Assembly: GCA_947477565.1 (NCBI GenBank)
Contig: CANJUR010000020.1
Coordinates: forward strand, 1-64,000
DNA length: 64,000 bases
DNA from: Deltaproteobacteria bacterium
GTDB lineage: Bacteria; Myxococcota_A; Polyangia; Polyangiales; Ga0077539
Direction of reading: 5' to 3'
Part shown: positions 1 to 64,000 of the stretch, piece after piece
Layout: each line of letters begins with the position of its first letter
How positions within the stretch are numbered: position 1 is the stretch's first letter
Notes under the pieces: model-generated
The model's input: only the letters and a program-made list of their open reading frames with translations
Databases searched by the model: none
Told to the model about the DNA's origin: nothing
Position numbers and translations under genes: made by a program

Positions 1-970
1 CCCACCGGGCACCTTCAGCAACCACGCGACGCGCCTGTCCGCGAGTTCGCTCACCCGCCCTGACGCCACCGTCGGCCTCGCCACGTAGCGCAGCAGCCGC
101 TCGCGCCCTTCGTGATCCGTCGCGCCGATCACCACGCACGCGTGCAGGTTGAACCCCTCCCATGCGCCCACCTGGGCCTTCGGCGGTCGTCGCCCGTCGC
201 GCACCACGCCGTACTCGCCCCGCGCATGGGCCGCCCGCCGACACCCATCGAGCGCCTCGTCCCTCACGCCGTCGCGGTCCCCCGCTGCTTCGCCCGCCCG
301 CTCGAACGAGCACGCCTTCCAGGTCGGCCCCCGTCGCCGGCCGCGTCGCGACGAACACCGGCGTCGAGCCGTCCGTCGCGCAGCGCCACACGCCATCCGC
401 TGCGATGACATGCAGATGCACATGAAGATTGAGCGAACCACCTCCCCGATGAACAAACGTGATCGCCCCCGCTTCGACCTTCACCTCGTCGTTCCGTCCG
501 ATCCCGCTCGCCTCGCGGTACCCTCGGCGCAGCTCCTCGAAGAACACCCGCGACGCCAGCGTCAGCATCGCCGAATCGGCCGCGAGCACGTTCCGGAGCG
601 CGTACAGAACGCTCAGCACCCACTGCCGCAGCCGCACGTCCGGCAGCACCCGATCGCACACTGTCGCTGCGGTCTGGGACATCCGCCGCCCGCCGCACGA
701 CGGGCACACGCCGCGCCGTTTGCACGAGAACGCCACCAGCATGTCGTGGCCGCACCCGCCGCAGCGCGCCCTTCCGAAGCCGTGGGCCAGCACCCCGCAG
801 CGCAAATACCCGTAGAACTCCTCGACGACGTACCGCGGCAGCGCCCGTCCCGAGCGTTCTGCGGCGAACGCGAGGAAGGTCTCCAGGTGCTTCGCGACGA
901 GCGCGTGCAGCGTGGTCTGCGTCGGGTCGTGGCGCACGTACGCGCCCGCGGTGGTGGCGGCCGTAGCCAT
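1..970 (-). CDS. IS91-family transposase, 3' end beyond window
   Basis: Reading the minus strand from an ATG at 970 gives an open frame of 323 codons that runs off the left edge without a stop. It has the two parts of IS91 (Y2/HUH-like) transposases. A zinc-binding N-terminus carries CGGCGHD near residues 70-76 and CKRRGVCPSCGGRRM near 83-97. It is followed by a histidine motif H-V-H-L-H-V at 183-188, after a GAITFVHRGG stretch, in the place of the family's metal-binding HxH. The catalytic tyrosines would lie in the missing part. IS91 elements move by rolling-circle-like single-strand transfer without target duplication, so no inverted repeats are expected. The visible part has no frameshift, so the element may be intact. 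Confidence 0.85.
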   Translation of the reverse strand, partial: MATAATTAGAYVRHDPTQTTLHALVAKHLETFLAFAAERSGRALPRYVVEEFYGYLRCGVLAHGFGRARCGGCGHDMLVAFSCKRRGVCPSCGGRRMSQTAATVCDRVLPDVRLRQWVLSVLYALRNVLAADSAMLTLASRVFFEELRRGYREASGIGRNDEVKVEAGAITFVHRGGGSLNLHVHLHVIAADGVWRCATDGSTPVFVATRPATGADLEGVLVRAGGRSSGGPRRREGRGARWVSAGGPCAGRVRRGARRATTAEGPGGRMGGVQPARVRGDRRDGSRRARAAAALRGEADGGVRAGERTRGQARRVVAEGARW

Positions 971-1335
971 GAGCACCGCGGCCCTGAGCGAACGCGATGC
1001 CAGCGCTCACCCAGGCAGAAATCGCCGGAGAATCAGGGCATCTCGCGCCGATGGCACGGCCCGCCGCCACCCGCCGCCACCCCGCCGCCGCCATGGCGGC
1101 GGTCTTCGCGCCGACCTCGACGGCCTCCCGCTCGTTGTCCACCTCCCAGGCGCCGGGCACCCGACGTCGAGCCTCACGACCCATCGGCGTACTGGAAACT
1201 CAGCGCTCCGCCGATACGCGCGCCTCGACCTCCGCGACGACGCCCGCGCGGACGTAGTTCCCGACCCTGATGACCTCGTCGGCCTGCCGCTCTGCCCAGG
1301 GCATCGTCTGCGGCGGGGCTCATATCCGGGCGAGC
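971..1335. other. Intergenic region between transposase and Uma2 gene
   Basis: I see no convincing gene in these 365 bases. Open frames exist on both strands but are GC-driven and low in complexity (Arg/Pro/Ala strings). The stretch probably holds the 5' end of the IS91-type element and the 3' flank of the Uma2 gene. The exact end of the element cannot be set by eye. Confidence 0.5.
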
Positions 1336-2241
1336 CTACGGTTCGACGGAGAGGGCCTCGGTCGCCGAGCCGACGGACGTCGCGCGCGACAGCCAGCGCT
1401 GCAACGCCGCCGGGTCGTCGCACGACATCACGCGATCGCGAGCCTCGTCGGGGCAGTCGATGCCGCGCGCGCCGAGCACGGCCAGCACCGCCGCGCGCAG
1501 CCCCTTGAGCGCTTGATCGACCCTGGCCTCGGCCGCTTCGGCCTTCGCCTCGAGGTCTTCCACCATCCCGGTGAGCCGGCCGATGAGATCGTCCGATCCG
1601 ATGAGTTCTCCGATGCCGTAATAGAACCGCAGCGATCCCCCCTGGATCACCAGGTCGAGTCCCAGCACCGCCGAGCCGTATCGCCCCGCCTGCGGGACGA
1701 TGCGCTGGTAGCGCTGCGCGTTCGGTCCGACGAGCCGGTATCCGTGCATCTGCTGCCGCGCCCGGTCGTAGATGAAATACTCGGGGATTCCGAGGCGGGC
1801 GTAGCGCTCGACGTTCATCACGAGGTCCTTGTTGCGGTCGCCGCGATGGAGCACCTCCAGGACGAAGTCGAGGCCCTTGTGCTCATCGACCACCACCCAC
1901 GCCAGGCGCGGGTCGTCGTCGGGCTGCACAACATCGAGTGCCGCGAACACGTCCGGGGAGAACGCCTCCTCGCCCGGGTACATCACGGCCATCTCCTCGG
2001 CCAGGTACACGACGCGTCCAAGGGCCTTGAAGTGCAGTCCGAGCATGTCGAGGGCCCGCGTTTTCGCTCGCTTGTGGGGCCTCCCCTCGGACATCAGGTC
2101 GCGCGGATCGGACAGCGCCGCGAGCACCTTCAACTGCACCTGCTCCCGCTCGTCGACGGTCATCCGATGCCACTCCTGCTCGGTGGGAGCGATGGGGAGC
2201 GAGCCCGGCGCAGGCGCCAGCGGGGGAGCCTTGGTGGTCAT
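1336..2241 (-). CDS. Uma2-family (DUF820) putative endonuclease
   Basis: The 301-residue protein has the PD-(D/E)XK-like Uma2 layout. An N-terminal segment is followed by a conserved FSPDVF (the Asp of the nuclease core), then WVVVDE, LEVLHRGDRNKD and the family signature ERYARLGIPEYFIYD. The last ~80 residues form an Ala/Glu/Lys-rich predicted coiled coil around GRLTGMVEDLEAKAEAAEAR, common as a tail in this family. Uma2 proteins are often scattered in many copies in cyanobacteria and myxobacteria. Their biological role is unsettled, with restriction-like or transposon-linked roles proposed. Here the gene sits next to an IS91 transposase with no methylase partner. The ATG at 2241 matches the usual N-terminal length. 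Confidence 0.85.
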   Translation of the reverse strand: MTTKAPPLAPAPGSLPIAPTEQEWHRMTVDEREQVQLKVLAALSDPRDLMSEGRPHKRAKTRALDMLGLHFKALGRVVYLAEEMAVMYPGEEAFSPDVFAALDVVQPDDDPRLAWVVVDEHKGLDFVLEVLHRGDRNKDLVMNVERYARLGIPEYFIYDRARQQMHGYRLVGPNAQRYQRIVPQAGRYGSAVLGLDLVIQGGSLRFYYGIGELIGSDDLIGRLTGMVEDLEAKAEAAEARVDQALKGLRAAVLAVLGARGIDCPDEARDRVMSCDDPAALQRWLSRATSVGSATEALSVEP

Positions 2242-2289
2242 GGCCGCATCCTAGCGCGCAGATCAGCCAGGAGTCCGCGTGTCCCTCTT

Positions 2290-4671
2290 TCAGCGCCGTC
2301 GTCGCCGTCGCCCCACCGCGATCAGGGCCGCGGCCCACCCCAGGGCCCACGCTCGCTTCGCGCCCTCGTTTGTCGCCGTCCGGCAGCCGCAGCCTGCAGC
2401 CCCATCGTTGCGCATCCCGCCGTCGGCGCTGCCTCCGCCGTCCATCGTCGTCGCGCCCGCGTCGCTGCCTGCATCGAACGGCAGCGGGCCCACCCCGGCG
2501 TCCGTGACCGGCGCATAGAACGTCCCGCCCGCTCCGAGCGTCCCTTCGTAGAGCGGCGCGCCTCGGGAATCGGTCACGCGAATCTCACCGGTGGTCATCC
2601 CGGTGCGCGCGAAGAGGACGGTGTAGGTGCGGCTCCCGTCTGGGTCCACGACGCGCAACCCGACGCGACCGTTTTCCTCGACGAGGGTGGACATCGGCAG
2701 CGTTGAGCGCCCCGCCTGGCCGACGTCGAGCAGGTGCAGGAAGTACTCGCGGGCTTCTGGCGCCGCGGACTGGTCTTCCACTCTCGCGCCTCGCGCCTCG
2801 TTGCCTGAAAGCAACGGCGAGAGGTCCATTCCATCGATGACGAACCCCTCCACGAGTCTTTGCGTTCCCGAAGTTGGCAGCAGTCTTCGCCCGAGCAGCC
2901 GAGCGTCGCGACCGTCGATGGTGAAGGTGTCGAGCGTTGGAAACAGCGGGCGCGTCGGTCCATGCAGGACGAAGCGCTTCACGAAGGTCGGGTCTGTTGA
3001 CTCGACGCGATCGAAAAGAACGACGAGTTCGGGGCGCAGGAAGACAAGCTGACGAGTGACTTCGCGCACCTTCGCGACGTTGCCCTCGGAGGCAAATGCG
3101 ACGCTGTTGTAGGCGCGGGTGCTATCGCACGCCGCGTAGTCGTGGAAGCGCGACGCCTCGAAGGCGGTGACCCCACCGGTCTCGAACTGCGCGCCGTTTG
3201 TGAGGTTGTTTCGGTACTCTTCGAGTGTGCGTCGGCCGCCCGCGGCGTAGGCGAGCGAGCGCTGCCCGCCGTCGTTGATCCGCGGGAGCATCCGGTTGTT
3301 GGGAAACAGCTCGCCGGGTCGGGTGACGGTGACGACGTTGCTGTGGACTGAGCGCTGCGCAGACCAGTTGATCCAGTGGGCGGTCTCGAAGCCGTCGTAG
3401 GTCCCGGTGCTGATGGCGAGTGGGTTGCGTCGAAAGATCTGGAAGCTCCCCGTTTCCAGGTGTTGCCGGGTGGAGAACCAATCGCCGCACGAGAGGCTCA
3501 CCCACGTGGCGTCGGTGTCATCCCAGCTCGATCGCATGACCACGACGTCCTCGGAGGTGGCGCCGAGGTGTGCGGCGAGCGGAAGCGATTCGCGAGCCGG
3601 GGCGGCGGGGCGTTCGGGTGAATAGAACACCAGCTGTTGCCACATCTCTGCGCCGTTGTAGTCGGTCGCGGCGGGCAGTCGTCGGGTGGCCTCGGCGGCG
3701 AGTCCTTGCGCGATGGGCGAGCCGGTTCCCCAGGCCAGCAGGTCGAGCACGGGGCGCAGCTGGTTGGCGGGCGAGAGTTGTGCGTCCGTGGAGTCACCGA
3801 AGGCTGCAAAGCGGAAGTCGGGTCTCAGGACATAGGCGAGGTATCGGAGCGAGAGCCCGAAGGCATCGCCGTGGGTGCGGGCGTGCGCGAAGAGGTCTTC
3901 GTCCGTCGCGGTGGTCCATGCGGCGGCGAGTAGCGCGGCGTTGCGGAGGGCGGTGCCGGTGAACCATCCGGGGCCTTCGTGCCACCAGCCGCGGGTGTAC
4001 GCGAGCGCCGGGAGAAGCTGTGTCTTCCAGCGGGTGTCGGCGTATGCGAGGTACCGACGAACGTCTGCCTCGGGCAACGTGCTGGCGCCGCTCAGGGCGA
4101 GCGCGGCAATACCCACCGTGGCGCAGTGCGCGTAGGCCTCGGCGGAGAAGATGTCCGCGGGTTCGTGACTGACGGACCACTCCGCGTAGCTACGGAGGTA
4201 GGCCTCGAGGGTGCCGCGGTCTTCTGCGGGGAGCACTGCGTAGAGCCAGTCGTAGGCGACGGCGAGTTGGCGCACTGCACGGGCGTTGGTGATGTATTGG
4301 CCCGCGGGGTCGCCGCGGTCCACGAAGGCGCCAACCTGCGCGATCTGCTCCCGCAATACTTGCAAGGTGGCGGGTTCTTGATAGAGGACGTAGCGGGTGG
4401 CGAGCGCGATGAGTGGGTGCTCGACGTTGCGGAATGGAACAGTCCCCGGCAGCGGCAGCGGCGGTGCGGCGGTGCGGCAGGCGCGCGCGTACTGGGAGCT
4501 GCTCGCCTCGCAGCGGGCGACCATCGTGGCCGGGGAGATCCCCCGTCGCCCGTCCGCCACCATGAACAACCGCGGGTGCACCGCGCGCACGATTGGCTGC
4601 GCCGAGGCGACGACGGGAGCGGCTACGGAGAGGGCGAGGAAGACGAGCGACGCGCGGCGGAATCGGGACAT
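2290..4671 (-). CDS. Secreted heparinase II/III-like protein with MYXO-CTERM tail
   Basis: The chosen ATG gives a 793-residue protein starting with a clean signal peptide (MSRFRR, hydrophobic core, cleavage near ASA-QP). An upstream in-frame start would put 40 charged residues before it. The first half is the alpha/alpha-toroid expected of heparinase II/III-like polysaccharide lyases (YDWLYAVLP, WWHEGPGWFTGT). The second half is beta-rich and includes RSSWDDTDATWVSLSCGDW and QHLETGSFQIF, matching the conserved HxxxxGSF region of these enzymes. A Gly/Asp/Ala-rich linker leads to the last 34 residues: GCGCR, a hydrophobic helix and a run of arginines, i.e. a MYXO-CTERM surface-sorting signal. 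It probably degrades uronic-acid polysaccharides at or outside the cell surface; the substrate is unknown. Confidence 0.82.
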   Translation of the reverse strand: MSRFRRASLVFLALSVAAPVVASAQPIVRAVHPRLFMVADGRRGISPATMVARCEASSSQYARACRTAAPPLPLPGTVPFRNVEHPLIALATRYVLYQEPATLQVLREQIAQVGAFVDRGDPAGQYITNARAVRQLAVAYDWLYAVLPAEDRGTLEAYLRSYAEWSVSHEPADIFSAEAYAHCATVGIAALALSGASTLPEADVRRYLAYADTRWKTQLLPALAYTRGWWHEGPGWFTGTALRNAALLAAAWTTATDEDLFAHARTHGDAFGLSLRYLAYVLRPDFRFAAFGDSTDAQLSPANQLRPVLDLLAWGTGSPIAQGLAAEATRRLPAATDYNGAEMWQQLVFYSPERPAAPARESLPLAAHLGATSEDVVVMRSSWDDTDATWVSLSCGDWFSTRQHLETGSFQIFRRNPLAISTGTYDGFETAHWINWSAQRSVHSNVVTVTRPGELFPNNRMLPRINDGGQRSLAYAAGGRRTLEEYRNNLTNGAQFETGGVTAFEASRFHDYAACDSTRAYNSVAFASEGNVAKVREVTRQLVFLRPELVVLFDRVESTDPTFVKRFVLHGPTRPLFPTLDTFTIDGRDARLLGRRLLPTSGTQRLVEGFVIDGMDLSPLLSGNEARGARVEDQSAAPEAREYFLHLLDVGQAGRSTLPMSTLVEENGRVGLRVVDPDGSRTYTVLFARTGMTTGEIRVTDSRGAPLYEGTLGAGGTFYAPVTDAGVGPLPFDAGSDAGATTMDGGGSADGGMRNDGAAGCGCRTATNEGAKRAWALGWAAALIAVGRRRRRR

Positions 4672-4712
4672 CACACGGTTCCCGAACGATGGCACAGGGC
4701 GGGCGTCCCGGG

Positions 4713-5675
4713 CTACGGGTGCTGTGAGGGGTTCGCGGTGACGGTGAGTTGGTACGGGCGCGACTCGTTCTCGCGGAAGGTCCCGACCCACACCTGGTAG
4801 AGTCCTGCGGGGAAGTTTCCTTCGAGTGCGGGGTTGAGCGAAGAATAGCTGTCGTCGTTGCAGAGCACCTGGCCGTCGGGGCGTCGCATGATGAGTGTCG
4901 AGTCCGACGCGGAGACCACGTACATTCGCAAGAAGTCCATCGGCTGCGCGACAAGCACCACGTGGCTGGGCGGACCCTGGAAAAAGCCGCTGCAGACGCC
5001 CTGGCCGACGATTCCCTGAGCGCCGAGTGCGCCGCCATTGCGACCACGCACCGAGCGGGTGACGAAGTTGCCCCCGACCATCATCCGGCCGAAGAGCGGG
5101 GCTCCGCTGAAGTCGAGGGCCCCGAGCGCGCTGGTATCGCCTTGCGGCTGCACGGGCATCTGGGGTTGGAAGGGCATCTGGGGCTGCACGGGCACCTGCG
5201 GGCGCATCCCGTTGTTGTCCGGCGTGGTGCTCTGTAGCTCGCTCATGAGCAGCTGAAACGGTGCCGGTCCGGACTGCGAGTACGTGCCCACGTATACGTC
5301 ATAGCGGCCCGGCGGGAGCGCCTGGAGATCGAGGCCCGGGACGTTGCCGTAGGTGTCATCGGCGCACCACGTCTGGTTGGTTCCACGCACCATCAGGGTG
5401 AGGTCTGCGCCGGCGACGGGCTGCGCGATGACGCGGAGGAAGTTGAACCCCGTGGGGGTCTGGATGATCTGCTGCGGCGCACTGGGAATGAACCCCCGAC
5501 AGTTGCCGGGCGCTCCGGGAACCGACTGCGCTTGCACGGGTCCGCCGGCCATGCCACCTGCCCGCCGTGGGTCGGGCACGAAGCCCGCGTTGAGTTGCAC
5601 CACCTGCGCGATGGCAGGGGAGGGGAGGGCCTGCGCGGCGGACAGAAGCAGTGCGACAAAGCTCGGTCGGTTCAT
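4713..5675 (-). CDS. Secreted protein with two PPC-like beta-sandwich domains
   Basis: The 320-residue protein starts MNRPSF with a signal peptide ending near AIA-Q. Two homologous domains follow: one around residues 60-150 (TWCADDTYGNVPGLDLQALPPGRYDVYVGTY) and one around 215-315 (VLCNDDSYSSLNPALEGNFPAGLYQVWVGTF). Both show the D-D-Y/S...G-Y-V-W-V-G-T pattern typical of bacterial pre-peptidase C-terminal (PPC)-like domains. A Pro/Gln-rich linker with repeated PQMP units joins them. No catalytic domain is present, so a binding or structural role in the periplasm or outside the cell is likely. It lies 41 bases downstream-in-opposite order to the heparinase-like gene on the same strand and may be co-transcribed with it. 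Confidence 0.65.
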   Translation of the reverse strand: MNRPSFVALLLSAAQALPSPAIAQVVQLNAGFVPDPRRAGGMAGGPVQAQSVPGAPGNCRGFIPSAPQQIIQTPTGFNFLRVIAQPVAGADLTLMVRGTNQTWCADDTYGNVPGLDLQALPPGRYDVYVGTYSQSGPAPFQLLMSELQSTTPDNNGMRPQVPVQPQMPFQPQMPVQPQGDTSALGALDFSGAPLFGRMMVGGNFVTRSVRGRNGGALGAQGIVGQGVCSGFFQGPPSHVVLVAQPMDFLRMYVVSASDSTLIMRRPDGQVLCNDDSYSSLNPALEGNFPAGLYQVWVGTFRENESRPYQLTVTANPSQHP

Positions 5676-5735
5676 TGGGAGTCTCCGGCGTCCGTGGAGT
5701 GGAGCGAATGGACGTGTAGCTGGCCTACCCGTAAA

Positions 5736-5751
5736 CGATCCTCCGGGATCG
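5736..5751. promoter_or_regulatory. Small palindrome in divergent promoter region before argB
   Basis: The 214 bases between the PPC-protein gene (minus) and argB (plus) must hold both promoters. The only clear symmetric element is CGATCC-TCCG-GGATCG (6-base arms, 4-base loop). It does not resemble an ArgR box. It could be an operator or chance in GC-rich DNA. Confidence 0.25.
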
Positions 5752-5889
5752 CGGCGGTGCGGGTCAAGGGCGTCTGATCGCGGCGGCATACGAGTGCTCC
5801 CGCGCGCCGATTCAATCCCCATCCGGGGTGGGTGCGGCGCAGGCCCCGAGCGCTTGTGCGGACGCTATGGATCTCGTAGAAGCGCGCGC

Positions 5890-6762
5890 GTGGAAACCGC
5901 TGTTGAGAAGGCCAGGGTGCTCCTGGAGGCGATGCCGTTTATCCGGCGCTTCCAGGGCCGTACGTTTGTGATCAAGTACGGCGGTCACGCCATGGTTGCG
6001 CCGGAGCTCAAAGAGAGTTTCGCCAAGGACGTGTGTCTGCTGAAATACATCGGCATCAACGTGGTGGTCGTGCACGGCGGCGGTCCGCAGATCAGCACGA
6101 TGCTGAAGCAGTCCGGGGTGCAGTCGCGCTTCGTCGATGGTCTGCGCGTGACCGACGACGCCGCGATGGAGGTCGTCGAGATGGTTCTCGCCGGGTCCAT
6201 CAATCAGGACATCGTGTCGCTCATTTGTCGGCACGGCGGCCGCGCGGTGGGGCTCTCGGGCAAGGACGACGGCTTCGTTCTGGCCGATCGCGTCGCGCCA
6301 TACGTCACCCGCGACGGCGAGACCGTCGACCTCGGTCGGGTCGGCGAGGTGCGCCACGTCACGCCCGACGTGGTGGTCGAGCTCACCCGCGCGGGATTCA
6401 TCCCGGTCATCGCGCCCATCGGCGTAGACGAGCACGGCGCGTCGCTCAACCTCAACGCCGACACTGCGGCGGGCAAGGTGGCCGAGGCACTGCGCGCAGA
6501 GAAGCTGATCTTGTTGACGGATGTGGAGGGCGTGCGCGGCGCAGATGGCACCTTCGCGAGTTCCCTCAACAGCGCCACCGCCCGGGAGTGGATCGCTGAC
6601 CGCGTCATCGACGGCGGCATGATCCCGAAGGTGGAGTGTGCGCTCGACGCGATCGCCGGGGGCGTTCGCAAGGTGCACATCCTCGACGGCCGCCGCGCCC
6701 ATGCGGTGCTGCTCGAGATCTTCACCAACGACGGTGTCGGCACGGAGATCGTTCGGGGATGA
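5890..6762 (+). CDS. argB: Acetylglutamate kinase
   Basis: This enzyme phosphorylates N-acetyl-L-glutamate with ATP, the committed step of arginine synthesis. The 290-residue protein has the amino-acid-kinase core: IKYGGHAM near residues 28-34, VVHGGGPQI near 60-68, LNLNADTAAG near 190-199 and GGMIPKVE near 243-250. The start is a GTG, since no in-frame ATG lies upstream. It keeps the N-terminal helix (VEKARVLLEAMPFIRRF) which in this family goes with hexameric, arginine-inhibited enzymes, so feedback inhibition by arginine is a reasonable inference. It heads an operon; its stop overlaps the next start as ATGA. Confidence 0.95.
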   Translation: METAVEKARVLLEAMPFIRRFQGRTFVIKYGGHAMVAPELKESFAKDVCLLKYIGINVVVVHGGGPQISTMLKQSGVQSRFVDGLRVTDDAAMEVVEMVLAGSINQDIVSLICRHGGRAVGLSGKDDGFVLADRVAPYVTRDGETVDLGRVGEVRHVTPDVVVELTRAGFIPVIAPIGVDEHGASLNLNADTAAGKVAEALRAEKLILLTDVEGVRGADGTFASSLNSATAREWIADRVIDGGMIPKVECALDAIAGGVRKVHILDGRRAHAVLLEIFTNDGVGTEIVRG

Positions 6763-7007
6763 GCGACCCGCTCGCTGGCGTCCCTTCCGAGGCCGTCGAC
6801 CGGGCGCTCGCGGAGAGCGCTGACGAGATGGGACTGCCCGAGTACTACAGCTCCTGCGTGCGGCCGCTGCTGCGGATGCCGCGGACGCAATGGCCGCAGT
6901 GCTGCAACGGCGGCTGCGATCCGTGCAGTGAGACCCTGCGTCGGGTGGCCGCGGGGACGCTGGCGCGGCTCGGGATAACGGTGCTAGAGCGAAGCGATAA
7001 TGGCTGA
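6759..7007 (+). CDS. Small Cys-rich protein inside the arginine operon
   Basis: This 82-residue ORF begins in the ATGA that ends argB and overlaps the argD start by eight bases, so it must be translated with the operon. It is acidic at the N-terminus (VDRALAESADEMG) and then has a compact cysteine cluster, SSC near residue 32 and QCCNGGCDPC near 47-56, resembling a metal site. The rest is an amphipathic helix (ETLRRVAAGTLARLG). The CC-x3-C-x2-C pattern recalls the small Oxidored-like proteins (CCGSGCxxC), but the match is local. Function unknown; regulation of, or metal or redox association with, arginine enzymes is speculation. Confidence 0.75.
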   Translation: MSDPLAGVPSEAVDRALAESADEMGLPEYYSSCVRPLLRMPRTQWPQCCNGGCDPCSETLRRVAAGTLARLGITVLERSDNG

Positions 7008-8217
7008 CACCAATGCGTTATTGGCGCTCGCTGGGCGTCACTTGTTGAAGACGTACAAGCAACCCCCACTGGTCATGGCTCGCGGTGAGGGGTGCCGCCT
7101 CTACGACACGGAGGGCAAGTCTTACCTGGACTTGTATGCAGGCATCGCGGTGTGCGTGCTTGGTCACGCGCACCCGGCGCTGGTGAAGGCGCTCACGGAG
7201 CAGGCCGCGCGCCTCGGGCACATCGCCAACCTGTACTACAACGACCGGCAGATCGAGCTCGCTGCGCAGCTTTGCGCGCGCACGGGCATGGATCGGGTGT
7301 TCCTCACCAACAGCGGTACTGAGGCCAACGAGGGGGCGCTGAAGTTGTCGCGGCGTTGGTTCTTCACCCAGGGCGAACCTGAGCGAATGGACATCGTGGC
7401 GACGTGGAGTTCGTTTCACGGTCGCTCGATGGGTGCCATGGCGATGACGGGCACGCCGAAGTACTGGGAGGGCTTCGGGCCGCGTCTGCAGGGTGTCTCG
7501 CAGGTGAAGTACGGCGACCTTGAGGCCATGCGTCGGCGCGTCAACGACCGCACTGCGGCGATCATCGTCGAGCCGGTGCAGGGCGAGGGCGGCGTTTTGC
7601 CGGCCCCGGCGGGCTACCTTCAGGGGTTGCGCGATCTCTGCGACGCGACCGGCACGCTGCTCATCATTGATGAGATTCAGACTGGCGTCGGGCGGAGCGG
7701 GATGTACCTCGCGGTGCAACACGATGGAATCGTCCCTGACGTGCTTACGCTCGCGAAGGGCCTTGCCGGGGGCGTGCCCATCGGGGCTTTCCTGGTGCGC
7801 GAGAAGTACGCTGACGCGTTGGTGCCGGGCACCCACGGCAGCACCTTTGGCGGCAACCCGTTGGCGTGCGCGGCGGGGCTCGCGGTGCTGGAGACGCTCG
7901 ACCGAGAGGGGCTCATCGAGGGCGCGGCCGCGAAGGGAACCTACTTCCTCTCGAAGCTTGAAGCCTTCGCGGTGAAGTACCCCGCGCTGGTCAAGGGAGC
8001 GCGCGGGCGCGGCCTCCTCTGCGGCCTCGTGCTGACCGACCACGTCGAGGCCCGCGAGGTGCTCGGCGCGCTGCGCGACCGGGGAGTTCTCATCGCTCAG
8101 GCGGGCGACCACGTACTGCGGTTCGCGCCGCCGCTGATCGTGACCGAGGCAGAGCTTGATGAGGGCCTCGCGGCACTCGACGGGGTGTTGGCAGACCTTG
8201 CGAGTCGTGCCGGATGA
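7000..8217 (+). CDS. argD: Acetylornithine aminotransferase
   Basis: A PLP-dependent class-III aminotransferase of 405 residues that converts N-acetylglutamate semialdehyde to N2-acetylornithine with glutamate as donor. Landmarks: LDLYAGIAVCVLGHAHP near residue 45, SGTEANEGALKLSRRW for phosphate binding, FHGRSMGAMAMTG, IVEPVQGEGG, IIDEIQTGVGR with the PLP-ring Asp, and the Schiff-base lysine in TLAKGLAGGVPIGA. Length and motif spacing are normal. The ATG overlaps the preceding Cys-rich ORF, and its stop overlaps the argF start (ATGA), so translational coupling is likely through the whole set. A related ornithine/GABA aminotransferase is less likely given the argB/argF context. Confidence 0.95.
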   Translation: MADTNALLALAGRHLLKTYKQPPLVMARGEGCRLYDTEGKSYLDLYAGIAVCVLGHAHPALVKALTEQAARLGHIANLYYNDRQIELAAQLCARTGMDRVFLTNSGTEANEGALKLSRRWFFTQGEPERMDIVATWSSFHGRSMGAMAMTGTPKYWEGFGPRLQGVSQVKYGDLEAMRRRVNDRTAAIIVEPVQGEGGVLPAPAGYLQGLRDLCDATGTLLIIDEIQTGVGRSGMYLAVQHDGIVPDVLTLAKGLAGGVPIGAFLVREKYADALVPGTHGSTFGGNPLACAAGLAVLETLDREGLIEGAAAKGTYFLSKLEAFAVKYPALVKGARGRGLLCGLVLTDHVEAREVLGALRDRGVLIAQAGDHVLRFAPPLIVTEAELDEGLAALDGVLADLASRAG

Positions 8218-9116
8218 ACCCGAAGTTGAAGCGCGATTTTCTCCGGGTTGCTGACCTGACCACGGAGGAGTTGAGCCACCTGCTCGCGCACGCCGGCGCG
8301 ATGAAAAACGAGCGCCATCACGGCGCCGTTCGGCGACCCCTTGAGGGGCGCAGCGTGGCGTTGATCTTCGAGAAGCCATCGACGCGCACGCGGGTCTCTT
8401 TTGAGGTCGGAGCCTTCGAGCTTGGCGCGCACCCGGTGGTGCTTAGTTCGCGGGACATGCAACTGGGGCGGGGCGAGTCCATCGCGGACACGGCGCGCAC
8501 GTTGTCGCGGTACGTGCACGCCATCGTGCTGCGCACCGCCGGGCACGATCGCATCGAAGCGCTCGCTGCCGCCGCGTCGGTGCCGGTCATCAACGCGCTG
8601 ACCGACGATCACCACCCGTGTCAGATTCTGGCTGATTTGATGACGGTTCGCGAGCGCAAGGGGACGCTTGAAAGTCTTCGCTACGCGTGGATCGGTGACG
8701 CCAACAACGTCGCCCGCAGCTGGGTCGAGGCGGCCGAGCGGTTTGGCCTTGCGCTCACCGTGGCGTCGCCGGAGGGCTACGGTTTCCACGCAAACGAGCT
8801 CCCGCCCAACGTGCGGCAGGTGGTCGATCCGCGGGAGGCCGCGCGGGGCGCCGACGTGGTGATCACGGATGTGTGGGCGTCCATGGGGCAGGAGGGCGAC
8901 GCGGTGGCTCGGCGCGCTGCTTTCGCGGGCTATCAGGTCAATCGCGATCTGTTGGTCGAGGCGAACCCCGATCCGCTGGTGTTGCATTGTCTGCCGGCGC
9001 ACCGCGGGGAGGAGATCGACGCGGCGCTGATCGACGGCTCTGACACGGCGGTCTGGGACGAAGCGGAGAACCGACTGCACGCCCAGAAGGCGCTGCTTGA
9101 GTTCTTGATGCTCTAG
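8214..9116 (+). CDS. argF: Ornithine carbamoyltransferase
   Basis: Transfers the carbamoyl group of carbamoyl phosphate to ornithine, giving citrulline. The 300-residue protein shows the carbamoyl-phosphate loop EKPSTRTRVSFE near residue 53, SRDMQLGRGESIADTARTLSRY, the HHPCQ motif near 137-141 (ADLMT following), the ornithine-side VWASMGQE and the HCLPAHRGEEI motif near 263-273 with its catalytic Cys. All hallmark residues are present, and the length fits anabolic OTCases. It is the last gene of the operon; argG/argH are not in this window. Confidence 0.95.
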   Translation: MNPKLKRDFLRVADLTTEELSHLLAHAGAMKNERHHGAVRRPLEGRSVALIFEKPSTRTRVSFEVGAFELGAHPVVLSSRDMQLGRGESIADTARTLSRYVHAIVLRTAGHDRIEALAAAASVPVINALTDDHHPCQILADLMTVRERKGTLESLRYAWIGDANNVARSWVEAAERFGLALTVASPEGYGFHANELPPNVRQVVDPREAARGADVVITDVWASMGQEGDAVARRAAFAGYQVNRDLLVEANPDPLVLHCLPAHRGEEIDAALIDGSDTAVWDEAENRLHAQKALLEFLML

Positions 9117-9132
9117 AGGTTGGAATCGACGA

Positions 9133-9152
9133 AACGGGCACACATGCCCGTT
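9133..9152 (+). terminator. Hairpin after argF, possible terminator
   Basis: A perfect 8-base inverted repeat, AACGGGCA-CACA-TGCCCGTT, lies 16 bases after the argF stop. There is no clear U tract, so it may be a weak terminator or an mRNA-stabilising hairpin. Confidence 0.4.
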
Positions 9153-9184
9153 GCCAACTGGTGCGGACTGGACGACCGTAGGGT

Positions 9185-9200
9185 GGACGACAGGTCGTCC
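9185..9200. promoter_or_regulatory. Palindrome upstream of dnaK paralogue
   Basis: GGACGACAGGTCGTCC is a near-perfect palindrome (7-base arms, AG centre) ending 19 bases before the ATG of the DnaK-like gene, with a further GGACGACC half-copy about 15 bases upstream. It does not match the CIRCE/HrcA box. An operator for an unknown regulator or a 5'UTR hairpin are both possible. Confidence 0.35.
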
Positions 9201-9219
9201 TCAGCGAGTGGGTTCTCGG

Positions 9220-11055
<1,836 letters not shown>

Positions 11056-11089
11056 GGGTGACGGGGCACCGAGGGCAAGGATCGCGTTG

Positions 11090-12295
11090 ATGGCAACCCA
11101 CCAGGGTAAAAAGACACCGACCGGATTGGAGATCGACGACTGGTTCGATCTCCTCGACGAGCAGTCCGCGGCTCCTGTTCCTATGGCTCCGGAGCCACTT
11201 GCAGAGGTCTTGCGGGAGGTCACGCCGACTGCCGCTCCTTACGCGGACTCCTGGGACTGGGACGTGGAAACCCCGGTGGTAGGGCTTCCACCACCGACGG
11301 AAGCCTACGCCGACGAGGAGTTCACCGACTTCGGCGCGCCAACTCCGGTCACTGCTCCGATCAGTGCGGACAGCATCGCGTCGCTCCCGAAGGCTGACGC
11401 CTCGCGGCGTTTCGAGGGGCCGGTGATGTTCGGTGCGATCCCGCTTCCGCCATCCGATGCGGCTGCCATCGAGTCCGGGATTCCGCCCTTGCTGCCGCCG
11501 ATTCCGCAGGAAGCTCTCTCGTCCGAGGCCACGGGTGTCCCGGAGACTCAACAGCGCACGCCGGTCCCTCGCGTGACGGTGTCTCACGCGATTCCGCAGG
11601 TGGTTGCCCTGCCGCCTCTGGCTGCCTGGGTGGCTCCGCAACCGGCGTCGGCTTTCTACTCTGCGCACAAAGCGCTGACCGGCGATCTGGACGACCTCGA
11701 GTTCGAGGACATCTCTACGTCGCGCTCGACCTTGCAGGGGCACGGCGGGCTTCGCTCGGAAAAGGTGACCGACCGTCGGGGCAGTCCGCTCGTCGAGGCG
11801 GAGTATCCGCGCTCGTTGCGGACGCCGGTGGTGCAGCACTCCATTCCCCTGGAGGCGAAGCGCTCGCCGGTGCCGGGCTACCCTCCGGTCGGTGCCCATT
11901 CGCTCATGCCGCCGTCTACGCAGAGTGAGATGGTCGATCGGTTTGAGCTCGGTGACTTTACCGGTGCCCTCTCGCTCGCTGAGACATTGCTGGAGATCGA
12001 TCGAACCGACCCCGAAGCCCAGCGCATCGCGGAGGCCTCCGGCACGAAGCTACGAGCGATTTACATCGGTCGCCTTGGGGCACTCGATCAAGTGCCGGTG
12101 ATGATGATTCCGCACGCCGAGTTACGCTGGCTGGCGCTCGATCACCGCGTGGGTTTTGTGCTGTCACTCGTGGACGGAATGTCCAGCAGCGAGGACATCG
12201 TCGATGTCTCCACGATGCCGCAACTTGAGGTGCTTCGAACGCTCTACAACCTCCTCAGCCAGAATGTGATCTCGCTGAGGAGGCCGCGGCGTTGA
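11090..12295 (+). CDS. Conserved protein of unknown function, DnaK neighbour
   Basis: A 401-residue protein with two parts. Residues ~1-270 are Pro/Ser/Ala-rich and probably disordered, with acidic patches (LEIDDWFDLLDE, DLDDLEFEDIS). Residues ~290-400 are folded: a TPR-like helical pair (RFELGDFTGALSLAETLLEIDRTDPEAQ) followed by a winged-helix-like segment around ALDHRVGFVLSLVDGMSSSEDIVDVSTMP and LRTLYNLLSQNVI. That second segment recurs at the C-terminus of many deltaproteobacterial regulatory proteins. It starts 34 bases after the dnaK stop on the same strand, so the two are likely co-expressed, and it may be a DnaK client or adaptor. No catalytic motif seen. Confidence 0.65.
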   Translation: MATHQGKKTPTGLEIDDWFDLLDEQSAAPVPMAPEPLAEVLREVTPTAAPYADSWDWDVETPVVGLPPPTEAYADEEFTDFGAPTPVTAPISADSIASLPKADASRRFEGPVMFGAIPLPPSDAAAIESGIPPLLPPIPQEALSSEATGVPETQQRTPVPRVTVSHAIPQVVALPPLAAWVAPQPASAFYSAHKALTGDLDDLEFEDISTSRSTLQGHGGLRSEKVTDRRGSPLVEAEYPRSLRTPVVQHSIPLEAKRSPVPGYPPVGAHSLMPPSTQSEMVDRFELGDFTGALSLAETLLEIDRTDPEAQRIAEASGTKLRAIYIGRLGALDQVPVMMIPHAELRWLALDHRVGFVLSLVDGMSSSEDIVDVSTMPQLEVLRTLYNLLSQNVISLRRPRR

Positions 12296-12299
12296 GCAA

Positions 12300-13064
12300 C
12301 TACATCGAGAGCCCGCCGTCGATGTCGATGGTGCGGCCGGTGAAGTAGTCGCACTCGAGTACGAAGCGCACGCCCTGCCAGATGTCCTCCGGGACACCGA
12401 CCCGACCCGCCGGGACCTTCTCCACGAGCGCGTCGCGCGCCTTCGGGTTCATCCCCTGGGTCATCGGTGTCTCGATCATGCCTGGAGCAATCGCCCCGAC
12501 GCGGATTCCGTACGTGCCGAACTCCCGTGCCCAGGTCAGCGTGTTGGCCGCGAGGGCAGCCTTCGCCGCGCTGTAGTTCGACTGTCCACGGTTGCCGTAT
12601 CGGGCGATGCTCGACATGTTCACGATTACCCCGGGGCGCGTGTTGGTCTCCATCATCTTGGCGATCACCTCGCGCGCAATCATCGTCGCGCCGGTGAGGT
12701 TGACGTCGATGACGGCGTTCCACTGATCGCGGGACATCTTGGTGATGGCGCCCGTTTCGCGGTCCTTCTTCACCAGGAGCCCATCGCGCAGGATGCCTGC
12801 GTTGTTGATGAGCCCGTTGAGCCCGCCCATCGCTTCGTGGGCCCATTGGACGAAGTCCACCACTTCCGACTCGTCGGCCACGTTGAGCTTTCGCGTGTGC
12901 AACTTGCCCGGACCCGTCACCGACGCCGCGAGCGTCGCGAGGCCGTCTTCCTTCACGTCCCCGACAGCAACCTGCGCCCCTGCCTCTACCAGCCGCTTCG
13001 CGAAGTGCGCGCCCATGCCCTGCGCTCCGCCCGTGACGATGATCTTGAAGGTGCTGAGTTCCAT
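12300..13064 (-). CDS. Short-chain dehydrogenase/reductase
   Basis: A classical SDR of 254 residues. The NAD(P)-binding motif TGGAQGMG lies near residues 12-19, D-V-K follows beta-2, NNAG is near 86-89, and the catalytic triad is Ser in NMSSIARYG with YSAAK about 13 residues later. The C-terminus ends FTGRTIDIDGGLSM as in FabG/3-hydroxyacyl-CoA dehydrogenase relatives. The ATG at 13064 has GAGGAGA seven bases upstream and is preferred to the in-frame ATG seven codons earlier. The acidic residue after beta-2 favours NAD. Substrate unknown; a fatty-acid or polyketide 3-ketoacyl reductase or a 3-hydroxyacyl-CoA dehydrogenase are candidates. Convergent with the preceding gene, 4 bases between stops. 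Confidence 0.85.
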   Translation of the reverse strand: MELSTFKIIVTGGAQGMGAHFAKRLVEAGAQVAVGDVKEDGLATLAASVTGPGKLHTRKLNVADESEVVDFVQWAHEAMGGLNGLINNAGILRDGLLVKKDRETGAITKMSRDQWNAVIDVNLTGATMIAREVIAKMMETNTRPGVIVNMSSIARYGNRGQSNYSAAKAALAANTLTWAREFGTYGIRVGAIAPGMIETPMTQGMNPKARDALVEKVPAGRVGVPEDIWQGVRFVLECDYFTGRTIDIDGGLSM

Positions 13065-13145
13065 CGCTGTCTCCTCGGCGCCCACGGACCTCGTGGAGCG
13101 CGCGGCGGCGGGTGTAGTGCCTCCCCCCGCGGCCTGTAAAGAGGT

Positions 13146-13994
13146 CTACGGGAGGCGCTGGAGAAAGTGCTCGATGAGCGCGCGCGCAATCGACCATCGC
13201 GGCGGCAGAGTAGGCAGGGTCCCAGGCTCGAACCACCGCGCGTCCTCAAGTTCGCCGTCCCTGAGCACTACTTCGCCGCCTGCGTAACGCGCGATAAACC
13301 CGACCATCAACTGTTGCGGAAACGGCCAGGGCTGGCTCCCTTGGTAGGTGATCTCATCGACGGTCAGACCGGTCTCCTCGGCGACCTCGCGGCGCACGCA
13401 GTCTTCCAACGTCTCGCCCGCCTCGACGAAGCCCGCGACGAGGCCGTAGCGCCCCGCCGGCCACGACGCCTGGCGGGTCAGCAACATCCGTGGGCCGTCG
13501 TGGATCAGCGTGATGATGCACGGTGAAATCCGAGGGTAAACCGCGTGGCCGCACGGCTCGCAGCGCAGCGCTCGCTCGCGTGAGTCGGATGGCGTCATGG
13601 GCGATCCGCAGATGCCGCAGAAGCGGTTCGTGCGATCCCAGTGGAGCACCTGCGAGCCAAGCGCTGCGGCGGACCACTCCCCCGCGGAGAGCGTCGTCGC
13701 GGCCCCACGAAGATTGCTCACGATCACCCCCGCGGGCAGATCAGCCTCCGGCGCGATTTCCCCAGCAAGGGCCGGGTGACCCTCGAGTCGCCCGACGCTG
13801 TGCGTTCGCAGCATGGTCAACCGCGCTGCGCTGCGGTGATCGAGAAGGGTTGGGGTGTCAGCGATGTTGCGCTGCAACAAGAGCAGCTCGGTGCCACGAA
13901 AGACGCACCAGCGGGCGTCGTCTGGCGGCGAATCGGCCACGGGGCCGCAACCGGGTGAAAAGCGGGCGTCGGATGGGGGGAAAGTCGCGAGCAT
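13146..13994 (-). CDS. nudC: NAD(+) diphosphatase (NudC-type Nudix hydrolase)
   Basis: A 282-residue protein with the three NudC parts. The N-terminal domain is divergent. A zinc ribbon has FCGICGSPM near residue 137 and RCEPCGH about 15 residues on. The Nudix domain carries GFVEAGETLEDCVRREVAEE (the GX5EX7REUXEEXGU box) and the NudC-specific SQPWPFPQQLMVGF motif that sets NADH/NAD-cap specificity. Such enzymes hydrolyse NAD(H) to NMN(H) and AMP and remove NAD caps from RNA. The ATG at 13994 gives the normal length. The gene upstream on the same strand ends 13 bases before it. Confidence 0.92.
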   Translation of the reverse strand: MLATFPPSDARFSPGCGPVADSPPDDARWCVFRGTELLLLQRNIADTPTLLDHRSAARLTMLRTHSVGRLEGHPALAGEIAPEADLPAGVIVSNLRGAATTLSAGEWSAAALGSQVLHWDRTNRFCGICGSPMTPSDSRERALRCEPCGHAVYPRISPCIITLIHDGPRMLLTRQASWPAGRYGLVAGFVEAGETLEDCVRREVAEETGLTVDEITYQGSQPWPFPQQLMVGFIARYAGGEVVLRDGELEDARWFEPGTLPTLPPRWSIARALIEHFLQRLP

Positions 13995-14007
13995 GGCCCG
14001 CGAAAAC

Positions 14008-14454
14008 TTAGGCGGTGCGCGCGTGCTTGTCGATGAGGCGGGCGATGCCCGGGACGGCCTCTTCGACGTTCTTTTTTCCCTGCGGACGAAGCTGCTGATA
14101 GGCACTGCGAAGGGTGGTGTGCCGAGTGCGGTTGGCGCGGTCGTCGGTGATGCCGAGCAGCGCGTCCGCGACGTCACCCCGACGCGCAGTGAAGTGATCG
14201 ACGATCGCTCCGCCCTTCGTCACGTGGGCTTGATAGATCGGGTCGAGTCGCGTCGCGAAGTCGTCGAGCAGGCCGTCCACCATGTCCGGGATGATTCCAG
14301 GCTTCATGCCCTTGACCACCTTGAAAGCGGCCCGGATCGCGAGGCCCGACAGCCCCGACTTGGCCGCCACCTCTTCGTCGAGGAGGCGCTCGGCGTCTTT
14401 GATCACCTGCTGTCGGCGCGTCGGGTCGGTGAGAATGCTCTTCAGGTCTGCCAT
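14008..14454 (-). CDS. DUF6918-like small helical protein
   Basis: A 148-residue, helix-rich basic protein beginning MADLKSILTDPTRRQQVIKDAERLLDEEV, followed by KSGLSGLAIRAAFKVVKGMKPG and a central LLDDFATRLDPIY. This pattern matches the family I know as DUF6918, found in actinobacteria and myxobacteria and functionally uncharacterised. No signal peptide or membrane helix. The ATG is preceded by GGAGAC. It lies 13 bases upstream of nudC on the same strand and probably shares its transcript. Confidence 0.7.
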   Translation of the reverse strand: MADLKSILTDPTRRQQVIKDAERLLDEEVAAKSGLSGLAIRAAFKVVKGMKPGIIPDMVDGLLDDFATRLDPIYQAHVTKGGAIVDHFTARRGDVADALLGITDDRANRTRHTTLRSAYQQLRPQGKKNVEEAVPGIARLIDKHARTA

Positions 14455-14501
14455 GGTGATGTCTCCATGATGGAAAGTTGGTGGATGAGAGTGGGCTGCG
14501 G

Positions 14502-15461
14502 TCAGTGCCAGGGGACGCTTGCACCCGCAGTGTCGCCCATTTCGTAGCGCACCATCGTGGTGCCCGTGGCGACGTAGATGTCCGTGCAGGGCAGCGCGCC
14601 AGACCCGAACTCCACGTTGGCCGGCGCGGACAATCCCATGCGGAGCACCACTGGGTTGGTCCCGTCGGCGTCGAGGCGGATGAGGCCGCTGCCGCCGCCG
14701 ATGTAGATGCGATCCATGGCGTCGAAGGCCAGGCCATCGGGGGCGCGCAGACCAGTCACAACGACGCTCCGATCGGACTCCATGTTGCCTGTCAGCGTGA
14801 GGCGGACGAGCGTTCCGTCGTTGTAGCCCTCGACGTACAGCGAACCGTCGCGATGGAAGGCGATCCCGTCCGCGCCGCTGACCGGCGTGAGGGTCACGCG
14901 GGTGCGCGCGCCGACGCCGGTGCCGGTCACTCGGTAGACATGGCCGCCGCCGAAGTCGGTGTAGTAGAGCGCGCCGTCGGTTCCCATTATCAGGCCGTTG
15001 GGTGAGCCCGCGCCCGTGAGGTACGAGACGCCCATCGGGGAGGCGCTGCGGAGATCGACGGCGTAGATGATGCGCGTCGCGGGAGAGCCCACGAGGAGGC
15101 GGTGGTTGGCCACGTCGATCGCGATGCCCCAGACGGTGCTCGCAGCGGCCGGGAGCTGCGCCCAGCCGGGTTGCGGGTCCATCCCCGGAACAATGCGACC
15201 TACGGCGTGGGACTGTGAGTAATAGATCGTTCCGTCGGCGGCGATGACGAGACCTTCGGTGCCGCGCACCGAGGTAATCACAGGCCGCTCGGTGCCGCAG
15301 ACGGTGGCGTGGCCGGCATCGCCGATCGCAGGGGTGTCCGTGGTGGCAGGCGCATCGACGACCAGAGCGGCGTCGGTGCCCGCGTCGGTGGTCGGGGTGA
15401 CCGCCGGGTCACTGGAGCAGGCGGCGATGAAGGCGAACGGGAAAGACAGGGCGCGGCACAT
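14502..15461 (-). CDS. Lipoprotein with SMP-30/NHL-like beta-propeller
   Basis: The 319-residue protein begins with a lipoprotein signal (FIAACS lipobox, Cys at residue 15) and a Thr/Asp/Ala-rich spacer (TTDAGTDAALVVDAPATTDTP). The body contains repeating blades such as GLVIAADGTIYYSQ, GLIMGTDGALYYTDFGGGHVYRV, GIAFHRDGSLYVEGYNDGTLVRL and GLAFDAMDRIYIGGGSGLIRL. This is the pattern of SMP-30/gluconolactonase-like or NHL six-bladed propellers. No metal ligand set can be confirmed by eye, so a binding role at the outer membrane is as likely as lactonase activity. Confidence 0.72.
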   Translation of the reverse strand: MCRALSFPFAFIAACSSDPAVTPTTDAGTDAALVVDAPATTDTPAIGDAGHATVCGTERPVITSVRGTEGLVIAADGTIYYSQSHAVGRIVPGMDPQPGWAQLPAAASTVWGIAIDVANHRLLVGSPATRIIYAVDLRSASPMGVSYLTGAGSPNGLIMGTDGALYYTDFGGGHVYRVTGTGVGARTRVTLTPVSGADGIAFHRDGSLYVEGYNDGTLVRLTLTGNMESDRSVVVTGLRAPDGLAFDAMDRIYIGGGSGLIRLDADGTNPVVLRMGLSAPANVEFGSGALPCTDIYVATGTTMVRYEMGDTAGASVPWH

Positions 15462-15567
15462 GGTTTTCCTCGCGACTGACCTGCAGTGTCTCGCCGCAAT
15501 CGCGTGTCATTGCAAGTGCGAGGATGATCCTTCCCAGCGGGTCTGCGCGGCGCTACGTCCGTGAGCG

Positions 15568-16209
15568 ATGAAAGACATGCTGGCGCAGTTGCGAAGGGAG
15601 TACCGGGCGAACTCGCTCGATGAGTCCGGGGTGGCGGGAGATCCGCTCGTGGACTTTCGACGCTGGTTCGCGGAGGCGCACGCCGCGGGGGTCGATGAGC
15701 CGAACGCGATGACGCTCGCGACGGTGAGCGCGGAGGGCTTCCCTCGAGCGCGCGTCGTACTGCTCAAGGACGTCGATGATTCGGGCTTCGTGTTTTTCAC
15801 CAACTACGAGAGCGCCAAGGGCCACGAGATGGCGCATCGCGAGGCCGCGGCCCTGGTGTTTCTGTGGCTTCCGCTCGAGCGCTCGGTGCGCGTTGAGGGG
15901 CGGGTCGAACGCGTCGACACCGCCACCTCCGATGCGTACTTCGCGCAGCGCCCGCGGGCCAGCCAGCTTGGCGCGAGTGCTTCGCCGCAGAGCCGGGTGG
16001 TGGCCGATCGCTCAGAGCTAGAACGAGCGTTCGCCGCCGCCGAGGCGCGCTATGCCGGGGCCGAGGTGCCGCGGCCTGCCGGGTGGGGCGGCTATCGGGT
16101 CATTCCCGCGTCGGTGGAGTTCTGGCAGGGGCGGCAGAGCCGACTGCACGATCGACTGCGCTACCGCCGCGTCGATGGAGACTGGCGTATCGAGCGTCTC
16201 GCGCCCTGA
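15568..16209 (+). CDS. pdxH: Pyridoxamine 5'-phosphate oxidase
   Basis: FMN enzyme that oxidises pyridoxamine/pyridoxine 5'-phosphate to PLP. The 213-residue protein has normal length and motifs: [41 protein letters not shown] (FMN site), [17 protein letters not shown], the [15 protein letters not shown] segment, and the C-terminal [24 protein letters not shown] with the PLP-contacting Arg and His. The ATG at 15568 gives the usual N-terminus (M-x-x-LRREY). It supplies the cofactor used by ArgD but is transcribed separately. Confidence 0.95.
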
Positions 16210-16216
16210 TCGTGGC

Positions 16217-16765
16217 TCACAGCGCGAGCGGGACGACCTTCTCGAGCAGCGCCGCAAGCGATGGGCTCACGACTCCCAGAAGCCTTTCCGACGACTCCAA
16301 AAACACCCGACCAGAGACGTTATCGACGGTGAGGAATCGGCCATCGAAGAGCGCTGCCACAGGGACGGTATCCGTCTCACCGCGCTGGCGTCGCACAGAG
16401 AGGTGAGCGCGGAGTTGTGCGCCGAACGCCTTCTCTTCGGCCGGGCCCGCGAGACCGAGAAGCACCATGGATTCGCCCGCGAAGGTCGCTTCGAACGGCA
16501 GGCACCACCAGATGGACAGCCATGAGTGCAGGGCGCTGGAGAGCGTGATGCCAGCTTCGTGTTGTAGCGAAGCGAGATCGGATGGAGGGGCGCGTCGGAG
16601 TGGCCGCCAGAGCACGTGACCGTCCGCGTCGGGCGCACCGACCTCGCATGGGGAAGCAGCGATCGGATCGTGCTCGGTCATGGGGAGGTCTCCGCTGACC
16701 TCACGAACCGCGGATAGGTAGCGCTCGAGCAACCGGGCGTGCGCCAGCAGAACCGCTTCAGACAT
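16217..16765 (-). CDS. Syd-family (SUKH-superfamily related) protein
   Basis: The 182-residue protein aligns along its length with the Syd pattern: SPCEVGAPDADGHVLWRPLRR near residues 38-58 (SPC...WQP in E. coli Syd), a LHSWLSIWWCLPFEA segment (Syd IHTFYTTQ), then VLLGLAG..EEKAFGAQLRAHL and VAALFDGRFLTVDNVSGRVFLE (Syd ISVCNLSGEVCKE). E. coli Syd binds SecY from the cytoplasm. Relatives in the SUKH superfamily include immunity proteins of contact-dependent toxins. Here it stands next to a divergently transcribed macrodomain gene and no secY, so an immunity-like or other role is possible. Confidence 0.72.
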   Translation of the reverse strand: MSEAVLLAHARLLERYLSAVREVSGDLPMTEHDPIAASPCEVGAPDADGHVLWRPLRRAPPSDLASLQHEAGITLSSALHSWLSIWWCLPFEATFAGESMVLLGLAGPAEEKAFGAQLRAHLSVRRQRGETDTVPVAALFDGRFLTVDNVSGRVFLESSERLLGVVSPSLAALLEKVVPLAL

Positions 16766-16836
16766 CGATCGGGCCCTTCGCTTTCGGTCGCGTCTTGGAC
16801 TTCGGCGAGCGACCCTTCCTACACTGGTGCACGCAC

Positions 16837-17403
16837 ATGAACGAGATCAAGGCCAGTCGGGTGCTCACGTCGGGGCAGAGTGTCGTCGTCGTGCACGGAG
16901 ACCTCACCTGCGAGGCCGTGGACGCAATCGTGAACCCCGCCAATGGCTGGCTCGCACACGGCGGGGGGGTCGCAGCGGCGATTCTGCGGCGGGCGGGCGT
17001 CGACCTCCAGTTGGAGAGCGACGAGTGGGTCAAACGCCACGGAAAGATCCCCGATGGCGCTGTCGCGCTCACGAAGGGATACATGCTCTCGGCGAAGTGG
17101 GTGATCCATGCGGTGGGACCGGTGTGGCACGGCGGCGGACACAGCGAAGAAGCTGACCTTGGCCTCGCGGTGCGCAACACCCTCGACCTGGCCGAGCGCG
17201 AGCGGTGCCGCACCGTCGCGATGCCCGCCATCAGCTCCGGAATCTTCGGATTTCCCAAGGAGCGCTGCGCGGAGATTCTCTTCGAGCAGGCGGAGGCCTG
17301 GTTCGCCCAACACCCCGAGAGCGTGGTGCGGGAACTGCGCTTCACCAACATCGATGTGCCCACCGTGCGGGTGTTTTGCGATGAGTTCGAGCGCCGCGGC
17401 TGA
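16837..17403 (+). CDS. Macrodomain protein (ADP-ribose binding/hydrolase type)
   Basis: A stand-alone macrodomain of 188 residues. It has VVHGDLTCEAVDAIVNPANGWLAHGGGVAAAI, where the NxxN and GGGV loops bind the distal ribose, then KWVIHAVGPVW, and AMPAISSGIFGFP as the phosphate loop. These features match YmdB/MacroD-like enzymes, which remove ADP-ribose from proteins or hydrolyse O-acetyl-ADP-ribose. The ATG at 16837 is preferred to one 14 codons upstream because it starts just before the first domain strand. Divergent from the Syd-like gene (71 bases); its stop abuts the stop of the convergent pseudokinase gene. Confidence 0.88.
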   Translation: MNEIKASRVLTSGQSVVVVHGDLTCEAVDAIVNPANGWLAHGGGVAAAILRRAGVDLQLESDEWVKRHGKIPDGAVALTKGYMLSAKWVIHAVGPVWHGGGHSEEADLGLAVRNTLDLAERERCRTVAMPAISSGIFGFPKERCAEILFEQAEAWFAQHPESVVRELRFTNIDVPTVRVFCDEFERRG

Positions 17404-19659
17404 TCAGCGCAAAGCGCAGGCGAGGGGGATCGCGCCGATTCGGAGTTGCGGGGACCCCTGGGCAAAGGCCAGCCAGGGCTCGTCGCCGCACGTCACGATC
17501 GAAGCGTAGTCCAGTCCGCCGAGCACCCAACGAAGCGCGCGGCCCTCGCCACCAGCCTCAAGCAGATGGGGAATCAGCACGCCATCGCTCGCTCGCGTCA
17601 CCGTCGCGACCACGGCGTTGTTGACCCCGAGTGCGATCATCTGACCGTGCCCGTCGTGCTCGATCTCTCGCGCGGTGGCATCACCCCGCGGCGGAATCTC
17701 CAGCACCACCACTGCACCGTGATCCTGGCACTCGGCGCCGTCGCATCCGTGGTCTCTCGGGCTCGCGACCGTAGCGAGAAATCTACGCGGAGAACCCGCG
17801 GTGCCCGTGCCCAGGTTTGCGAAAGAAATCGTGCCTACCGGTGCCACCCACGGCGCCGAGCGTTGCAACACCTGCGACGAGAGCTCCCGCATCGCCGTGC
17901 CGACACGGAGGGACTCCCCGCCACCGTCCGCAGTGCCGTTGTCGGTGCGGCCGCCATCGACCGCGTTGGTGACGGCTGACGAGAGGCCAGCGAGGGTGTT
18001 GAGCGGGAGCGAAACCGCCGTGAAGGTGTTGCCACCGTCGAGCGATTGGCGGAGGAGCAGCGTCGCAGGATCTCCGGGAATCGCCGCTACGACCGCGCCC
18101 TCGGCAACGAGGTACACGGTCGCGATGCGAGGCTCGTCGTTGCGGTGCGCGGCGAACTCGACCACCGCCGCGCGCTCGCGCCCATCGCTCACGAAGGTCG
18201 TGCCGATCCATGCGCCGGTGGCGTCGGCGCGGAGCAGGAGGGCGCCGCGAAACGACCCCGCGGAAAGCCCCGGCGTGCTGGTGGAGATGCGCTGAACCTG
18301 CTGGTCGATGCGCGCGAGGCCGAACACCGGGCCGGTGCGGGAGATCCACGTCGTCCACCCAAGCGGACCCGAGATGGAGGTGCCAGCCTCCAGTACCCCA
18401 TCAGCTACGACCGTGGTGTGCTCCGCGAAGCGGGTGCCGCGCGCGCTGCGACGGTGACCGAGAACGAGTGTGCCATCGACCAACGCCAGCACGGCCACCT
18501 GCTGGGCATCGCCCAGGCACAACGATCCAAGGCCCGACGGGGCGGCGCCGACTGCCACGGATCGCGGCGGTGCCAATGGCTCGTCGCCACAGCGGGTCGG
18601 AACGGACACGCGCACACGCTCTGGAACGCCGCCATCGCCCGTCGGTCCTCGGCCCGTGAGCGTGACGATCGCGGCGGTGGCCAGAACGGCCATCGCAACA
18701 GTTGCCGCAGCCAGCATCCGTCGCTGCCTCGCGATGGATTGGGACAGCACCGCCGGAGGAGCGTTGAAGCGGGAGGTGAGCGGGACGTCTGGGTCGCTCA
18801 GGGTCGCTGCAGCGGGGCCCAGTGCGAAGGTGCTGGAAGGCTCGGTCGAAGCGTTGCCGCGATCGACGACTTCGTTCGTGGAGGAGACGGCCGCGCTGCC
18901 GACGGCGGTGAGCTTGCTACCGGAAATGCGGCGCGGAGGCTCGTCGATGAGTTGGCGAATCGCGTTGGCGAGCGCGAGGCCCGACTGCAGTGCCGGATGA
19001 TCGCCCGCGCGCGCGCAACTGCGAATCAGCTCCCACCGCACGACTGCAGTTCCATCGAGACGGGCGCCGGTGCGCTCCATCGCGGCATGCAGGGCCAGCG
19101 CGAGGCCGGCGAAATCTGCCCGCGGGTTGGGACGGGGCCGGGAGGCACCGAAGCGCGCGGCAGCCTCGATGCCAAAACCCGAGAGGCCAAGCCGCTCGGA
19201 GCCGCGGTCTTCGATGACGAGCAGCCTCTCGATGGTGATGGCGCCGTGGATGATGCCGACGGCGTGGAGGTTGTTTAGCTCCTCGGCGAGCGGCGCAAAC
19301 CACGCGACCAGGGATCGCAGCGCAGCGCGACGGCGCTCATCGACATCGCCGGAGAAGAGTAAGGCGAGGCGCTGGGTCAGGAGCGTCGGATGGAGCTGGC
19401 AGAAAATCGCGACCGGCAGCCCGAGGGAACTCCGCACGACCTCGTCCGGGCGGCGGTAGATCCGACTCGCGGGAATCGCGGATAACTCGCTGCGGAGCGC
19501 CTCGAAGGGGCCCGGTGCGAGCGGCGTCGCGAGCAGACATTGCGCGTAGGAGATCGTCCCCTGCGCGTCACGAACCTCGTGCAGTACATCGGACTGTGCC
19601 GGGTCAATGGGCATCAGCACGAAGTACCGGCCGCCAAACTTCTCACCGACGCCGATCAC
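17404..19659 (-). CDS. Membrane pseudokinase with C-terminal extracytoplasmic domain (copy A)
   Basis: From a GTG preceded by GGGAGAGA, the 751-residue protein has a kinase-like N-terminal domain (1-240), a disordered linker, one membrane helix (about 314-336, MLAAATVAMAVLATAAIVTL) and a beta-rich ~410-residue C-terminal part. The kinase fold is clear from the helical lobe (FAPLAEELNNLHAVGIIHGAI), but the catalytic HRD reads HGA (138-140) and DFG reads GFG (161-163). No VAIK-type lysine is recognisable. It should bind rather than phosphorylate. The C-terminal half, with motifs like LGDAQQVAVLALVDGTLVLG, may be a beta-propeller. Paralogue of the gene just upstream. Confidence 0.75.
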   Translation of the reverse strand: MIGVGEKFGGRYFVLMPIDPAQSDVLHEVRDAQGTISYAQCLLATPLAPGPFEALRSELSAIPASRIYRRPDEVVRSSLGLPVAIFCQLHPTLLTQRLALLFSGDVDERRRAALRSLVAWFAPLAEELNNLHAVGIIHGAITIERLLVIEDRGSERLGLSGFGIEAAARFGASRPRPNPRADFAGLALALHAAMERTGARLDGTAVVRWELIRSCARAGDHPALQSGLALANAIRQLIDEPPRRISGSKLTAVGSAAVSSTNEVVDRGNASTEPSSTFALGPAAATLSDPDVPLTSRFNAPPAVLSQSIARQRRMLAAATVAMAVLATAAIVTLTGRGPTGDGGVPERVRVSVPTRCGDEPLAPPRSVAVGAAPSGLGSLCLGDAQQVAVLALVDGTLVLGHRRSARGTRFAEHTTVVADGVLEAGTSISGPLGWTTWISRTGPVFGLARIDQQVQRISTSTPGLSAGSFRGALLLRADATGAWIGTTFVSDGRERAAVVEFAAHRNDEPRIATVYLVAEGAVVAAIPGDPATLLLRQSLDGGNTFTAVSLPLNTLAGLSSAVTNAVDGGRTDNGTADGGGESLRVGTAMRELSSQVLQRSAPWVAPVGTISFANLGTGTAGSPRRFLATVASPRDHGCDGAECQDHGAVVVLEIPPRGDATAREIEHDGHGQMIALGVNNAVVATVTRASDGVLIPHLLEAGGEGRALRWVLGGLDYASIVTCGDEPWLAFAQGSPQLRIGAIPLACALR

Positions 19660-19688
19660 GGAATCTCTCCCAGCAAGAGGGGTTGCGC

Positions 19689-21989
19689 TCACTGCCGTGG
19701 GGTCAAGCACTCCGTCGGAACCGCGACGATTCGTGGCGTCGGCTCGGACAGCTGCAGTCCCACCCAGATGCCGCCGCCGCAGCGGACGAGTCGTGCGCGA
19801 TCGGCGCCGGGGTTCACCAGGGTGGCGTTTGTTGGGACCGCGCCCGCTACGGTGCTCAGGCGCAGCGCGGGGTGTGCCGCGACGCCCGCGGGCTCGTGCA
19901 GGACAAGCCAACGGTTGGGCGCCTCGGCGAGCATGTCGAGGGCGACGGATTCGCTCGCCACGGTGACGTCTAGCGGCGCTGGGCGGGCCTGGTTGAATCG
20001 CAGCAGGTGCACCGCGCCAGGGCTGACGCAGCGGGCCCTGGAGGCGCACTGCTCGGCAGGTCGCGCTGGGCCCAGGGTGACCACGAAGCCCGCCTCGTCG
20101 CCGAGGGAGGCGCCGGTCGTCGTCGCGGCGAGCACCTCGCCCGTGAGCAACACTGGCGCGCTGCGGCGAACGGCGTTGTCGGCGGGCGTGGCGCCACGGA
20201 CGGAGGTCGGGTCGCCAGCAGGATGCGCCGCGGCGAGGAGCGCGAGTTGCGGCCAGATGGCGCTGACGCGGTGACCTTCGCCTTCGCGCTGGTGGAACAA
20301 GAGCGTCGGGGAGGGGCCTGCAATGGCGGACTCGACGGTTCCTGCACCGAGGTACCAGGTCTGGATCGACGCGCGTCCGCGAGGGTCGCCGGACTGCACA
20401 TGAAAGAGCACCGGGTGCGCGCCCCCTTCGGACTCGACGTTGCTCACAAGCCACGTCGTCGCCTGGTCACGGTGCAACAGCATCACACCCCGTAGTGGGA
20501 CGTTATCCCAGCCAGTGAGTGGGACCTGCACGTGGGCGTGCGGCGATCGGGAAACCTCGGCGAGTCCGATGGGCTCACCAACACCGTTGCGCCACACGGA
20601 CCAGAGCCCGCCCCCGGAAGCGATCGTGGCGCCGAGTTCGACCGCGCCGCTGGCGTCGGAGCTGACGAGATGCTGCCAGGGCTGTCCCCGCCTCGCCTCG
20701 CGACTGGCGGTATGAAGCACTGTTCCCTCACGAGCGACCGCGATGAGGGTGCGGTCGTCGGGTCCGCATGCGAGGTCGAAGTCTGTGGCGGCCGTCTCAT
20801 ATCCGGCCGGCGGATCGATGGCCTCACCGACACAGCGAGGTGCAGAGCGCCCACGCCTCCGACCGAGGCGCAGCATCCCGACGGAGATCGGCTCGTCGCG
20901 GATCGTCGTCAGGTAGCCTGCGCCTCCTGCGACAGCGAGGGTTGCGAGCCCAAGGCCGACAACCACACCGCGTACCCAGCTGCGAGCGGGCGTCGCGGGG
21001 GGCATCGGGGAGGTTCCGGTGGTGCTGCGCGTCGGTCGGGCACTACGGTCGGCGCGCGCGCCGGAACCTTCCTCGCGTGGGCGAGTTGCGCCGCGCGGGG
21101 GCGGGATGGTCGGGTTGCGACGTTCGCTCTCCGCCCGCGACGGCGGGGAGAGAGTTGCGTGGCGCTGCGGGCGCATGGTGGCCATCGGCGCCGAAGGCTC
21201 GAGGGAAAGCTTCGCCAACTCGGTGAGCGTCTTGCCAAGCTCGGTGCCCGAGGCGAGCGCAGGGTGTTCGCCGTGCTGCGCGGAGTGCCGAAGCAGGGTC
21301 CACTTGCCCGCCGCGCCGCCATCCGGGGCCATCGACTGGGTGATGAAAATATCGTGCAGTGCGCCAAGCAGATCGACGAGATCTTTGCGGGGCTTGGCCG
21401 GCGGCAGGTCTGCGGTGGTCTCCCGGGCGAGAGCATCGATGCCGAATCCAACCAGGAAGCAGCGCTCCACCGCAGCCCCGATGGGGCACACCACGTACCG
21501 CTGATGGATTGCGCCATGGCAGATGCCCGCGGCATGAACCCGGTCGAGGTCGGTGGACATCACCGCGAACCAATTGAGCAGTGTCGCTACCGCCGCAGGC
21601 TTGCCGAGGGCAGATACGACCTCGCCGAGCCGAGCACGCAACGGCACCAGGCCTGCGACCGCGAAGATGGCGATCGGGAGCGACGCGCGGTTCATCGTGA
21701 TCTCCCGCGGTCGCAGGAGGCTGCTGTTGGACGGCACGGCGCCGAGCACCGGACGCAGGTCCGCGAGGCGCTCCGTCGCGATGGGGGCCGAACCGAGGAG
21801 TTGGGCTGCCACCGCCGCTGCCTCGCGGTCGATCACTTCGAACAGTTCGCCGGCACGCTCCTCTTCTGGCGCTCTGGAAACCGTAAAACGCTTGCCGAGG
21901 GGGTCACCGACTGCGATCAACGAGCACGCTCCATCGAGGGAATTGAGACGCCACGCTTCACGATAATCCAGAAGCCCCTTCCGTTGCAC
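19689..21989 (-). CDS. Membrane pseudokinase with C-terminal extracytoplasmic domain (copy B)
   Basis: A 766-residue paralogue of the next gene downstream (29 bases apart) with the same architecture. A kinase-like lobe carries VHAAGICHGAIHQRYVV near residues 151-167 and FLVGFGIDA near 178-186. A long Pro/Arg/Ser-rich linker follows, then a membrane helix (GVVVGLGLATLAVAGGAGYL, ~340-360) and a beta-rich tail with Cys pairs (EQCASRARC, VRCGG). HRD is HGA and DFG is GFG exactly as in copy A, so the loss of catalytic residues is conserved, not random decay. The start is a GTG at 21989; a later start cannot be excluded. Divergent from the BMP-family gene with 47 bases between. Confidence 0.73.
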   Translation of the reverse strand: MQRKGLLDYREAWRLNSLDGACSLIAVGDPLGKRFTVSRAPEEERAGELFEVIDREAAAVAAQLLGSAPIATERLADLRPVLGAVPSNSSLLRPREITMNRASLPIAIFAVAGLVPLRARLGEVVSALGKPAAVATLLNWFAVMSTDLDRVHAAGICHGAIHQRYVVCPIGAAVERCFLVGFGIDALARETTADLPPAKPRKDLVDLLGALHDIFITQSMAPDGGAAGKWTLLRHSAQHGEHPALASGTELGKTLTELAKLSLEPSAPMATMRPQRHATLSPPSRAESERRNPTIPPPRGATRPREEGSGARADRSARPTRSTTGTSPMPPATPARSWVRGVVVGLGLATLAVAGGAGYLTTIRDEPISVGMLRLGRRRGRSAPRCVGEAIDPPAGYETAATDFDLACGPDDRTLIAVAREGTVLHTASREARRGQPWQHLVSSDASGAVELGATIASGGGLWSVWRNGVGEPIGLAEVSRSPHAHVQVPLTGWDNVPLRGVMLLHRDQATTWLVSNVESEGGAHPVLFHVQSGDPRGRASIQTWYLGAGTVESAIAGPSPTLLFHQREGEGHRVSAIWPQLALLAAAHPAGDPTSVRGATPADNAVRRSAPVLLTGEVLAATTTGASLGDEAGFVVTLGPARPAEQCASRARCVSPGAVHLLRFNQARPAPLDVTVASESVALDMLAEAPNRWLVLHEPAGVAAHPALRLSTVAGAVPTNATLVNPGADRARLVRCGGGIWVGLQLSEPTPRIVAVPTECLTPRQ

Positions 21990-22036
21990 AGTCTAACGCC
22001 TCGTCGATCAACGTCTTCTGTCGCCTGTGGTACGCA

Positions 22037-23092
22037 GTGAAGCCCGTGAGCCGCAATGTAGGGTTGAGTGTCTGGCCCTGGGTGCTCATCGCGCTCGCGC
22101 TGGTGACCGTTCTGCTGCCGCCTCGCGGGGCCGGTGATGCCGTGGTCGCGGCGCGAAGTCCGTTGCGCATCGGGCTGGTCTTCGACGTGGGCGGACGTGG
22201 CGACAAGAGCTTCAACGACTCCGCGTGGGCGGGCCTCGAGCGCGCCCGGCGCGAACTCGGCGTAACCGTCGAATACGTTGAACCCGCAGATGGTGACGAC
22301 CGCGCTGGAGCACTGCGTCTCTTTGCCGCGCGCGGCTTCGATCGTGTGATCGGCGTCGGCTACGTTTTCTCTCGCGACGTTGACGCCGTAGCGCTCGACC
22401 ACCCTGCCGTCCGCTTCGCGTGCATCGACTACGCGCCGCCCGAACGGGGAGAGGCGCCGCCCAACGTCGTCGGACTCAAATTCCGCGAGGAAGAAGGCGC
22501 TTTTCTCGTCGGAGCTGCAGCCGGATTGAGCACCGCCCACGAGGCTGTGGGGTTCGTCGGGGGCATGGAAATCCCGCTGATCCGGCGCTTCGAGGCGGGC
22601 TATCGCGCCGGGGTGACGGCGGTGTGCTCGGCGTGTCGCGTGCTCGCGGCCTATGCGGGCAGCACGCCGACCGCATTCAAGGATCCAGAGCGCGGAGCGC
22701 AACTCGCGACGTCGCAGATCGCCGCCGGTGCCGACGTGATCTTCCACGCATCGGGCAGCACTGGACTTGGGGTTTTCGTCGCAGCGCAGCGCCTCGGCGT
22801 ACGCGCGATCGGCGTCGATGCCGACCAGTACGACGAGATGCCCGGGGTGGTGCTCACCTCCATGCTGAAGCGCGTCGATGTCGTGGTGTTCGAGATGATT
22901 CGGGAGGCCACCGAGGGGCGCTACGTGCGAGGACCGCGCGGACTGCGGACCTTCGGGCTGGTCGAGGGCGGCATCGACTGGGTGCACACCGGGACTCACG
23001 CGAGCGGTCTGCGCCCGGAAGTGATCGGTCGGGTGGAGGCGCTTCGACTGGAGATTGTTCGGGGAGTCGTGCGGGTGCCCGGGCGGGAGTAG
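22037..23092 (+). CDS. BMP-family (PnrA/Med-like) substrate-binding protein
   Basis: The 351-residue protein has an N-terminal signal/anchor helix (VWPWVLIALALVTVLLPP) and then the BMP lipoprotein family core: LRIGLVFDVGGRGDKSFNDSAWAGLERA, VIGVGYVFSRDV, NVVGLKFREEEGAFLVGAAAGL, VGFVGGMEIPLIRRFEAGYRAG and ADVIFHASGSTGLGVFVAAQ, ending in GIDWVHTGTH. Family members bind purine nucleosides or related ligands for ABC import or signalling. There is no lipobox, so it is probably held by its N-terminal helix. No permease or ATPase genes are adjacent. It begins at a GTG 47 bases from the divergent pseudokinase gene, which hints at a sensor role. Confidence 0.85.
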   Translation: MKPVSRNVGLSVWPWVLIALALVTVLLPPRGAGDAVVAARSPLRIGLVFDVGGRGDKSFNDSAWAGLERARRELGVTVEYVEPADGDDRAGALRLFAARGFDRVIGVGYVFSRDVDAVALDHPAVRFACIDYAPPERGEAPPNVVGLKFREEEGAFLVGAAAGLSTAHEAVGFVGGMEIPLIRRFEAGYRAGVTAVCSACRVLAAYAGSTPTAFKDPERGAQLATSQIAAGADVIFHASGSTGLGVFVAAQRLGVRAIGVDADQYDEMPGVVLTSMLKRVDVVVFEMIREATEGRYVRGPRGLRTFGLVEGGIDWVHTGTHASGLRPEVIGRVEALRLEIVRGVVRVPGRE

Positions 23093-23100
23093 CGGTCGGG

Positions 23101-23991
23101 TTACCGACGGAGGTCGCGGAGAAGCGCGCGCTCAAGCGTGGCGAGGCCCGTGGATGCGTCGGCAGGAGACCCGCGCCTCGCCCCGCGGACGGCGGCAAGC
23201 ATCTCGGCGCCGCCCATGGCCAGCGCGGCCACTCCGATGGCGTTTCGCTGCGCGGGGAGGTCGAGCCAGCGTCGCACCACGGCACGCGCCGCTCGAGCGC
23301 GCAAAGGGGAATCAACAGTCCACCGGGGGCCCGATCGGGCCCAGCTCGCCGTCGCTTCCGCGAGGCCGCTCGCAAGCGCCGACGCGTAGGCCGGGTCGCG
23401 CGCGCTCTCGAGTCGCGCCACCATCCATGCGTTGGCCTCCGGGCTGGCGCAGAGTCCGAGCGCGGCTGCCGCAGCGTCGCCCTGTGGGCCTGTGGCGCTC
23501 TGGAGCGTCCGACGGTCGCTGTCCTGGCAGACGCGGGCGAGGCCGCGGGCCGCAGCGCGAAGCTCCGGGGCCTCGGTAGCGGTCGCGAATACACCACGGA
23601 GTAAAGGCAGAGCGCGGGCGTCGCCGAGGTTGCCCACCGCTTCGAGGAGCCCCTGGCGCAAGGCCGATTGCTCCTCCGCCGAGAGCGCGCGGGGAAAGCC
23701 GGTGAGCGCGAGCGCGTCGAGCATCGGGAGCAGTGCTGTTGGCCCCATCGCGCGCAGTTCGAGGGCCACGGAGGGGCGGCCCGCGCGAGTGCGGCGGTAG
23801 GACTCCGGGCGCAGGCCGTCGAGGTCGGCGATGCGGCGATAGGCTTCGGGTTGGCGCGCGCGGTCGATTCGCACCGCAGCGGCGAGTGGGCGAGAGACTC
23901 CCGCCGGGACGGCGCGCGGATCGAGGAGCGGTGAGGCGTCCGCGAGGGCGGGGACGAGCGAGAACGACAGGATCGCGAGCGACAACTTCAT
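23101..23991 (-). CDS. Secreted HEAT-repeat-like protein
   Basis: A 296-residue protein with a signal peptide (MKLSLAILSFSLVPALADA) and helical repeats typical of HEAT/PBS-lyase-type scaffolds: LLPMLDALALTGFPRALSAEE, LGDARALPLLRGVFATATEAPELRAAARGLARV, GDAAAAALGLCASPEANAWMVARL. No catalytic motif. Its ATG overlaps the stop of the arginine-deiminase gene (ATGA), so it is the last gene of a five-gene coupled operon and may scaffold or regulate its products in the periplasm. Confidence 0.7.
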   Translation of the reverse strand: MKLSLAILSFSLVPALADASPLLDPRAVPAGVSRPLAAAVRIDRARQPEAYRRIADLDGLRPESYRRTRAGRPSVALELRAMGPTALLPMLDALALTGFPRALSAEEQSALRQGLLEAVGNLGDARALPLLRGVFATATEAPELRAAARGLARVCQDSDRRTLQSATGPQGDAAAAALGLCASPEANAWMVARLESARDPAYASALASGLAEATASWARSGPRWTVDSPLRARAARAVVRRWLDLPAQRNAIGVAALAMGGAEMLAAVRGARRGSPADASTGLATLERALLRDLRR

Positions 23992-25817
23992 CGGGTGACC
24001 TCCCACCACGCTCCGTGCGCGGGGATTCTTCGGAGCGCGTTGGTGCCGCAGTGAACCTCGCCTTCGGCAGCGTGGAGGATCTCCCACTGCTCGGCGAAGT
24101 GCGCCGTGATGCCCTCCGCGCGGAAGAGTTGGCTCAGGTAGGTTTGCATGAAATCGGTGCCGCCAACGAGCGCCGCGTGGGGCTTCGCCATCGTCACCGA
24201 ATGCCCGTAAAGAAGCAGATTTACGGTGCCAGGCATGTACGCAGCGCCCTGTCCGTTTTCGATCTCCCACATCAAGAAGGGAATCTCGATGATCTCTTCG
24301 TCGGTCAGCCCGGCCTCGGTCTGGAGGGCCTCTCGCACCAGGTCGATGTGAGCCTGGTCGCGCTGGTTAAACGCCATCAAATCCGTGTCCCCGAGGATGC
24401 TGTTAATGGTGCGCGTCGCCGAGTAGGCGCGGCCCGCCATCGCGCTGCCCCGCGGGTAGAACCACCGCTGGCCTTCGAACATCAGCCGATCGCCGTTGGC
24501 GGGGTCGGTCGCGACCATCGCCTGGAGCTGCGCGCGGGCGGCGCGGGGCGATGCGACCAGGAGCTTCCATCCACGCGGTGAGCTCACCGGGATGAAGCTC
24601 GCGAACTCATCGACGTGGCCGACGTGCAGCCAGGAGGTGTCGAGCTCCAACACGGGGCCTTGCACCCGTTGGGCGTTGAGGAAGGCCCGTAGTTCGGGGT
24701 CGCTGCTGCGGGTGGCGACGTTGCCGTGGAAGATGCGGCCGAAGGGGTGGCCCGCGTACGGCGGGATGACCTCGAGGTTGCCAAAGGAGTCGAGGCTGGG
24801 ATCGTGGGCGCGCGTCGCGGGGTACGAGTCCTCGTGGTGCCAGGTGTACCCGTGGTCGGGACCGACGAAATCACGGCGGGTCCAGGCCGCGATCGCTCGA
24901 TCGACCCGGGGGGTGCGGAGTACGACGTTCATGCCCTGAGGGGCGTCGCCGCCGGGCATCGAGGTCCAGCCGAGCTCCATGTAGTCCTGTGTCCAGACGT
25001 CGGGACCGCGGTTGGGCTGGCTCCACTCCGGGTCGAGGCCGTCGATGGTCTCGAACTCCATCCGGTCGTCGGTGGTGATCGCGTCCATGTCGTTGATGAA
25101 CCGCGCCAACGAGACGATGCCACCGCCGCCCGTGGCGTAGACTCGCGTCGCCTCATCGAGGGAGGTGCTCACCACGAAGGGCGCCACACGCATCACCACA
25201 TGGTCGTCGCCGATCGCCTCTGCGCCATGTGTCACCGCGAGCGCCAGCGTGATCTCGCCCGGCCATGTCGGCGTGGGAAAATCGCTCGACTCCACGCCCA
25301 GCTCCACGCCCGCACGCAGGTCTGCAGTGGACAGCGTTTCCCCCTCCAGATCGACGCGCCGCCACACTCCTTCATCGAGGCGAAACACCCGCACCGTCGG
25401 CGTCGTCGGCCCGGTCAGCGTGAGCCGTCCGGTCGCGCCCTCCACGAGACCCGCGATCGCTGCGACGTGCACCCGCGCCAGGTCGAGCGCGTCTCCGTCG
25501 CCGTTGACCACATCGTCCGCGCCGTCGAGCGTGTCGTCGTCGTCGTCGTCGTCCACGTTGGCGAGAAACACCGCGCCGTGCGCTGCGCTCCAGTCTGCGC
25601 GGAAGGTCTCGTCGTCACCGGTGTCGGAGACGGTTCCGTCGCGATTGGCGTCCACCCGCAGCCGCACTCGCGGTGGCGCGGGGACATCGACGACCGCCGT
25701 GTCTCCTCCGGCATCGGCGGCGTTGATGGGGGGTGCCGTCGCGTCGTCGCCGCAGCCCGCGAGGAGCGCGCCGAGCGTCGCGATAAGCCATCGAGGCCGT
25801 GTCTTGAGTACGATCAC
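23988..25817 (-). CDS. Lipoprotein protein-arginine deiminase (PAD family)
   Basis: The 609-residue protein (GTG start, n-region KTRPR, lipobox LLAGC with Cys22) is a close match to the catalytic domain of animal peptidylarginine deiminases, which turn protein arginine into citrulline in a calcium-dependent way. All four catalytic residues are in family motifs: Asp278 (VWTQDYMELGW), His401 and Asp403 (VGHVDEFASFIP) and Cys590 (GEVHCGTNALR). Other PAD signatures are DSFGNLEVIPP, LFEG-like LMFEGQ, and PGTVNLLLYG. The N-terminal region has a VDANRDGTVSD calcium-loop-like motif and a run of seven Asp. It lies in a coupled operon with a SIS protein, cytochrome c and a HEAT protein. A TTG 12 codons upstream is an alternative start. 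Confidence 0.92.
   Translation of the reverse strand: MIVLKTRPRWLIATLGALLAGCGDDATAPPINAADAGGDTAVVDVPAPPRVRLRVDANRDGTVSDTGDDETFRADWSAAHGAVFLANVDDDDDDDTLDGADDVVNGDGDALDLARVHVAAIAGLVEGATGRLTLTGPTTPTVRVFRLDEGVWRRVDLEGETLSTADLRAGVELGVESSDFPTPTWPGEITLALAVTHGAEAIGDDHVVMRVAPFVVSTSLDEATRVYATGGGGIVSLARFINDMDAITTDDRMEFETIDGLDPEWSQPNRGPDVWTQDYMELGWTSMPGGDAPQGMNVVLRTPRVDRAIAAWTRRDFVGPDHGYTWHHEDSYPATRAHDPSLDSFGNLEVIPPYAGHPFGRIFHGNVATRSSDPELRAFLNAQRVQGPVLELDTSWLHVGHVDEFASFIPVSSPRGWKLLVASPRAARAQLQAMVATDPANGDRLMFEGQRWFYPRGSAMAGRAYSATRTINSILGDTDLMAFNQRDQAHIDLVREALQTEAGLTDEEIIEIPFLMWEIENGQGAAYMPGTVNLLLYGHSVTMAKPHAALVGGTDFMQTYLSQLFRAEGITAHFAEQWEILHAAEGEVHCGTNALRRIPAHGAWWEVTR
25533..25553. repeat. Seven tandem GTC triplets (Asp run)
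   Basis: Seven consecutive GTC triplets on the plus strand encode seven aspartates in the N-terminal region of the arginine deiminase lipoprotein. A trinucleotide run like this can change length by slippage without breaking the frame. Confidence 0.9.
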
Positions 25818-25849
25818 GCCGTGAATGGGAGCGCCATCGCGGTGCCCCG

Positions 25850-26899
25850 TCAACGAGGCTCGCGCCCTTCTTCCCCGACGTCACCGAGGGCGTACAGGGC
25901 GGCGTCGCGACCGAAGCCAGGCCAGTGCACCAGATCGCGCGGGCTGCGCGCCAGCACCGCGCAAACGAGTCGATTGCAGTGCGCGTCGAAGTCGAAGAAA
26001 CCGGTCACTCCGGCGGTGCGCGCGCGCAGCCGAAGCATCGGGTGCCCGTCGCCGACCACGGACGCCAGCCGGTCGAGCAGGGCGCTCGCGCCTGGGTCGT
26101 CGCCGGGCTCTAGCGCGAGGAGCAACCGCGGCCGTTCGAGGACGTGCTGTAGCGGGCCGTGCACCATCTGGAGCGCGTCCCAGCACGGCGGATCACAGGT
26201 CGCCGGTCCCTCCAGCCACTTCCAGCGCAGCCCGTGCGCGAGCTCGAGGCCTGGGTCGCAACTCACGATCGCCACGTGGCCCCCCGCTGCCATCGCCGCC
26301 GCGCGATCGTCGAGCGGGAAGTCTTCCGTCGGGAGTCCATCGGGCACGGCGTCGAGGTGACCTTCGAAGGGCGGCGCGTCGCCTCGTCCCTCGGCCAGTG
26401 CGTCGATGGCGCGCAAGAGCATCATGGTGGCCGCGGCGGGCCCCTGAACTCGAAGCAGCAGGCCGCTCTCCGGGCCCGGCGGATGGGCGATGATCACTGC
26501 GCCAAACGCGCGGACCGTCGCCAGCGCCGGGTGCTCCGGGCACGCCGTCACGACCATGCAGGCTGCGAAGGCCGGCGCGCGCGCTAGCGCAAGGCGGGAA
26601 TTCGGGGAGATTCCCTGGCTGATCACCACGAGGACGGCGCTCGGATCGGTGACGTCCGCGGCCCGCTCCGGAGCGAAGGCCGAAAGCGGAACAAACTCAG
26701 CGCATGCGTGCAGGTGCCTTCGGAGGAGCGCGGCGAAGATTCGGGCGGGGCCTTCGGAGGCGCCCGCGCCGGTGATGATCCAGCGGGTACGGTGGGCGAT
26801 GGAGCGCAGCGACGGTAGCGGCGTCGCGAGGGTGGCGCGCAGCACCGTGGGCACATCGGCGCAGCGCTGGCGGAGTAGCTCGAGGCCGTCGCTGTTCAT
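25850..26899 (-). CDS. SIS-domain protein
   Basis: A soluble 349-residue protein with the sugar-isomerase (SIS) fold. WIITGAGASEGPARIFAALL near residues 38-58 is the phosphosugar-binding loop, VLVVISQGISPNSRLALARA near 90-110 has the Ser-rich loop, and MVVTACPEHPAL follows. A second, weaker SIS-like half includes VAIVSCDPGLELAHGLRWKWLEG. That double layout resembles GlmS/AgaS/FrlB-type isomerases and deglycases, but no glutaminase domain is present. Its ATG overlaps the upstream stop (TGATG), and the PAD gene starts 32 bases after its stop. Substrate unknown; the operon context does not point to amino-sugar metabolism. Confidence 0.78.
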   Translation of the reverse strand: MNSDGLELLRQRCADVPTVLRATLATPLPSLRSIAHRTRWIITGAGASEGPARIFAALLRRHLHACAEFVPLSAFAPERAADVTDPSAVLVVISQGISPNSRLALARAPAFAACMVVTACPEHPALATVRAFGAVIIAHPPGPESGLLLRVQGPAAATMMLLRAIDALAEGRGDAPPFEGHLDAVPDGLPTEDFPLDDRAAAMAAGGHVAIVSCDPGLELAHGLRWKWLEGPATCDPPCWDALQMVHGPLQHVLERPRLLLALEPGDDPGASALLDRLASVVGDGHPMLRLRARTAGVTGFFDFDAHCNRLVCAVLARSPRDLVHWPGFGRDAALYALGDVGEEGREPR

Positions 26900-27783
26900 C
26901 ACGGTCCAGCGTCGGGGCGGGCGTCGGGGTCGTGCTTGCGCAGGGCCATCGCGCGAAGATAACCGAGCAGCCCGTCGAGGTCGGCTTCGCTCAAGTTGGG
27001 GTGCGGCGGCATCGCGCCGTAGCGAAACGTCATCGGGTTGCGGATGTACGCGCGAATCTGCTCCTCTGGGCGGTACTCGGTGATGTTCATCGGGACGTTG
27101 AGCTCTGGGCCCACACGGCCGCCCTCGCGGTTAATCGCGTGGCAGCGAATACAGAGGTCTGTAAAAATAACGTAGCCCCGACGGGCTGTGGAGCCGTCGG
27201 GTTCGCCCGCGGGCGTCGTGTGCGGAAACACCGTCTCGAAGCGCGCGACCTCGATGGCGGCGAGCTGCCACGGGCGGGGGTGCGTCTCGAGATCGACCTG
27301 CGACGACTCGCGCCACACGAGGTAGGCCGGGCCGGGGTTGGCGCGCTGCGGGCCGATGGGTTCCCAGCCCGGGCGATCGAGGTCGCGCACTGCGAGGTAG
27401 GCACCGGCTTCGAGCAGGCGCTCGCCGCTGATGGGCACCGTGTATCCGTCCCGCGCACGCAGTACAAACTGCAGCGTTCGCAGGGGCTCTTGAACGATGC
27501 CGCCGAAGCCCTCGGCGAGGACGCGGTCGAGTCGCAGCGCGCGGAAGCGCTTCGTGCGGTGGTAGTAGCCGTCGAAATTCTCGACGGTCTCCGGGGCGAC
27601 CCGCGCGGTGAGTTCGCCGAGGGTGAGCACGCGCACGGTGCGCCCCTGAACCCGAAACTCGAGGCGCGCTGCGGGCTCCTCGGCGAGCGCATCGGGGCCT
27701 GCGTCGAGGGTGATGACGGCGGCGGGGCGGTGGCTGCACGCCGCGAGGAGCAACGCGAGCGCTGTGACGGGGCGGTGGCTCAC
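26899..27783 (-). CDS. Lipoprotein monohaem cytochrome c with N-terminal domain
   Basis: The 294-residue protein (GTG start overlapping the upstream stop as GTGA) has a lipobox LLAACS with Cys16. Residues ~40-185 form a beta-rich domain (FRVQGRTVRVLTLGELTARV, LQFVLRARDGYTVPISGERLLEAGAYLAVRD) reminiscent of the small molybdopterin-oxidoreductase-type fold but without a visible cofactor Cys. A cytochrome c domain follows with haem motif CIRCH at 211-215 and a distal Met at 258 (YGAMPPHPNLS). The end, ADLDGLLGYLRAM, is typical of class-I cytochromes. It likely carries electrons at the outer-membrane/periplasm face, with an unknown partner. Confidence 0.85.
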   Translation of the reverse strand: MSHRPVTALALLLAACSHRPAAVITLDAGPDALAEEPAARLEFRVQGRTVRVLTLGELTARVAPETVENFDGYYHRTKRFRALRLDRVLAEGFGGIVQEPLRTLQFVLRARDGYTVPISGERLLEAGAYLAVRDLDRPGWEPIGPQRANPGPAYLVWRESSQVDLETHPRPWQLAAIEVARFETVFPHTTPAGEPDGSTARRGYVIFTDLCIRCHAINREGGRVGPELNVPMNITEYRPEEQIRAYIRNPMTFRYGAMPPHPNLSEADLDGLLGYLRAMALRKHDPDARPDAGP

Positions 27784-28463
27784 GGGCGCAGGTCTCGCGG
27801 CGCGCGCCAGAGCACAAATGCGACGAAAAAGCCATAGTATAAGAGGTTTGGGACGATGCGCAGGAGGTACGCGAGGTCGATTCCCGAGAGGATCAGTACG
27901 TCCGCGGAGGCCCAGAGCGCGTACTGCGCGAGGCAGAAGGTCGCGACCGCGCGAGCGAGGGCGAGGGCGGGTGTGGGTCTGCGGCGCGCGAGGAGGCCGA
28001 AGCGCCAGAGGCCGAAAAGCGCTAGCGAGACGACCTCGTAGAAGAGGAAGACGTTACGGGTGGTGGCGAAGGTGGTGGGTGCGAGGCGCGTGGCGGCGGC
28101 GACGGCGAGGGAGGCGACGAGGCTCCAGCCGAGGGCGCGCGCCCAGGTGGATGACCACGGACGCGAGGGCGAGGCGAGGCGATCGAGGAGGAGATACGCG
28201 CGCAGGTCGCCGAGGATGACAAAGACGATGGAGGCGACGCGTTCGGCGTCGGGGTGTCCGTGGAGGGGCGTTGCGAAGCCCGTGAGCGAGGCGTCGAGGA
28301 CGATTTCGAGGGCGCACCCGAGCAGCCAGACGCGGAGGAAGGGCGGCCAATGGTCGGGATGCCGGGAGCGCTGCTGCAGCACAATGGCGAGTGCCGCCAG
28401 GGCGATGGGTAACAGCAGTCCGGGGTGGTGCCAGGGGGAGGAGTAGATCTGTGCGGGGGACAT
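27780..28463 (-). CDS. Integral membrane protein of unknown function
   Basis: First gene of the five-gene operon ending in the PAD and HEAT genes. The ATG at 28463 gives 227 residues with about six or seven hydrophobic helices (GLLLPIALAALAIVLQ, FLRVWLLGCALEIVLD, SIVFVILGDLRAYLLLD, ALGWSLVASLAVAAATRL, VFLFYEVVSLALFGLW, LLYYGFFVAFVLW). No family is recognised. It begins just after a hydrophilic MSPAQIYSSPWHHPG. Tight coupling with a cytochrome c lipoprotein suggests a membrane electron-transfer or sensing role, which is inference only. Confidence 0.72.
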   Translation of the reverse strand: MSPAQIYSSPWHHPGLLLPIALAALAIVLQQRSRHPDHWPPFLRVWLLGCALEIVLDASLTGFATPLHGHPDAERVASIVFVILGDLRAYLLLDRLASPSRPWSSTWARALGWSLVASLAVAAATRLAPTTFATTRNVFLFYEVVSLALFGLWRFGLLARRRPTPALALARAVATFCLAQYALWASADVLILSGIDLAYLLRIVPNLLYYGFFVAFVLWRAPRDLRP

Positions 28464-28503
28464 CAATCGTGGGCTCTCCTTCGTAGGATGCCCCAAACGG
28501 GGA

Positions 28504-29502
28504 TTATGGGCGGCGTCGGATTGCGCCGCTCTCCACAACCTCGAAGGCCGTGCCCGGGACGTCCTTCAGTTGGTCGAGGTCAGCGTCGTTCCACGACCGG
28601 CTGGCCTCGCCCGAGAGGTACCAATTTCCGCCCGTGTCGGCGTTGAACATCCCGTAGGTGCGCAGCGCTTCGAGGATCACCCGTGCGGCCCCGCGGTAGC
28701 TGCCGAGGTTGAACGATTGTTTCAGCCGCAGGCGCAGGCCCATCGGCGGGGCGTCGAGGTCACCGTCGCCGCCGGGGTGCGTGGCGGGGAGAATCCAGCC
28801 GTCCTGGGTGTGTTCGAAGGTGACGCGGAGCGCATGGCGGATGGCCCCGGCGCTGACCTCGTCAAAGCGCGCGAGGCCTGGGAAGATGGGCAGACCTGCC
28901 TGGTCGCAGGAGGTCCAGGTGTCTGGTCGCAGTCCGTTGGAGCGGAGGTCGAAGACGGCCCCGGCGCCGGCGACCCATCCGCCGCCGCTGCGCTCGGAGT
29001 GATAGAGCTCAAACAGTCGGCAGGTGCCCGATTGGATGGCGATGACGTGGTGGTCGCGGCCGCCTTCGACGGGTGCGTCGAGGGGAATCGGGTGGGGGCC
29101 CGGGTCGCTCTCGTCGCCGTATTCGTTGTAGGTGACGGCGACGCGAGGCTGCGATGCGGGCACGACCACATACGGGATTCCGTACTGCGGGTTGGACCCG
29201 AAATCGGGGTGCAGAAAGCCCGGGCCGTGGGCCTGGATGTTGGCGATGTAGCGGTCCGAGCGCGGGTCTACCGGGTCGCGGGAGACGTCGCGGTTCCATG
29301 CGTTATCGGGGGGAAAGATGGGGCAGCCTGCGGCGGAGGGTGGACCCACGGAGGTGGGAGTCGTCGGCACCGCCGTTACGCCGAGCGTAAGCCGCTGCGC
29401 CGCGCGAAACGATCGTTGCGGCGAGCAGCGGCACGACGCGCAGAAGGCCATCAGCAGGAGCAACCGGGGGGCGACAGATCGGAGCACGGGTCGGTCTACC
29501 AT
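28504..29502 (-). CDS. Conserved secreted protein of unknown function
   Basis: A 332-residue protein with a signal region rich in Leu ending in LLLLMAFCASC, which could be a lipobox. The mature part shows a strongly conserved pattern seen in myxobacterial and actinobacterial hypothetical proteins: CPIFPPDNAWNRDVSRDPVDP, LHPDFG, GIPYVVVPASQPRVAV, DESDPGPHPIPLDAPVEGG, CRLFELYHSE, GAGAVFDLRSNGLRPDTWTS, GLPIFPGLARFDEV, IRHALRVTFE and PPMGLRLRLKQSF. Asp, His and Glu in these motifs suggest an enzyme, but I cannot assign a reaction. The ATG at 29502 is chosen because it starts right at the signal peptide. Confidence 0.72.
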   Translation of the reverse strand: MVDRPVLRSVAPRLLLLMAFCASCRCSPQRSFRAAQRLTLGVTAVPTTPTSVGPPSAAGCPIFPPDNAWNRDVSRDPVDPRSDRYIANIQAHGPGFLHPDFGSNPQYGIPYVVVPASQPRVAVTYNEYGDESDPGPHPIPLDAPVEGGRDHHVIAIQSGTCRLFELYHSERSGGGWVAGAGAVFDLRSNGLRPDTWTSCDQAGLPIFPGLARFDEVSAGAIRHALRVTFEHTQDGWILPATHPGGDGDLDAPPMGLRLRLKQSFNLGSYRGAARVILEALRTYGMFNADTGGNWYLSGEASRSWNDADLDQLKDVPGTAFEVVESGAIRRRP

Positions 29503-29571
29503 CGGCGCAAACGCATCCGCAACGCATCCCCCGGCGGGTGCTGGGCGAGCATTCGCGACGCTCACACCTGC

Positions 29572-31050
29572 TCAACGTGCATCGGAGCGGCTCCCCAGCA
29601 GGCGTTTCCGCAGTGCACGCATTGCCGCGCGCTCGTCCGGTGCCCGAAACACGAACACCGCCGCGAGCGCCGGATAGGCTGCGATGATGGTCGCGCGGAG
29701 TACGACGTTGAGCGCGCGAGACACGTCGAGGCCGTGGTAGCCGAGCACCCCGAGGAGGAGCGCGAGGCCAGCGAGTGTAGCGACGCGGCGGTACTCATAG
29801 GACACCGGGAGTACGCGGCGCACGGCGCGGTGCAGCGCGAGGGCGTAGAGGGCGAACACGAGGGGCGTGGCGACGATGGCGCCCGTGAGGCCGAAGCGCG
29901 AGACGAGCGCGACGCCGAGGGCGAGGTCGAGGAGTGCGAGGGCGGGCTCGATCCAGGCGACCGGGCGGGGGTTGCCGCCGAGAACCAGACCGTTGCGAAA
30001 GAACTCGGCGACCTCGCGCAGCGCGAACGCGGACGCCACCGAGGGGATGACAAGCGCGGCGCCAGCGAAGGTCGGCGGGGCGAGGATGGCGACGAGGTCC
30101 GGGGCGGCGACAGAAAGCGCGAGGGCGGCCCAGGCGAAGAGGCCGACGAAAATTGTGAAGGCCCGGACGAAGCGCGCATGTCCGTTGGGGCCGTCCCAGA
30201 CGGCGTACATCTGTGCGGTCCAGGCGTTGCGAAGAGGGTTGCCGAGGACCTGCGAGAGCAACGCTCCAAACTTGAACCCGAGGGCCCAGCGGCCGACGTC
30301 CGCCAGGGAGCAGTAGTGGTTGAGCACATAGCTGCGACCGTGCTGTAGCGCGACGAGCGCGAGCGCTCCAGGAATGAGGGGCCACCCAAACGCGAGCATC
30401 CGACGCAGCGCCGGCGAATCGAATGCGATGCCGGTGCGGCGTAGCGTGAGGGCGCAGACCGCGGTCGCGGTGATGGCGGAGGCGAGAAGCGTGGAGAGCG
30501 CGAGGCCGCGGACGCCAAGGTCGAGCGCGGCAATGAAAGTGAGGTTGAGCGCAAGGCCCAGGGCGGTGCGCGCGAGGGTCCACGAGGCGAAGCGCAGCGG
30601 GTGGTCATCTGCGCGGAAGCGGGCGAGGGGAATCTCAAGCATCGCCTGAAACGCCACCGCGCCGAAGGTGAGTCGCAGCAGCGGTGCGCGGGCCGCGTCG
30701 CCGAGGAGCAGTGTCGCGAGGGCGGGCGAGGCGAAGGCACCGACGACGGCAATGAGGCCGCCGACCCCGGCGAGGAAGAGAATCGCAGTGGCGGTCACCC
30801 GGTCGCGGCCGCGCGCATCGGGGGCGTCGTGCAGATGTCGGAGAAAAGGGTCTGCGATTGCAGAGGAAAAGAGCACGAGGGCGACGAGGTCAACGGTGTC
30901 GATCAACTCGACGAGGCCATAGTCGGCAGCCCCGAGATGGTGCGTGTAGACCGGCACCATCACGAACGACATCGCACGCGAGAGCAGCATCGTAAGGGCG
31001 TAGACCGACGACTGCCGCGCGAGGGCACCGAGTGCCGTTGGGAGGGACAC
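29572..31050 (-). CDS. Polysaccharide/oligosaccharide flippase (MOP superfamily)
   Basis: A 492-residue protein with about 12-14 membrane helices. The N-terminus has SVYALTMLLSRAMSFVMVPVYTHHLGAADYGLVELI, the signature of Wzx/RfbX-type lipid-linked sugar flippases (MATE-like fold). A cytoplasmic C-terminus ends in an Arg/Lys-rich tail. The likely role is export of a lipid-linked glycan unit for an exopolysaccharide or O-antigen, but no glycosyltransferases are adjacent. The GTG at 31050 is chosen because it precedes the first helix by few residues; the frame stays open further upstream. Confidence 0.85.
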   Translation of the reverse strand: MSLPTALGALARQSSVYALTMLLSRAMSFVMVPVYTHHLGAADYGLVELIDTVDLVALVLFSSAIADPFLRHLHDAPDARGRDRVTATAILFLAGVGGLIAVVGAFASPALATLLLGDAARAPLLRLTFGAVAFQAMLEIPLARFRADDHPLRFASWTLARTALGLALNLTFIAALDLGVRGLALSTLLASAITATAVCALTLRRTGIAFDSPALRRMLAFGWPLIPGALALVALQHGRSYVLNHYCSLADVGRWALGFKFGALLSQVLGNPLRNAWTAQMYAVWDGPNGHARFVRAFTIFVGLFAWAALALSVAAPDLVAILAPPTFAGAALVIPSVASAFALREVAEFFRNGLVLGGNPRPVAWIEPALALLDLALGVALVSRFGLTGAIVATPLVFALYALALHRAVRRVLPVSYEYRRVATLAGLALLLGVLGYHGLDVSRALNVVLRATIIAAYPALAAVFVFRAPDERAAMRALRKRLLGSRSDAR

Positions 31051-31192
31051 GTCGCGCAGGATGCGCCGGGGGTGTGGCGTCGGGGAAGCGCTCCACCGCT
31101 GTGCTGACCTCGGCGTGGCCGGGCGCAACTCGGGATTGACCGGGGTGCGGAGGGGGGGCGAGACTCCGCAAACGGAATTGGAGGTTCATGTG

Positions 31193-33091
31193 ATGGTTCG
31201 TTGGTGGCGGCTCCTTGCCGCAGGAGTCGCTCTGGGTGCCTTGGTGAGCTGTTCGTCCGAGAGCAGCGGAGGGCCGACCTGCAATCCACCCCAGACGGCG
31301 TGTGGTGCCGCGTGTGCGGACATCTCGTCTGATGTGCGCAACTGCGGCGCTTGCGGGACGTCGTGTGGTACCGGCGAGCGTTGCGTCTCGGGTCGGTGCC
31401 TCTCCCCGTGCGGCGACGACCAGACCTTCTGCGGCGGCCAGTGCGTTGACCTGCAGACCAGCCAGGCCCACTGCGGCGCCTGCGGGACGGCGTGTGCAGC
31501 GGGCACCCTCTGCTCCGAAGGCGCTTGCGTGCTCACGTGCCCGACGGGCGCCACTCGCTGCGAACTCCCGGCCGGCGCCGGGGCCGTCTGCGCCAGCGTG
31601 ACCAACAATCGCCTGCACTGCGGTGGCTGCAACCGGCCCTGCGGCGCAGGCCAACTTTGCGTCGCAGGCGTCTGTCGCACCGGCTGCCCCATGGGTCAGT
31701 CCGCGTGCCTCGATCGCTGCGTCGATCTCTCCAATGACAACGCCAACTGCGGCGCGTGTCGGGCTACCTGCTCGCAGGGGTTCTCCTGCTCGGCAGGACG
31801 CTGCCGTCTCGCGGAGTGCCCGGCCGGCACGATGGCCTGTGGTACGCGCTGCGCCGACGTGCAGACCGACCGTGACAACTGCGGTCGTTGCGGCATGGCG
31901 TGCCCGCCGAGCAACGTCTGCAACGCCGGCGTGTGCGCCGCCGTCTGCGCGACCGGTCAGACCCGCTGCAGTGAAGACTGCGTCAACCTGCAGACCTCGA
32001 CCGCCAACTGCGGCAGGTGCAACGCGGGTTGTCTCAATGGCCAGTTTTGTCGGGCTGGGATGTGCGTGCGCGAGTGCAGCCCGGGCCAGACGCTCTGCAG
32101 TGATCGTTGTGTAGACATCACCACCGATCGGGCACATTGCGGCGCGTGCGCGACCGCGTGCCCGGCGCTCCAGGTGTGCGCGGGCGGCGCGTGCGCGACC
32201 ACTTGCGCCACGGGGCAGACTCTCTGCGGAAGTGTGTGCACTGTGACCGCTGCAGACCCCGCGAACTGCGGCGCCTGTGGCACTGCGTGTACCAGTAGCC
32301 AGGCGTGCGTGAGCGGGGTCTGCACTGCGGTGCTCTCGACGGATCCGTTCTGTCCGACGCCGAGCGTGCGGTGCGGTGCGGTCTGCACCGACGTGCGGAG
32401 CGACAACGCCAACTGCGGCATGTGCGGGATGGTCTGTGCGGCCAACCGATACTGCGCCGCGGGCGCGTGTGGTCCGCCCTGCGCGGCTGGGCAGGCCCGC
32501 TGCGGGGCGCTCTGCGTGGTGACCGCGACCAGTCGCGATAACTGCGGCGCTTGCGGCAACGCGTGCTCGGCGACGCAGACCTGCACTGCAGGAGCATGCG
32601 GTTGTCTGGTCGGGCAGACCGCGTGCGGGACGGCCTGCGCCAACCTCCAGACCGACCGACTCAACTGCTCGGCGTGCGGCATGGCCTGCGCCGCGGGGCT
32701 GTTCTGCGTGCGCGGCGCCTGCGGAACGATGCCGCCGCTCTACCACGGGTGGGCGTCGCCCATCGCCGACTGCACTACGGCTGGATACAACACGACGGCG
32801 GCCACCAACCTCGGCGGGACGTATCCCTTCAACACCGGCGACACCGCGGCGTGTCGCGCCTGGAAGCTCGCCGCCACGATCTGCACCACGGAGCCCGTGG
32901 CGTACTTCGGCAACGACAACTGGCAGTGCGCCGCCTCGGGTGGTTTTACCGACCCGGTATTCGGAACGTACTGCGCGGCTGCCAACCAGTTCTCCTGCTC
33001 GACCTGCCCTGCTGCCTGCAACGCGGGCGCTTGCCGTGGCGGTTCCAACACTCTCCGTAACTGCGGCGGCTCCGAGACCGCCCAACTGTGA
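31193..33091 (+). CDS. Stig1-like cysteine-rich repeat lipoprotein (copy A)
   Basis: The ATG at 31193 follows GGAGG. The 632-residue product has a lipoprotein signal (GALVSCS lipobox) and at least eleven repeats of about 35-45 residues. Each has the form C-x3-C-VD-x-N/H-CGACG-xxC followed by G-x-x-C-xxG-xC (MXAN_6577/Stig1-like). Every repeat keeps its Cys count, implying a rod of small disulphide-bonded modules. The last ~120 residues form a different domain starting MPPLYHGWASP and ending RNCGGSETAQL. It is probably anchored in the outer membrane and surface-exposed, as adhesin or matrix component. A tandem paralogue follows. Confidence 0.85.
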   Translation: MVRWWRLLAAGVALGALVSCSSESSGGPTCNPPQTACGAACADISSDVRNCGACGTSCGTGERCVSGRCLSPCGDDQTFCGGQCVDLQTSQAHCGACGTACAAGTLCSEGACVLTCPTGATRCELPAGAGAVCASVTNNRLHCGGCNRPCGAGQLCVAGVCRTGCPMGQSACLDRCVDLSNDNANCGACRATCSQGFSCSAGRCRLAECPAGTMACGTRCADVQTDRDNCGRCGMACPPSNVCNAGVCAAVCATGQTRCSEDCVNLQTSTANCGRCNAGCLNGQFCRAGMCVRECSPGQTLCSDRCVDITTDRAHCGACATACPALQVCAGGACATTCATGQTLCGSVCTVTAADPANCGACGTACTSSQACVSGVCTAVLSTDPFCPTPSVRCGAVCTDVRSDNANCGMCGMVCAANRYCAAGACGPPCAAGQARCGALCVVTATSRDNCGACGNACSATQTCTAGACGCLVGQTACGTACANLQTDRLNCSACGMACAAGLFCVRGACGTMPPLYHGWASPIADCTTAGYNTTAATNLGGTYPFNTGDTAACRAWKLAATICTTEPVAYFGNDNWQCAASGGFTDPVFGTYCAAANQFSCSTCPAACNAGACRGGSNTLRNCGGSETAQL

Positions 33092-33207
33092 ACCGGAAGG
33101 CACCGACGGCGTCTCGGGCGGCCGCGACGAGGCCGCGTTCAGTTGCGACCCAACGCTCGACCGCTCCGTGCGCTTTGCGCTGTCACCCTGAGAAACCCGT
33201 GCAAGCG

Positions 33208-35451
33208 ATGAACATCCCCATGCGAACTCAGCCTTTCCCGTCCGTTCAACGCGCCCTCGCGGCGTTGCTCTTCCTGGTGGTTGCGCAGGGCTGCGGCGAC
33301 ACCGAGACCCGCTTCACCGCTCAGCCCGACAGCGGCGTCACCACCGACATGGGCGGCCTCACCTGCAGCGATCCGCTCTTGCCGTGTCGCAACATGTGCC
33401 TCGATCTCGGGTCCGACCCGATGAACTGCGGTACCTGCGGCTTCGCGTGTGCGGGCGACCAGATGTGTGTGAGCGGTCGTTGCCTCGGCGCATGTCCGAC
33501 CGGGCAGACCCGCTGCGGTCAGCGCTGCGTGAACCTGCAGACCGACCGCACCAACTGCGGCACCTGCGACCGCGCCTGCGGTACGGGCCTCACCTGCTCC
33601 GAGGGCGCGTGCGGCCTGGAGTGCGGACCGATGTATGCGCGCTGCGACCTCGTCGGCGATGCTGGCGTGTCTCTCGATGCGGGCGCCAACGCCGGCCGTA
33701 CCTGCACCGACACCGCCATCGACGAGCGCAACTGTGGTGCCTGCGGCAACCGCTGCCCCACCGGTCAGGTCTGTGACACCGGCGCGTGTCGGCTGTTGTG
33801 CCCCACTGGGCAGACGACCTGCGGCAACGCCTGCGTCGATCTGGCGAACAGCAACGGCCACTGCGGAGCCTGCGGAAACGCCTGCCCGTCGGGGCAGCGT
33901 TGCACCACCGGAGCCTGCGCGCCGGTCGGTTGCCCGGCCACGTTTACGGTCTGCAGTGGCCGCTGCACCGACACGGCCAACGACACCACCAACTGCGGCA
34001 CGTGCGGCAACGTGTGCCCGAATCCGGGTTCGTGCCGGATGGGGGTGTGCAGCATCGACTGCTCGACGGGACGTACCGCCTGCAGCGGTGTTTGCGTCGA
34101 TATGGCGACCGACCGGGCCCACTGCGGAATGTGCGGTCAACCGTGCGCAGCGGGCCAGCTTTGCCAGCTTGGCGTCTGCCAACCAGTGTGCGCGACCGGA
34201 ACCGTCCGCTGCGGCGCACTCTGCGTCGATACCAGCACCGATCGGCTCAACTGCGGCGCGTGCGGCACTGCGTGTCCGAGCGGCCAGGTGTGCACCGGCG
34301 GCGCTTGTGCCGGCGCCTGCACGGTGGCGCAGATCAACTGCTCTGGGCGCTGCGTGAACGCGCAGTACGACCCGGCAAACTGCGGCGCGTGTGGCGTCGC
34401 CTGCAGCGTGGGCTTCGCTTGTCAGACTGGTCGTTGTCGGCCGCTCGCGACCACCGACGCAGCGGTCTGCGGGTCGCCGAGCCTTCTCTGCTCGGGACTC
34501 TGCGTAGACCCGCGCACCGATAACGTGAACTGCGGGATGTGCGGCAGCGCCTGCGCCGCCGATCGCATCTGCGCATCAGGCACCTGCGCGCTGCCGTGCG
34601 CCACGGGCCAGCTTCGTTGCGGCGCGACCTGCGTGACCCCGACCAACGATCGCACCAACTGCGGCGCCTGCGGCAACGTGTGCCCGACGGGGCAGTCGTG
34701 CCTGGCGGGCCGCTGCGGCTGCGCGACCGGGCAGACCTACTGCGGTAGCGCTTGCGTCAACGTGCAGACCGCGGCGGCCAACTGCGGCGCCTGCGGGACG
34801 GTGTGCGCTGGGATGATCCCGTGTACGGCGGGCGTGTGCGCGTGCCCGGCGGGGCAGTCGAGTTGCAGTAACACCTGTGTCAATCGGCAGACCGATCGCA
34901 CCAACTGCGGCGCCTGTGGTACCGCGTGCCCGGGTACGATTCCGTGCACGGCCGGGTCGTGCGCATGCCCGATGGGGCAGTCAAACTGCGGTAACGCCTG
35001 CTTGAACACGCAGACCGACCCGAGGAACTGCGGCGCCTGCGGTAACGCCTGCGCTGCGGGGCAGTACTGCGTGCGTGGCGTCTGCGGCACGATGCCGCCG
35101 CTCTATCACGGCTGGACCTCGCCCGTGGCCGGCTGCCTGACCACGGGATACACCACAACCGCGCCGACCAATCAGGGCGGGACGTATCCCTTCAACATGG
35201 GTGACTCCGACGCATGCCGCGCGTGGAAGCTCGCCGCAACGGTGTGCAGCACCATGCCTTTGCCGTACTCCGGCAACGAGAACTTCTCGTGTGTGAACGC
35301 CGGTGGATTCACCGACCCGGCCTTCGGGACGTACTGCGCGGTTGCCAATCAGTACTCGTGTTCATCCTGCCCGGGCGCGTGCAACGCGGGGTGCGTCTAC
35401 ACCCCGTTGTCGTTGCGTAACTGCACCGGCATGGAGACGACTCAACTTTGA
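33208..35451 (+). CDS. Stig1-like cysteine-rich repeat lipoprotein (copy B)
   Basis: A 747-residue paralogue of the preceding gene, 116 bases downstream, with lipobox VVAQGC, thirteen CGxCG-type repeats and the same C-terminal domain (MPPLYHGWTSP, GGTYPFNMGDSDACRAWKLAATVC, GGFTDPAFGTYCAVANQYSCSSCPGACNAG, CTGMETTQL). Near residue 145 a longer loop interrupts one repeat (CDLVGDAGVSLDAGANAGRTC). The ATG at 33220 is an alternative start four codons in and would also keep the signal peptide. The gene ends before a strong bidirectional terminator. Role as for copy A: a surface-exposed, disulphide-rich structural or recognition protein. Confidence 0.85.
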   Translation: MNIPMRTQPFPSVQRALAALLFLVVAQGCGDTETRFTAQPDSGVTTDMGGLTCSDPLLPCRNMCLDLGSDPMNCGTCGFACAGDQMCVSGRCLGACPTGQTRCGQRCVNLQTDRTNCGTCDRACGTGLTCSEGACGLECGPMYARCDLVGDAGVSLDAGANAGRTCTDTAIDERNCGACGNRCPTGQVCDTGACRLLCPTGQTTCGNACVDLANSNGHCGACGNACPSGQRCTTGACAPVGCPATFTVCSGRCTDTANDTTNCGTCGNVCPNPGSCRMGVCSIDCSTGRTACSGVCVDMATDRAHCGMCGQPCAAGQLCQLGVCQPVCATGTVRCGALCVDTSTDRLNCGACGTACPSGQVCTGGACAGACTVAQINCSGRCVNAQYDPANCGACGVACSVGFACQTGRCRPLATTDAAVCGSPSLLCSGLCVDPRTDNVNCGMCGSACAADRICASGTCALPCATGQLRCGATCVTPTNDRTNCGACGNVCPTGQSCLAGRCGCATGQTYCGSACVNVQTAAANCGACGTVCAGMIPCTAGVCACPAGQSSCSNTCVNRQTDRTNCGACGTACPGTIPCTAGSCACPMGQSNCGNACLNTQTDPRNCGACGNACAAGQYCVRGVCGTMPPLYHGWTSPVAGCLTTGYTTTAPTNQGGTYPFNMGDSDACRAWKLAATVCSTMPLPYSGNENFSCVNAGGFTDPAFGTYCAVANQYSCSSCPGACNAGCVYTPLSLRNCTGMETTQL

Positions 35452-35538
35452 TCGGACGCTCCCGCGTGGCGCGCCGTCTCTTCCCCAACGCCGACCGCTG
35501 ATCGGCGTCTCCACCCCCCCAAAAAAACCCAAGAGAAA

Positions 35539-35571
35539 ACCCCTCCCCGCGTAGTGCGGGAAGGGGTCTTT
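35539..35571. terminator. Bidirectional rho-independent terminator
   Basis: A 12-base stem with one mismatch (ACCCCTCCCCGC-GTAGT-GCGGGAAGGGGT) is flanked by an A-rich tract on the left (AAGAGAAA) and TCTTT on the right. It sits between the convergent copy-B Stig1 gene and the RCC1-repeat gene and can serve both strands. Confidence 0.85.
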
Positions 35572-35597
35572 CGGGTCGCTAGCTGATCAACGAACGG

Positions 35598-37745
35598 TCA
35601 GAGACCGGTCACCGCCGCGGGCGTCTCACCGTTGCCGCCGACGTTTCCGCGACCAAGTTGGCCGTTCATGTTGCTGCCCCAGCAGAGCACCTCGCCGGTG
35701 CCTCGGAGCGCGCAGGAGAAGCCGAAGCCCGTCACGATCGCGATGGCGCGATCGACCACTGAAACAGCCACGGGCGCGAGGCTGTTGGTGGTGGTGCCGT
35801 TGCCAAGCTGCCCCATGGCATTGTTGCCCCAGCAGCGCGCGGTGCCTGCGCGGAGCAGTACGCACGAGTGCTTCTCCCCAGCGCCGACACCCACGGCCGT
35901 CGAGATTCCCGGCACCGCGGTGGGCGTCGGCTGGTCGGTCATCGTCCCGTCGCCGACCTGACCGTCGGCGTTGGCGCCCCAGCAGAACACCGCGCCGGAG
36001 TTTCTCGCCACGCACGTGTGGCCGAGCCCCGTCGAGATCGCGAGCGCGTCGGCGATTCCCGTGGCTTCGACGGGCGTCGCGCTGGTCACCCGCATTCCGT
36101 TGCCAAGCTGCCCCTGGGTTCCGCGGCCCCAGCAGGCGACGCCGCCGTTCGAGCGAATGCCGCAAGTGTGGTTGGGACCGGCGTCGATCTGGAGAAAGTC
36201 AGACGGTCCCGACACGGTCACCGCGAAGGCGCGGTTGGAGTTGGTGCCGTCGCCGACCTGGCCGTCGGCGTTGGCGCCCCAGCACGAGGCCGAGCCGCTC
36301 CGGCGCACCACGCAGGAGTGCGCGTCGCCCACGGCCACGGAGACGGCGTCGGCCACGCCCAGCACCTGCACCGGCGTCGCTTGATCGACCATCAAGCCAT
36401 TGCCTATCTGCCCGCTGCGGCCGATGCCCCAGCACCACGCAGTGCCGTCGGCCTTCACCGCGCACCCATGAAACCGACCCACCGCGACATCGACCACATC
36501 CGTCAGACCCATGATGTTGGTCGGGGTCGGGCGGGTCTCACGGGTTCCGTCGGCGATCATGCCGTTGTTGTTGGCTCCCCAGCACGCTGCCGTCCCGTTG
36601 CCGCGGCGCGCGCAGATCGTCTGCGATGTGGCCGCGAGGCGTAGCCCCATGCCGTCGCCGAAGTTGTTCATCCCGGTGTTCTGGTTGCAGTTGCCGGCCG
36701 GGGTAGGCGCGCTCGTGGCCGTGTAATTCACGACCGTCCCGTTGTCGCCCGCGGCCCAGATGTTGTTCGCGCTGAAGCCCCAGATCGCCCGCAGATCGCG
36801 CGTCGCCATCGAGGGGACGGCGCCCCAGGCCGCGCCGTTCCAGTGCACCGTGGTGCCGCCGCCGCCGACCGCCCAGACGTCCGTTGGGCTGCTGCCCCAG
36901 ACCGCGCGCAACACGCCCGTGGTGCCCGTCAGCACCCGGTTGAACTGGCGTCCGTCCCAGTGCTGCGCTGCGCTCGTTCCGACCATCCAGACGTCGCTCG
37001 CGGAGGCTCCCCAGACGCCGTAGTAGTACGTTGATCCGCCGAGGGTCTGCTCGGTCCAGGTGGTGCCGTTGCCGCGGTAGACCTTTGCGCCGACGGCCCA
37101 GAGATCACCGGTGCCGAAGCCGTAGACGGCCTGCAGGTCGCTGCCCGCAGCGATGCCCATGGAACTGTTCGTCCAGATCGTGCCGTCCCAGTGCCAGGCC
37201 TGATCCGTGCCGACCGCCCACAGGTCGTTGGCGGCGGTTCCCCAGAACATCCGCAGTTCGGTCTGGCGGAGCGCCACGCGGAGTCCGGTCGACCGGGTGC
37301 CCATGAGCCGAAGCATGCAGCCCGTAGGCGAGTCGGCCGAGCCATCCGGAGGGATGGTCGCGCCCCCCAGGAACATGGTGTCCCCGAAGCCCCCGATGGA
37401 CACGATCCGGAGAAGCGTCGGGCTCATCGCGTCGGAGCCGCCGCACTCGTCCGGGGCCATCGAGAGGTCGGGCACCGGGCCCGCGACCCACGCAGTACCG
37501 TTGTAGAGCCGGAGCGTCCCCTGTCCGAGCATGAACAACCGATTCGGGGCCGTCCCCCACAGCGACAGGATGTTGTCCGTCGTCCCGCTCGGGACTGTGC
37601 GCCAGGTGCCGGGCACCCTGCTCGCCAGGGCCGCGCAGTTGTTGCCGCCGCCGGTCGTCGGCGGCGTGGCGTCGTCACCGCATTGGGCGACGGCGAACGC
37701 TGCAAGACAGGCACACACCACAGGGGCGAGCTTCGATTGCTTCAT
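35598..37745 (-). CDS. RCC1-repeat lipoprotein
   Basis: A 715-residue protein with lipobox FAVAQC (Cys22). The first half has repeats of the type LWGTAPNRLFMLGQG, MFWGTAANDLWAVGTD, VWGASASDVWMVGT, VWGSSPTDVWAVGGGG, IWGFSANNIWAAGDNGT. These are blade-like units common in myxobacterial secreted proteins. The second half has six to seven RCC1 repeats (CARRGNGTAACWGANNNGMIADGT, CAVKADGTAWCWGIGRSGQIGNG, and so on) forming a seven-bladed propeller, with a Cys pair in each blade that could form disulphides outside the cell. Probably a surface binding protein. No enzymatic residues recognised. Confidence 0.87.
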   Translation of the reverse strand: MKQSKLAPVVCACLAAFAVAQCGDDATPPTTGGGNNCAALASRVPGTWRTVPSGTTDNILSLWGTAPNRLFMLGQGTLRLYNGTAWVAGPVPDLSMAPDECGGSDAMSPTLLRIVSIGGFGDTMFLGGATIPPDGSADSPTGCMLRLMGTRSTGLRVALRQTELRMFWGTAANDLWAVGTDQAWHWDGTIWTNSSMGIAAGSDLQAVYGFGTGDLWAVGAKVYRGNGTTWTEQTLGGSTYYYGVWGASASDVWMVGTSAAQHWDGRQFNRVLTGTTGVLRAVWGSSPTDVWAVGGGGTTVHWNGAAWGAVPSMATRDLRAIWGFSANNIWAAGDNGTVVNYTATSAPTPAGNCNQNTGMNNFGDGMGLRLAATSQTICARRGNGTAACWGANNNGMIADGTRETRPTPTNIMGLTDVVDVAVGRFHGCAVKADGTAWCWGIGRSGQIGNGLMVDQATPVQVLGVADAVSVAVGDAHSCVVRRSGSASCWGANADGQVGDGTNSNRAFAVTVSGPSDFLQIDAGPNHTCGIRSNGGVACWGRGTQGQLGNGMRVTSATPVEATGIADALAISTGLGHTCVARNSGAVFCWGANADGQVGDGTMTDQPTPTAVPGISTAVGVGAGEKHSCVLLRAGTARCWGNNAMGQLGNGTTTNSLAPVAVSVVDRAIAIVTGFGFSCALRGTGEVLCWGSNMNGQLGRGNVGGNGETPAAVTGL

Positions 37746-37811
37746 CGAGGTTACATGGCTCCGACGTCGAGAGGTTATTACGAGATGAGGTAAAGAACGG
37801 CGGTCCAGCGA

Positions 37812-39560
37812 TCAGGCAGCCCGGCGGCGGCGCCGACGAACTGCGATGACCGCGCCGAGAGCCATGGCCCCGAGGCCCCACGCCGGGTCGGCGGTGTTGT
37901 TCGCCGCGCGGCAGCTGCAGCCGCGCGTGGAGGGCGGGAGGTTGGGCGCGGCGCCGCTGTCGAGGGTTGGGTTCGCGTCCGCAGCTGGGCCCGCGTCGCG
38001 GCCCGCATCGCGGCCCGCATCACGGCCGACGTCGGTCGTGGTCGCAACATCGTTGGTCGCGCCGTCCGGGGTGCCCGCGTCGCGCATCGTCACGGGGCGG
38101 CTGCCCGGCACGCAGTTACCATCGCGGCAGACTTCGCCCGAGGGGCAGAGGACCACGTCCGGGGGCGCCTCGCAGGAGTCGCGACACATGCCGCGCTCGC
38201 AGTAGGTTCCGCTCGGGCAGGTGACGCCGGTGCAGAGGTCTTCGCTGCAGTAGCCGTCGGGTTGGCAGCTCGCGCCCTCGCCGCAGGGGCGGCACTGACA
38301 TCCGGGAATGCACTGGCCGAAGGTCGCCGACGTCGGGGTGTTGTCGCAGATGTCGCGGCCGTCGCAAACAACTCCCTGGCAGGGGTTGAGGCAGCGGCCG
38401 GCGCGGCACACCTGGGAGTACGGGCAGGTGACACCGTCGCAGATGCCGATGCAGGTGCCGCCCGCGCAGCGCTCGCCGCTCGGGCAGGTCACGTCGATGC
38501 AGCTGGTCTCGACGCACGTGCCGCGGGTGGAGCAGGTCTGGCCGGTGAGGCAGCCAAGTTCGGGCTGGCATCGATCAACGCACTGGCCGCGGTCGCAGAC
38601 CCGGTTGGATCCGCAGAGCTCGTTGCCCTCGTCGATCATGCCGTCGCAGTCGTTGTCGAAGCCGTTGCAGGCGCGCGGCCGGGGCTGGTTGATCTGCTGG
38701 CAGCTCGTTCCCATGCCGGCGCAGAAGGTCACGCCCATGCCGCAGGCGCCCATCTGGCCAGGCACCGTGCAAGCGAGGCCCGCGCCGGTGCAACCACCCG
38801 CGATGTCGCCGCCACGAATCTGAAACCGATAGAGACCGGGCGCTCCGCCAGGAACGTTGGAGGTGCGGCACACGTCGAGGATCGCCGCGGTGCGCGACAT
38901 CGGGAGGGCCACGAAGTTCATCCGGTTGCCGGCATCGAAGCCGACCTGGGCGGGCGTGCCGCCCATGCCGTCCATGCCACCGGAGGCGTCGCCGGTGGTC
39001 CACTCGCAGCGGTTGTAGCGAAACTCCACGTCGAAGTCGCCGACGCGGGTGCAGGTGCCCGAGGTCGAGAGCACCATCTGGAAGTCGTTGAGGTGGTTGT
39101 TGTGTGAACTGTAATAGCCGACGTCGTGCCAGGTGACGACGATGCGGTTCGGCTCGATGTGAAAGCAGACTGAGTTGATGCTGGGCTGTCCCCCGCCGCG
39201 GGTGTCTACGTCGGCCCACCATGGCGCGATCATCGGCTGATCGGCGACCGGAAACGGCTGCGGGGTGAACTGTCCGAGCGCCGCGCGGAAGGTGATGTTG
39301 CCGTTGTTGTTGAGATAGAAGTTGTTGTAGGTGCGGCCGAAGAACGTGAGCCCCATCGGGAAGGCGGGTAGGAGGTCGATGGCCGTGCCGAAGGAGCCGT
39401 CGTCGTTGGGCGCCACGCAGTGGTCGACCGTGCCGAAGCCGGTCGGACCGCCGAACCCGTTGATGAGCGGGATTGCCTCCGCGGCACTCGCGACGAAGGT
39501 GGTCAAGGCCATCGCGGCGCACGCGTTGAGAAGGGTTCGGAGCTTGCCCGGGGCGGTCAT
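37812..39560 (-). CDS. NIDO-domain, Cys-rich, MYXO-CTERM surface protein (copy A)
   Basis: A 582-residue secreted protein. After a signal peptide ending AAEA, residues ~28-235 form a nidogen-like (NIDO) domain (FYLNNNGNITF, IAPWWADVDTRGGG, NRIVVTWHDVGYY, DFDVEFRYNRCEW). Then comes a MopE-type calcium/Cys motif, RACNGFDNDCDGMIDEGNELC, and about eight EB/TIL-like Cys modules (CDRGQC, CSTRGTC, CAGGTC, CRAGRC). A linker of repeated RDAG units leads to GCSCR, a hydrophobic helix and an Arg-rich end, i.e. a MYXO-CTERM anchor. It has a close paralogue immediately upstream. Likely surface adhesion or matrix role; the MopE-like motif suggests metal binding. Confidence 0.85.
   Translation of the reverse strand: MTAPGKLRTLLNACAAMALTTFVASAAEAIPLINGFGGPTGFGTVDHCVAPNDDGSFGTAIDLLPAFPMGLTFFGRTYNNFYLNNNGNITFRAALGQFTPQPFPVADQPMIAPWWADVDTRGGGQPSINSVCFHIEPNRIVVTWHDVGYYSSHNNHLNDFQMVLSTSGTCTRVGDFDVEFRYNRCEWTTGDASGGMDGMGGTPAQVGFDAGNRMNFVALPMSRTAAILDVCRTSNVPGGAPGLYRFQIRGGDIAGGCTGAGLACTVPGQMGACGMGVTFCAGMGTSCQQINQPRPRACNGFDNDCDGMIDEGNELCGSNRVCDRGQCVDRCQPELGCLTGQTCSTRGTCVETSCIDVTCPSGERCAGGTCIGICDGVTCPYSQVCRAGRCLNPCQGVVCDGRDICDNTPTSATFGQCIPGCQCRPCGEGASCQPDGYCSEDLCTGVTCPSGTYCERGMCRDSCEAPPDVVLCPSGEVCRDGNCVPGSRPVTMRDAGTPDGATNDVATTTDVGRDAGRDAGRDAGPAADANPTLDSGAAPNLPPSTRGCSCRAANNTADPAWGLGAMALGAVIAVRRRRRRAA
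37989..38024. repeat. Three 12-base tandem repeats encoding RDAG
   Basis: Three copies of a 12-base unit (GCCCGCRTCRCG) encode the Arg-Asp-Ala-Gly repeats in the linker before the MYXO-CTERM anchor. This is a slippage-prone, in-frame spacer-length variable site. Confidence 0.8.
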
Positions 39561-39590
39561 GGACGATGCCTCACTTCTGCGTCAGAAAAC

Positions 39591-39613
39591 GTCGCTCCCA
39601 GCGCAGGAGCGAC
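39591..39613. other. Hairpin upstream of NIDO copy A
   Basis: A perfect 8-base inverted repeat, GTCGCTCC-CAGCGCA-GGAGCGAC, lies 30 bases before the ATG of NIDO copy A (minus strand) in the 231-base gap after copy B. It could be a terminator-like structure for the upstream gene or a 5'UTR hairpin; no U tract supports a strong terminator. The rest of the gap shows no gene. Confidence 0.4.
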
Positions 39614-39791
39614 GATCAAGGGAAGACAACGTCGGGGTCCAGGACGAGGGCGCCGCCGACGGGATTGCCGCGACCATAGCCCAGCGCCGCCAGTCTCGTC
39701 GAGAGAGTGAACGCGCTCCTACAAACCCCGATCAATACGGCGGTGCAGTGAGGGCAGAAAGCTGAGGGAGGGGGGCGAGGTACGGGGCGAA

Positions 39792-41567
39792 CTAGCGGCG
39801 AGCGCGGCGGCGACGGCGCATCGCGAGGGCGGCGCCGAATGCCAGTGCCGCGAGCGCCCAGCGAGGACGGGCGTTGCTTGCGCCGACACGGCAACTGCAG
39901 CCAGTGGTGCCCTGCGTCCAGCGGAGGGAGTTGCCGCTGTCCCCACGAATGAGCGCGCCATCGGGGAGGCGACCCGTGTCCGTGAGACGGCCTGCATCGC
40001 GGCCGGTGTCCGTGGGGCGTCCCGTATCGATGGCGCCGCCCGCGTCCGTACGGCCCACACCGGCATCAATCGGGGCGTTGGCGCCGCTCACGCATTCGCC
40101 CAGACGGCAGACCTCGCCGTTGGGGCAAAGGCGCGTGTCTGGGCCGACCTCGCAGGAGTCACGGCAGACGCCGGCCTCGCAGTGCGCGCCCGTGGGACAC
40201 GTGACGCCGGTGCACGCATCGACGGTGCAGTGTCCGTCAGGTTGGCAGGTTGAGCCGGCGGGGCACGGGCGGCACTGGCAGCCCGCCACGCACTGACCAA
40301 ACGTCGTCGAACGGGGGTCGTCGTCGCACACGTCGCGGCCGTCGCAGACGAGTCCGTCGCAGGGGTTGACGCAGCGGCCCGCGCGGCAGCTCTGTGCCCA
40401 CGGGCAGCTCACGCCGTCACACACGCCGATGCAGGTGCCGCCCGCGCAGCGCTGGCCCGCCATGCAGGTCACGTTGAGGCACGAGGTCTCGACGCAGGTG
40501 CCGCGGTCGGAGCACGATCGTCCGGTGAGGCAGCCAAGTTCGGGCTGGCAGCGCTCGACGCACTGACCGCGGTCGCACACCTGGTTGGTCGGGCAGAGCT
40601 CGTTGCCCTCGTCGACCATGCCGTCGCAGTCGTTGTCGAAGCCGTTGCAGGCGCGGGGGCGGGGGCGGTTGACCTGCGAGCACGTGGTGCCCATGCCCGC
40701 GCAGATGGTCACGCCCATTCCACACGCGCCCATCTGACCCGGGACGGTGCAAGGGAGACCCGCGCCGGTGCAGCCGCCGCCGACCACGCCACCGCGGATC
40801 TGGAAACGGAAGAGGCCCGGAGCACCGCCCATCACGTTGCTGGTGCGGCACACATTGATGATCGTGGCCATCCGCGACTCGGGCAGCGCCACGAAGTCGC
40901 GACGGTTGCCCGCGTCGAAGCCCACCTGCGCGGGCGTTCCGCCGAAGCCGCCCATGCCGCCGGAGGCGTCGCCGGTGATCCACTCGCAACGGTTGTAGCG
41001 AAACTCCACGTCGAAATCGCCACCCGTGGTGCAGGTACCCGACGTCGAGAGGATCATCTGGAAGTCGTTCAGACGATCGTTGTGCGAGCTGAAATACCCG
41101 ACGTTGTGCCAGGTGATGACGATGCGGTTGGGCTCGATGTGAAAGCAAACGGAGTTGTTGGTCGGCTGGCCCCCGCCGCGGGTGTCCACGTCGGCCCACC
41201 ACGGCGCGATCATCGGCTGGTCGGCCACCGGAAACGCGTTGGGGGTGTACGTAAACAGCGCCGCGTTAAAGGTGATGTTGCCGTTGTTGTTGAGATAGAA
41301 GTTGGTGAAGGTGCGGCCGAAGAACCCGAGGCCTTCCCGAAACGCCGGGCGCAGGTCGATGGGCACCGGGGCGCCCGTGCCGCCAGGGCCAGCATAGGAG
41401 CCGTCGTCGTTGGGGTGAACACAATGGTCCGCCGTGCCATAGCCGGTCGGGCCCCCGAAGCCGTTGAGCAGCGGGATGGCCTGCGCCTCCGGGGAGGCAG
41501 CGACGAGCACGGCGCCGAATGCGAAGACGGAGAGCGAAAGGCGCTGGAGTCGACCCAGTGCGATCAT
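39792..41567 (-). CDS. NIDO-domain, Cys-rich, MYXO-CTERM surface protein (copy B)
   Basis: A 591-residue paralogue of copy A with the same order: signal peptide, NIDO domain (IPLLNGFGGPTGYGTADHC, FYLNNNGNITFNAALF, IAPWWADVDTRGGG), MopE-like RACNGFDNDCDGMVDEGNELC, Cys-rich modules, linker of TDTGR/DAG units, GCSCR and a MYXO-CTERM helix with Arg tail. It differs by an insert near residue 60 (YAGPGGTGAPVPIDL). The ATG at 41567 has GAGGCC nearby and starts just before the signal peptide. Copy number and high identity suggest recent tandem duplication followed by linker divergence. Confidence 0.85.
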   Translation of the reverse strand: MIALGRLQRLSLSVFAFGAVLVAASPEAQAIPLLNGFGGPTGYGTADHCVHPNDDGSYAGPGGTGAPVPIDLRPAFREGLGFFGRTFTNFYLNNNGNITFNAALFTYTPNAFPVADQPMIAPWWADVDTRGGGQPTNNSVCFHIEPNRIVITWHNVGYFSSHNDRLNDFQMILSTSGTCTTGGDFDVEFRYNRCEWITGDASGGMGGFGGTPAQVGFDAGNRRDFVALPESRMATIINVCRTSNVMGGAPGLFRFQIRGGVVGGGCTGAGLPCTVPGQMGACGMGVTICAGMGTTCSQVNRPRPRACNGFDNDCDGMVDEGNELCPTNQVCDRGQCVERCQPELGCLTGRSCSDRGTCVETSCLNVTCMAGQRCAGGTCIGVCDGVSCPWAQSCRAGRCVNPCDGLVCDGRDVCDDDPRSTTFGQCVAGCQCRPCPAGSTCQPDGHCTVDACTGVTCPTGAHCEAGVCRDSCEVGPDTRLCPNGEVCRLGECVSGANAPIDAGVGRTDAGGAIDTGRPTDTGRDAGRLTDTGRLPDGALIRGDSGNSLRWTQGTTGCSCRVGASNARPRWALAALAFGAALAMRRRRRARR

Positions 41568-41706
41568 CGGTGGGGCCTCTTCGTGGTGGGTGATGGGACG
41601 CACAGAAAGATCTGCCGCCGCCGCGTGTCAACGTTAGTGCATTCCGACGTCGGCCGTCGAGTGGGAGGGTTACCGGGTGATCGGCGACACCGTCCGTGTC
41701 CGCGCA

Positions 41707-42216
41707 TCAGCGTGGGAGGTCGTCCGGCGGGGCGGCGTCGCCCGTGGGGACGATCGCAGCGTCCGAGGTCCCAGAGTCCACGGGCTCCTCGCCGCGGCGG
41801 AGGATCCAGCCCCGCACGCAGGCGATCTCCTCCGGGCTGAACGCTGGTGTACCGAGGGGCATGCGATCACCACACGGCGGCGCTGCACGCAGTTTGAGCA
41901 GCAGCGAGCTGCGTTCGGGATCGTTGGGGTCGGCGAGCGTTCGCCCGCCGCACGCAGCGGAGCGCTGCCCGAGCACACGCGACGCGACACCGGGGGACTG
42001 GAGATCAAGGTTGATGAGCTGTGTCACGGCGTCGTGGCAACCGATGGTGGCGCAGCGCCGCGCGAAGAGATCGCGCACCGAGACGCCGTCCGGGCAGCGC
42101 GCCGGGGTGCTGGCATCAAGGCGCGCGACGATGAAGGGCGCGGGGTCGTCGATGGCTCCGGGACACCCCGCCAGAAGGAGCACGATGAAGGCGATGGGGG
42201 CGCGACAAATACTCAT
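41707..42216 (-). CDS. Lipoprotein with cytochrome c-like CX4CH motif
   Basis: A 169-residue protein with lipobox LLLAGC and a Pro/Asp-rich spacer. The core motif VRDLFARRCATIGCH is like the planctomycete/myxobacterial cytochrome c-like domains (CxxxxCH instead of CxxCH), followed by LINLDLQSPGVASRVLG, a second Cys pair (SAACGG, PPCGDRMP) and SPEEIACVRGWILRRGEE, the typical last helix of these domains. The motif RMPLG may hold the distal Met. Haem attachment through CX4CH is plausible but not certain. It ends in an Asp/Ala-rich tail. Confidence 0.68.
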   Translation of the reverse strand: MSICRAPIAFIVLLLAGCPGAIDDPAPFIVARLDASTPARCPDGVSVRDLFARRCATIGCHDAVTQLINLDLQSPGVASRVLGQRSAACGGRTLADPNDPERSSLLLKLRAAPPCGDRMPLGTPAFSPEEIACVRGWILRRGEEPVDSGTSDAAIVPTGDAAPPDDLPR

Positions 42217-42275
42217 CGACGTAAAGCTACGCTGAGGCTGAGGGGGGCGAACTCGTCGAGCAGTCCGAGAACGAT

Positions 42276-42512
42276 TCAACGATCGCCTGCGGAGGGGTTG
42301 AGCGCGAGAAAATAGCGGCGGTACGAGGCGACGGCGCGGAGTTCGAGGCACGCCATGAAGGCCCAGGCGACGCCCGCGCGCAGCTCCGCGGCGGCGCCGG
42401 TGACGTGGGGGAAGAGTCGATCTGCGAGGTGCTGAGCTGAAAGGGCAGCGCTGCGGAGGCGCCGACGAGAAGGGCGAGCCAGCCAGACGTGTGGTGCGCC
42501 GCGGGAAATCAC
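42276..42512 (-). CDS. Possible small protein, unknown
   Basis: A 78-codon frame (GTG start) fills most of the gap between the MscS and cytochrome-like genes. The C-terminal half (ELRAGVAWAFMACLELRAVASYRRYFLALNP) looks protein-like with an amphipathic helix; the N-terminal half is Arg-rich and could be spurious. No family recognised. The surrounding 399 bases hold nothing else I can support. Confidence 0.35.
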   Translation of the reverse strand: MISRGAPHVWLARPSRRRLRSAALSAQHLADRLFPHVTGAAAELRAGVAWAFMACLELRAVASYRRYFLALNPSAGDR

Positions 42513-42615
42513 TGGGCGTCGAGCGCGACCGGGCGGCGCGGTTGTGCCGAACCGACCGATGCGATCACCGATGCGAGCGCGAAGGCGGGAGATGCTCGGC
42601 GATGGAGGCGCGCGG

Positions 42616-43527
42616 TCACGTGGGTTCTGCGTCGAGCACCGTCGACCAGTCGAGGTGATCGCTGTCCCTGACTTTCGGGAAGCTCACTTGCAGCGCGCTG
42701 AGTAGCGCCGCGCGGGCCGACAGAATTTGCCTCGGATCGCAGCGCGCGGAGAGCCGCCAGGTGACCTTCTCGCCGTTGAAATCGAGCGGACCTTCGATCT
42801 CCACAGCGCCGCGCAGGTGGTACTTCGCGGGCGCGTCGGTGAGCGGCCGCATCGCCGATGCGAGGGCCGCGCGCGCTCGATCGACGGGGACGCTCCAGGG
42901 CGAGCTGACCTCCACGACGGCGCGCTGCCAGGAGTGGGTACGGTTGGTGACCGTTCCGATGCCGCCGTTGGGGATGAAGTGCAGCGGACCTGAGGCGTCG
43001 CGGAGCACCGTGACGCGCATCGTCATCTCCTCGACGGTGCCGGTGATGGCGCCGACCGAAATGATGTCGCCCACGGCGTACTGGTTCTCCATCAAGATGA
43101 AGAAGCCGCCGAAGAAGTCTTTCACCACGGTCTGCGCGCCGAAGCCGACGGCGACGCCCGCGATGCCCGCGCCGGCCAGCACCGGCGTCACGTCGAGTCC
43201 GACGCTTGCGAGCACGGTGATCGTCGCGACCGCGTAGACCAGCGCGCGGGCCACGGAGCCCGATACCCGCACGAGGGTCTCGACGCGCTGGTGGTCGTCG
43301 TCCATCGAGGCGGTCGCGAGGTTGTCCGCGACGGAGCGCGCGTTGGCCCGTCGCGTGATGAAGCGCTCGAGTCGCGGCACGAGTTTGAGCAGCGCGCGCG
43401 CCACCACGACCGTGAGCGTGATGCGAATCCCGGCGGCGAGAAACAAGCGCACGACGCTCGGCAGCGCCGCCCAGAACGGAATGAGCACGTCGCTCGCCTC
43501 CTGCACCGATCGCTGGTTGTGTTGCAT
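42616..43527 (-). CDS. MscS-family mechanosensitive channel
   Basis: From the ATG at 43527 the protein has 303 residues. There are two to three N-terminal membrane helices (LIPFWAALPSVVRLFLAAGIRITLTVVVARALL, ALVYAVATITVLASVGL), then the pore helix and beta domain of MscS: LAGAGIAGVAVGFGAQTVVKDFFGGFFILMENQYAVGD, ISVGAITGTVEEMTMRVTVLRD and FIPNGGIGTVTN. The C-terminal alpha/beta vestibule domain follows. It should release small solutes on hypo-osmotic shock. Divergent from the epimerase-like gene with 51 bases between. Confidence 0.92.
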   Translation of the reverse strand: MQHNQRSVQEASDVLIPFWAALPSVVRLFLAAGIRITLTVVVARALLKLVPRLERFITRRANARSVADNLATASMDDDHQRVETLVRVSGSVARALVYAVATITVLASVGLDVTPVLAGAGIAGVAVGFGAQTVVKDFFGGFFILMENQYAVGDIISVGAITGTVEEMTMRVTVLRDASGPLHFIPNGGIGTVTNRTHSWQRAVVEVSSPWSVPVDRARAALASAMRPLTDAPAKYHLRGAVEIEGPLDFNGEKVTWRLSARCDPRQILSARAALLSALQVSFPKVRDSDHLDWSTVLDAEPT

Positions 43528-43578
43528 GGCGGCGGAAGATACTTCGTCCCTCGGTCGCGCTGGTACACACTCCCGAGG

Positions 43579-44604
43579 GTGGAGTTGCTCATCACCGGGG
43601 CCACCGGATTCCTGGGGCGGACGATCGCGGCGCGTCTCGTTCGTGAGGGGCATCAGGTGCGGGCGCTGGTGCGCGCAGGGGCCGATGCTGCGGCGCGTTC
43701 GCGGCTGAAAGCGTTGGGTGTCGATGAGCGCATCGGAGCGGTGACCGATGAGCCGTCGGTGCGCGCCGCGATGGCGGGCGTGGCGGCGGTCGTGCACTGC
43801 GCGCAGGTCGGGTCGCGCTCGCCGCGTCCGTTGGCCGAGGCGGTGAACCTCGTCGGTGCGGAGAACGTTCTGGCCTCCGCGCGTGCGCTGGGAGTGCGGC
43901 GACTGGTCTTCCGCTCGAGCGAGACCGTCACCCGGGGAAGCATCGAGCGCAGCTACGTTGACGAAGATCACCCCGCCCCGCCGCGCTTCATCGACCGCTC
44001 GGCGGAGGCGCTCTCGCTCGCCGAAGACCTCGTCGCTGCGGCGAGCGATGATGCCCTCGCCACGGTGGTGATCCGCCCGGGCATCCTTTGGGGCGCGGAC
44101 GACACCCGTTGGCTTCCAGACGTGCTCCGCCGCGTGCGCGCAGGGCGTTGGCGCTGGGTCGATGGTGGGCGTCCGATGCTGCCGACGAGCCATGTCGATA
44201 GCGTCGTGGACGCGATGGTTCGCGCGCTTACGATGCCGACCGCAGCGGGCCGCACCTACTACGTGACCGACGATGAGCGGGTGACGGCGCGAGAGTTCGT
44301 GACGCGCGCGGTGGCTGCGGCGGGCGGCGGAAAGGTCGCGGCAGGGAGCCTGCCTTACTGGGCAATGTATTCGCTGGGCTGGTGGGCAGAGCGCATCGGC
44401 GACCCGTTCGGCTGCAACCGTTCGGAGGTCTCGCGCCTCGGGCAGGTCGGGTATTTCAACGTGCAGCGCGCGCGAAAAGAACTCGGGTGGGTTCCATTGG
44501 TGAGCGTGGACGAGGGCATGAAGTCGCTCGCGTCCTGGGCCAGTGCACGCGGCGGCGTGGAGGTCGTCGCCCGCGGCGAAGTGGATCCCACCGTCTGCGG
44601 CTGA
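43579..44604 (+). CDS. Extended SDR, epimerase/3beta-HSD-like, active site degenerate
   Basis: The GTG-initiated 341-residue protein has the extended-SDR Rossmann motif TGATGFLG (7-14), VVHCAQVG (71-78) and NVLASARALGVRRLVFRSSETV (96-117), and a C-terminal part like sugar epimerases and 3beta-hydroxysteroid dehydrogenases (RPGILWGADDTRWLP, LPTSHVDSVVDAMVRAL). At the place of the catalytic YxxxK the sequence reads FIDRSAEALSLAEDLV (137-152), so both the Tyr and the Lys are missing. It may bind NAD(P) for a non-catalytic or altered role. No RBS is evident; start chosen at the first Rossmann strand. Confidence 0.78.
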   Translation: MELLITGATGFLGRTIAARLVREGHQVRALVRAGADAAARSRLKALGVDERIGAVTDEPSVRAAMAGVAAVVHCAQVGSRSPRPLAEAVNLVGAENVLASARALGVRRLVFRSSETVTRGSIERSYVDEDHPAPPRFIDRSAEALSLAEDLVAAASDDALATVVIRPGILWGADDTRWLPDVLRRVRAGRWRWVDGGRPMLPTSHVDSVVDAMVRALTMPTAAGRTYYVTDDERVTAREFVTRAVAAAGGGKVAAGSLPYWAMYSLGWWAERIGDPFGCNRSEVSRLGQVGYFNVQRARKELGWVPLVSVDEGMKSLASWASARGGVEVVARGEVDPTVCG

Positions 44605-44929
44605 ACGGGCGTCACCAGAGTTTGGAGATAGCCGTGGGTCTGTTTGGTGTCTTCCTGTCGCGGTCTGCAAGAGACCTTTGAGCGATCAGGGAATGTGCGG
44701 AAGGGAGAAGGTGGCCCGGCTGCACCGCGATCTACGCTGCCGTTGCTTCGTTTCCGACCTGGCGGGGTTCACGAGCCAAGGTCAGCCGGGCCATACAATC
44801 TTCAGGATCTCTCCCTCGGACGGCGCGGTCTTTAACCCAGGCTTCTCCGGGTGGCAACCAGAGAACTCAGGAATCATCCATCGTCGTGCGCTGGAGTCCG
44901 CGCCCCGATGGGGATACAAGCCGCTCATC
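44605..44929. other. Intergenic region with long-range inverted repeat
   Basis: No gene is supported in these 325 bases. A perfect 10-base inverted repeat, GGCCCGGCTG (44713-44722) and CAGCCGGGCC (44783-44792), could form a long stem-loop around 60 bases. The stretch is less GC-skewed than flanking genes and probably holds the promoter of the GNAT-like gene. Confidence 0.4.
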
Positions 44930-46066
44930 ATGGGTGAAATCGAGATTCGGGAGATTGCGGCGGGGAGCGATCCTCGAGAGTTCATCGACGCGTCGCATGC
45001 GGTGTTCAAGGGGGATTCGAACTTCATCGCGCCGCTGGAGATGTTTGACATCAAGCCGCGGCTCGACCCGAAGAAAAACCCGTTCTTCAAGCGCGGCGAG
45101 GCCGTGTACTTCGTCGCGCGCCGCGGGGGCGAACTCGTGGGCCGCATCTCGGCCTCCATCGATCACGAGCACAACCGCGTCTGGAAGGAGAAGACCGGTT
45201 TTTACGGGTTCTTCGACACCATCGACGACGACGCCGTCGGCGCCGTTCTGCTCGACCGCGCTGCTGCGTGGCTGAAGGCCAGGGGGATGGAGCGCATGAG
45301 CGGTCCGTACGGGCTCTATGCCAACGAGGAGATCGGGACGCTGATCGAGGGCTTCGAGACGCCGCCTGTGCTGATGATGGCGCACTCGCGGCCGTGGCAA
45401 GGGCGCGTCACCGAGGCGTGCGGGCTGGTCAAGGAGAAGGACCTCCTCGCGTGGCGCTACGAGGTGGGGGAATTCCCCAGGCGCGCGGAGAAGGCGTGGG
45501 CGGACATGATGGCCATGCCCGAACTCAAGCTGCGGTCGGTAAACACCTCGAAGATGCACGATGAACTCAAGATCATCATGGACATCTACAACGACGCCTG
45601 GGACGGCAAGTGGGGCTTCGTTCCGGCGCTTCCGGACGAGATCGAGAAGACCGCGGAAGACCTCAAGCTCATCATCGACTCGGACCTCGCGTACATCGCC
45701 GAGATCGATGGCAAGCCGATGGGGATGTGCATCCTGCTGCCCAACATGAACGAGTGCATCCGCGACATCGGCGGGAAGGAATTTCCCTTCGGCATCGTGA
45801 AGGCGCTCTGGCGGCTCAAGGTGTCTGGCCCTAAGTCGGCACGGCTCATGCTCCTCGGTATTCGAAAGGAGCTCCGGGGAGTGCGCAAGTACATGCCGCT
45901 CTCCGCGGCGATGTACGTCGAGGTCGCGAAGCGCGCCTCGGCCAAGGGCTACACCTGGGGTGAGCTCTCGTGGACCCGCGAGGACGACTCGCCCATCAAC
46001 AGCGGCATCACCTCGATGGGCGCGAAGATCTACAAGCGCTACCGGGTCTACACGAAGAACATCTGA
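44930..46066 (+). CDS. GNAT-like conserved protein
   Basis: A cytoplasmic 378-residue protein. Motifs include VYFVARRGGELVGRISASIDHEHN and FYGFFDTIDDDAVGAVLLDRAAAWLKARGMERMSGPYGLYANEEIGTLIEGF, then LAYIAEIDGKPMGMCILLPN, and the end GYTWGELSWTREDDSPINSGITSMGAKIYKRYRVY. This matches a widespread bacterial family usually annotated as GNAT-fold N-acetyltransferase, with two GNAT-like halves. It is well conserved, but no substrate is known to me. Start at MGEIEIREI; the frame stays open upstream but without protein-like sequence. Confidence 0.78.
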   Translation: MGEIEIREIAAGSDPREFIDASHAVFKGDSNFIAPLEMFDIKPRLDPKKNPFFKRGEAVYFVARRGGELVGRISASIDHEHNRVWKEKTGFYGFFDTIDDDAVGAVLLDRAAAWLKARGMERMSGPYGLYANEEIGTLIEGFETPPVLMMAHSRPWQGRVTEACGLVKEKDLLAWRYEVGEFPRRAEKAWADMMAMPELKLRSVNTSKMHDELKIIMDIYNDAWDGKWGFVPALPDEIEKTAEDLKLIIDSDLAYIAEIDGKPMGMCILLPNMNECIRDIGGKEFPFGIVKALWRLKVSGPKSARLMLLGIRKELRGVRKYMPLSAAMYVEVAKRASAKGYTWGELSWTREDDSPINSGITSMGAKIYKRYRVYTKNI

Positions 46067-46121
46067 CCGGCCCGCGAAGGCTCGGTTGCAACTCCGCGCG
46101 GGTTTGCTCCAGACTCGCGCA

Positions 46122-47084
46122 GTGCGCTCTTCCTGCATCGCTCTAGTGCTTTCTGTCGCCGTCGCTTCGTGCGCGAGCACCGTCGATGGCACCGCTGCGC
46201 GCGGGGCCGACGGGGGGCAGTGGAGGGACGTCCCGCCCGGGCTCAACCCCGATGGCCTCGATCCGTTTCGACCTGTCGAGGCAGGGGTCATCACCGCCGA
46301 CGCCACCGCCCGGGACGCCGGCGAACTCATCTTTGCAGACGCGACGGTCTTCGATCAGCGCGCGGGCTCGCTCTTCATCGGCAGCAACTCCTCGGGCAGT
46401 GCCGAGAGCAGCTACGTGAGCGCGACGTTTCGGTACGTGCCGTACCCCGACGACCCACGTTGCTCCGATCGCTCCGCTGCATCCTGGGGCGTGTACGTGT
46501 GCGAAAATATCGGCCTGGGGCCGGTCGATTCGCACCCCCGCCCGTTTCCCAACGCCGGCGAGATTCGCGTCGGGGGAGGCCTCCGCGAGGTCGTGATTCG
46601 CCCGGAGGTGAGCGGCCAGTACACCCCGTTCTACCAGGGCGGGACGGAGTTTCCTGCGCTTCGCACCGTGCGGGTTCGCGCCGCCGGGACGCGCGATATT
46701 CCTGCGCTCGACCTCTCCTTCGTGGTGCCACCGACGGTGGTCGTGACCACGCCGACGGACGCCGCACCGCTCGTCATCGATCGCAGCCAGGATCTCGTCG
46801 TCGAGTGGGTGCCGATCGCGGCGCGCGAGGTCTGGGTGGTGCTCACGCTCGTGCAGACCGTTGAAGGCGTGAGGCGAAGCTACCGAGCCGCCGTGCAGGC
46901 CTACGGAGACGTCGGTCGGGCGGTGCTGCCGGCTCGCGCGCTGGCCGCGCTGCCGGTCGATTCGAGCATGGCGGCCGGGCTCACGGTGTTTCCCTACAAC
47001 GTCAGCACCACGCGCGTCGGGGTGTGGCCCATCACCGCGACCGTCGTCGGCGAGGGCCGCCGGTACGCTGTCGTCCTCCAATGA
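46122..47084 (+). CDS. Lipoprotein of unknown function
   Basis: A 320-residue lipoprotein from a GTG (VRSSCIALVLSVAVASC, lipobox VAVASC). The mature part is beta-rich with no family match: AGSLFIGSNSSGSAESSYVSATFRYV, then a Cys pair (DPRCSDR, YVCENIG), LREVVIRPEVSGQYTPFYQGG, and a possible Ig/FN3-like C-terminal half (DLVVEWVPIAAREVWVVLTLVQTVEGVRRSYRAAV, GVWPITATVVGEGRRYAVVL). Its stop overlaps the start of the next gene (ATGA), so both are coupled. Confidence 0.7.
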   Translation: MRSSCIALVLSVAVASCASTVDGTAARGADGGQWRDVPPGLNPDGLDPFRPVEAGVITADATARDAGELIFADATVFDQRAGSLFIGSNSSGSAESSYVSATFRYVPYPDDPRCSDRSAASWGVYVCENIGLGPVDSHPRPFPNAGEIRVGGGLREVVIRPEVSGQYTPFYQGGTEFPALRTVRVRAAGTRDIPALDLSFVVPPTVVVTTPTDAAPLVIDRSQDLVVEWVPIAAREVWVVLTLVQTVEGVRRSYRAAVQAYGDVGRAVLPARALAALPVDSSMAAGLTVFPYNVSTTRVGVWPITATVVGEGRRYAVVLQ

Positions 47085-48157
47085 ACCGGTGTCGCCTGGT
47101 GGCGCTCGTCGCCGCTGCGCTGCCGCTGTCCGCCCGGGCTCAGCTCCGGCCCGCGGCGCGTCCCCGCTGCGTGGTGACCGCACACGCCGCTGTCGCCCTC
47201 GACGACGCCCTCGATCCGCGGACACCCCCGGCGGTGCTGTTGCTCGATACGGTCACTGTCCTCGCCTGGCGCGACCGCGCCGACGCCCTGCGCGTGCAGC
47301 GCTTCGCTCCTGACCTGCGGGCCCTCGAGGATCCCCGGATCATCGCGCAGCCCGTGCATATTTTTACCATGGCACGTACTCCGACGGGGTTCGCGCTGGC
47401 CTACGTCGAGCGCGACCACGACCTCGTCGTCGCGCGTCGTGCGGAGTCACTCGAGGCGCAAAACGTCCCCCGGGTGATCGAGTCATTGACGGCGCCCACG
47501 GCCGCGCTGGCGTTCGCCGCTTTCGCGGGAGGCTCCCTCGTGGCCTGGGCGACACCCACGGACGTGCGGGTGATGTCGCTCGATGCGCGTGGGGTCCCGC
47601 AGGGGGCGGCGAGCGTCGTGCTCGAACAGCCACGTTCTCGCGCGCTGAGCCTCGACCCGGGCGACCCGATCACGCTACGCGTTGACGTGTCCGATCCGGC
47701 GGTCGAGCCGTGGGTGTTCACGCTCCAACCCGATGGGGCGGTGGCCAGTCGGTCGCGCTGGCCGCTCGGCGCGCTCGGCCCGGTGCGCCTCGGCGACTCT
47801 GCTCTCACGGCGCAGATCAACCCACTGGGTAGCCCGATGCTCCTCCGGGGCAACGCGGTGGTGGCCCCCGCGGCCATCGCCGATCCGGCGGTCACGCCGC
47901 GGGCGCAACTCGACGCGCTTGCGGTTGACCGCGACCTCGCCATCGCCCTCGTGAGCGATTCCTCCGTGGGGCGGCAGTCACTCACGCGGCTCATGCCCGA
48001 CGGCAGCGCGTCCTGGCTGGCCGGGGTGCGGGGCGTGATCCAGGGTCCGGCGACGTTCGCGGTGCAGGCTCCCGGGGTCGTCGCGCTGCTGACCCGGGAT
48101 GGTGCGCATAGCCCGTCGCGCACGGTGCTTCAGCGCTACGCGTGCGTGTGGCCATGA
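47081..48157 (+). CDS. Secreted protein of unknown function
   Basis: The ATG at 47081 sits in the overlap ATGA with the previous gene. The 358-residue protein has a signal peptide (MNRCRLVALVAAALPLSARAQ) and a body of repeated strand pairs (VLLLDTVTVLAWRDRADALRVQRFAPD, GFALAYVERDHDLVVARRAESLE, GSLVAWATPTDVRVMSLDARGVPQG, PWVFTLQPDGAVASRSRWPLG). This suggests a beta-propeller. It ends VLQRYACVWP. No family assigned. It probably acts with the lipoprotein encoded just upstream. Confidence 0.7.
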   Translation: MNRCRLVALVAAALPLSARAQLRPAARPRCVVTAHAAVALDDALDPRTPPAVLLLDTVTVLAWRDRADALRVQRFAPDLRALEDPRIIAQPVHIFTMARTPTGFALAYVERDHDLVVARRAESLEAQNVPRVIESLTAPTAALAFAAFAGGSLVAWATPTDVRVMSLDARGVPQGAASVVLEQPRSRALSLDPGDPITLRVDVSDPAVEPWVFTLQPDGAVASRSRWPLGALGPVRLGDSALTAQINPLGSPMLLRGNAVVAPAAIADPAVTPRAQLDALAVDRDLAIALVSDSSVGRQSLTRLMPDGSASWLAGVRGVIQGPATFAVQAPGVVALLTRDGAHSPSRTVLQRYACVWP

Positions 48158-48167
48158 GCCGTGCGGC

Positions 48168-48704
48168 TCAGTGCGGGCGGAAGTCGAGGGACACGGAGTT
48201 GATGCAGTAGCGCAGCCCGGTGGGGGCGGGGCCGTCGTCAAACACATGTCCGAGGTGCCCGTCGCAGCGCGCGCAATGGACCTCGTCGCGCTCCATGCCC
48301 ATGGAGGTATCCACGGTGCGGGCGACGCGGCCAGGCGCGACTGGCTGCGTGAAGCTGGGCCACCCCGTGCCCGACTCGAACTTGTTCGTCGAGCGGAAGA
48401 GCGGCGCTTCGCACCCGGCGCAGCGGTAGAGCCCCTCCGCGTGATTGTCCCAGTACTGCCCTGAAAATGCGCGCTCGGTGCCCTGCTCGCGCATCACGTG
48501 AAAGCTCTCGGGCGACAGCCGTCGCCGCCACTCGTCGCTGGAGAGCGTGAGGCGCTCGCCAATCGGAGGGTCCGCGCCGCCGTCCACTGCGGGGGCGCGC
48601 ACGGGCGTTCGCGGAGCGGCACCCGGCACGCGAGGCACCGCGCGACTGCACGCCGTCGCCGCCGCCACTCCCAGGAGCCCCTGCAACCATTCTCGTCGGT
48701 TCAT
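48168..48704 (-). CDS. msrB: Exported peptide-methionine (R)-S-oxide reductase
   Basis: A 178-residue protein that reduces Met-R-sulfoxide in proteins. The N-terminus is [20 protein letters not shown]: twin arginines and a lipobox-like end (Cys19), so it is probably a Tat-exported lipoprotein. The MsrB fold follows: [26 protein letters not shown] with zinc Cxx[30 protein letters not shown] with the second CxxC, and [11 protein letters not shown] with catalytic Cys167. All zinc and catalytic residues are present. Location outside the cytoplasm means repair of cell-envelope proteins, with thiol reducing power from an unknown exporter. Confidence 0.93.
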
Positions 48705-48748
48705 GTTCGATAGCTACGTCGCCGCGGTGGCTTCGGATACATCGGCCA

Positions 48749-50065
48749 TCAACGGTTGCGCCGACGCAGCCACCAGGCGCCCGCACCGACGGCCAGCACC
48801 GCGGGCGCAACTTTCCAGAGCCATGTCCAGTCTTCGGGAACCTCCGAGGTCGGGGCCAGGGAGGGCCTGCGCTCCGTCGGTGGCGGCGCGTGCGGCGCGC
48901 CGGTGGTGTCGGCCCATCCGTCGTGGCGAAGCGTCGCCCGATCAATGGTGCTCCCATCCGTGCGGAGCGCGGTGAACTCCACGTGGTCGCGATCGACCTC
49001 GACCCGGACGTAATGGTGCTCCGCCGCGAAAGCCCTGGTCATCGGGCGTTCGCCGCGTCGGCGGTAGAGCGGTGCGCCCCCGCCGCCGCTCACGATGTAG
49101 CGCAGCCCGTCGTCGTCGCCGCGCTCGTACGCGTGGTCGTGCCCGGAGATCACAAGATCGACGTGATTCCGCCGAAGAATCGCATCTACGCCGGCCTGCG
49201 CGACAAGCTCGTTGTCGCCGTGCGGACCGGACGACCGTGGCCCCCAGTGCATCACGACGAAGAGCCAGTCGTTGGGTCCCTCGCGGCGCGCGCGGGCAAG
49301 CTCGCGGTCGATCCAGTCGCGGGCGTCGCCGGACCAGTCATCGTATGAATTAGCTAGTAAGAACCGGGTGTTGCCGTAGCGCAGCGTGGAGTCGAGCTCT
49401 TCGCTGGGCCCGCCCGGCGCGACGTGGACGTAGCGGCGGTAGTTGTCGATGCCGTTGGAGTACGGCTGCGCGATCTCGTGGTTGCCGATGACCGGGACGA
49501 AGGGCGCGACCCGCAAAAGTGGTGCCTCGATGGCGAAGAACTGCTGCCAGTCGTTCTCGTCCCGGCCGTCTTCCACAAGGTCGCCGGTGTGAACGACGAA
49601 CTCCGCGCCTTCCCGGCGTACGGCCTCGACCACGGCTGCGTGGGGCCGCGGCTGGCTGCGCGTGTCGCCGTAGATCACGAAGCGAAACGGAGTGGCCGCC
49701 GTGGGTGCGGTGGCGAAGGTTCCGGTGGCCATCTCGACGTCTGTGCCGGTGACCTCGTAGCGGTATCGGGTGCCCGGGCGAAGGCCGCTGAGAGTGAGTT
49801 CTTGCAGGGTTGCGTCTACGCCCGCCCGTGCGGTCACCTCGCCACCCGGCAGGTCGCCGCCCGGCCCCTGGGGGATGGCCCGAACCTCCAGCCGTCCCGG
49901 ACGCCGCCGCTCGGCCATGACCACTACGCCGTCGGTGCGGAGGTCCATGAGCCACGGTCCCTTGCTGAGACGATCGATCGCCCAGGACGGAGCGGCGAGC
50001 GACCACGCCGTCACGAACCACACTGCTCCAGACAATCTCGACACAGATCGTGACACTAGCGTCAT
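48749..50065 (-). CDS. Purple acid phosphatase-like metallophosphoesterase, membrane-anchored
   Basis: A 438-residue protein with a signal peptide (start MTLVSRS), an N-terminal FN3-like domain (LTLSGLRPGTRYRYEVTG) and a calcineurin-like domain with the PAP metal motifs: IYGDTRSQ, VVHTGDLVEDG, VIGNHE, VVMHWGP and SGHDHAYER. After a Pro-rich stretch the C-terminus is a hydrophobic helix with arginines (VAPAVLAVGAGAWWLRRRNR) resembling a MYXO-CTERM tail but lacking the Cys. It likely hydrolyses phosphate esters at the cell surface. Divergent from the TIGR02757 gene. Confidence 0.88.
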   Translation of the reverse strand: MTLVSRSVSRLSGAVWFVTAWSLAAPSWAIDRLSKGPWLMDLRTDGVVVMAERRRPGRLEVRAIPQGPGGDLPGGEVTARAGVDATLQELTLSGLRPGTRYRYEVTGTDVEMATGTFATAPTAATPFRFVIYGDTRSQPRPHAAVVEAVRREGAEFVVHTGDLVEDGRDENDWQQFFAIEAPLLRVAPFVPVIGNHEIAQPYSNGIDNYRRYVHVAPGGPSEELDSTLRYGNTRFLLANSYDDWSGDARDWIDRELARARREGPNDWLFVVMHWGPRSSGPHGDNELVAQAGVDAILRRNHVDLVISGHDHAYERGDDDGLRYIVSGGGGAPLYRRRGERPMTRAFAAEHHYVRVEVDRDHVEFTALRTDGSTIDRATLRHDGWADTTGAPHAPPPTERRPSLAPTSEVPEDWTWLWKVAPAVLAVGAGAWWLRRRNR

Positions 50066-50143
50066 CGCCCGGGCGGCCTCTACCTCCTTCGCCACGAGAG
50101 GACGCCGCCCGCGGACCGTGGTAGCGAGGCCGCGGAACCCCCG

Positions 50144-51022
50144 ATGGCAGTCCTCTCGCCCGCGGTCCGCCGCCGCCGCCTTCAGATTGATCGCGCTCTC
50201 GTCGCGGTCGCGGCCTTCCACCGCGGCTTCGATCCGCGCCGCGCGCTCGCCACGGACCCGCTCCGTTTCGCGCATCGGTACGCCGACCCCGATGACCGGG
50301 CGCTCATCGCGCTGCTCTCGGCGCTGATGGCCTTCGGTCGCATCGCCACCATCGGGCAGAAGCTCGAAGAACTTTGCGTCCGGCTCGGACCGTCGCCCGC
50401 CGATGTGCTTCGTCGCGAGTCCCCATCCGAGCTACGCGAGCGCCTTCGCGGCTTCAAGCACCGCACCTTTCGCGGAGCCGACGTCGCCGACCTGCTCTTC
50501 GCCCTCGGGGAAAACCTACGGCGCGATGGTCACGTCCTCGCGACCCTCGAGCGCGCGTGGGATACCCATCGCGACCTACGCCCCGCGCTCGCGGAGTGGG
50601 TTCATCAACTCCGCGCGATCGCCTGGCCGTGCGGCGCCGACCGCGCGCAGCAGCACCTTCTCCCGGACCCCACCGGGCCCAGCGCGTCGAAGCGGCTGAT
50701 GTTGTTTCTGCGCTGGGTGGTGCGGCGATCGGGCGTCGATCTTGGGCTCTCGACCATCCCCGCGGCGGCGCTGCTGATGCCCGTGGATGTGCACGTCCAC
50801 CGCATCGCTCGCAACCTCGGCTTCACCACGCGCACGGACGCATCCTGGCGGACCGCCGAGGAGATCACCGCAGCGCTTCGACTGCTCAGCGCGGATGATC
50901 CGGTGCAGTACGACTTCGCGCTCTGCCACCTCGGCATCAGCGGGCGCTGCCCGTCGAGCAGCAAACTCCCCGAGCGCTGCGTGGGCTGCGCTCTGCAGAC
51001 AGTTTGCGTGCACTGGCGTTGA
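50144..51022 (+). CDS. TIGR02757-family (DUF2400) protein
   Basis: A 292-residue protein of the TIGR02757 family, cytoplasmic and related to HhH-type DNA glycosylases. Motifs: DPLRFAHRYADPDDRALIALLSALMAFGRI, FKHRTFRGADVADLLFALG, LMLFLRWVVRRSGVDLGL, LLMPVDVHVHRIARNLGFTTR. The C-terminal C-x9-C-x2-C-x5-C (CPSSSKLPERCVGCALQTVC) resembles the iron-sulphur loop of endonuclease III. DNA-repair function is inferred from the fold and not proven. It stands 34 bases before the RiPP-type genes and may share their promoter, but it is a common stand-alone gene. Confidence 0.88.
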   Translation: MAVLSPAVRRRRLQIDRALVAVAAFHRGFDPRRALATDPLRFAHRYADPDDRALIALLSALMAFGRIATIGQKLEELCVRLGPSPADVLRRESPSELRERLRGFKHRTFRGADVADLLFALGENLRRDGHVLATLERAWDTHRDLRPALAEWVHQLRAIAWPCGADRAQQHLLPDPTGPSASKRLMLFLRWVVRRSGVDLGLSTIPAAALLMPVDVHVHRIARNLGFTTRTDASWRTAEEITAALRLLSADDPVQYDFALCHLGISGRCPSSSKLPERCVGCALQTVCVHWR

Positions 51023-51056
51023 ATCGCGTGACCTACAGTGGCAACGGAAGGGCACC

Positions 51057-51455
51057 ATGATGGGGCTGGCTGAGCGTGTGATCATCGACCGTCTGCGCGA
51101 GGGCGCTCCCGCCCGTTGGACCGCGCGTGGGAGCAGCATGTGGCCCGCGATCCGGGACGGCGCGACGGTGTCGGTGGTCCCCGGCGAGGTCCGATCGTTG
51201 CGCGCGGGAGAGTTCGTAGCGTTCGTGCGTGGCGCGACGCTGGTCGTCCACCGCGTCGTGGCGGTGTCCGAGGGTGGCCTGCGCTGCCGCGGCGACGCGC
51301 TCGCACGGGAAGACGGCGTCGTCGCGTGGGCGGAGGTGCTGGGCCGCGCGACAGTGCTTACGCAGCCGTCGCTCGCGCTTCGATGGCCGCGGCCGCGCGA
51401 ACTGCGGGCGCTGCTCCGGGCGGCGCTGGGCACCCTGCGGGCGGGGCTCGCGTGA
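51057..51455 (+). CDS. S24/S26-type peptidase-like protein, first gene of RiPP locus
   Basis: Short (132 residues) and without a membrane anchor. The motif TARGSSMWPAIRDGATV holds the nucleophile-type Ser27 of LexA/signal-peptidase folds, and LVVHRVVAV gives the next strand. Where the catalytic Lys is expected (KGD motif) the sequence has RCRGD with Arg78. Such stand-alone S24/S26-like proteins are recurrent next to PqqD/radical SAM or HprK-related genes and are candidates for leader removal, or have become non-catalytic. GGAAGG precedes the ATG. The next gene starts in its stop (GTGA). Confidence 0.8.
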   Translation: MMGLAERVIIDRLREGAPARWTARGSSMWPAIRDGATVSVVPGEVRSLRAGEFVAFVRGATLVVHRVVAVSEGGLRCRGDALAREDGVVAWAEVLGRATVLTQPSLALRWPRPRELRALLRAALGTLRAGLA

Positions 51456-52291
51456 GGCTCGATATCGCGGGGTTGCGCGTTCTCATCGCGGCGACCGGGC
51501 CGATCAACGACCGCAATTTTCAAGCGCGCTTCGGGCAGTACACGGCGCTCGACGATCAGCGCGCGGACGACCTTCGGCTCGACATCCGCGTCGATCCGGC
51601 GTGGGTGGCGCCGCGCCCGGTTCGCAACCGGTATCCCGGGGTCGATTTCCAGCGCGACCCGGACGGGGCGCTTCGCTTCCTTCGCCCGGACAGCGAGACG
51701 CGCATCTACCTGGGGCAGCACCGCGCAGAGTCGATCACGCGCCCCACGATGATCACCGACGATCCGATGGACGACATCACCCCGATCGACACGCCTCTGC
51801 GCCTCCAGCTTGCAAGTGAACTTCCGGCGCACGCCGGCGCGATGGTGCACGCCTGCGGCTACGCTGACGACCGCGGCGCGGTGCTCTTCATCGCGCGCTC
51901 GGGCGGCGGCAAGACCACCACCGCGCGCAAGCTCCCTCCGACACACGTACTCTCCGACGACCTCGTGGCCGTTCGGCACACTCCCGACGGCTGGGACGCC
52001 CACTCGCTGCCCTTCGTCGGCGAGTGGCGTCGCCCGACGGTTCCGCGGCGCGGGCGCTTACGGGCACTGGTATTCCTTCGCAAAGCCGACGATCTCGCCG
52101 TGTCCGTGTGTCCGCCAGCGCTGGCCTTCCCCGACATGCTCCAGGCGATGGTGTGGTTTGCGCAGGGAGATCCGGTCGCCGCGACGCTGCTCGACCACGC
52201 GCAGTCGCTCATCCGCACGGTCCCCTGCGTATCGCTCGCCCTGCCGCGCGATCAACCGGTGCTGCCGCTGCTCGATCGCTGGCTCGCATGA
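51452..52291 (+). CDS. HprK-related P-loop kinase (first copy)
   Basis: A 279-residue protein from a GTG overlapping the previous stop. Its second half resembles the HPr kinase/phosphorylase core: HAGAMVHACG (127-136), P-loop ARSGGGKTTTAR (148-159, Lys154) and the acidic pair LSDDLVAV (167-174) at the HprK catalytic Asp. HprK-related kinases in RiPP and exosortase-type loci are known; one kind phosphorylates the C-terminal Ser of lasso peptides. The N-terminal ~120 residues are a divergent beta-rich domain. Here it likely acts on the locus peptide or a small carrier protein. Stop overlaps next start (ATGA). Confidence 0.82.
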   Translation: MRLDIAGLRVLIAATGPINDRNFQARFGQYTALDDQRADDLRLDIRVDPAWVAPRPVRNRYPGVDFQRDPDGALRFLRPDSETRIYLGQHRAESITRPTMITDDPMDDITPIDTPLRLQLASELPAHAGAMVHACGYADDRGAVLFIARSGGGKTTTARKLPPTHVLSDDLVAVRHTPDGWDAHSLPFVGEWRRPTVPRRGRLRALVFLRKADDLAVSVCPPALAFPDMLQAMVWFAQGDPVAATLLDHAQSLIRTVPCVSLALPRDQPVLPLLDRWLA

Positions 52292-53058
52292 GCACCGTCT
52301 CGGGCCTGCGCTTCGGACGGCTCGCCCTGCGGGTGGAGGGCCCCGCGCTGCATCCTCTGCTCGACGCCTACCGCGCGCCCGTCGCCGCGGATGCCCGCAG
52401 GGTGTTGCTCTCGGTGGTCGCGTCGCTGCCGCCGGAAGCCCTCGCCGCGACGTCCTCCGTGGGCTTCGCGCTCACCGCGACCGCCGACCACGACGCCATC
52501 ACGCTCGGCGGCGATGCGGCGCGGCCCACTCCCTGGCTCGCGGCCTTCTGCGAGTTGGTCGCCCGCGATGCCGCGACCCACGGGTGCCTGCTCGTACACG
52601 CGGGCGCGGTCACCGTCTCCGGGGGAGTTGCGCTGCTGGTGGCGCCGCCGGGCGTGGGCAAGACCACCGCGGTCCGTCACGCCGTAGACCGCGCCTTCGC
52701 CTCCAACGCCGTGCTCCTGGACCTGTCCGGTGGCACGGCGACGGTGCGAGCGATGCCGTTCACCCGCGAGCCGATGCCCGCGCTCGAGTCCGCGGCGACG
52801 CTGCCGCTGTCGGTTTTCGCGTTCGTCGAGCGGGCCTCGGAATCGACCGTTGAATGGATCGCGCCGTCGCTCGCAACCATGCGCCTGATGCCGCACGTCA
52901 CGCGCCCTCGAGGGGCTGATCCCCACGCCCGCACCCGCACTGATCTCGCGCTGATGCTTGGCGGCAAGGCCCGCGCGCTGAGGCTGGGCTTGCCTTCGGG
53001 ACCGGGCTATCTTGCCGCCCTCGACGCCGCCCTTCACACCACGACCAACCCAGTATGA
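52288..53058 (+). CDS. HprK-related P-loop protein (second copy, acidic pair lost)
   Basis: A 256-residue relative of the preceding gene with the same HAGAV-then-P-loop order: LLVHAGAVTV near 101-110 and VAPPGVGKTTAV near 118-129 (Lys125). The Asp-Asp pair expected after the P-loop is not seen; the following strand reads NAVLLDLSGGT. It might bind nucleotide but lack kinase chemistry, or form a heteromer with the first copy. Start and stop both overlap neighbours by ATGA, so all five proteins of this run are made in a coupled way. Confidence 0.75.
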   Translation: MSTVSGLRFGRLALRVEGPALHPLLDAYRAPVAADARRVLLSVVASLPPEALAATSSVGFALTATADHDAITLGGDAARPTPWLAAFCELVARDAATHGCLLVHAGAVTVSGGVALLVAPPGVGKTTAVRHAVDRAFASNAVLLDLSGGTATVRAMPFTREPMPALESAATLPLSVFAFVERASESTVEWIAPSLATMRLMPHVTRPRGADPHARTRTDLALMLGGKARALRLGLPSGPGYLAALDAALHTTTNPV

Positions 53059-53336
53059 ACGCCCAACGTACGGTTCACCACGCCCCCGACGCTGTCTGGC
53101 GACGTTACGACGATCAGGTCGCCGTGATCTCCCTCGACGCCAACCGGGTCCGCCTCTTCAACGGCGTCGGGAGCTTCCTCTGGGAGCACTGCGATGGCAC
53201 CACTCTCGAACAGATGGTCAGCGCGGTGTGCGCGCGCTTCGCAGTAGACGAGGTCACTGCACGGGCTGACGTGGAGGGATTCATCGACGACCTTGTGGCT
53301 CGCGGGCTGCTCCGACCGATCGCCACAGAGACATGA
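53055..53336 (+). CDS. PqqD-family RiPP recognition protein
   Basis: A 93-residue PqqD-like protein. It follows the family pattern: AVISLDANRVRLFNGVGSFLWEHCDGTTLEQMVSAVCARF, then a helix DEVTARADVEGFIDDLVARGLL. This is the RiPP recognition element (RRE) fold: three beta strands and three helices that bind leader peptides and present them to radical SAM or other enzymes. Its stop overlaps the radical SAM start, a layout typical of peptide maturases. It resembles the HPr-rel-A-type PqqD group by context, as it sits beside HprK-related genes. Confidence 0.9.
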   Translation: MNAQRTVHHAPDAVWRRYDDQVAVISLDANRVRLFNGVGSFLWEHCDGTTLEQMVSAVCARFAVDEVTARADVEGFIDDLVARGLLRPIATET

Positions 53337-54649
53337 ACGGCGCACAACTTCTCCGCTCCCTGGCGCTGCGGCATGGCCGACCGATGGGGGTCCACCTGCA
53401 GGTGGCCGATCGGTGCAACCACGTCTGTCAGCACTGCTACCAGGTGCAAGGAGAGAAGGGCGAACTGAGCTTCGAGAAGCTCTGCGAAGTCATCGATGGC
53501 ATCGCCGACGCGGGGGTGTTTACCCTCAACGTAAGCGGCGGCGAGGCGACGCTCCGGCCCGACCTTCTTGAGATCCTTCGTTATGCGCGCGGCCGCGGTT
53601 TCGCAGTGCGCCTCTTTACGAACGGCTTCTTGATCGATGAGGTTTACGCGGACGCGCTTGCGGCCGTTGGTCTGCTCGAGGTTCACGTGAGCCTCTATTC
53701 GGGACTCGCGGAGGAGCACGACGCCGTGACCCGCGTGCCCAGGTCCTTCCATCGCACCGTGGCTGCCATCACGTCGCTCCGCCAGCGCGGCGTGCGCGTG
53801 GTGTTGAAGACCCCGGCGACGACGCTCTCCGTGCGCGGCGCTCAAAGTGTCGAGGCGCTTGCGCTGCGCCTCGGGTGCGAGCACCAGTCCTCCACCGAAC
53901 TGACCATGCGCGAAGACGGAGCGGCTGATCCGTGGGCGGTTCGTGTGACGCCGGAAGACCTGCTGCGCGAGGGCATGCTGAGCGCATGGACGCCCGCGGC
54001 GGACGAAGCTGGCGAGCGCGCGGTGAAGCTCGCGACCTTCCCTTGCGGAGTCGGTCGATCGGGCCTCGTGGTGCTACCCGATGGCCGGCTGCAGGCGTGC
54101 ACCGACACTCCCAACGTCCTCGCCGACCTCACGCAGCACTCACTGGCCGACGCCCTGCGAAGCGCGCCCGAGCGCGAACTCTTCGAGACGCTAAACTGGT
54201 CGCGGATTCACGGGTGCCGTGACTGCGATCTGCTGACCGCTTGCGCTCGTTGCCACGCGACGGCGCTACACGAAGGCGGTGATTACCTCGGGCCGTATGC
54301 CTCGGCCTGCGCGCGGGCCCGAGCGCGGTACAGCGCCGCCGCTGGATCGCTCGAGGTGACCACTCCGACCGCGGACTGTGAACCCGGTCGTGACCCGAGC
54401 GTCGGGCCGTATGCGATCGTGGCGGCGGGGGTCATCCAACCGCTGCGAGACGTGCGTACGGCTGATGATGACGCGATGGCGGCTCGATTTTCGTGGCTCC
54501 GTCGGGCGGTTGCGCGGCCCGCGGACACGGGTCTGGTATCGATTCGTCGCAAGCCCACAGTGGAGTCTTTACAGACCCCTATTGGGGAAACAGGCAGCCT
54601 GCCTCAGACCGGCATGGGTGTGATAAGCCCGCTTCGCCAACCGCTCTAA
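53333..54649 (+). CDS. Radical SAM/SPASM peptide maturase
   Basis: A 438-residue enzyme. The SAM cluster motif is CNHVCQHC (Cys28, Cys32, Cys35), followed by VSGGEATLRPDLLEIL (GGE 69-71). The SPASM domain has Cys238 and Cys256 (CGVGRSGLVVLPDGRLQAC), Cys295, Cys298, Cys304, Cys307 (CRDCDLLTACARC) and Cys326, the seven-Cys pattern for two auxiliary 4Fe-4S clusters. Such enzymes form thioether, C-C or C-O crosslinks or decarboxylate peptides. Residues 340-438 are an unusual, poorly conserved-looking tail. It overlaps the PqqD gene and ends 23 bases before the giant lipoprotein gene. Confidence 0.92.
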   Translation: MNGAQLLRSLALRHGRPMGVHLQVADRCNHVCQHCYQVQGEKGELSFEKLCEVIDGIADAGVFTLNVSGGEATLRPDLLEILRYARGRGFAVRLFTNGFLIDEVYADALAAVGLLEVHVSLYSGLAEEHDAVTRVPRSFHRTVAAITSLRQRGVRVVLKTPATTLSVRGAQSVEALALRLGCEHQSSTELTMREDGAADPWAVRVTPEDLLREGMLSAWTPAADEAGERAVKLATFPCGVGRSGLVVLPDGRLQACTDTPNVLADLTQHSLADALRSAPERELFETLNWSRIHGCRDCDLLTACARCHATALHEGGDYLGPYASACARARARYSAAAGSLEVTTPTADCEPGRDPSVGPYAIVAAGVIQPLRDVRTADDDAMAARFSWLRRAVARPADTGLVSIRRKPTVESLQTPIGETGSLPQTGMGVISPLRQPL

Positions 54650-54672
54650 ACAAACCATCTCGGGGATTAACC

Positions 54673-57600
54673 ATGGCGCACCGCATTCGTATGGGCCTTC
54701 TGCTTCCGTTGCTCGCTACCGCGGCTGTCGGTTGTTCGGACAATCCGATCCCGCCGCCGCTCGACGCGGGCGGCGACGTTGCGGACGGTGCAGTCGATGG
54801 CGCAGTCGTCGATGCGGCAACCGACATCGGGACGGACGCGGGCCCTCGCTGCCCGACGGTTGAGTTCATCCGCCCGACCGCGACGGCGGTGTTGGGCGTC
54901 GCTGACGACGCCGACAACAACTGCAGCAACGGCTTCTCTTACAGCGTTCAGTTCGCCACCAACGCCCCGGTGGGCTCGCGTCTTGAGCTCTTCGTCAACG
55001 GCCGCAGCGTGGGCAACAACACCGTGAGCGGCGCGACGGTGCGCTTCGAGGGCGTGCAGTTCGACACCGGCGCGATGTCAACGCTGGAGGTTCGCCTGCC
55101 GGGCACAACTGTCGCGTGCGGCACCACCACGGTGACCATCGACTGCAACGTTCCGCGGTGCTCGATCACGGCCCCGACGGGCAGCACGCTCAACCTGACC
55201 GACAGCACTGCGGGCGCTGGGATGCCCTTCGCCACTTCATTTGCGGTGAGCACCAACATCGAAGACGGCCGCGAGGTCGAACTTTCCATCACGGGCACCG
55301 CGACGCCGCTGCGCGCTGCGGTGATGGCGGGCATCGCGCGCTTCGCCAACGTCGCACTGAATCCCGATGGTGAGTTCGTCACGCGGGCCACGTGCACCAA
55401 TCGCGCGGGCAACGTCGGCCGCTCCGCGGAGAGCCGTTTCAACGTCGATTCGGTGGCACCCATCCTCACGGTGCAAAGCCCGATGGCCAGCAGCACCATC
55501 GGCCTCTCCGGGGACGTCAACGCCGCGATCGCCGGGGTGCAGTTCAATGTGTGCGCGCGCAGCGACGCCGCGGGCCGACGGGTGTGCGCCAACGTGATGG
55601 GCTCGACGCCGGCCGATCCGGCGGGTTGCGCCCAAGTCCCCGCTTCGGCGACCACCGACGCGTGCGTTCAGGTGACCTGCCCAGACGGCAACGCGCCCTT
55701 CTCAGTAGAGGTATCGACGCAGGACGCAGCGGGAAATATCGCCCGCAGCACCATCGCCAACGTGCGTTGCCAGTCGTCGCTCCCGTCGGTTCGCATCATC
55801 ACTCCGGTCGCGTACGACTCCACTAACGCGGAGACGATCCTCAACGCCGCGCGCGATGCCAACCCCACCGCCCCGGGGATGCAGGTGGACGTCGTGGCGT
55901 GCACCGACCGGGCAGCGGGAAACGCTGTGCTTACGCGTGACACGGTCACGACGCCGATCGCGATGGCGGCGGTCGCGCCCACCGCGGCGGGCGACCCTTG
56001 CGCCGCGCTGGGCATGGGCTTCGTTGGCATCGCGCGATTTCCCGGCGTGACGCTGCCCGAGTCGTTTCCGTTGCGCACGGTTCCGACGGCGCCGGGCCCG
56101 ACCAACCCCGCGCTCCAGGTGTCGGTCACCGATGGCGCGGGCGACCGTGGCTCATCTGCACCGACGCCGCTCTACGTGGACTCGGCGGTGCCTGGGCTCA
56201 ACATCTTCAACTGCAACCGCATCGTTCGTCCGGGCACCGATGGCACCGGGCGCTCGAACGTCGTGATCAACAGCGATGCCTACCCGGTGACGCTGAGCAT
56301 CACGCGCACAGGCGACATGCCCCGCACGCTCGACCTCGCGGCCCCGACGATGACGGGCGGTACGAGCACCTTCGAGAACATCCAGTTCTTCGCCGGGACC
56401 ACCACGCTGCGCCTCGCGGCGACGGACCCGGCGGGCAACAGCGCCACGACCAACGGGATGTGCACCATCGATGTGGGCAATCCTCCGACGCTGGCGTTTA
56501 CGAGCCCGACGCCGAGCGCGATCTTCACCTCGACTTCGACCACGGTGCGCCTCAGTACGGACGCTCCGAACGGAACTGTCGTGAGCCTCAGCATCAATGG
56601 CGGCACTGCCGTCACGGCGCCCACGACAGGCGGTGTCGTCACGTTTACCGGCGTTACGCTGCCGGACGGCGATGCGGTCAATCTCCTGGCGACCACAGCG
56701 GACGTCACCGGGCGCGGAGTCGGGACAGCCTCCGTCACGGTGGTCGTTGACTCGAGGCTCCCTTCGGCTCCGGGGAGTCTGGTCGCGGCGATCGAGACCA
56801 TCCCGCGCTCGGCGCGACGCGCGGGCACCATCCACCTCACCTGGACCGACGGCTCGGACCCAGCTCCCTCGGGAATGGGTACCCGTGCGGTTCAGCGCTA
56901 CGAGCTGCGCACGGCCAACGTCCCACTCACGGCGACCAACTTCAGCGGCGGCACCGTCGCGGTGTCTACGGCCACCCCCGGGATGCCCGGCGCGGCCAAC
57001 AGCGTAGACCTCAACGGGTTCCAGCTTGGCCGACCGTATTACGTCGGTATCCGTTCGTTCGATGTCGGCGGTAACGCGAGTCCGACCGTGGTCTCGGCGG
57101 GTCCGGTGACACCGGATATCGTCGTCGATCAGATTCTCAACGCGATTCCTCCGCTCGGTAACAGCGTGTCCGGCGGACAGGACTTCGACAGCGACGGTTT
57201 CGCCGACATCCTGGTGGGCTCGGGCACCTCTGCATCCGGTGCGGGCGGCTTCGCGCGCATTTACTTCGGCTCCGCGACGGGCGTCTCGGGCACGAACTTC
57301 ACGGAGTTTCGCGGCGGCGCATCCGACGGTCGCTTCGGTAACGTCGTAGCGGCGCTCGGAGACGTAAACGCCGACGGCGTGGCCGATCTCGCGATTGCGG
57401 AGCCTGGACCGACCACGACGGGCATGACTCGCGCGGGCACGGTGTATCTGTTCTTCGGACGCCCGACGTCCGCGTGGCGTCACGGCGCGGCGGTCTACCT
57501 GCCGCCGGACGCGGACGTTGTCATCGGTGGTGGCACCGTGGACTTCGCGACGGCGCGCCTCGGCCAGTCGCTCGCGCGCGTCGGCGACTTCGACGGTGAC

Positions 57601-58476
57601 GGCATCAACGACGTGGCGATCGGCGCCCCCACCGCGCTCAACGGTGGCGCGGTGGTCGTGTTTCGCGGTCGCGCCGTCTGGCCCGCAACGATCTCGCCCA
57701 ACGCGGCCGAACTGATCATCCGTAACAACGGCACGACAAGTTCGTTCGGCTTCTCGATCGCCGGGGTCGGTCGGGTGATGGGCGGCGATGCCCTGGAAGA
57801 CCTGGCCATCGGCGGAGGGTTTTCGTCCACGCCTGGCGCTGCGTATATCTTCGCGGGCCGCTCTCTCGCGACGCCGCTCGCTCTCAGTGTGACCGCTGCC
57901 AACTTCACCCGCACGGGTGTGGTGGCGGGCAGCGCCGGAAGCGCGACGGGTTCGACGGCCGCGAGCGGTCAGTCGATCGTGGGCGGCGTCGGTGACATCA
58001 ACGGCGACGGTCGCAGTGACGTGGCGATCGGTACGCTCGGCGGCCTCGGTGCTGCCGGTGAGGTGTTTCTGTACCTTGGCTCGGCGGACGGCAACCTCGC
58101 AGCGGGCCCAAGCATCCGCGCGTCCGCGCAGGGTGGGGCCAACGACATCTTCGGGCGCTCGATCGCGTCGATCTACGACCCCACGCAGATTCGCCCGTCG
58201 CTGCTCCAGGCCGGGGCCCCCTCCGCGGACCTGCTCGTCGGCAGCCAGGCGCACGAGGTCAGCAACCCGCCGCGCATGTACGTCTATCGCGGGCGCGATA
58301 CGACCGCCTGGGTCGGCGCCACGACCGCCACTGCCAATCGCTTCGTGGCCACCACCGGAAGCGGCACCAGCCTCTCGATCACGAGTATGAACTGGGTGGG
58401 CGACACCGACGGCGACGGTGCGGTAGACGCGGCCTTCGCCCAGTTTGGAACCGGAACGCTGTTCATCGTGCGGTGA
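54673..58476 (+). CDS. Giant Ig-like/FG-GAP repeat lipoprotein
   Basis: A 1267-residue outer-membrane-type lipoprotein (lipobox TAAVGC, Cys21, then Asp/Ala/Gly-rich spacer). Residues ~55-730 are repeated Ig-like domains of about 90 residues with conserved Cys pairs (repeat marks: RLELFVNGRSVGNNT, VELSITGTATPLRAAVMAGIARFANVAL, VVSLSINGGTAV). A FN3-like part follows, then at ~825-1267 an integrin-type FG-GAP propeller: SGGQDFDSDGFADILVG, LGDVNADGVADLAIAEPG, VGDFDGDGINDVAIGAP, VGDINGDGRSDVAIGT, WVGDTDGDGAVDAAFA. The DxDGDG loops bind calcium. It sits between maturase and precursor gene. Likely a surface adhesin, or the target or carrier of the peptide. Confidence 0.82.
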   Translation: MAHRIRMGLLLPLLATAAVGCSDNPIPPPLDAGGDVADGAVDGAVVDAATDIGTDAGPRCPTVEFIRPTATAVLGVADDADNNCSNGFSYSVQFATNAPVGSRLELFVNGRSVGNNTVSGATVRFEGVQFDTGAMSTLEVRLPGTTVACGTTTVTIDCNVPRCSITAPTGSTLNLTDSTAGAGMPFATSFAVSTNIEDGREVELSITGTATPLRAAVMAGIARFANVALNPDGEFVTRATCTNRAGNVGRSAESRFNVDSVAPILTVQSPMASSTIGLSGDVNAAIAGVQFNVCARSDAAGRRVCANVMGSTPADPAGCAQVPASATTDACVQVTCPDGNAPFSVEVSTQDAAGNIARSTIANVRCQSSLPSVRIITPVAYDSTNAETILNAARDANPTAPGMQVDVVACTDRAAGNAVLTRDTVTTPIAMAAVAPTAAGDPCAALGMGFVGIARFPGVTLPESFPLRTVPTAPGPTNPALQVSVTDGAGDRGSSAPTPLYVDSAVPGLNIFNCNRIVRPGTDGTGRSNVVINSDAYPVTLSITRTGDMPRTLDLAAPTMTGGTSTFENIQFFAGTTTLRLAATDPAGNSATTNGMCTIDVGNPPTLAFTSPTPSAIFTSTSTTVRLSTDAPNGTVVSLSINGGTAVTAPTTGGVVTFTGVTLPDGDAVNLLATTADVTGRGVGTASVTVVVDSRLPSAPGSLVAAIETIPRSARRAGTIHLTWTDGSDPAPSGMGTRAVQRYELRTANVPLTATNFSGGTVAVSTATPGMPGAANSVDLNGFQLGRPYYVGIRSFDVGGNASPTVVSAGPVTPDIVVDQILNAIPPLGNSVSGGQDFDSDGFADILVGSGTSASGAGGFARIYFGSATGVSGTNFTEFRGGASDGRFGNVVAALGDVNADGVADLAIAEPGPTTTGMTRAGTVYLFFGRPTSAWRHGAAVYLPPDADVVIGGGTVDFATARLGQSLARVGDFDGDGINDVAIGAPTALNGGAVVVFRGRAVWPATISPNAAELIIRNNGTTSSFGFSIAGVGRVMGGDALEDLAIGGGFSSTPGAAYIFAGRSLATPLALSVTAANFTRTGVVAGSAGSATGSTAASGQSIVGGVGDINGDGRSDVAIGTLGGLGAAGEVFLYLGSADGNLAAGPSIRASAQGGANDIFGRSIASIYDPTQIRPSLLQAGAPSADLLVGSQAHEVSNPPRMYVYRGRDTTAWVGATTATANRFVATTGSGTSLSITSMNWVGDTDGDGAVDAAFAQFGTGTLFIVR

Positions 58477-58508
58477 GCGGTCGATACAACGCTGAAGAGG
58501 AGTCCACT

Positions 58509-58676
58509 ATGTCCCCCGAGAATCAGATCCTGAACCCCCCGGCGCTGCTCCCCTACGAGGCGCCGCGCGTCGTCGAAGACCTCCCCCTCGAGACCTACAG
58601 CCTCGCCTGCGACAGCGGCTCAGGTGGGAAGAACCCCGGCGCCTGCGACACTGAGGGCGGCATCGCCAACACCTGA
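58509..58676 (+). CDS. Candidate RiPP precursor peptide
   Basis: A 55-residue peptide, ATG with GAGGAG eight bases upstream, 32 bases after the giant lipoprotein gene. The N-terminal part has a leader-like LLPYEAPRVVEDLPLETYSL (13-32): the Y-E-x-P-x-V-x-D/E pattern is seen in many PqqD/RRE-bound precursors. The C-terminal part is Gly/Cys/Asp-rich: two Cys (34, 46), each in an ACD motif 12 residues apart, then EGGIANT. No signal peptide or Lys-rich region. Placement beside PqqD, radical SAM and kinase-like genes makes a substrate role likely. The stop lies nine bases from the convergent nucleotidyltransferase gene. Confidence 0.72.
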   Translation: MSPENQILNPPALLPYEAPRVVEDLPLETYSLACDSGSGGKNPGACDTEGGIANT

Positions 58677-58685
58677 TCGACGCGC

Positions 58686-59543
58686 TCAGCGCAGCACGCG
58701 GTCGAGCGCACGCAAGGCCGCATACCGCAGCGCCCACCCGGGCAATCCTCCCCACCGATCACTCAAGACCGGCCGCTCGAGCAACACCCCCGAGCGGCGG
58801 CCCATCGGCCGTCGCCGACCGAGCGACGAGCCCACATCGATCCAACGCCCGATGATCCGGCGACGAAGCTGCATCCATGGTTGGAGCTCCCAGGGAGTTG
58901 GGGGCACGTCGATGCCCCACGCGCGGAGGTGTTCGAGGAAGATCTGTAGCGCCAGGCGCATGCCGCCCCGCGACGCTTCTCGAAACACCAGCGGCCAGTC
59001 GAGGGTCTCCCGCGCGAGCAGGCGAATCACATCGTCGGCGTGGCGGGCGTCGATCTCGTACAGGTGATTGGCGTAGTGGAGCGCGGCGTAGAGGAGTTGG
59101 TCCTCCGTGCCGAGCGAGCGAATCGTCTCGTCCCCAGCGGGCCAGTCGCGGGCGCGGGAAAACACCGCCGCGGGATCGAGGTCGAACCATGGGGCTTCGG
59201 CGAGCGCGCGGTGCAGATCGACGGGAATCCACGGGCCGGGATGCGAGTAGGTCCACTCCTTGGAGCCCCACTCGATGGTCGCGCGATGCGTGGCAGGCTC
59301 GTAGCGGCGGAAGCCACGCTGCTCAAGCGCGGCAGCGAAGGCCTCAAAGCGGCCAGGGCTGATCAGGACATCGAGGTCGCTTCCAGTGCGCGCGCCGTGC
59401 GCCCCGAAGAGCACCGCGTCGGACCACGCCGCCTTGAGAAACAGAACGTCCGCGCCGACCTCGCGACCGATCTCCCGGAGCAGCGCGCGCTGTCGATGAA
59501 ACAGCAGCGCTTGCACCCTTCCTGCGTTCAGTCGGGTCGCCAT
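58686..59543 (-). CDS. Nucleotidyltransferase-family protein (NTP_transf_5-like)
   Basis: A 285-residue protein with the polymerase-beta-type nucleotidyltransferase signature of the NTP_transf_5 group: FLKAAWSDAVLFG, then GARTGSDLDVLI (51-61; Asp56 and Asp58 as metal ligands), FEAFAAALEQRGF, VDLHRAL, and a helical C-terminus (LYAALHYANHLYEIDARHADDVIRLL). Family members are frequent beside HprK-related kinases, PqqD proteins and asparagine synthetases in lasso-peptide and other RiPP loci. It may adenylylate the peptide or a phosphorylated intermediate, which is inference. Transcribed convergently to the precursor. Confidence 0.85.
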   Translation of the reverse strand: MATRLNAGRVQALLFHRQRALLREIGREVGADVLFLKAAWSDAVLFGAHGARTGSDLDVLISPGRFEAFAAALEQRGFRRYEPATHRATIEWGSKEWTYSHPGPWIPVDLHRALAEAPWFDLDPAAVFSRARDWPAGDETIRSLGTEDQLLYAALHYANHLYEIDARHADDVIRLLARETLDWPLVFREASRGGMRLALQIFLEHLRAWGIDVPPTPWELQPWMQLRRRIIGRWIDVGSSLGRRRPMGRRSGVLLERPVLSDRWGGLPGWALRYAALRALDRVLR

Positions 59544-59576
59544 CGCGTGCGTTGGTTGATCTGGAGTCGTCGCCGT

Positions 59577-59762
59577 TCAGGCGCTGTTGGCCTTGTCGAG
59601 CGCGGCGCGGTCGTCGAGGCAACCCACCAACCACCAGCGGCGCGTCTGCTCCCAGCGCGAGAAGGCCATGTCGGCCTCCGCGAGCGTGTCGAGGTCGCGG
59701 TCGCTGATGAGGTAATGGGTGCCTGCGGTGCTGAGTCCCTCGTCCTGATCGTCGTCGTGCAT
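59577..59762 (-). CDS. Small acidic protein upstream of nucleotidyltransferase
   Basis: A 61-residue ORF with GAAGGGA before the ATG, 33 bases upstream of the nucleotidyltransferase gene on the same strand. It begins MHDDDQDEGLSTAG and continues with YLISDRDLDTLAEADMAFSRWEQTRRWWLVGC and a basic/Ala end (ALDKANSA). One Cys (near residue 46). It is unrelated to the 55-residue peptide except that both end in a short Ala-Asn-Ser/Thr tail (IANT and ANSA). It may be a second substrate, an HPr-like carrier or an immunity protein. No known family. Confidence 0.65.
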   Translation of the reverse strand: MHDDDQDEGLSTAGTHYLISDRDLDTLAEADMAFSRWEQTRRWWLVGCLDDRAALDKANSA

Positions 59763-59826
59763 GGCGTCGTCCCTTCTCACTAGGCTTTCCCCTTCGCAGG
59801 GGCCGTTGGCAACGCTGTGATTCTGC

Positions 59827-59836
59827 TCAGTACTGA
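59827..59836. promoter_or_regulatory. Palindrome TCAGTACTGA in promoter region
   Basis: This exact 10-base palindrome lies about 65 bases before the ATG of the small acidic protein gene (minus strand), in a 107-base gap that is less GC-rich than its surroundings. It could be an operator; too short to be sure. Confidence 0.25.
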
Positions 59837-59869
59837 ACGTATGACTCAATTCCTGACGGACAGGATATG

Positions 59870-60631
59870 TCACGGCTTCAGAATCCCCATGAATTCATGC
59901 ACGCACTGCTGTGTGCGGCCGAGCGCCGCCGCGGTCGGGAGCAGGTCGGCCACGCCGCTGAATGTCGCCCCGAGGTACTCCACCGGGGCTGCCACGGGGT
60001 CAACGCCCGCACGCCGAAACTCCCGTAGCGATCGCGGTATGTGCAGGGCGCTCGTCACCACCACGAAGCGGGTGATGCCCCGCGCGCGCCCGAGTTCGAC
60101 GCTGTAGCGAGCGTTTTCCCGGGTGTTCGTGGCGCGCGGCTCCAGCCATACGCGCTCCCGAGGAACCCCGGCGGCCACGAGGGCGTCGGCCATCGCTTCG
60201 ACGGATCCGTTTGGATCTGCGGCGGGGCCGATGCCCGAGACGATCACCGCGGCGGGCAACGCCTGTTGGAACCAACGCGCCGCACCCTGCGTGCGCGCCC
60301 TCGCCGCGCTGTCGAGGCGCTCGCGCGGCGGGATTCCGGGCATCGCCGGGGCTACCGTCGATCCCAGCACCACCAGCGCCGTTTGCGCGCGCAGCCCCGC
60401 AGGAACCACCGATTCGGTCGTCGGAACCACAGGTTCGAGGGAGCGCACGAGCGCGGCGGAAATTGCCGGGGTGGCGGAGAGCCAGAGCAGCGCCCAGCAG
60501 CCGAAACCCAGACGCAATGCCCAGCGCGCGCGCCGCGAAGGAATCAGGAGCTCTCGCTGGAGGACGGCCAGCGAGGCGCCGAGGAGAATCAGAAGGATGA
60601 GTCCGTGATCGAGCAGCCGCGCGAGTGGCAC
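59870..60631 (-). CDS. YdcF/ElyC-family (DUF218) membrane protein
   Basis: A 253-residue protein (GTG start) with two N-terminal membrane helices (GLILLILLGASLAVL, LRLGFGCWALLWLSATPAISAAL) and the periplasmic DUF218 domain: ALVVLGSTV, AVIVSGIGPAADPNGSVEAMADALVAAGVPRERVWLEPRATNTRENA, and VVVTSALHIPRSLREFRRAGVDPVAAPVEY. ElyC/SanA relatives affect peptidoglycan or envelope-carrier metabolism. The SGG/TNTREN signatures are intact. It follows the saccharopine dehydrogenase gene by five bases on the same strand. Confidence 0.88.
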   Translation of the reverse strand: MPLARLLDHGLILLILLGASLAVLQRELLIPSRRARWALRLGFGCWALLWLSATPAISAALVRSLEPVVPTTESVVPAGLRAQTALVVLGSTVAPAMPGIPPRERLDSAARARTQGAARWFQQALPAAVIVSGIGPAADPNGSVEAMADALVAAGVPRERVWLEPRATNTRENARYSVELGRARGITRFVVVTSALHIPRSLREFRRAGVDPVAAPVEYLGATFSGVADLLPTAAALGRTQQCVHEFMGILKP

Positions 60632-60636
60632 CGCGC

Positions 60637-61956
60637 TCAGGCCGGGTGGCGCTCTTCGTGGAAGCGGATTCCGAGAGACTCAAGCTCGTCGAGAATCGGG
60701 TTGTAGACCTCCGGCGTGACCGGCACGACCACGCCGCGGTCGCGGATGGTGCCGTCGAGGATGCGCAGCACGCCGATGGCCGCGGGAAGACCCACGGTGC
60801 GCGACATCGCGCTCGCGCCGCCGGGCACGCCGAAGTCCACCAGCGTCGAGCGCAGCATCTCCCGGCGGTCGCCGTACTCCGCGATGAACTCATGCTGCAG
60901 CGCAATCATGTCGCGCTCGCCGGGCTTGTACTGAAGCCGCTCGAGCATCCGGCTCACCAGCGCGTCGAGGGGTGAAGTGCCCTCCGCCGGCAGCGGCGCT
61001 CCATCGAACATACCCAGCCATGTAAGCTTCTGCATGGGTGCGCTGTCCCGTGCGACGCGCGCCTTCGCCGCGACCGCGCCTTCGACGTCGCCCTCGACGG
61101 TGACGCCGGCCAGAGCAGCGAGCACGCCGCGGTACGTCTCGACGTCGTACCGGCGTCCGGCGTCGTCGAAGAGCCCGATGTCTGCCATGGCCTTCCAGGT
61201 CTCGCAGTGGCCCAGGTTGCGGAGCGTTCCGCGAAACATGGTCTTGACCCCGGTGAGATCATACACGTTCACGTAAGCCGTGGAGTCTCGGTTGGGGTAG
61301 CCCTCGAAGACCCCGGCGCCTTCGACAGTGACGCGCTCGGGGTGGGCGAAGAGGTCTGGCCCGGGGACCACCACCTCGACGCCGTCGCGGAGGTACTTCG
61401 CTGCGTTGCGGGCGGCGAGCACCACGCCGCGGGGCGACCACGAGAACTTGTATCCGAAGGGGTTGTCGTTGGACTCCGGCGCCGGGAGGCCGCCGCAGTA
61501 CGAGCGAAACGAGGTGATGGTTCCGCCCGCGGCGCGCACGCCGTGGATGATCTTCATCGCGGACATGTGGTCGATGCCGGGGTCGAGCCCGAGTTCGTTG
61601 AGCAGCACCACGCCGGCGGCGGCGGCGCGGTCGTGCAGCGTGCGCATCGCCGGGGAGACGTAGGACGTCGTCACGAGGTGGTGACCGTGCGCGATGCACG
61701 CCTCGGCGACCTTCACGTGGTGCAGGTACGGGAGCATCGACACCAGCACGTCGCTCTTCGCGGCGAGGCCGTCGAGCGCGGCGGCGTTGTCGATGTCAAA
61801 CACCACGGCGCTGCCGCGGGGGTGACCTCCCACCAGCTCGTTGGCGCGGTCGATGGACCGGGCTGCCACGGTGACGGTGTGCGAAGACGCTTCGAGAATG
61901 TGCCGGACTACGGGACCTGCCACGAGTCCGGCGCCCAAGACGGTGACGTGCGCCAT
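60637..61956 (-). CDS. Saccharopine dehydrogenase-like (glutamate-forming) protein
   Basis: A 439-residue NAD(P)-dependent enzyme with N-terminal Rossmann domain (HVTVLGAGLVAGPVVRHIL, VTVAARSIDRANEL, DVLVSMLPYLHHVKVAEACIAHGHHLVTTSYVSPAM) and the C-terminal saccharopine-reductase domain (LDPGIDHMSAMKIIHGVRAAGG, SYCGGLPAPESNDNPFGYKFSWSPRGVV, FRGTLRNLGHCETWKAMADIGLFDD). It fits the Lys9-type class, which condenses aminoadipate semialdehyde with glutamate. The neighbour genes give no hint on the pathway, so lysine degradation or a diamine pathway are both possible. Confidence 0.9.
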   Translation of the reverse strand: MAHVTVLGAGLVAGPVVRHILEASSHTVTVAARSIDRANELVGGHPRGSAVVFDIDNAAALDGLAAKSDVLVSMLPYLHHVKVAEACIAHGHHLVTTSYVSPAMRTLHDRAAAAGVVLLNELGLDPGIDHMSAMKIIHGVRAAGGTITSFRSYCGGLPAPESNDNPFGYKFSWSPRGVVLAARNAAKYLRDGVEVVVPGPDLFAHPERVTVEGAGVFEGYPNRDSTAYVNVYDLTGVKTMFRGTLRNLGHCETWKAMADIGLFDDAGRRYDVETYRGVLAALAGVTVEGDVEGAVAAKARVARDSAPMQKLTWLGMFDGAPLPAEGTSPLDALVSRMLERLQYKPGERDMIALQHEFIAEYGDRREMLRSTLVDFGVPGGASAMSRTVGLPAAIGVLRILDGTIRDRGVVVPVTPEVYNPILDELESLGIRFHEERHPA

Positions 61957-61968
61957 AGGCCGGTCGGT

Positions 61969-62337
61969 CTACTCCAGCACCGGGTTCGATGGGAAGCCGT
62001 CGAAGCACGACACGCCGACGCGGCGTCCGTCGGGGTCGCGAACGTAAACCGTGAAGCCCGTTCGGTGCTCGATCGCCACGCCCAGTCGCGCGCAGCGTTC
62101 GACGAAGGCGTCGCGTCCCGCGGCGGTGACGCCCAGCGCGAAGAACTCCATCGACCCGTGCGGCACTCGCGGCTCCGATGGGTTCGCGCGCTCGATCATC
62201 AGCGCGGCGTCGTCGAGGCCGAGCCACACGGACCCACCCGCCTGCTCGCGCCACACCGGGAGCGCGAAAAGCGACGCGTACCAGCGCGCGAGGGCCGCAG
62301 GGTCGTCGGTGCGAAGCGCCAGATGGTGCAGCCTCAT
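61969..62337 (-). CDS. VOC-superfamily (glyoxalase-like) protein
   Basis: A 122-residue protein of the VOC fold, typical of single-domain metal-dependent lyases or antibiotic-binding proteins. Motifs: MRLHHLALRTDDPAALARWY (first His), WLGLDDAALMIERA, HGSMEFFALGVTAAGRD, and TVYVRDPDGRRVGVSCFDG. At the usual last metal ligand (Glu in xEFxxP) the sequence has VGV, so metal binding may be altered. It lies 12 bases before the saccharopine dehydrogenase gene on the same strand and may be co-transcribed. Confidence 0.85.
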   Translation of the reverse strand: MRLHHLALRTDDPAALARWYASLFALPVWREQAGGSVWLGLDDAALMIERANPSEPRVPHGSMEFFALGVTAAGRDAFVERCARLGVAIEHRTGFTVYVRDPDGRRVGVSCFDGFPSNPVLE

Positions 62338-62740
62338 CGGAGCCCCTCAAGCAAATCCAGATCAACGCTATCTATTCGTATTCCATGGATCAATCGGCAG
62401 GTATCCGGTGGCGTGGCACCGTGCTCGTCATGACCTGCGAGGCGATTTTCTCCTTCGAACTCAGCCACGCAAAGCTCCATGGGCCCCTGAATCTTCTGCG
62501 CAACCGATGCTGGTTCGCTTTCGGCCTCGTGATTCTCTAGCAGCACTCGCGCTTCGGGCGCATCGCTCCGGTGCTCCGGTGGCTGCGGCGTTGGTCCGTT
62601 GACGATCCCCGGCCTCGCTTATTTCCATTCTCTTCCAGGGCAGTATTCGCCTTCGATGACATCGGTTTCGCGTGCTGCGCGAGCATCGACCGCGAGCGTT
62701 CGTTGACCGTCAACCCTCGCGCCCCATAGCATTCGCGGCG
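62338..62740. other. Intergenic region without a convincing gene
   Basis: About 400 bases between divergent genes. A 70-codon frame on the minus strand (62334-62546) overlaps the VOC start and has no family match or clear ribosome site. No tRNA-like cloverleaf or terminator was seen. It should hold the promoters of the VOC/saccharopine genes and of the TPR gene. Confidence 0.5.
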
Positions 62741-63619
62741 ATGTCTACCCGCCTCCGGGTCTCCTTCGTCGCGGTGCTCGCCCTCGGTCTCGCTAGCCCC
62801 GCTGCGGCCCTTGCGCAGTCCGGCAGCAACGTCGTTCTCATCACCACGGGGAGGCAACAGTTCGATGACCTCCGCTACGAGGAGGCTGTGCAGACGCTCT
62901 CCGCGGCGCTGCTTCGTCGCGGCAACACGCCGACGCAGGAGGTCACCATCTACGAACTTCTCGCGCTCTCCTATCTCGCGCTCAACCGCGACGAGGAGAG
63001 CGAAGGGGGGTTTCGATTGATGCTCGCGCGAGACCCTGGCCACGCGCTCGACGCAGGTCAGGCGCCGCGCGTCCGTGACTTCTTCCGGCGTGCGTCTGAG
63101 CGATGGGTGCGCGACGGTCGGCCGGGCGTCGCCCGCGCAAGTGAGGGCGCTCCGGTCGAGCGGCCCGTCGGCATTGATCACCGCTCGCCGGCGCAGCAGA
63201 CCCGGGGCGTGCTGCTCACGCTCACTGCGCAGATCACCGATCCCGATCGGCGCTCGGAGGCGCTCGTGCTGGCCTATCGGCCGGGCTCACGCGGGCTCTT
63301 TCGTCGCGTGCGAACCAACCGCAGCGCGGGGGTCTTCTCCGCGTCGATTCCCTCGGAGGAAGTGCGGCCGCCGGTGGTCGAGTACTACTTCGAAGCAGTC
63401 GATTCGAGCGGCATCGCGGTGGCGTCGCGCGGGGACGCGTTTGCGCCGCTGCGGGTCGTGGTGCCGCAGGCCGAGGCGACTCCCATCACCTCGCGATGGT
63501 GGTTCTGGACCGGCGCCGCGGCGGTGCTCACCGGGGTGGCGGTGGGGACGTACTTCGCCGTCTCGGGCTCGTCCGAGCCTGCGCCCGCGAGATTGACCAT
63601 CACCGTTCGCGGTGATTGA
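62741..63619 (+). CDS. Secreted TPR-like protein with membrane helix
   Basis: A 292-residue protein with a signal peptide (MSTRLRVSFVAVLALGLASPAAALAQ), a TPR-like helical region (QQFDDLRYEEAVQTLSAALLRRG, TIYELLALSYLALNRDEESEGGFRLMLARDPGHAL), a beta-rich middle part and a C-terminal hydrophobic helix (WWFWTGAAAVLTGVAVGTYFAVSG) followed by a short tail. This order recurs in myxobacterial proteins near gliding and polysaccharide loci. Function unknown; possibly a scaffold in the envelope. The ATG at 62741 is 23 codons after the first possible start and begins right at the signal peptide. Confidence 0.75.
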   Translation: MSTRLRVSFVAVLALGLASPAAALAQSGSNVVLITTGRQQFDDLRYEEAVQTLSAALLRRGNTPTQEVTIYELLALSYLALNRDEESEGGFRLMLARDPGHALDAGQAPRVRDFFRRASERWVRDGRPGVARASEGAPVERPVGIDHRSPAQQTRGVLLTLTAQITDPDRRSEALVLAYRPGSRGLFRRVRTNRSAGVFSASIPSEEVRPPVVEYYFEAVDSSGIAVASRGDAFAPLRVVVPQAEATPITSRWWFWTGAAAVLTGVAVGTYFAVSGSSEPAPARLTITVRGD

Positions 63620-63662
63620 AGGTCTTTCCTCGCGGCTTGCGCCGTGGGATGAACAACGCCCC

Positions 63663-64000
63663 ATGAGCGACGCACCCAAGCACGGCGCAGCCGAATCGAC
63701 CCCCATCGATATCCATGAGCGGGGAGCCCCGAAGGACGGCGTTCCGCAGGAGAGCGATCGGCGACTGTTTATGCAGTTGCTGGTCTTCGAGCACCTCACC
63801 AACTTCGACGCGGCGGTTCGTTTGCTCAAGGCGCGTCTGGAGCAGGGGCGCATTCCTTCGGTGCTCTACGCCGACGTCAACCACCCGCAGGGCCTCGGGC
63901 TGCTCACCTTCAGCGAAGACCCGGCGCACTTCGTCACTCGTGTCGCCGACGCCGTGCGCGAGTGCAACCGCTCCACAGAACTCGCCCCGTGGCGCACCCG
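63663..64000 (+). CDS. Chlorite-dismutase-like protein (3' end beyond window)
   Basis: The first 112 codons of a gene that leaves the window. After a short charged N-terminus (MSDAPKHGAAESTPIDIHERG) comes RRLFMQLLVFEHLTNFDAAVRLLKARL, then PSVLYADVNHPQGLGLLTFSEDPAHFVTRVADAV. This pattern is one I associate with haem-binding chlorite-dismutase-like proteins of planctomycetes and myxobacteria (MQLLxF, VLYxDVNxPxGxxLLTxSEDPxFFV). The haem His would be in the missing part. The ferredoxin-like half seen here supports the fold but not an activity. Confidence 0.55.
   Translation, partial: MSDAPKHGAAESTPIDIHERGAPKDGVPQESDRRLFMQLLVFEHLTNFDAAVRLLKARLEQGRIPSVLYADVNHPQGLGLLTFSEDPAHFVTRVADAVRECNRSTELAPWRT

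Follow-up and report, generated by a model that had tools for sequence, protein, structure and literature searches.

A predicted lipoprotein of the protein-arginine deiminase family is encoded next to a HEAT-repeat protein throughout Myxococcota

The window analysed here, a stretch of 64,000 nucleotides from a Deltaproteobacteria bacterium (GCA_947477565.1, contig CANJUR010000020.1), carries a gene for a protein-arginine deiminase (PAD) that runs on the minus strand from a GTG at 25817 to a TGA at 23988 and encodes 609 aa. The original prediction had located the gene correctly at 23988–25817, to which the minus strand has to be added. The product matched the Pfam PAD family (PF03068) with an E value of 8.2e-77 and 259.2 bits (cut-off 25), over protein residues 203–606 and profile positions 3–395 of 395, i.e. 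the full catalytic domain. Its relatives in the PDB were, best first, human PAD4 (E 4.8e-50), PAD1, PAD3, PAD2, and PAD6. The identification as a PAD, in agreement with the family assignment made earlier, is far beyond chance. The predicted catalytic tetrad was likewise found in place: D278, H401, D403, and C590 align with D350, H471, D473, and C645 of PAD4 and are unchanged across the window PAD and three close homologues (L003–L005). Both motifs that had been pointed out (VGHVDEFASFIP and GEVHCGTN) are present in the sequence. A scan with Pfam to an E value of 1 gave no further citrullinating-enzyme family and no PPAD-type domain, consistent with the claim that the enzyme is different from the PPAD of Porphyromonas gingivalis. 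That enzyme represents a separate family, since among PAD families the window PAD matches only PF03068 and, weakly, PF08527 (PAD_M; residues 51–148, E 3.6e-4, under its cut-off). What the two may share is secreted protein citrullination by a bacterium, described for PPAD (PMC9174705) and predicted for the window PAD.

The N-terminus of the window PAD, KTRPRWLIATLGALLAGC, reads as a lipoprotein signal. It comprises a charged n-region, a hydrophobic core, and the lipobox LAGC22 followed by GDD, as expected of a type II signal peptide (25752–25817, minus strand), and it is aligned in L003–L005. The lipoprotein nature proposed for this protein is thereby borne out as far as the letters go. A strict lipobox rule was passed by 68 of the 86 Myxococcota PAD ORFs that we collected and by none of three actinobacterial ones, against a background of 46 of 527 decoy ORFs; a relaxed rule added nine. 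Many members of the family combine a putative lipoprotein signal with long low-complexity linkers.

For the assignment of calcium sites we used the ligand numbers of PAD4 and the discussion of the PADI2 sites in PMC8826395. By alignment, all Ca1 ligands are kept (Q349, E353, F407, L410, and E411), as are most of those of Ca3–5 (N153, D155, D157, D165, D168, D176, and D179, with E170 replaced by Val), which fall in a PAD_M cluster of the form NVDDDDDDD...DD...GD..DLA (25479–25562, minus strand). W347 and the calcium switch residue D388 are kept as well, the latter within GPDHGY, with Gly there in L005. The Ca2 ligands (E351, D369, S370, and N373) are not conserved; Y279 stands at position 351 and, depending on the alignment, R/T or V/V at 369/370. 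Structure prediction for the PAD by AlphaFold, with four close sequences as input, reached a mean pLDDT of 37, and the calcium sites are thus assigned by sequence alignment only. The ligands kept make calcium binding probable, in line with the calcium dependence that had been suggested. In addition, the EF-hand-like stretch D56-A-N-R-D-G-T-V-S-D65 (25623–25652, minus strand) corresponds in position to calcium site 6 of PADI2 and partially matches its description in PMC8826395.

The same paper divides PADIs into three-domain (animal and late cyanobacterial) and two-domain enzymes (fungi and other bacteria), and ascribes to the fungal and actinobacterial ones a Gly in place of D389 and a triple-His linker (PMC8826395). 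Judged by its sequence, the window PAD fits neither type cleanly. Its layout is that of the actinobacterial and fungal two-domain enzymes: PAD_M is weak and below cut-off, Pfam found no PAD_N, Cys22 being separated by only ~28 residues from the PAD_M match that starts at 51, and Ca2 is not conserved. Unlike them, it keeps D388 and has no triple-His linker; the PAD_M–PAD_C linker (VVMRVAPFVVST) instead contains the animal-like VVMRVAPFVV (VxxRVAP). With the three-domain enzymes of animals and cyanobacteria (human PAD1–4, cyanoPADI) it shares this linker, the catalytic D/H/D/C, W347, Ca1, most of Ca3–5, and D388, whereas PAD_N, conserved Ca2 ligands, the lipoprotein signal, and a HEAT-repeat partner gene set it apart from them. 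The three actinobacterial copies that we analysed had no detectable lipobox and no HEAT partner, and one of the three had an HHH linker. As worded, the label animal-type is only half supported, given the absent PAD_N, the unconserved Ca2 ligands, and the position of human PAD4, which groups with another Myxococcota clade in a tree without cyanobacterial sequences (see below).

Directly downstream of the PAD gene lies a gene for a HEAT-repeat protein of 296 aa with a predicted Sec signal peptide (23101–23991, minus strand). The PAD stop and the partner start overlap in an ATGA (23988–23991, minus strand), and a GGGAGG is found just upstream, within the last PAD codons. Pfam HEAT_2 matched the window partner weakly (17.0 bits, cut-off 27.7), and five of five scanned homologues exceeded the cut-off. 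AlphaFold models the window partner as a repeat made up of helices throughout (mean pLDDT 72.7), and a fold search with this model returned mostly HEAT-like scaffolds, with no match at E 0.001 or better. In modelled fold and in repeat sequence, the partner would resemble bacterial HEAT-repeat proteins (alphaRep designs, CpcE/NblB-like), from which it differs by its signal peptide, an N-terminal loop arginine, and the linkage to a PAD; NCBIfam scores were all far below cut-offs. Signal-peptide-like N-termini were seen in 79 of 79 partners, by a rule that also passes 151 of 527 decoys, and five of the 79 are lipoprotein-like. Both genes are under purifying selection, with dN/dS values for the PAD of 0.11/0.50, 0.12/0.62, and 0.14/0.62 against three relatives. 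The partner was overlooked in the original prediction and is the strongest clue to the function of the PAD.

Upstream of the PAD gene, an uncharacterised gene with no Pfam match (25850–26902, minus strand) and a cytochrome c gene, together spanning 25850–27783 on the minus strand, may be cotranscribed with it and are kept only in the three closest relatives. Further away, 31061–33091 (plus strand) encodes a protein rich in cysteine that contains eight repeats of the STIG1-like family, whose name comes from plants. Two long ORFs with no Pfam match (17404–20454 and 19689–21989, minus strand) are mutual paralogues: in both L003 and L005, the homologue of either ORF is matched by the other at ~32–35% identity.

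PF03068 was detected in 71 of 282 Myxococcota genomes (52 of the 192 good ones) and in none of 14 control genomes, and a search of phages and viral contigs for PADs found none. The window's genome holds a second PAD copy, 51% identical, and within its family six of 13 genomes have one. From 87 loci we obtained 89 PAD ORFs, 86 from Myxococcota and three from actinobacterial plasmids, leaving out five fragmentary places at contig ends (G256:C720, G218:C33, G185:C235, G139:C109, and G207:C160). Plasmid-borne PADs amounted to four actinobacterial copies, of which the three from Streptomyces/Embleya were analysed. The catalytic Trp, Asp, His, Asp, and Cys were present in every full row except L108, which reads HSGHLSE and has lost the Cys. 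The window PAD is a member of a large PAD family of Myxococcota, most of whose members appear to be lipoproteins.

A PAD tree of 87 rows, built without L089, L063, and L108 and containing no fungal or cyanobacterial rows, resolved type C (29 rows, support 100), type B (21 rows, support 99), and the clade of the window PAD (six rows, support 100). This last clade lies outside the main type A group and branches together with type B, type C, and PAD4, the three actinobacterial rows being separate in this set. Human PAD4, on a long branch, joined type C with a support of 99, in a tree without cyanobacterial sequences. Type C keeps E351 and D/N369, and mostly S370, as animal-like Ca2 ligands, a pattern that is partly by construction because membership was set by residues 351 and 369, which does not apply to the clade support of 100. 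The loci with this animal-like Ca2 that group with PAD4 are L062, L065–L068, L070, L071, L073–L075, L077–L079, L082, L084–L086, L088, L090, L093, L096, L102, L104, L106, L107, L113, L116, and L117. A candidate loss of R372 in type B was dropped, since type B reads RPWGR and the equivalence is ambiguous. According to PMC8826395, Ca2 itself occurs exclusively in the PADs of animals and late cyanobacteria. In the PADs of one Myxococcota group (L046, L048, L049, L051, and L054), the stretch from the lipobox to PAD_M contains somatomedin B domains, either one or two (E 1e-8 to 1e-17); this domain is best known from animal extracellular proteins.

The pairing of PAD and HEAT genes recurs across Myxococcota. 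Allowing partner starts up to 60 bases inside the PAD gene, and using the 527 other ORFs of the same loci as decoys, we found a partner homologue directly 3' of 79 of the 86 Myxococcota PAD ORFs (52 window-type and 27 type-C); none of the 527 decoys matched, and none of the three actinobacterial PADs had a HEAT partner next to it. In 67 of the 79 pairs, the first possible partner start lies no more than four bases past the PAD stop. The two partner families are related according to hhalign (95.3%, E 2.2e-8). Searched over the 282 genomes, the window-type profile matched strongly (E ≤5.5e-29) 53 times, in 44 genomes that each carry a PAD: 51 of these matches lay directly behind a PAD, one in a reversed locus, and one at a contig end. 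Those that followed, from E 4e-14 onwards, were partial HEAT stretches. The type-C profile gave 38 matches below 1e-30, of which 27 lay behind a PAD, two at contig ends, and nine without a nearby PAD. The phylogeny of the partners follows that of the PADs (r 0.92 over 77 pairs), as shared inheritance would also produce. The other neighbours of the window PAD recur solely in its three closest relatives, so the pair has been kept while its surroundings change.

Exceptions were found on both sides. Four of the seven PADs without a partner directly 3' lie at a contig edge (L044, L112, L117, and L118), leaving L086, L047, and L108. L086 (1806–5166) is a tandem PAD-PAD-HEAT cluster seen in one genome, and in L047 the order is reversed, with the HEAT gene upstream of the PAD. 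L108 (978–2882) is PAD-like, has lost catalytic residues, and is the only non-truncated Myxococcota copy examined without an adjoining HEAT partner. The PAD-less type-C partners (L126–L134) come from eight genomes of one genus (f33/g90) and from a second G211 locus (G211:C45); tblastn found no PAD in 12 stretches including these nine loci, L133 starting 336 bases from a contig end. The partner can thus exist without the enzyme, and the three partnerless actinobacterial PADs mean that PAD chemistry needs no partner. Overall, the PAD seems to depend more on the partner than the partner on the PAD.

A near-invariant feature of the partner is an arginine in a loop near its N-terminus, T68-R69-A-G-R72 in the window (23776–23790, minus strand). 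R69 is the sole invariant column in an alignment of 28 window-type partners, and 26 type-C partners have three invariant columns, namely the loop arginine, an aspartate, and an arginine of a HEAT repeat. Over all copies, 48 of 52 window-type partners and all 27 of type C have the loop arginine, the remaining four having an arginine one or two residues beyond the aligned column. In the model of the window partner, R69 lies in coil with pLDDT <50, between the N-terminal helix and the repeats. hhalign sets the loop arginines of the two families three columns apart, beside a gap; in our judgement they are probably equivalent. The context of the loop varies with the PAD clade: [ST]R[AY][GQ]RP in the window clade, mostly KRG[RP] in type A, mostly xR[NTK]PxP in type B, and mostly [TSN]R[ANT]G in type C, a correspondence that is suggestive only, as each clade counts as one event. 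Five of the PAD-less type-C partners (L126, L127, L128, L131, and L133) have HRG, YRG, YRN, or FRG in the loop. HEAT repeats often conserve arginines, which counts against the reading proposed below.

Taken together, the window PAD is probably an extracytoplasmic, calcium-activated lipoprotein that forms one half of a two-gene module with the HEAT protein. The counts in favour are the pairing (79/86), the decoys (0/527), and the loop arginine (48/52 and 27/27); those against are the nine PAD-less type-C partners, the three partnerless actinobacterial PADs, and the four window-type partners with an off-column arginine. We infer that the PAD is active and requires calcium and that the two proteins bind each other. 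Both would be exported, the PAD being probably inactive in the low-calcium cytosol and active outside; the partner, translated from the same message, would reach the compartment of the PAD, and both may act on one cell-envelope process. There, the partner would present a flexible arginine that has a small or turn residue after it. In the simplest mechanism, the PAD would citrullinate this arginine and thereby alter binding by the HEAT scaffold, and we tentatively propose that the loop enters the active site as the cognate substrate, its citrullination switching the charge of the scaffold. The boldest reading, to which we give a probability of roughly 0.35, is a dedicated extracellular citrullination switch of Myxococcota, in which a calcium-activated PAD lipoprotein would modify the near-invariant loop arginine of a co-translated HEAT scaffold. 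Within such a module, the loop arginine could alternatively be a pseudosubstrate.

The lipoprotein signal, the long low-complexity linkers, and the somatomedin B domains of some members, an extracellular-protein module, would also suit an enzyme that citrullinates outside proteins (of prey, host, neighbouring cells, or its own surface layer), with the HEAT protein, as a binding scaffold, presenting or recruiting the targets. We consider this possible, if rather unlikely; its targets, like the outer-membrane location suggested earlier, are candidates only, and presence in 71 of 282 genomes is, by counts alone, no specific mark of predators. More doubtful is a role of the HEAT protein in immunity or in inhibition as a pseudosubstrate, by which the cell's own envelope proteins would be protected from the PAD until release. 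Strict pairing, translational overlap, the near-invariant loop arginine, and the lack of a partner beside the catalytically dead PAD of L108 would all be expected of an inhibitor, whereas nine partners have no nearby PAD to restrain and the five lipoprotein-like ones of 79 would stay attached.

Deimination of free arginine or small peptides for nitrogen, with an incidental neighbour, could draw on related guanidine-group chemistry and on the export of the enzyme. The protein-specific PAD fold and its calcium sites argue against it, and an incidental neighbour would not persist in 79 of 86 loci with otherwise differing flanks, which makes this account very improbable. We give hardly any credence to the idea that the two genes are neighbours by inheritance alone and functionally unconnected: the trees of PAD and partner do agree as under vertical inheritance alone, but gene order decays fast here, the other neighbours being found only in the three closest relatives while the pair stays, and loss of the partner coincides with a dead PAD in L108.

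PADs form an established enzyme family, and activity is on record for bacterial members (PMC8826395, PMC9174705). A 2022 review states that nothing at all is known of what PADIs do in bacteria and fungi (PMC9174705). Compared with the 0.76% of bacterial species given in an earlier survey (PMC8826395), PADs are common in Myxococcota, with 71 of 282 genomes. In the open-licence literature we found no report of the PAD–HEAT pair or of a Myxococcota lipoprotein PAD family with a HEAT partner. Type C, with its animal-like Ca2 and its grouping with PAD4, bears on the published origin of animal PADs. A partner beside nearly every Myxococcota PAD, together with its near-invariant arginine, turns the question of function into a two-protein experiment. 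If true, the switch would be the first case of a bacterial PAD whose cognate target is known, and would give PADs a purpose that predates their transfer to animals.

Follow-up and report, generated by a model that had tools for sequence, protein, structure and literature searches.

What product is made by a gene cluster that places a radical SAM/SPASM enzyme beside PqqD-type, HprK-like and nucleotidyltransferase genes, and on which substrate would these enzymes act? The cluster lies at positions 51057-59762 of the window, by which we mean the whole 64,000-nucleotide stretch of DNA that was analysed. The original prediction described it as a putative RiPP system, and its coordinates, gene order and overlapping five-gene run were right: the S26-HprK1-HprK2-PqqD-radical SAM genes overlap by 4 bp at 4/4 junctions. 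In order, the genes are:

51057..51455, + strand: soluble S26-type (Ser-His) peptidase, predicted leader protease (TIGR02228 and sod_Ni_protease matches, conserved residues, fusions)
51452..52291, + strand, GTG start: HprK1, HPrK/PEPCK-fold P-loop kinase, predicted C-terminal Ser/Thr peptide kinase (motif residues His133, Lys154 and Asp169-Asp170; AF2; Foldseek)
52288..53058, + strand: HprK2, HprK1 paralogue, probable pseudokinase partner (alignments)
53055..53336, + strand: PqqD-type RiPP recognition element (PF05402, E 6e-17)
53333..54649, + strand: radical SAM/SPASM maturase (PF04055, E 6e-18; PF13186, E 6e-6; Cys conservation)
54673..58476, + strand: large FG-GAP outer-surface lipoprotein, predicted (Pfam FG-GAP, E 4e-19; Big_13; lipobox)
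58509..58676, + strand: precursor peptide, 55 aa (91 unique homologues with leader, two Cys and Ser/Thr end)
58686..59543, - strand: NTP_transf_5 nucleotidyltransferase-like protein, predicted optional late tailoring enzyme (PF14907, E 4e-25)
59577..59762, - strand: small acidic protein, 61 aa

The system had first been drawn to include all of these genes. The lipoprotein does belong to the conserved locus, but the small acidic protein, whose conservation is confined to the genus (4 loci), is probably outside it.

The original prediction had made the RiPP reading depend on a short peptide conserved at homologous loci. We ran a profile of the 55-residue peptide alone against several hundred Myxococcota genomes and found 91 unique precursor homologues with the same genes alongside, supporting its role as precursor. 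HprK and radical SAM genes each accompanied the peptide in 82/91 loci, PqqD in 71/91 and S26 in 67/91, many contig breaks notwithstanding, while an FG-GAP lipoprotein homologue was near the precursor in 55/91 and NTP_transf_5 in 24/91. Because homologous peptides from dozens of genera are surrounded by this gene set again and again, the arrangement is not due to chance. Natural fusions of HprK to S26 (L122, L181, L182, L184), HprK to PqqD (L051) and S26 to the NTP transferase (L128) further tie the enzymes to one substrate. No HprK was detectable in two loci (L125, L193) though their precursors end in Ser, and the other HprK-less loci are cut by contig ends. Conversely, a precursor was not found in L051, L059 or L063, and L039, labelled Candidatus Eisenbacteria, yielded only a doubtful candidate. 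The peptides matched no known precursor family in NCBIfam or Pfam, and searches of open-licence full-text literature found no description of HprK paired with PqqD, of HprK or FG-GAP proteins paired with a radical SAM RiPP, or of SynChlorMet. These bacterial peptide-making operons form a widespread and apparently undescribed family.

The window precursor, with AAGAGGAG upstream of its gene, reads MSPENQILNPPALLPYEAPRVVEDLPLETYSLA followed by CDSGSGGKNPGACDTEGGIANT, with the predicted cleavage between the two and Thr as the final residue. The precursors share the motif YxxP…FExxxLAC (its leader part also as YxxP...F/LExxxL) and a second Cys, and 18 residues separate the Tyr from the invariant Cys in 74/91. 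A conserved leader followed by a variable core, in which two Cys are the only constant residues, beside a set of enzymes, supports a RiPP-type system. The radical SAM and PqqD proteins also resemble those of mycofactocin, GeoRSP and PqqE, as would be expected if the peptide were a mere carrier in a PQQ- or mycofactocin-type cofactor or redox pathway with a small-molecule product. We consider this very unlikely, since the cores vary strongly while their length, two Cys and end are kept, no Glu-Tyr or Val-Tyr pair is conserved in them, and the same genome holds a separate, PQQ-cluster-like PqqD-radical SAM locus.

Reading the LAC motif as a lipobox was rejected because position -3 holds Ala or Ser instead of Leu and the motif is not preceded by a hydrophobic signal segment. 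Relative to the predicted cleavage before the Cys, a small residue occupies -1 in 78/88 precursors and -3 in 77/88. The S26 protein has weak yet consistent family matches (TIGR02228, E 4e-7; sod_Ni_protease, 2e-4). Among its homologues (67 loci) the Ser is conserved in 85% and the Met and His in 100%, and a transmembrane segment was found in 0/51. From these sequence features, the S26 protein is likely a soluble leader protease that cuts before the first Cys (Cys34).

We next considered the other end of the peptide. Ser or Thr is the C-terminal residue of 76/91 precursors, and of 54/69 once similar sequences were removed, independently of tail length. Shuffled tails ended in Ser/Thr in a mean of 17.5 of 68 (~26%), with a maximum of 33 in 20,000 shuffles, and the C-termini of neighbouring proteins were Ser/Thr in only 0-20%. 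The search profile included the C-terminal columns, a mild bias toward such ends, but a leader-only profile had the same outcome (71/82), and radical-SAM-anchored loci gave 16/21. The remaining 15/91 precursors end otherwise despite the kinase, 9 of these 15 with Ser/Thr as the penultimate residue.

A search of PDB sequences with HprK1 gave nothing useful, and we therefore turned to fold comparison. In Foldseek, every match of the HprK1 AF2 model (mean pLDDT 88.5) at E<=0.001 was a PEPCK or HPrK/P. By sequence, the HprK calls fall under every curated NCBIfam cut-off (ScmC, 17.8 of 125 bits; HprK_rel_A, 16 of 200 for HprK2). Of the two HprK-like proteins originally called, HprK1 is therefore backed by its fold and HprK2, whose AF2 model had a pLDDT of 37, by homology to HprK1 only. 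The His and Lys of the motif are invariant in 82/82 HprK homologues, and the Asp-Asp/Glu pair is present in most but not all; in the kinase subgroup that lacks the first Asp, the Ser/Thr end of the precursor is less strict (14/21). In alignments HprK2 keeps His104 and Lys125 but has Ser-Asn-Ala in place of the Asp-Asp pair, and this loss of the acidic pair makes it more likely a partner than a kinase; from its residues, only HprK1 looks catalytic.

Lasso-peptide kinases carry a catalytic His-Lys-Asp-Asp motif and phosphorylate a C-terminal Ser (PMC9266682; PMC10368454). Since almost every precursor here ends in Ser/Thr, we predict that the phosphate is placed on the last residue, probably on the hydroxyl of its Ser/Thr. 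A different site is conceivable: in the same phylum, the related lasso kinase BsfK of Bradymonadales acts on Ser3 and not on the C-terminus (PMC10368454). The HprK-like protein of a radical-SAM RiPP pathway could likewise act on another residue or on a partner protein, and the Ser/Thr end could be kept otherwise, for example for recognition by S26, an exporter or the nucleotidyltransferase. The higher frequency of Ser/Thr ends in loci with the NTP gene (23/24, vs 53/67 without it) fits such recognition, but these ends are also the rule where no NTP gene was seen. No other core Ser/Thr is conserved among the precursor homologues, and the combination of His-Lys-Asp-Asp with a C-terminal Ser has been described as characteristic of the PadeK group (PMC9266682). 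We therefore regard another target as unlikely and favour phosphorylation of the C-terminal residue.

These likenesses also raise the question of whether the locus is an intact or a remnant lasso-peptide system. The phosphorylated lasso peptides (paeninodin PadeK, ThcoK, SyanK, pseudomycoidin PsmK/PsmN) share with it an HPrK-type kinase with His-Lys-Asp-Asp, a conserved C-terminal Ser in the precursor, a PqqD-like recognition protein, a YxxP leader and an optional nucleotidyltransferase. PqqD, HprK and NTP_transf_5 are lasso companions, lasso PqqD and leader HMMs gave weak matches, and in one genome (G106) an Asn_synthase gene lies directly upstream of the precursor. However, as the original prediction had noted for this locus, both the cyclase and the transglutaminase-like protease are missing: Transglut_core3 (B2 protease) was near none of these loci in 38 genomes, and an Asn_synthase-type cyclase was absent at the window and adjacent in 1/38 genomes only. 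Assuming cleavage before Cys, an Asp/Glu at core position 7-9 is lacking in the window core and present in 26/88 cores. The constant partner is instead a radical SAM enzyme, which with S26 replaces the lasso cyclase and B2 protease, the core starts with Cys and holds two conserved Cys, and a surface propeller lipoprotein is added. A lasso-peptide system, intact or remnant, is extremely improbable.

The locus also fell outside the NCBIfam systems that it most resembles. The predicted SynChlorMet cassette (ScmC/D/E/F) shares PqqD, radical SAM and the HprK-like ScmC, the nearest named family for many kinases of these loci, but has two radical SAM enzymes against one here; scores were 17.8/125 for ScmC, 33.8/100 for ScmD and 60.3/400 for ScmE, and proteins of other loci were also below the cut-offs. 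We know of no identified precursor for SynChlorMet, in contrast to the present loci, for which one is now identified. The window PqqD is below the cut-off of every NCBIfam PqqD subfamily. It and the radical SAM enzyme have their best NCBIfam matches in the predicted GeoRSP system, again below cut-offs (TIGR04302 and TIGR04303, 42.8/100 and 101.9/400), and the kinase, S26 protease and precursor family are additional to GeoRSP. The original assignment of PqqD to the HPr-rel-A type did not hold (TIGR04353, 13.6/35 bits), and the kinase of that system scored 16/200 (TIGR04352, with HprK2). Sactipeptide and ranthipeptide maturases likewise belong to the SPASM radical SAM enzymes and have cores with Cys as substrates, but the kinase and S26 protease set the present loci apart.

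Taken together, we give a probability of roughly 70% to a RiPP pathway with a radical SAM step, C-terminal Ser/Thr phosphorylation and a leader cut before Cys by S26. The gene set, precursor family, motifs, HprK1 fold, fusions and C-terminal Ser/Thr behind it are established, and we infer every enzymatic step. PqqD would bind the leader of the 55-residue precursor and so bring the peptide to the enzymes that modify it. The radical SAM/SPASM enzyme (Cys28-x3-Cys32-x2-Cys35; SPASM Cys 238, 256, 295, 298, 304, 307 and 326) would modify the core; that it makes thioethers or does some other chemistry centred on Cys is guesswork, with only two invariant core Cys seen. Like PadeK, ThcoK and SyanK with lasso precursors, HprK1, probably assisted by HprK2, would phosphorylate the hydroxyl of the C-terminal residue, which is Thr here and either Ser or Thr in homologous peptides. 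Where present, NTP_transf_5, whose homologues conserve the DxD residues in 100%, may attach another group to this phosphate, which is what PsmN seems to do. Soluble S26 would cut after small-x-small, releasing a core of ~14-24 residues with Cys first and Ser/Thr last. Of the radical crosslinks and phosphate or nucleotide groups originally proposed, a combination of radical-SAM and phosphate chemistry fits best; the crosslinks stay conjectural.

To our knowledge, lasso peptides are the only peptides in which HPrK-like enzymes have been shown to phosphorylate the C-terminus. This modification is now predicted for radical-SAM RiPPs across Myxococcota, with a strong signature in ~90 precursors, and the named precursors, with predicted cleavage and phosphate sites, make the chemistry directly testable. 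The prediction may also help explain orphan SynChlorMet-type cassettes (HprK-like, PqqD and radical SAM).

Not a bystander but a member of the conserved locus, the FG-GAP lipoprotein is a cell-surface partner with receptor, display or immunity as candidate roles. This suggests that such lipoproteins are genuine partners of RiPP loci with a kinase. The bsf lasso cluster (BsfK, BsfN) of Bradymonas sediminis, a Myxococcota relative, shares the kinase and nucleotidyltransferase and has an FG-GAP protein at its border, thought unrelated by that cluster's authors; it differs in being a true lasso cluster with Ser3 as the kinase target. More tentatively, and with somewhat less than even odds, the loci could represent a new Myxococcota-wide RiPP class: radical-SAM-crosslinked, C-terminally phosphorylated and sometimes further decorated, with an N-terminal Cys, soluble S26 maturation and a dedicated surface propeller lipoprotein that receives or displays the product. 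The window lipoprotein combines the lipobox AVGC with a Big_13 Ig-like domain and FG-GAP repeats (Pfam), and a lipobox-like motif was present in 31/43 complete homologues.

The window belongs to a draft Myxococcota assembly totalling 6.65 Mb in 252 contigs. As originally predicted, a run of five overlapping genes encodes, head-to-tail, an S26-like peptidase, two HprK-like proteins (HprK1 and HprK2), PqqD and a radical SAM/SPASM enzyme, with a 4-bp overlap at every junction. The expected large lipoprotein (1267 aa, with FG-GAP repeats), 55-residue peptide and convergent nucleotidyltransferase gene (NTP_transf_5) are all present downstream of the radical SAM gene.

44706-44796, minus strand: bacterial small SRP RNA (Rfam RF00169, 52.9 bits)
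50144-51022: DUF2400 gene, immediately preceding the operon
51057-59762: predicted radical-SAM RiPP locus
58509-58676, plus strand: gene for the 55-aa precursor peptide

This gene order is kept in same-genus relatives (most proteins 71-88% identity) and in same-family relatives (about 38-60% identity), and the core of the arrangement is retained across the order. The DUF2400 gene occupies the same position in another genus of the family (locus L050, 12308-13078); it is a conserved neighbour that is probably housekeeping.

Searches seeded with the window peptide (phmmer, then profile) recovered a single related short ORF from almost all radical-SAM loci. No model in the libraries searched describes this precursor. 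Peptide-only profiles (A1, then A4) run on 379 Myxococcota genomes and 318 of the window's class, sets that partly overlap, found 91 unique precursors. The association of peptide and enzymes was thereby tested independently, because the peptide alone retrieved most of these genomes. An HprK homologue and a radical SAM enzyme each lay within 9 kb of the precursor in 82/91 cases, so that a short peptide is indeed conserved beside homologous loci, as the original prediction needed. PqqD (71/91), S26 (67/91), the FG-GAP lipoprotein (55/91) and NTP_transf_5 (24/91) were found within the same distance, many of the missing genes reflecting contig ends.

The precursor leader has a variable, often Arg/Lys-rich N-terminus followed by YxxP and then F/LExxxL, and exactly 18 residues separate the YxxP Tyr from the first core Cys in 74/91 precursors. 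Position -1 relative to this Cys holds Ala, Ser, Gly or Thr in 78/88 and position -3 holds Ala, Ser or Val in 77/88, which fits the small-x-small preference known for signal-peptidase-type cleavage. Met and His of the S26 protein are conserved at all 67 loci and Ser at 85%; none of 51 called genes encodes a transmembrane segment, and the NCBIfam matches include the soluble nickel-SOD maturation protease. We infer that this protein is the leader protease, which would cut the window peptide immediately N-terminal to Cys34.

After the predicted cleavage, cores are 14-24 residues long in most precursors and have little in common beyond two Cys at variable spacing (83/91). The C-terminal residue is Ser in 68 and Thr in 8 (Ser/Thr in 76/91; 54/69 once sequences >70% similar were removed). 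When end residues were drawn at random from each tail, Ser/Thr came up in 17.5/68 on average and in no more than 33 in any of 20,000 trials; the observed number was 54. Tails extend 0 to 13 residues beyond the last Cys, and Ser/Thr tracks the peptide end rather than that Cys, at a frequency of 0.79 for the last residue, 0.39 for the one preceding it and 0.14 for the next inward. Ser/Thr ends were likewise found in 71/82 precursors with a leader-only profile and in 16/21 at loci retrieved via the radical SAM enzyme alone; they occur in 0-20% of neighbouring proteins. Among the 15 precursors lacking this end, the penultimate residue is Ser/Thr in 9. All these counts take related precursors as separate units; they describe the set and are not strict probabilities.

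Of the two proposed HprK-like proteins, HprK1 bore out the assignment in both fold and residues. Its sequence resembles the ScmC and HprK_rel families weakly; its predicted model is good (pLDDT 88.5), and every one of the model's 39 structure matches at E<=0.001 is to a PEP carboxykinase or to HPr kinase/phosphatase, the known structural relatives. HprK1 has His133, Lys154, Asp169 and Asp170, and the His and P-loop Lys are invariant in HprK homologues (82/82). HprK2 keeps His and Lys but is probably not catalytic, since Ser-Asn-Ala stands where the acidic pair would be, as it does in second copies at other loci.

The His-Lys-Asp-Asp motif is carried by lasso-peptide kinases, among which PadeK phosphorylates a C-terminal Ser that is extremely conserved in precursors with a kinase; PsmK does likewise, and hexose addition on its phosphoserine needs the nucleotidyltransferase homologue PsmN (PMC9266682). 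BsfK of Bradymonas requires H148, K169, S170, D186 and D187 and is stimulated by its recognition protein B1, but its target is Ser3 (PMC10368454). The window family has the signature of the PadeK group, a kinase motif together with a Ser/Thr end. By analogy, the system would operate as the phosphorylation arm of lasso biosynthesis does, yet it is very probably not a lasso system: the B2 protease (Transglut_core3) was found near none of these loci in 38 genomes, the cyclase (Asn_synthase) was adjacent in 1/38, and the window core lacks Asp/Glu at positions 7-9. The single adjacent Asn_synthase is at L066 (G106:C314, 2584-7097), where a full-length asparagine synthetase homologue immediately precedes the precursor gene and a Kelch-repeat protein immediately follows it; this may mean extra tailoring or a chance association.

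HprK and S26 form a single protein in four loci of one family (L122, L181, L182 and L184 of f20), the single-contig genome L051 has an HprK-PqqD fusion, and in L128 S26 is joined to the NTP transferase. These fusions support joint action on one substrate. The compact operon of L128 also has an ABC transporter directly after the fusion and, immediately ahead of HprK, a gene resembling sugar-nucleotide epimerases (6242-7984 and 11499-12497), which would fit export and sugar decoration.

A CX3CX2C motif and seven Cys of the SPASM region are present in the radical SAM enzyme. The named families closest to it are of several kinds (mycofactocin, GeoRSP, NirJ/AhbD) and point to no single reaction. 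Membership in SynChlorMet, GeoRSP or HPr-rel-A was rejected, as the curated cut-offs were not reached. This genome also has a second PqqD-radical SAM pair (L049, G000:C5:126000-144000, 8195-10283), with a 236-aa gene ahead of it, that resembles a pyrroloquinoline quinone (PqqC-D-E) gene cluster and is unrelated to the window system.

The conserved FG-GAP lipoprotein is lipobox-like in 31/43 and probably surface-exposed; in its place the precursor adjoins the Kelch-repeat protein at L066 and one with EGF repeats at L104. An FG-GAP protein bordering the bsf lasso cluster of Bradymonas sediminis was judged unrelated by its authors (PMC10368454), but may be a real partner given this conservation.

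In one genus-level group (L098, L099, L162 and L170), HprK has a small SAM-dependent methyltransferase gene next to it, which could provide additional tailoring. A cyclic-nucleotide-binding protein of about 440 aa with a TPR-like N-terminus is encoded close to the kinase at 11 loci (L042, L043, L052, L054, L055, L057, L058, L060, L061, L062 and L064), which suggests cNMP-linked regulation.
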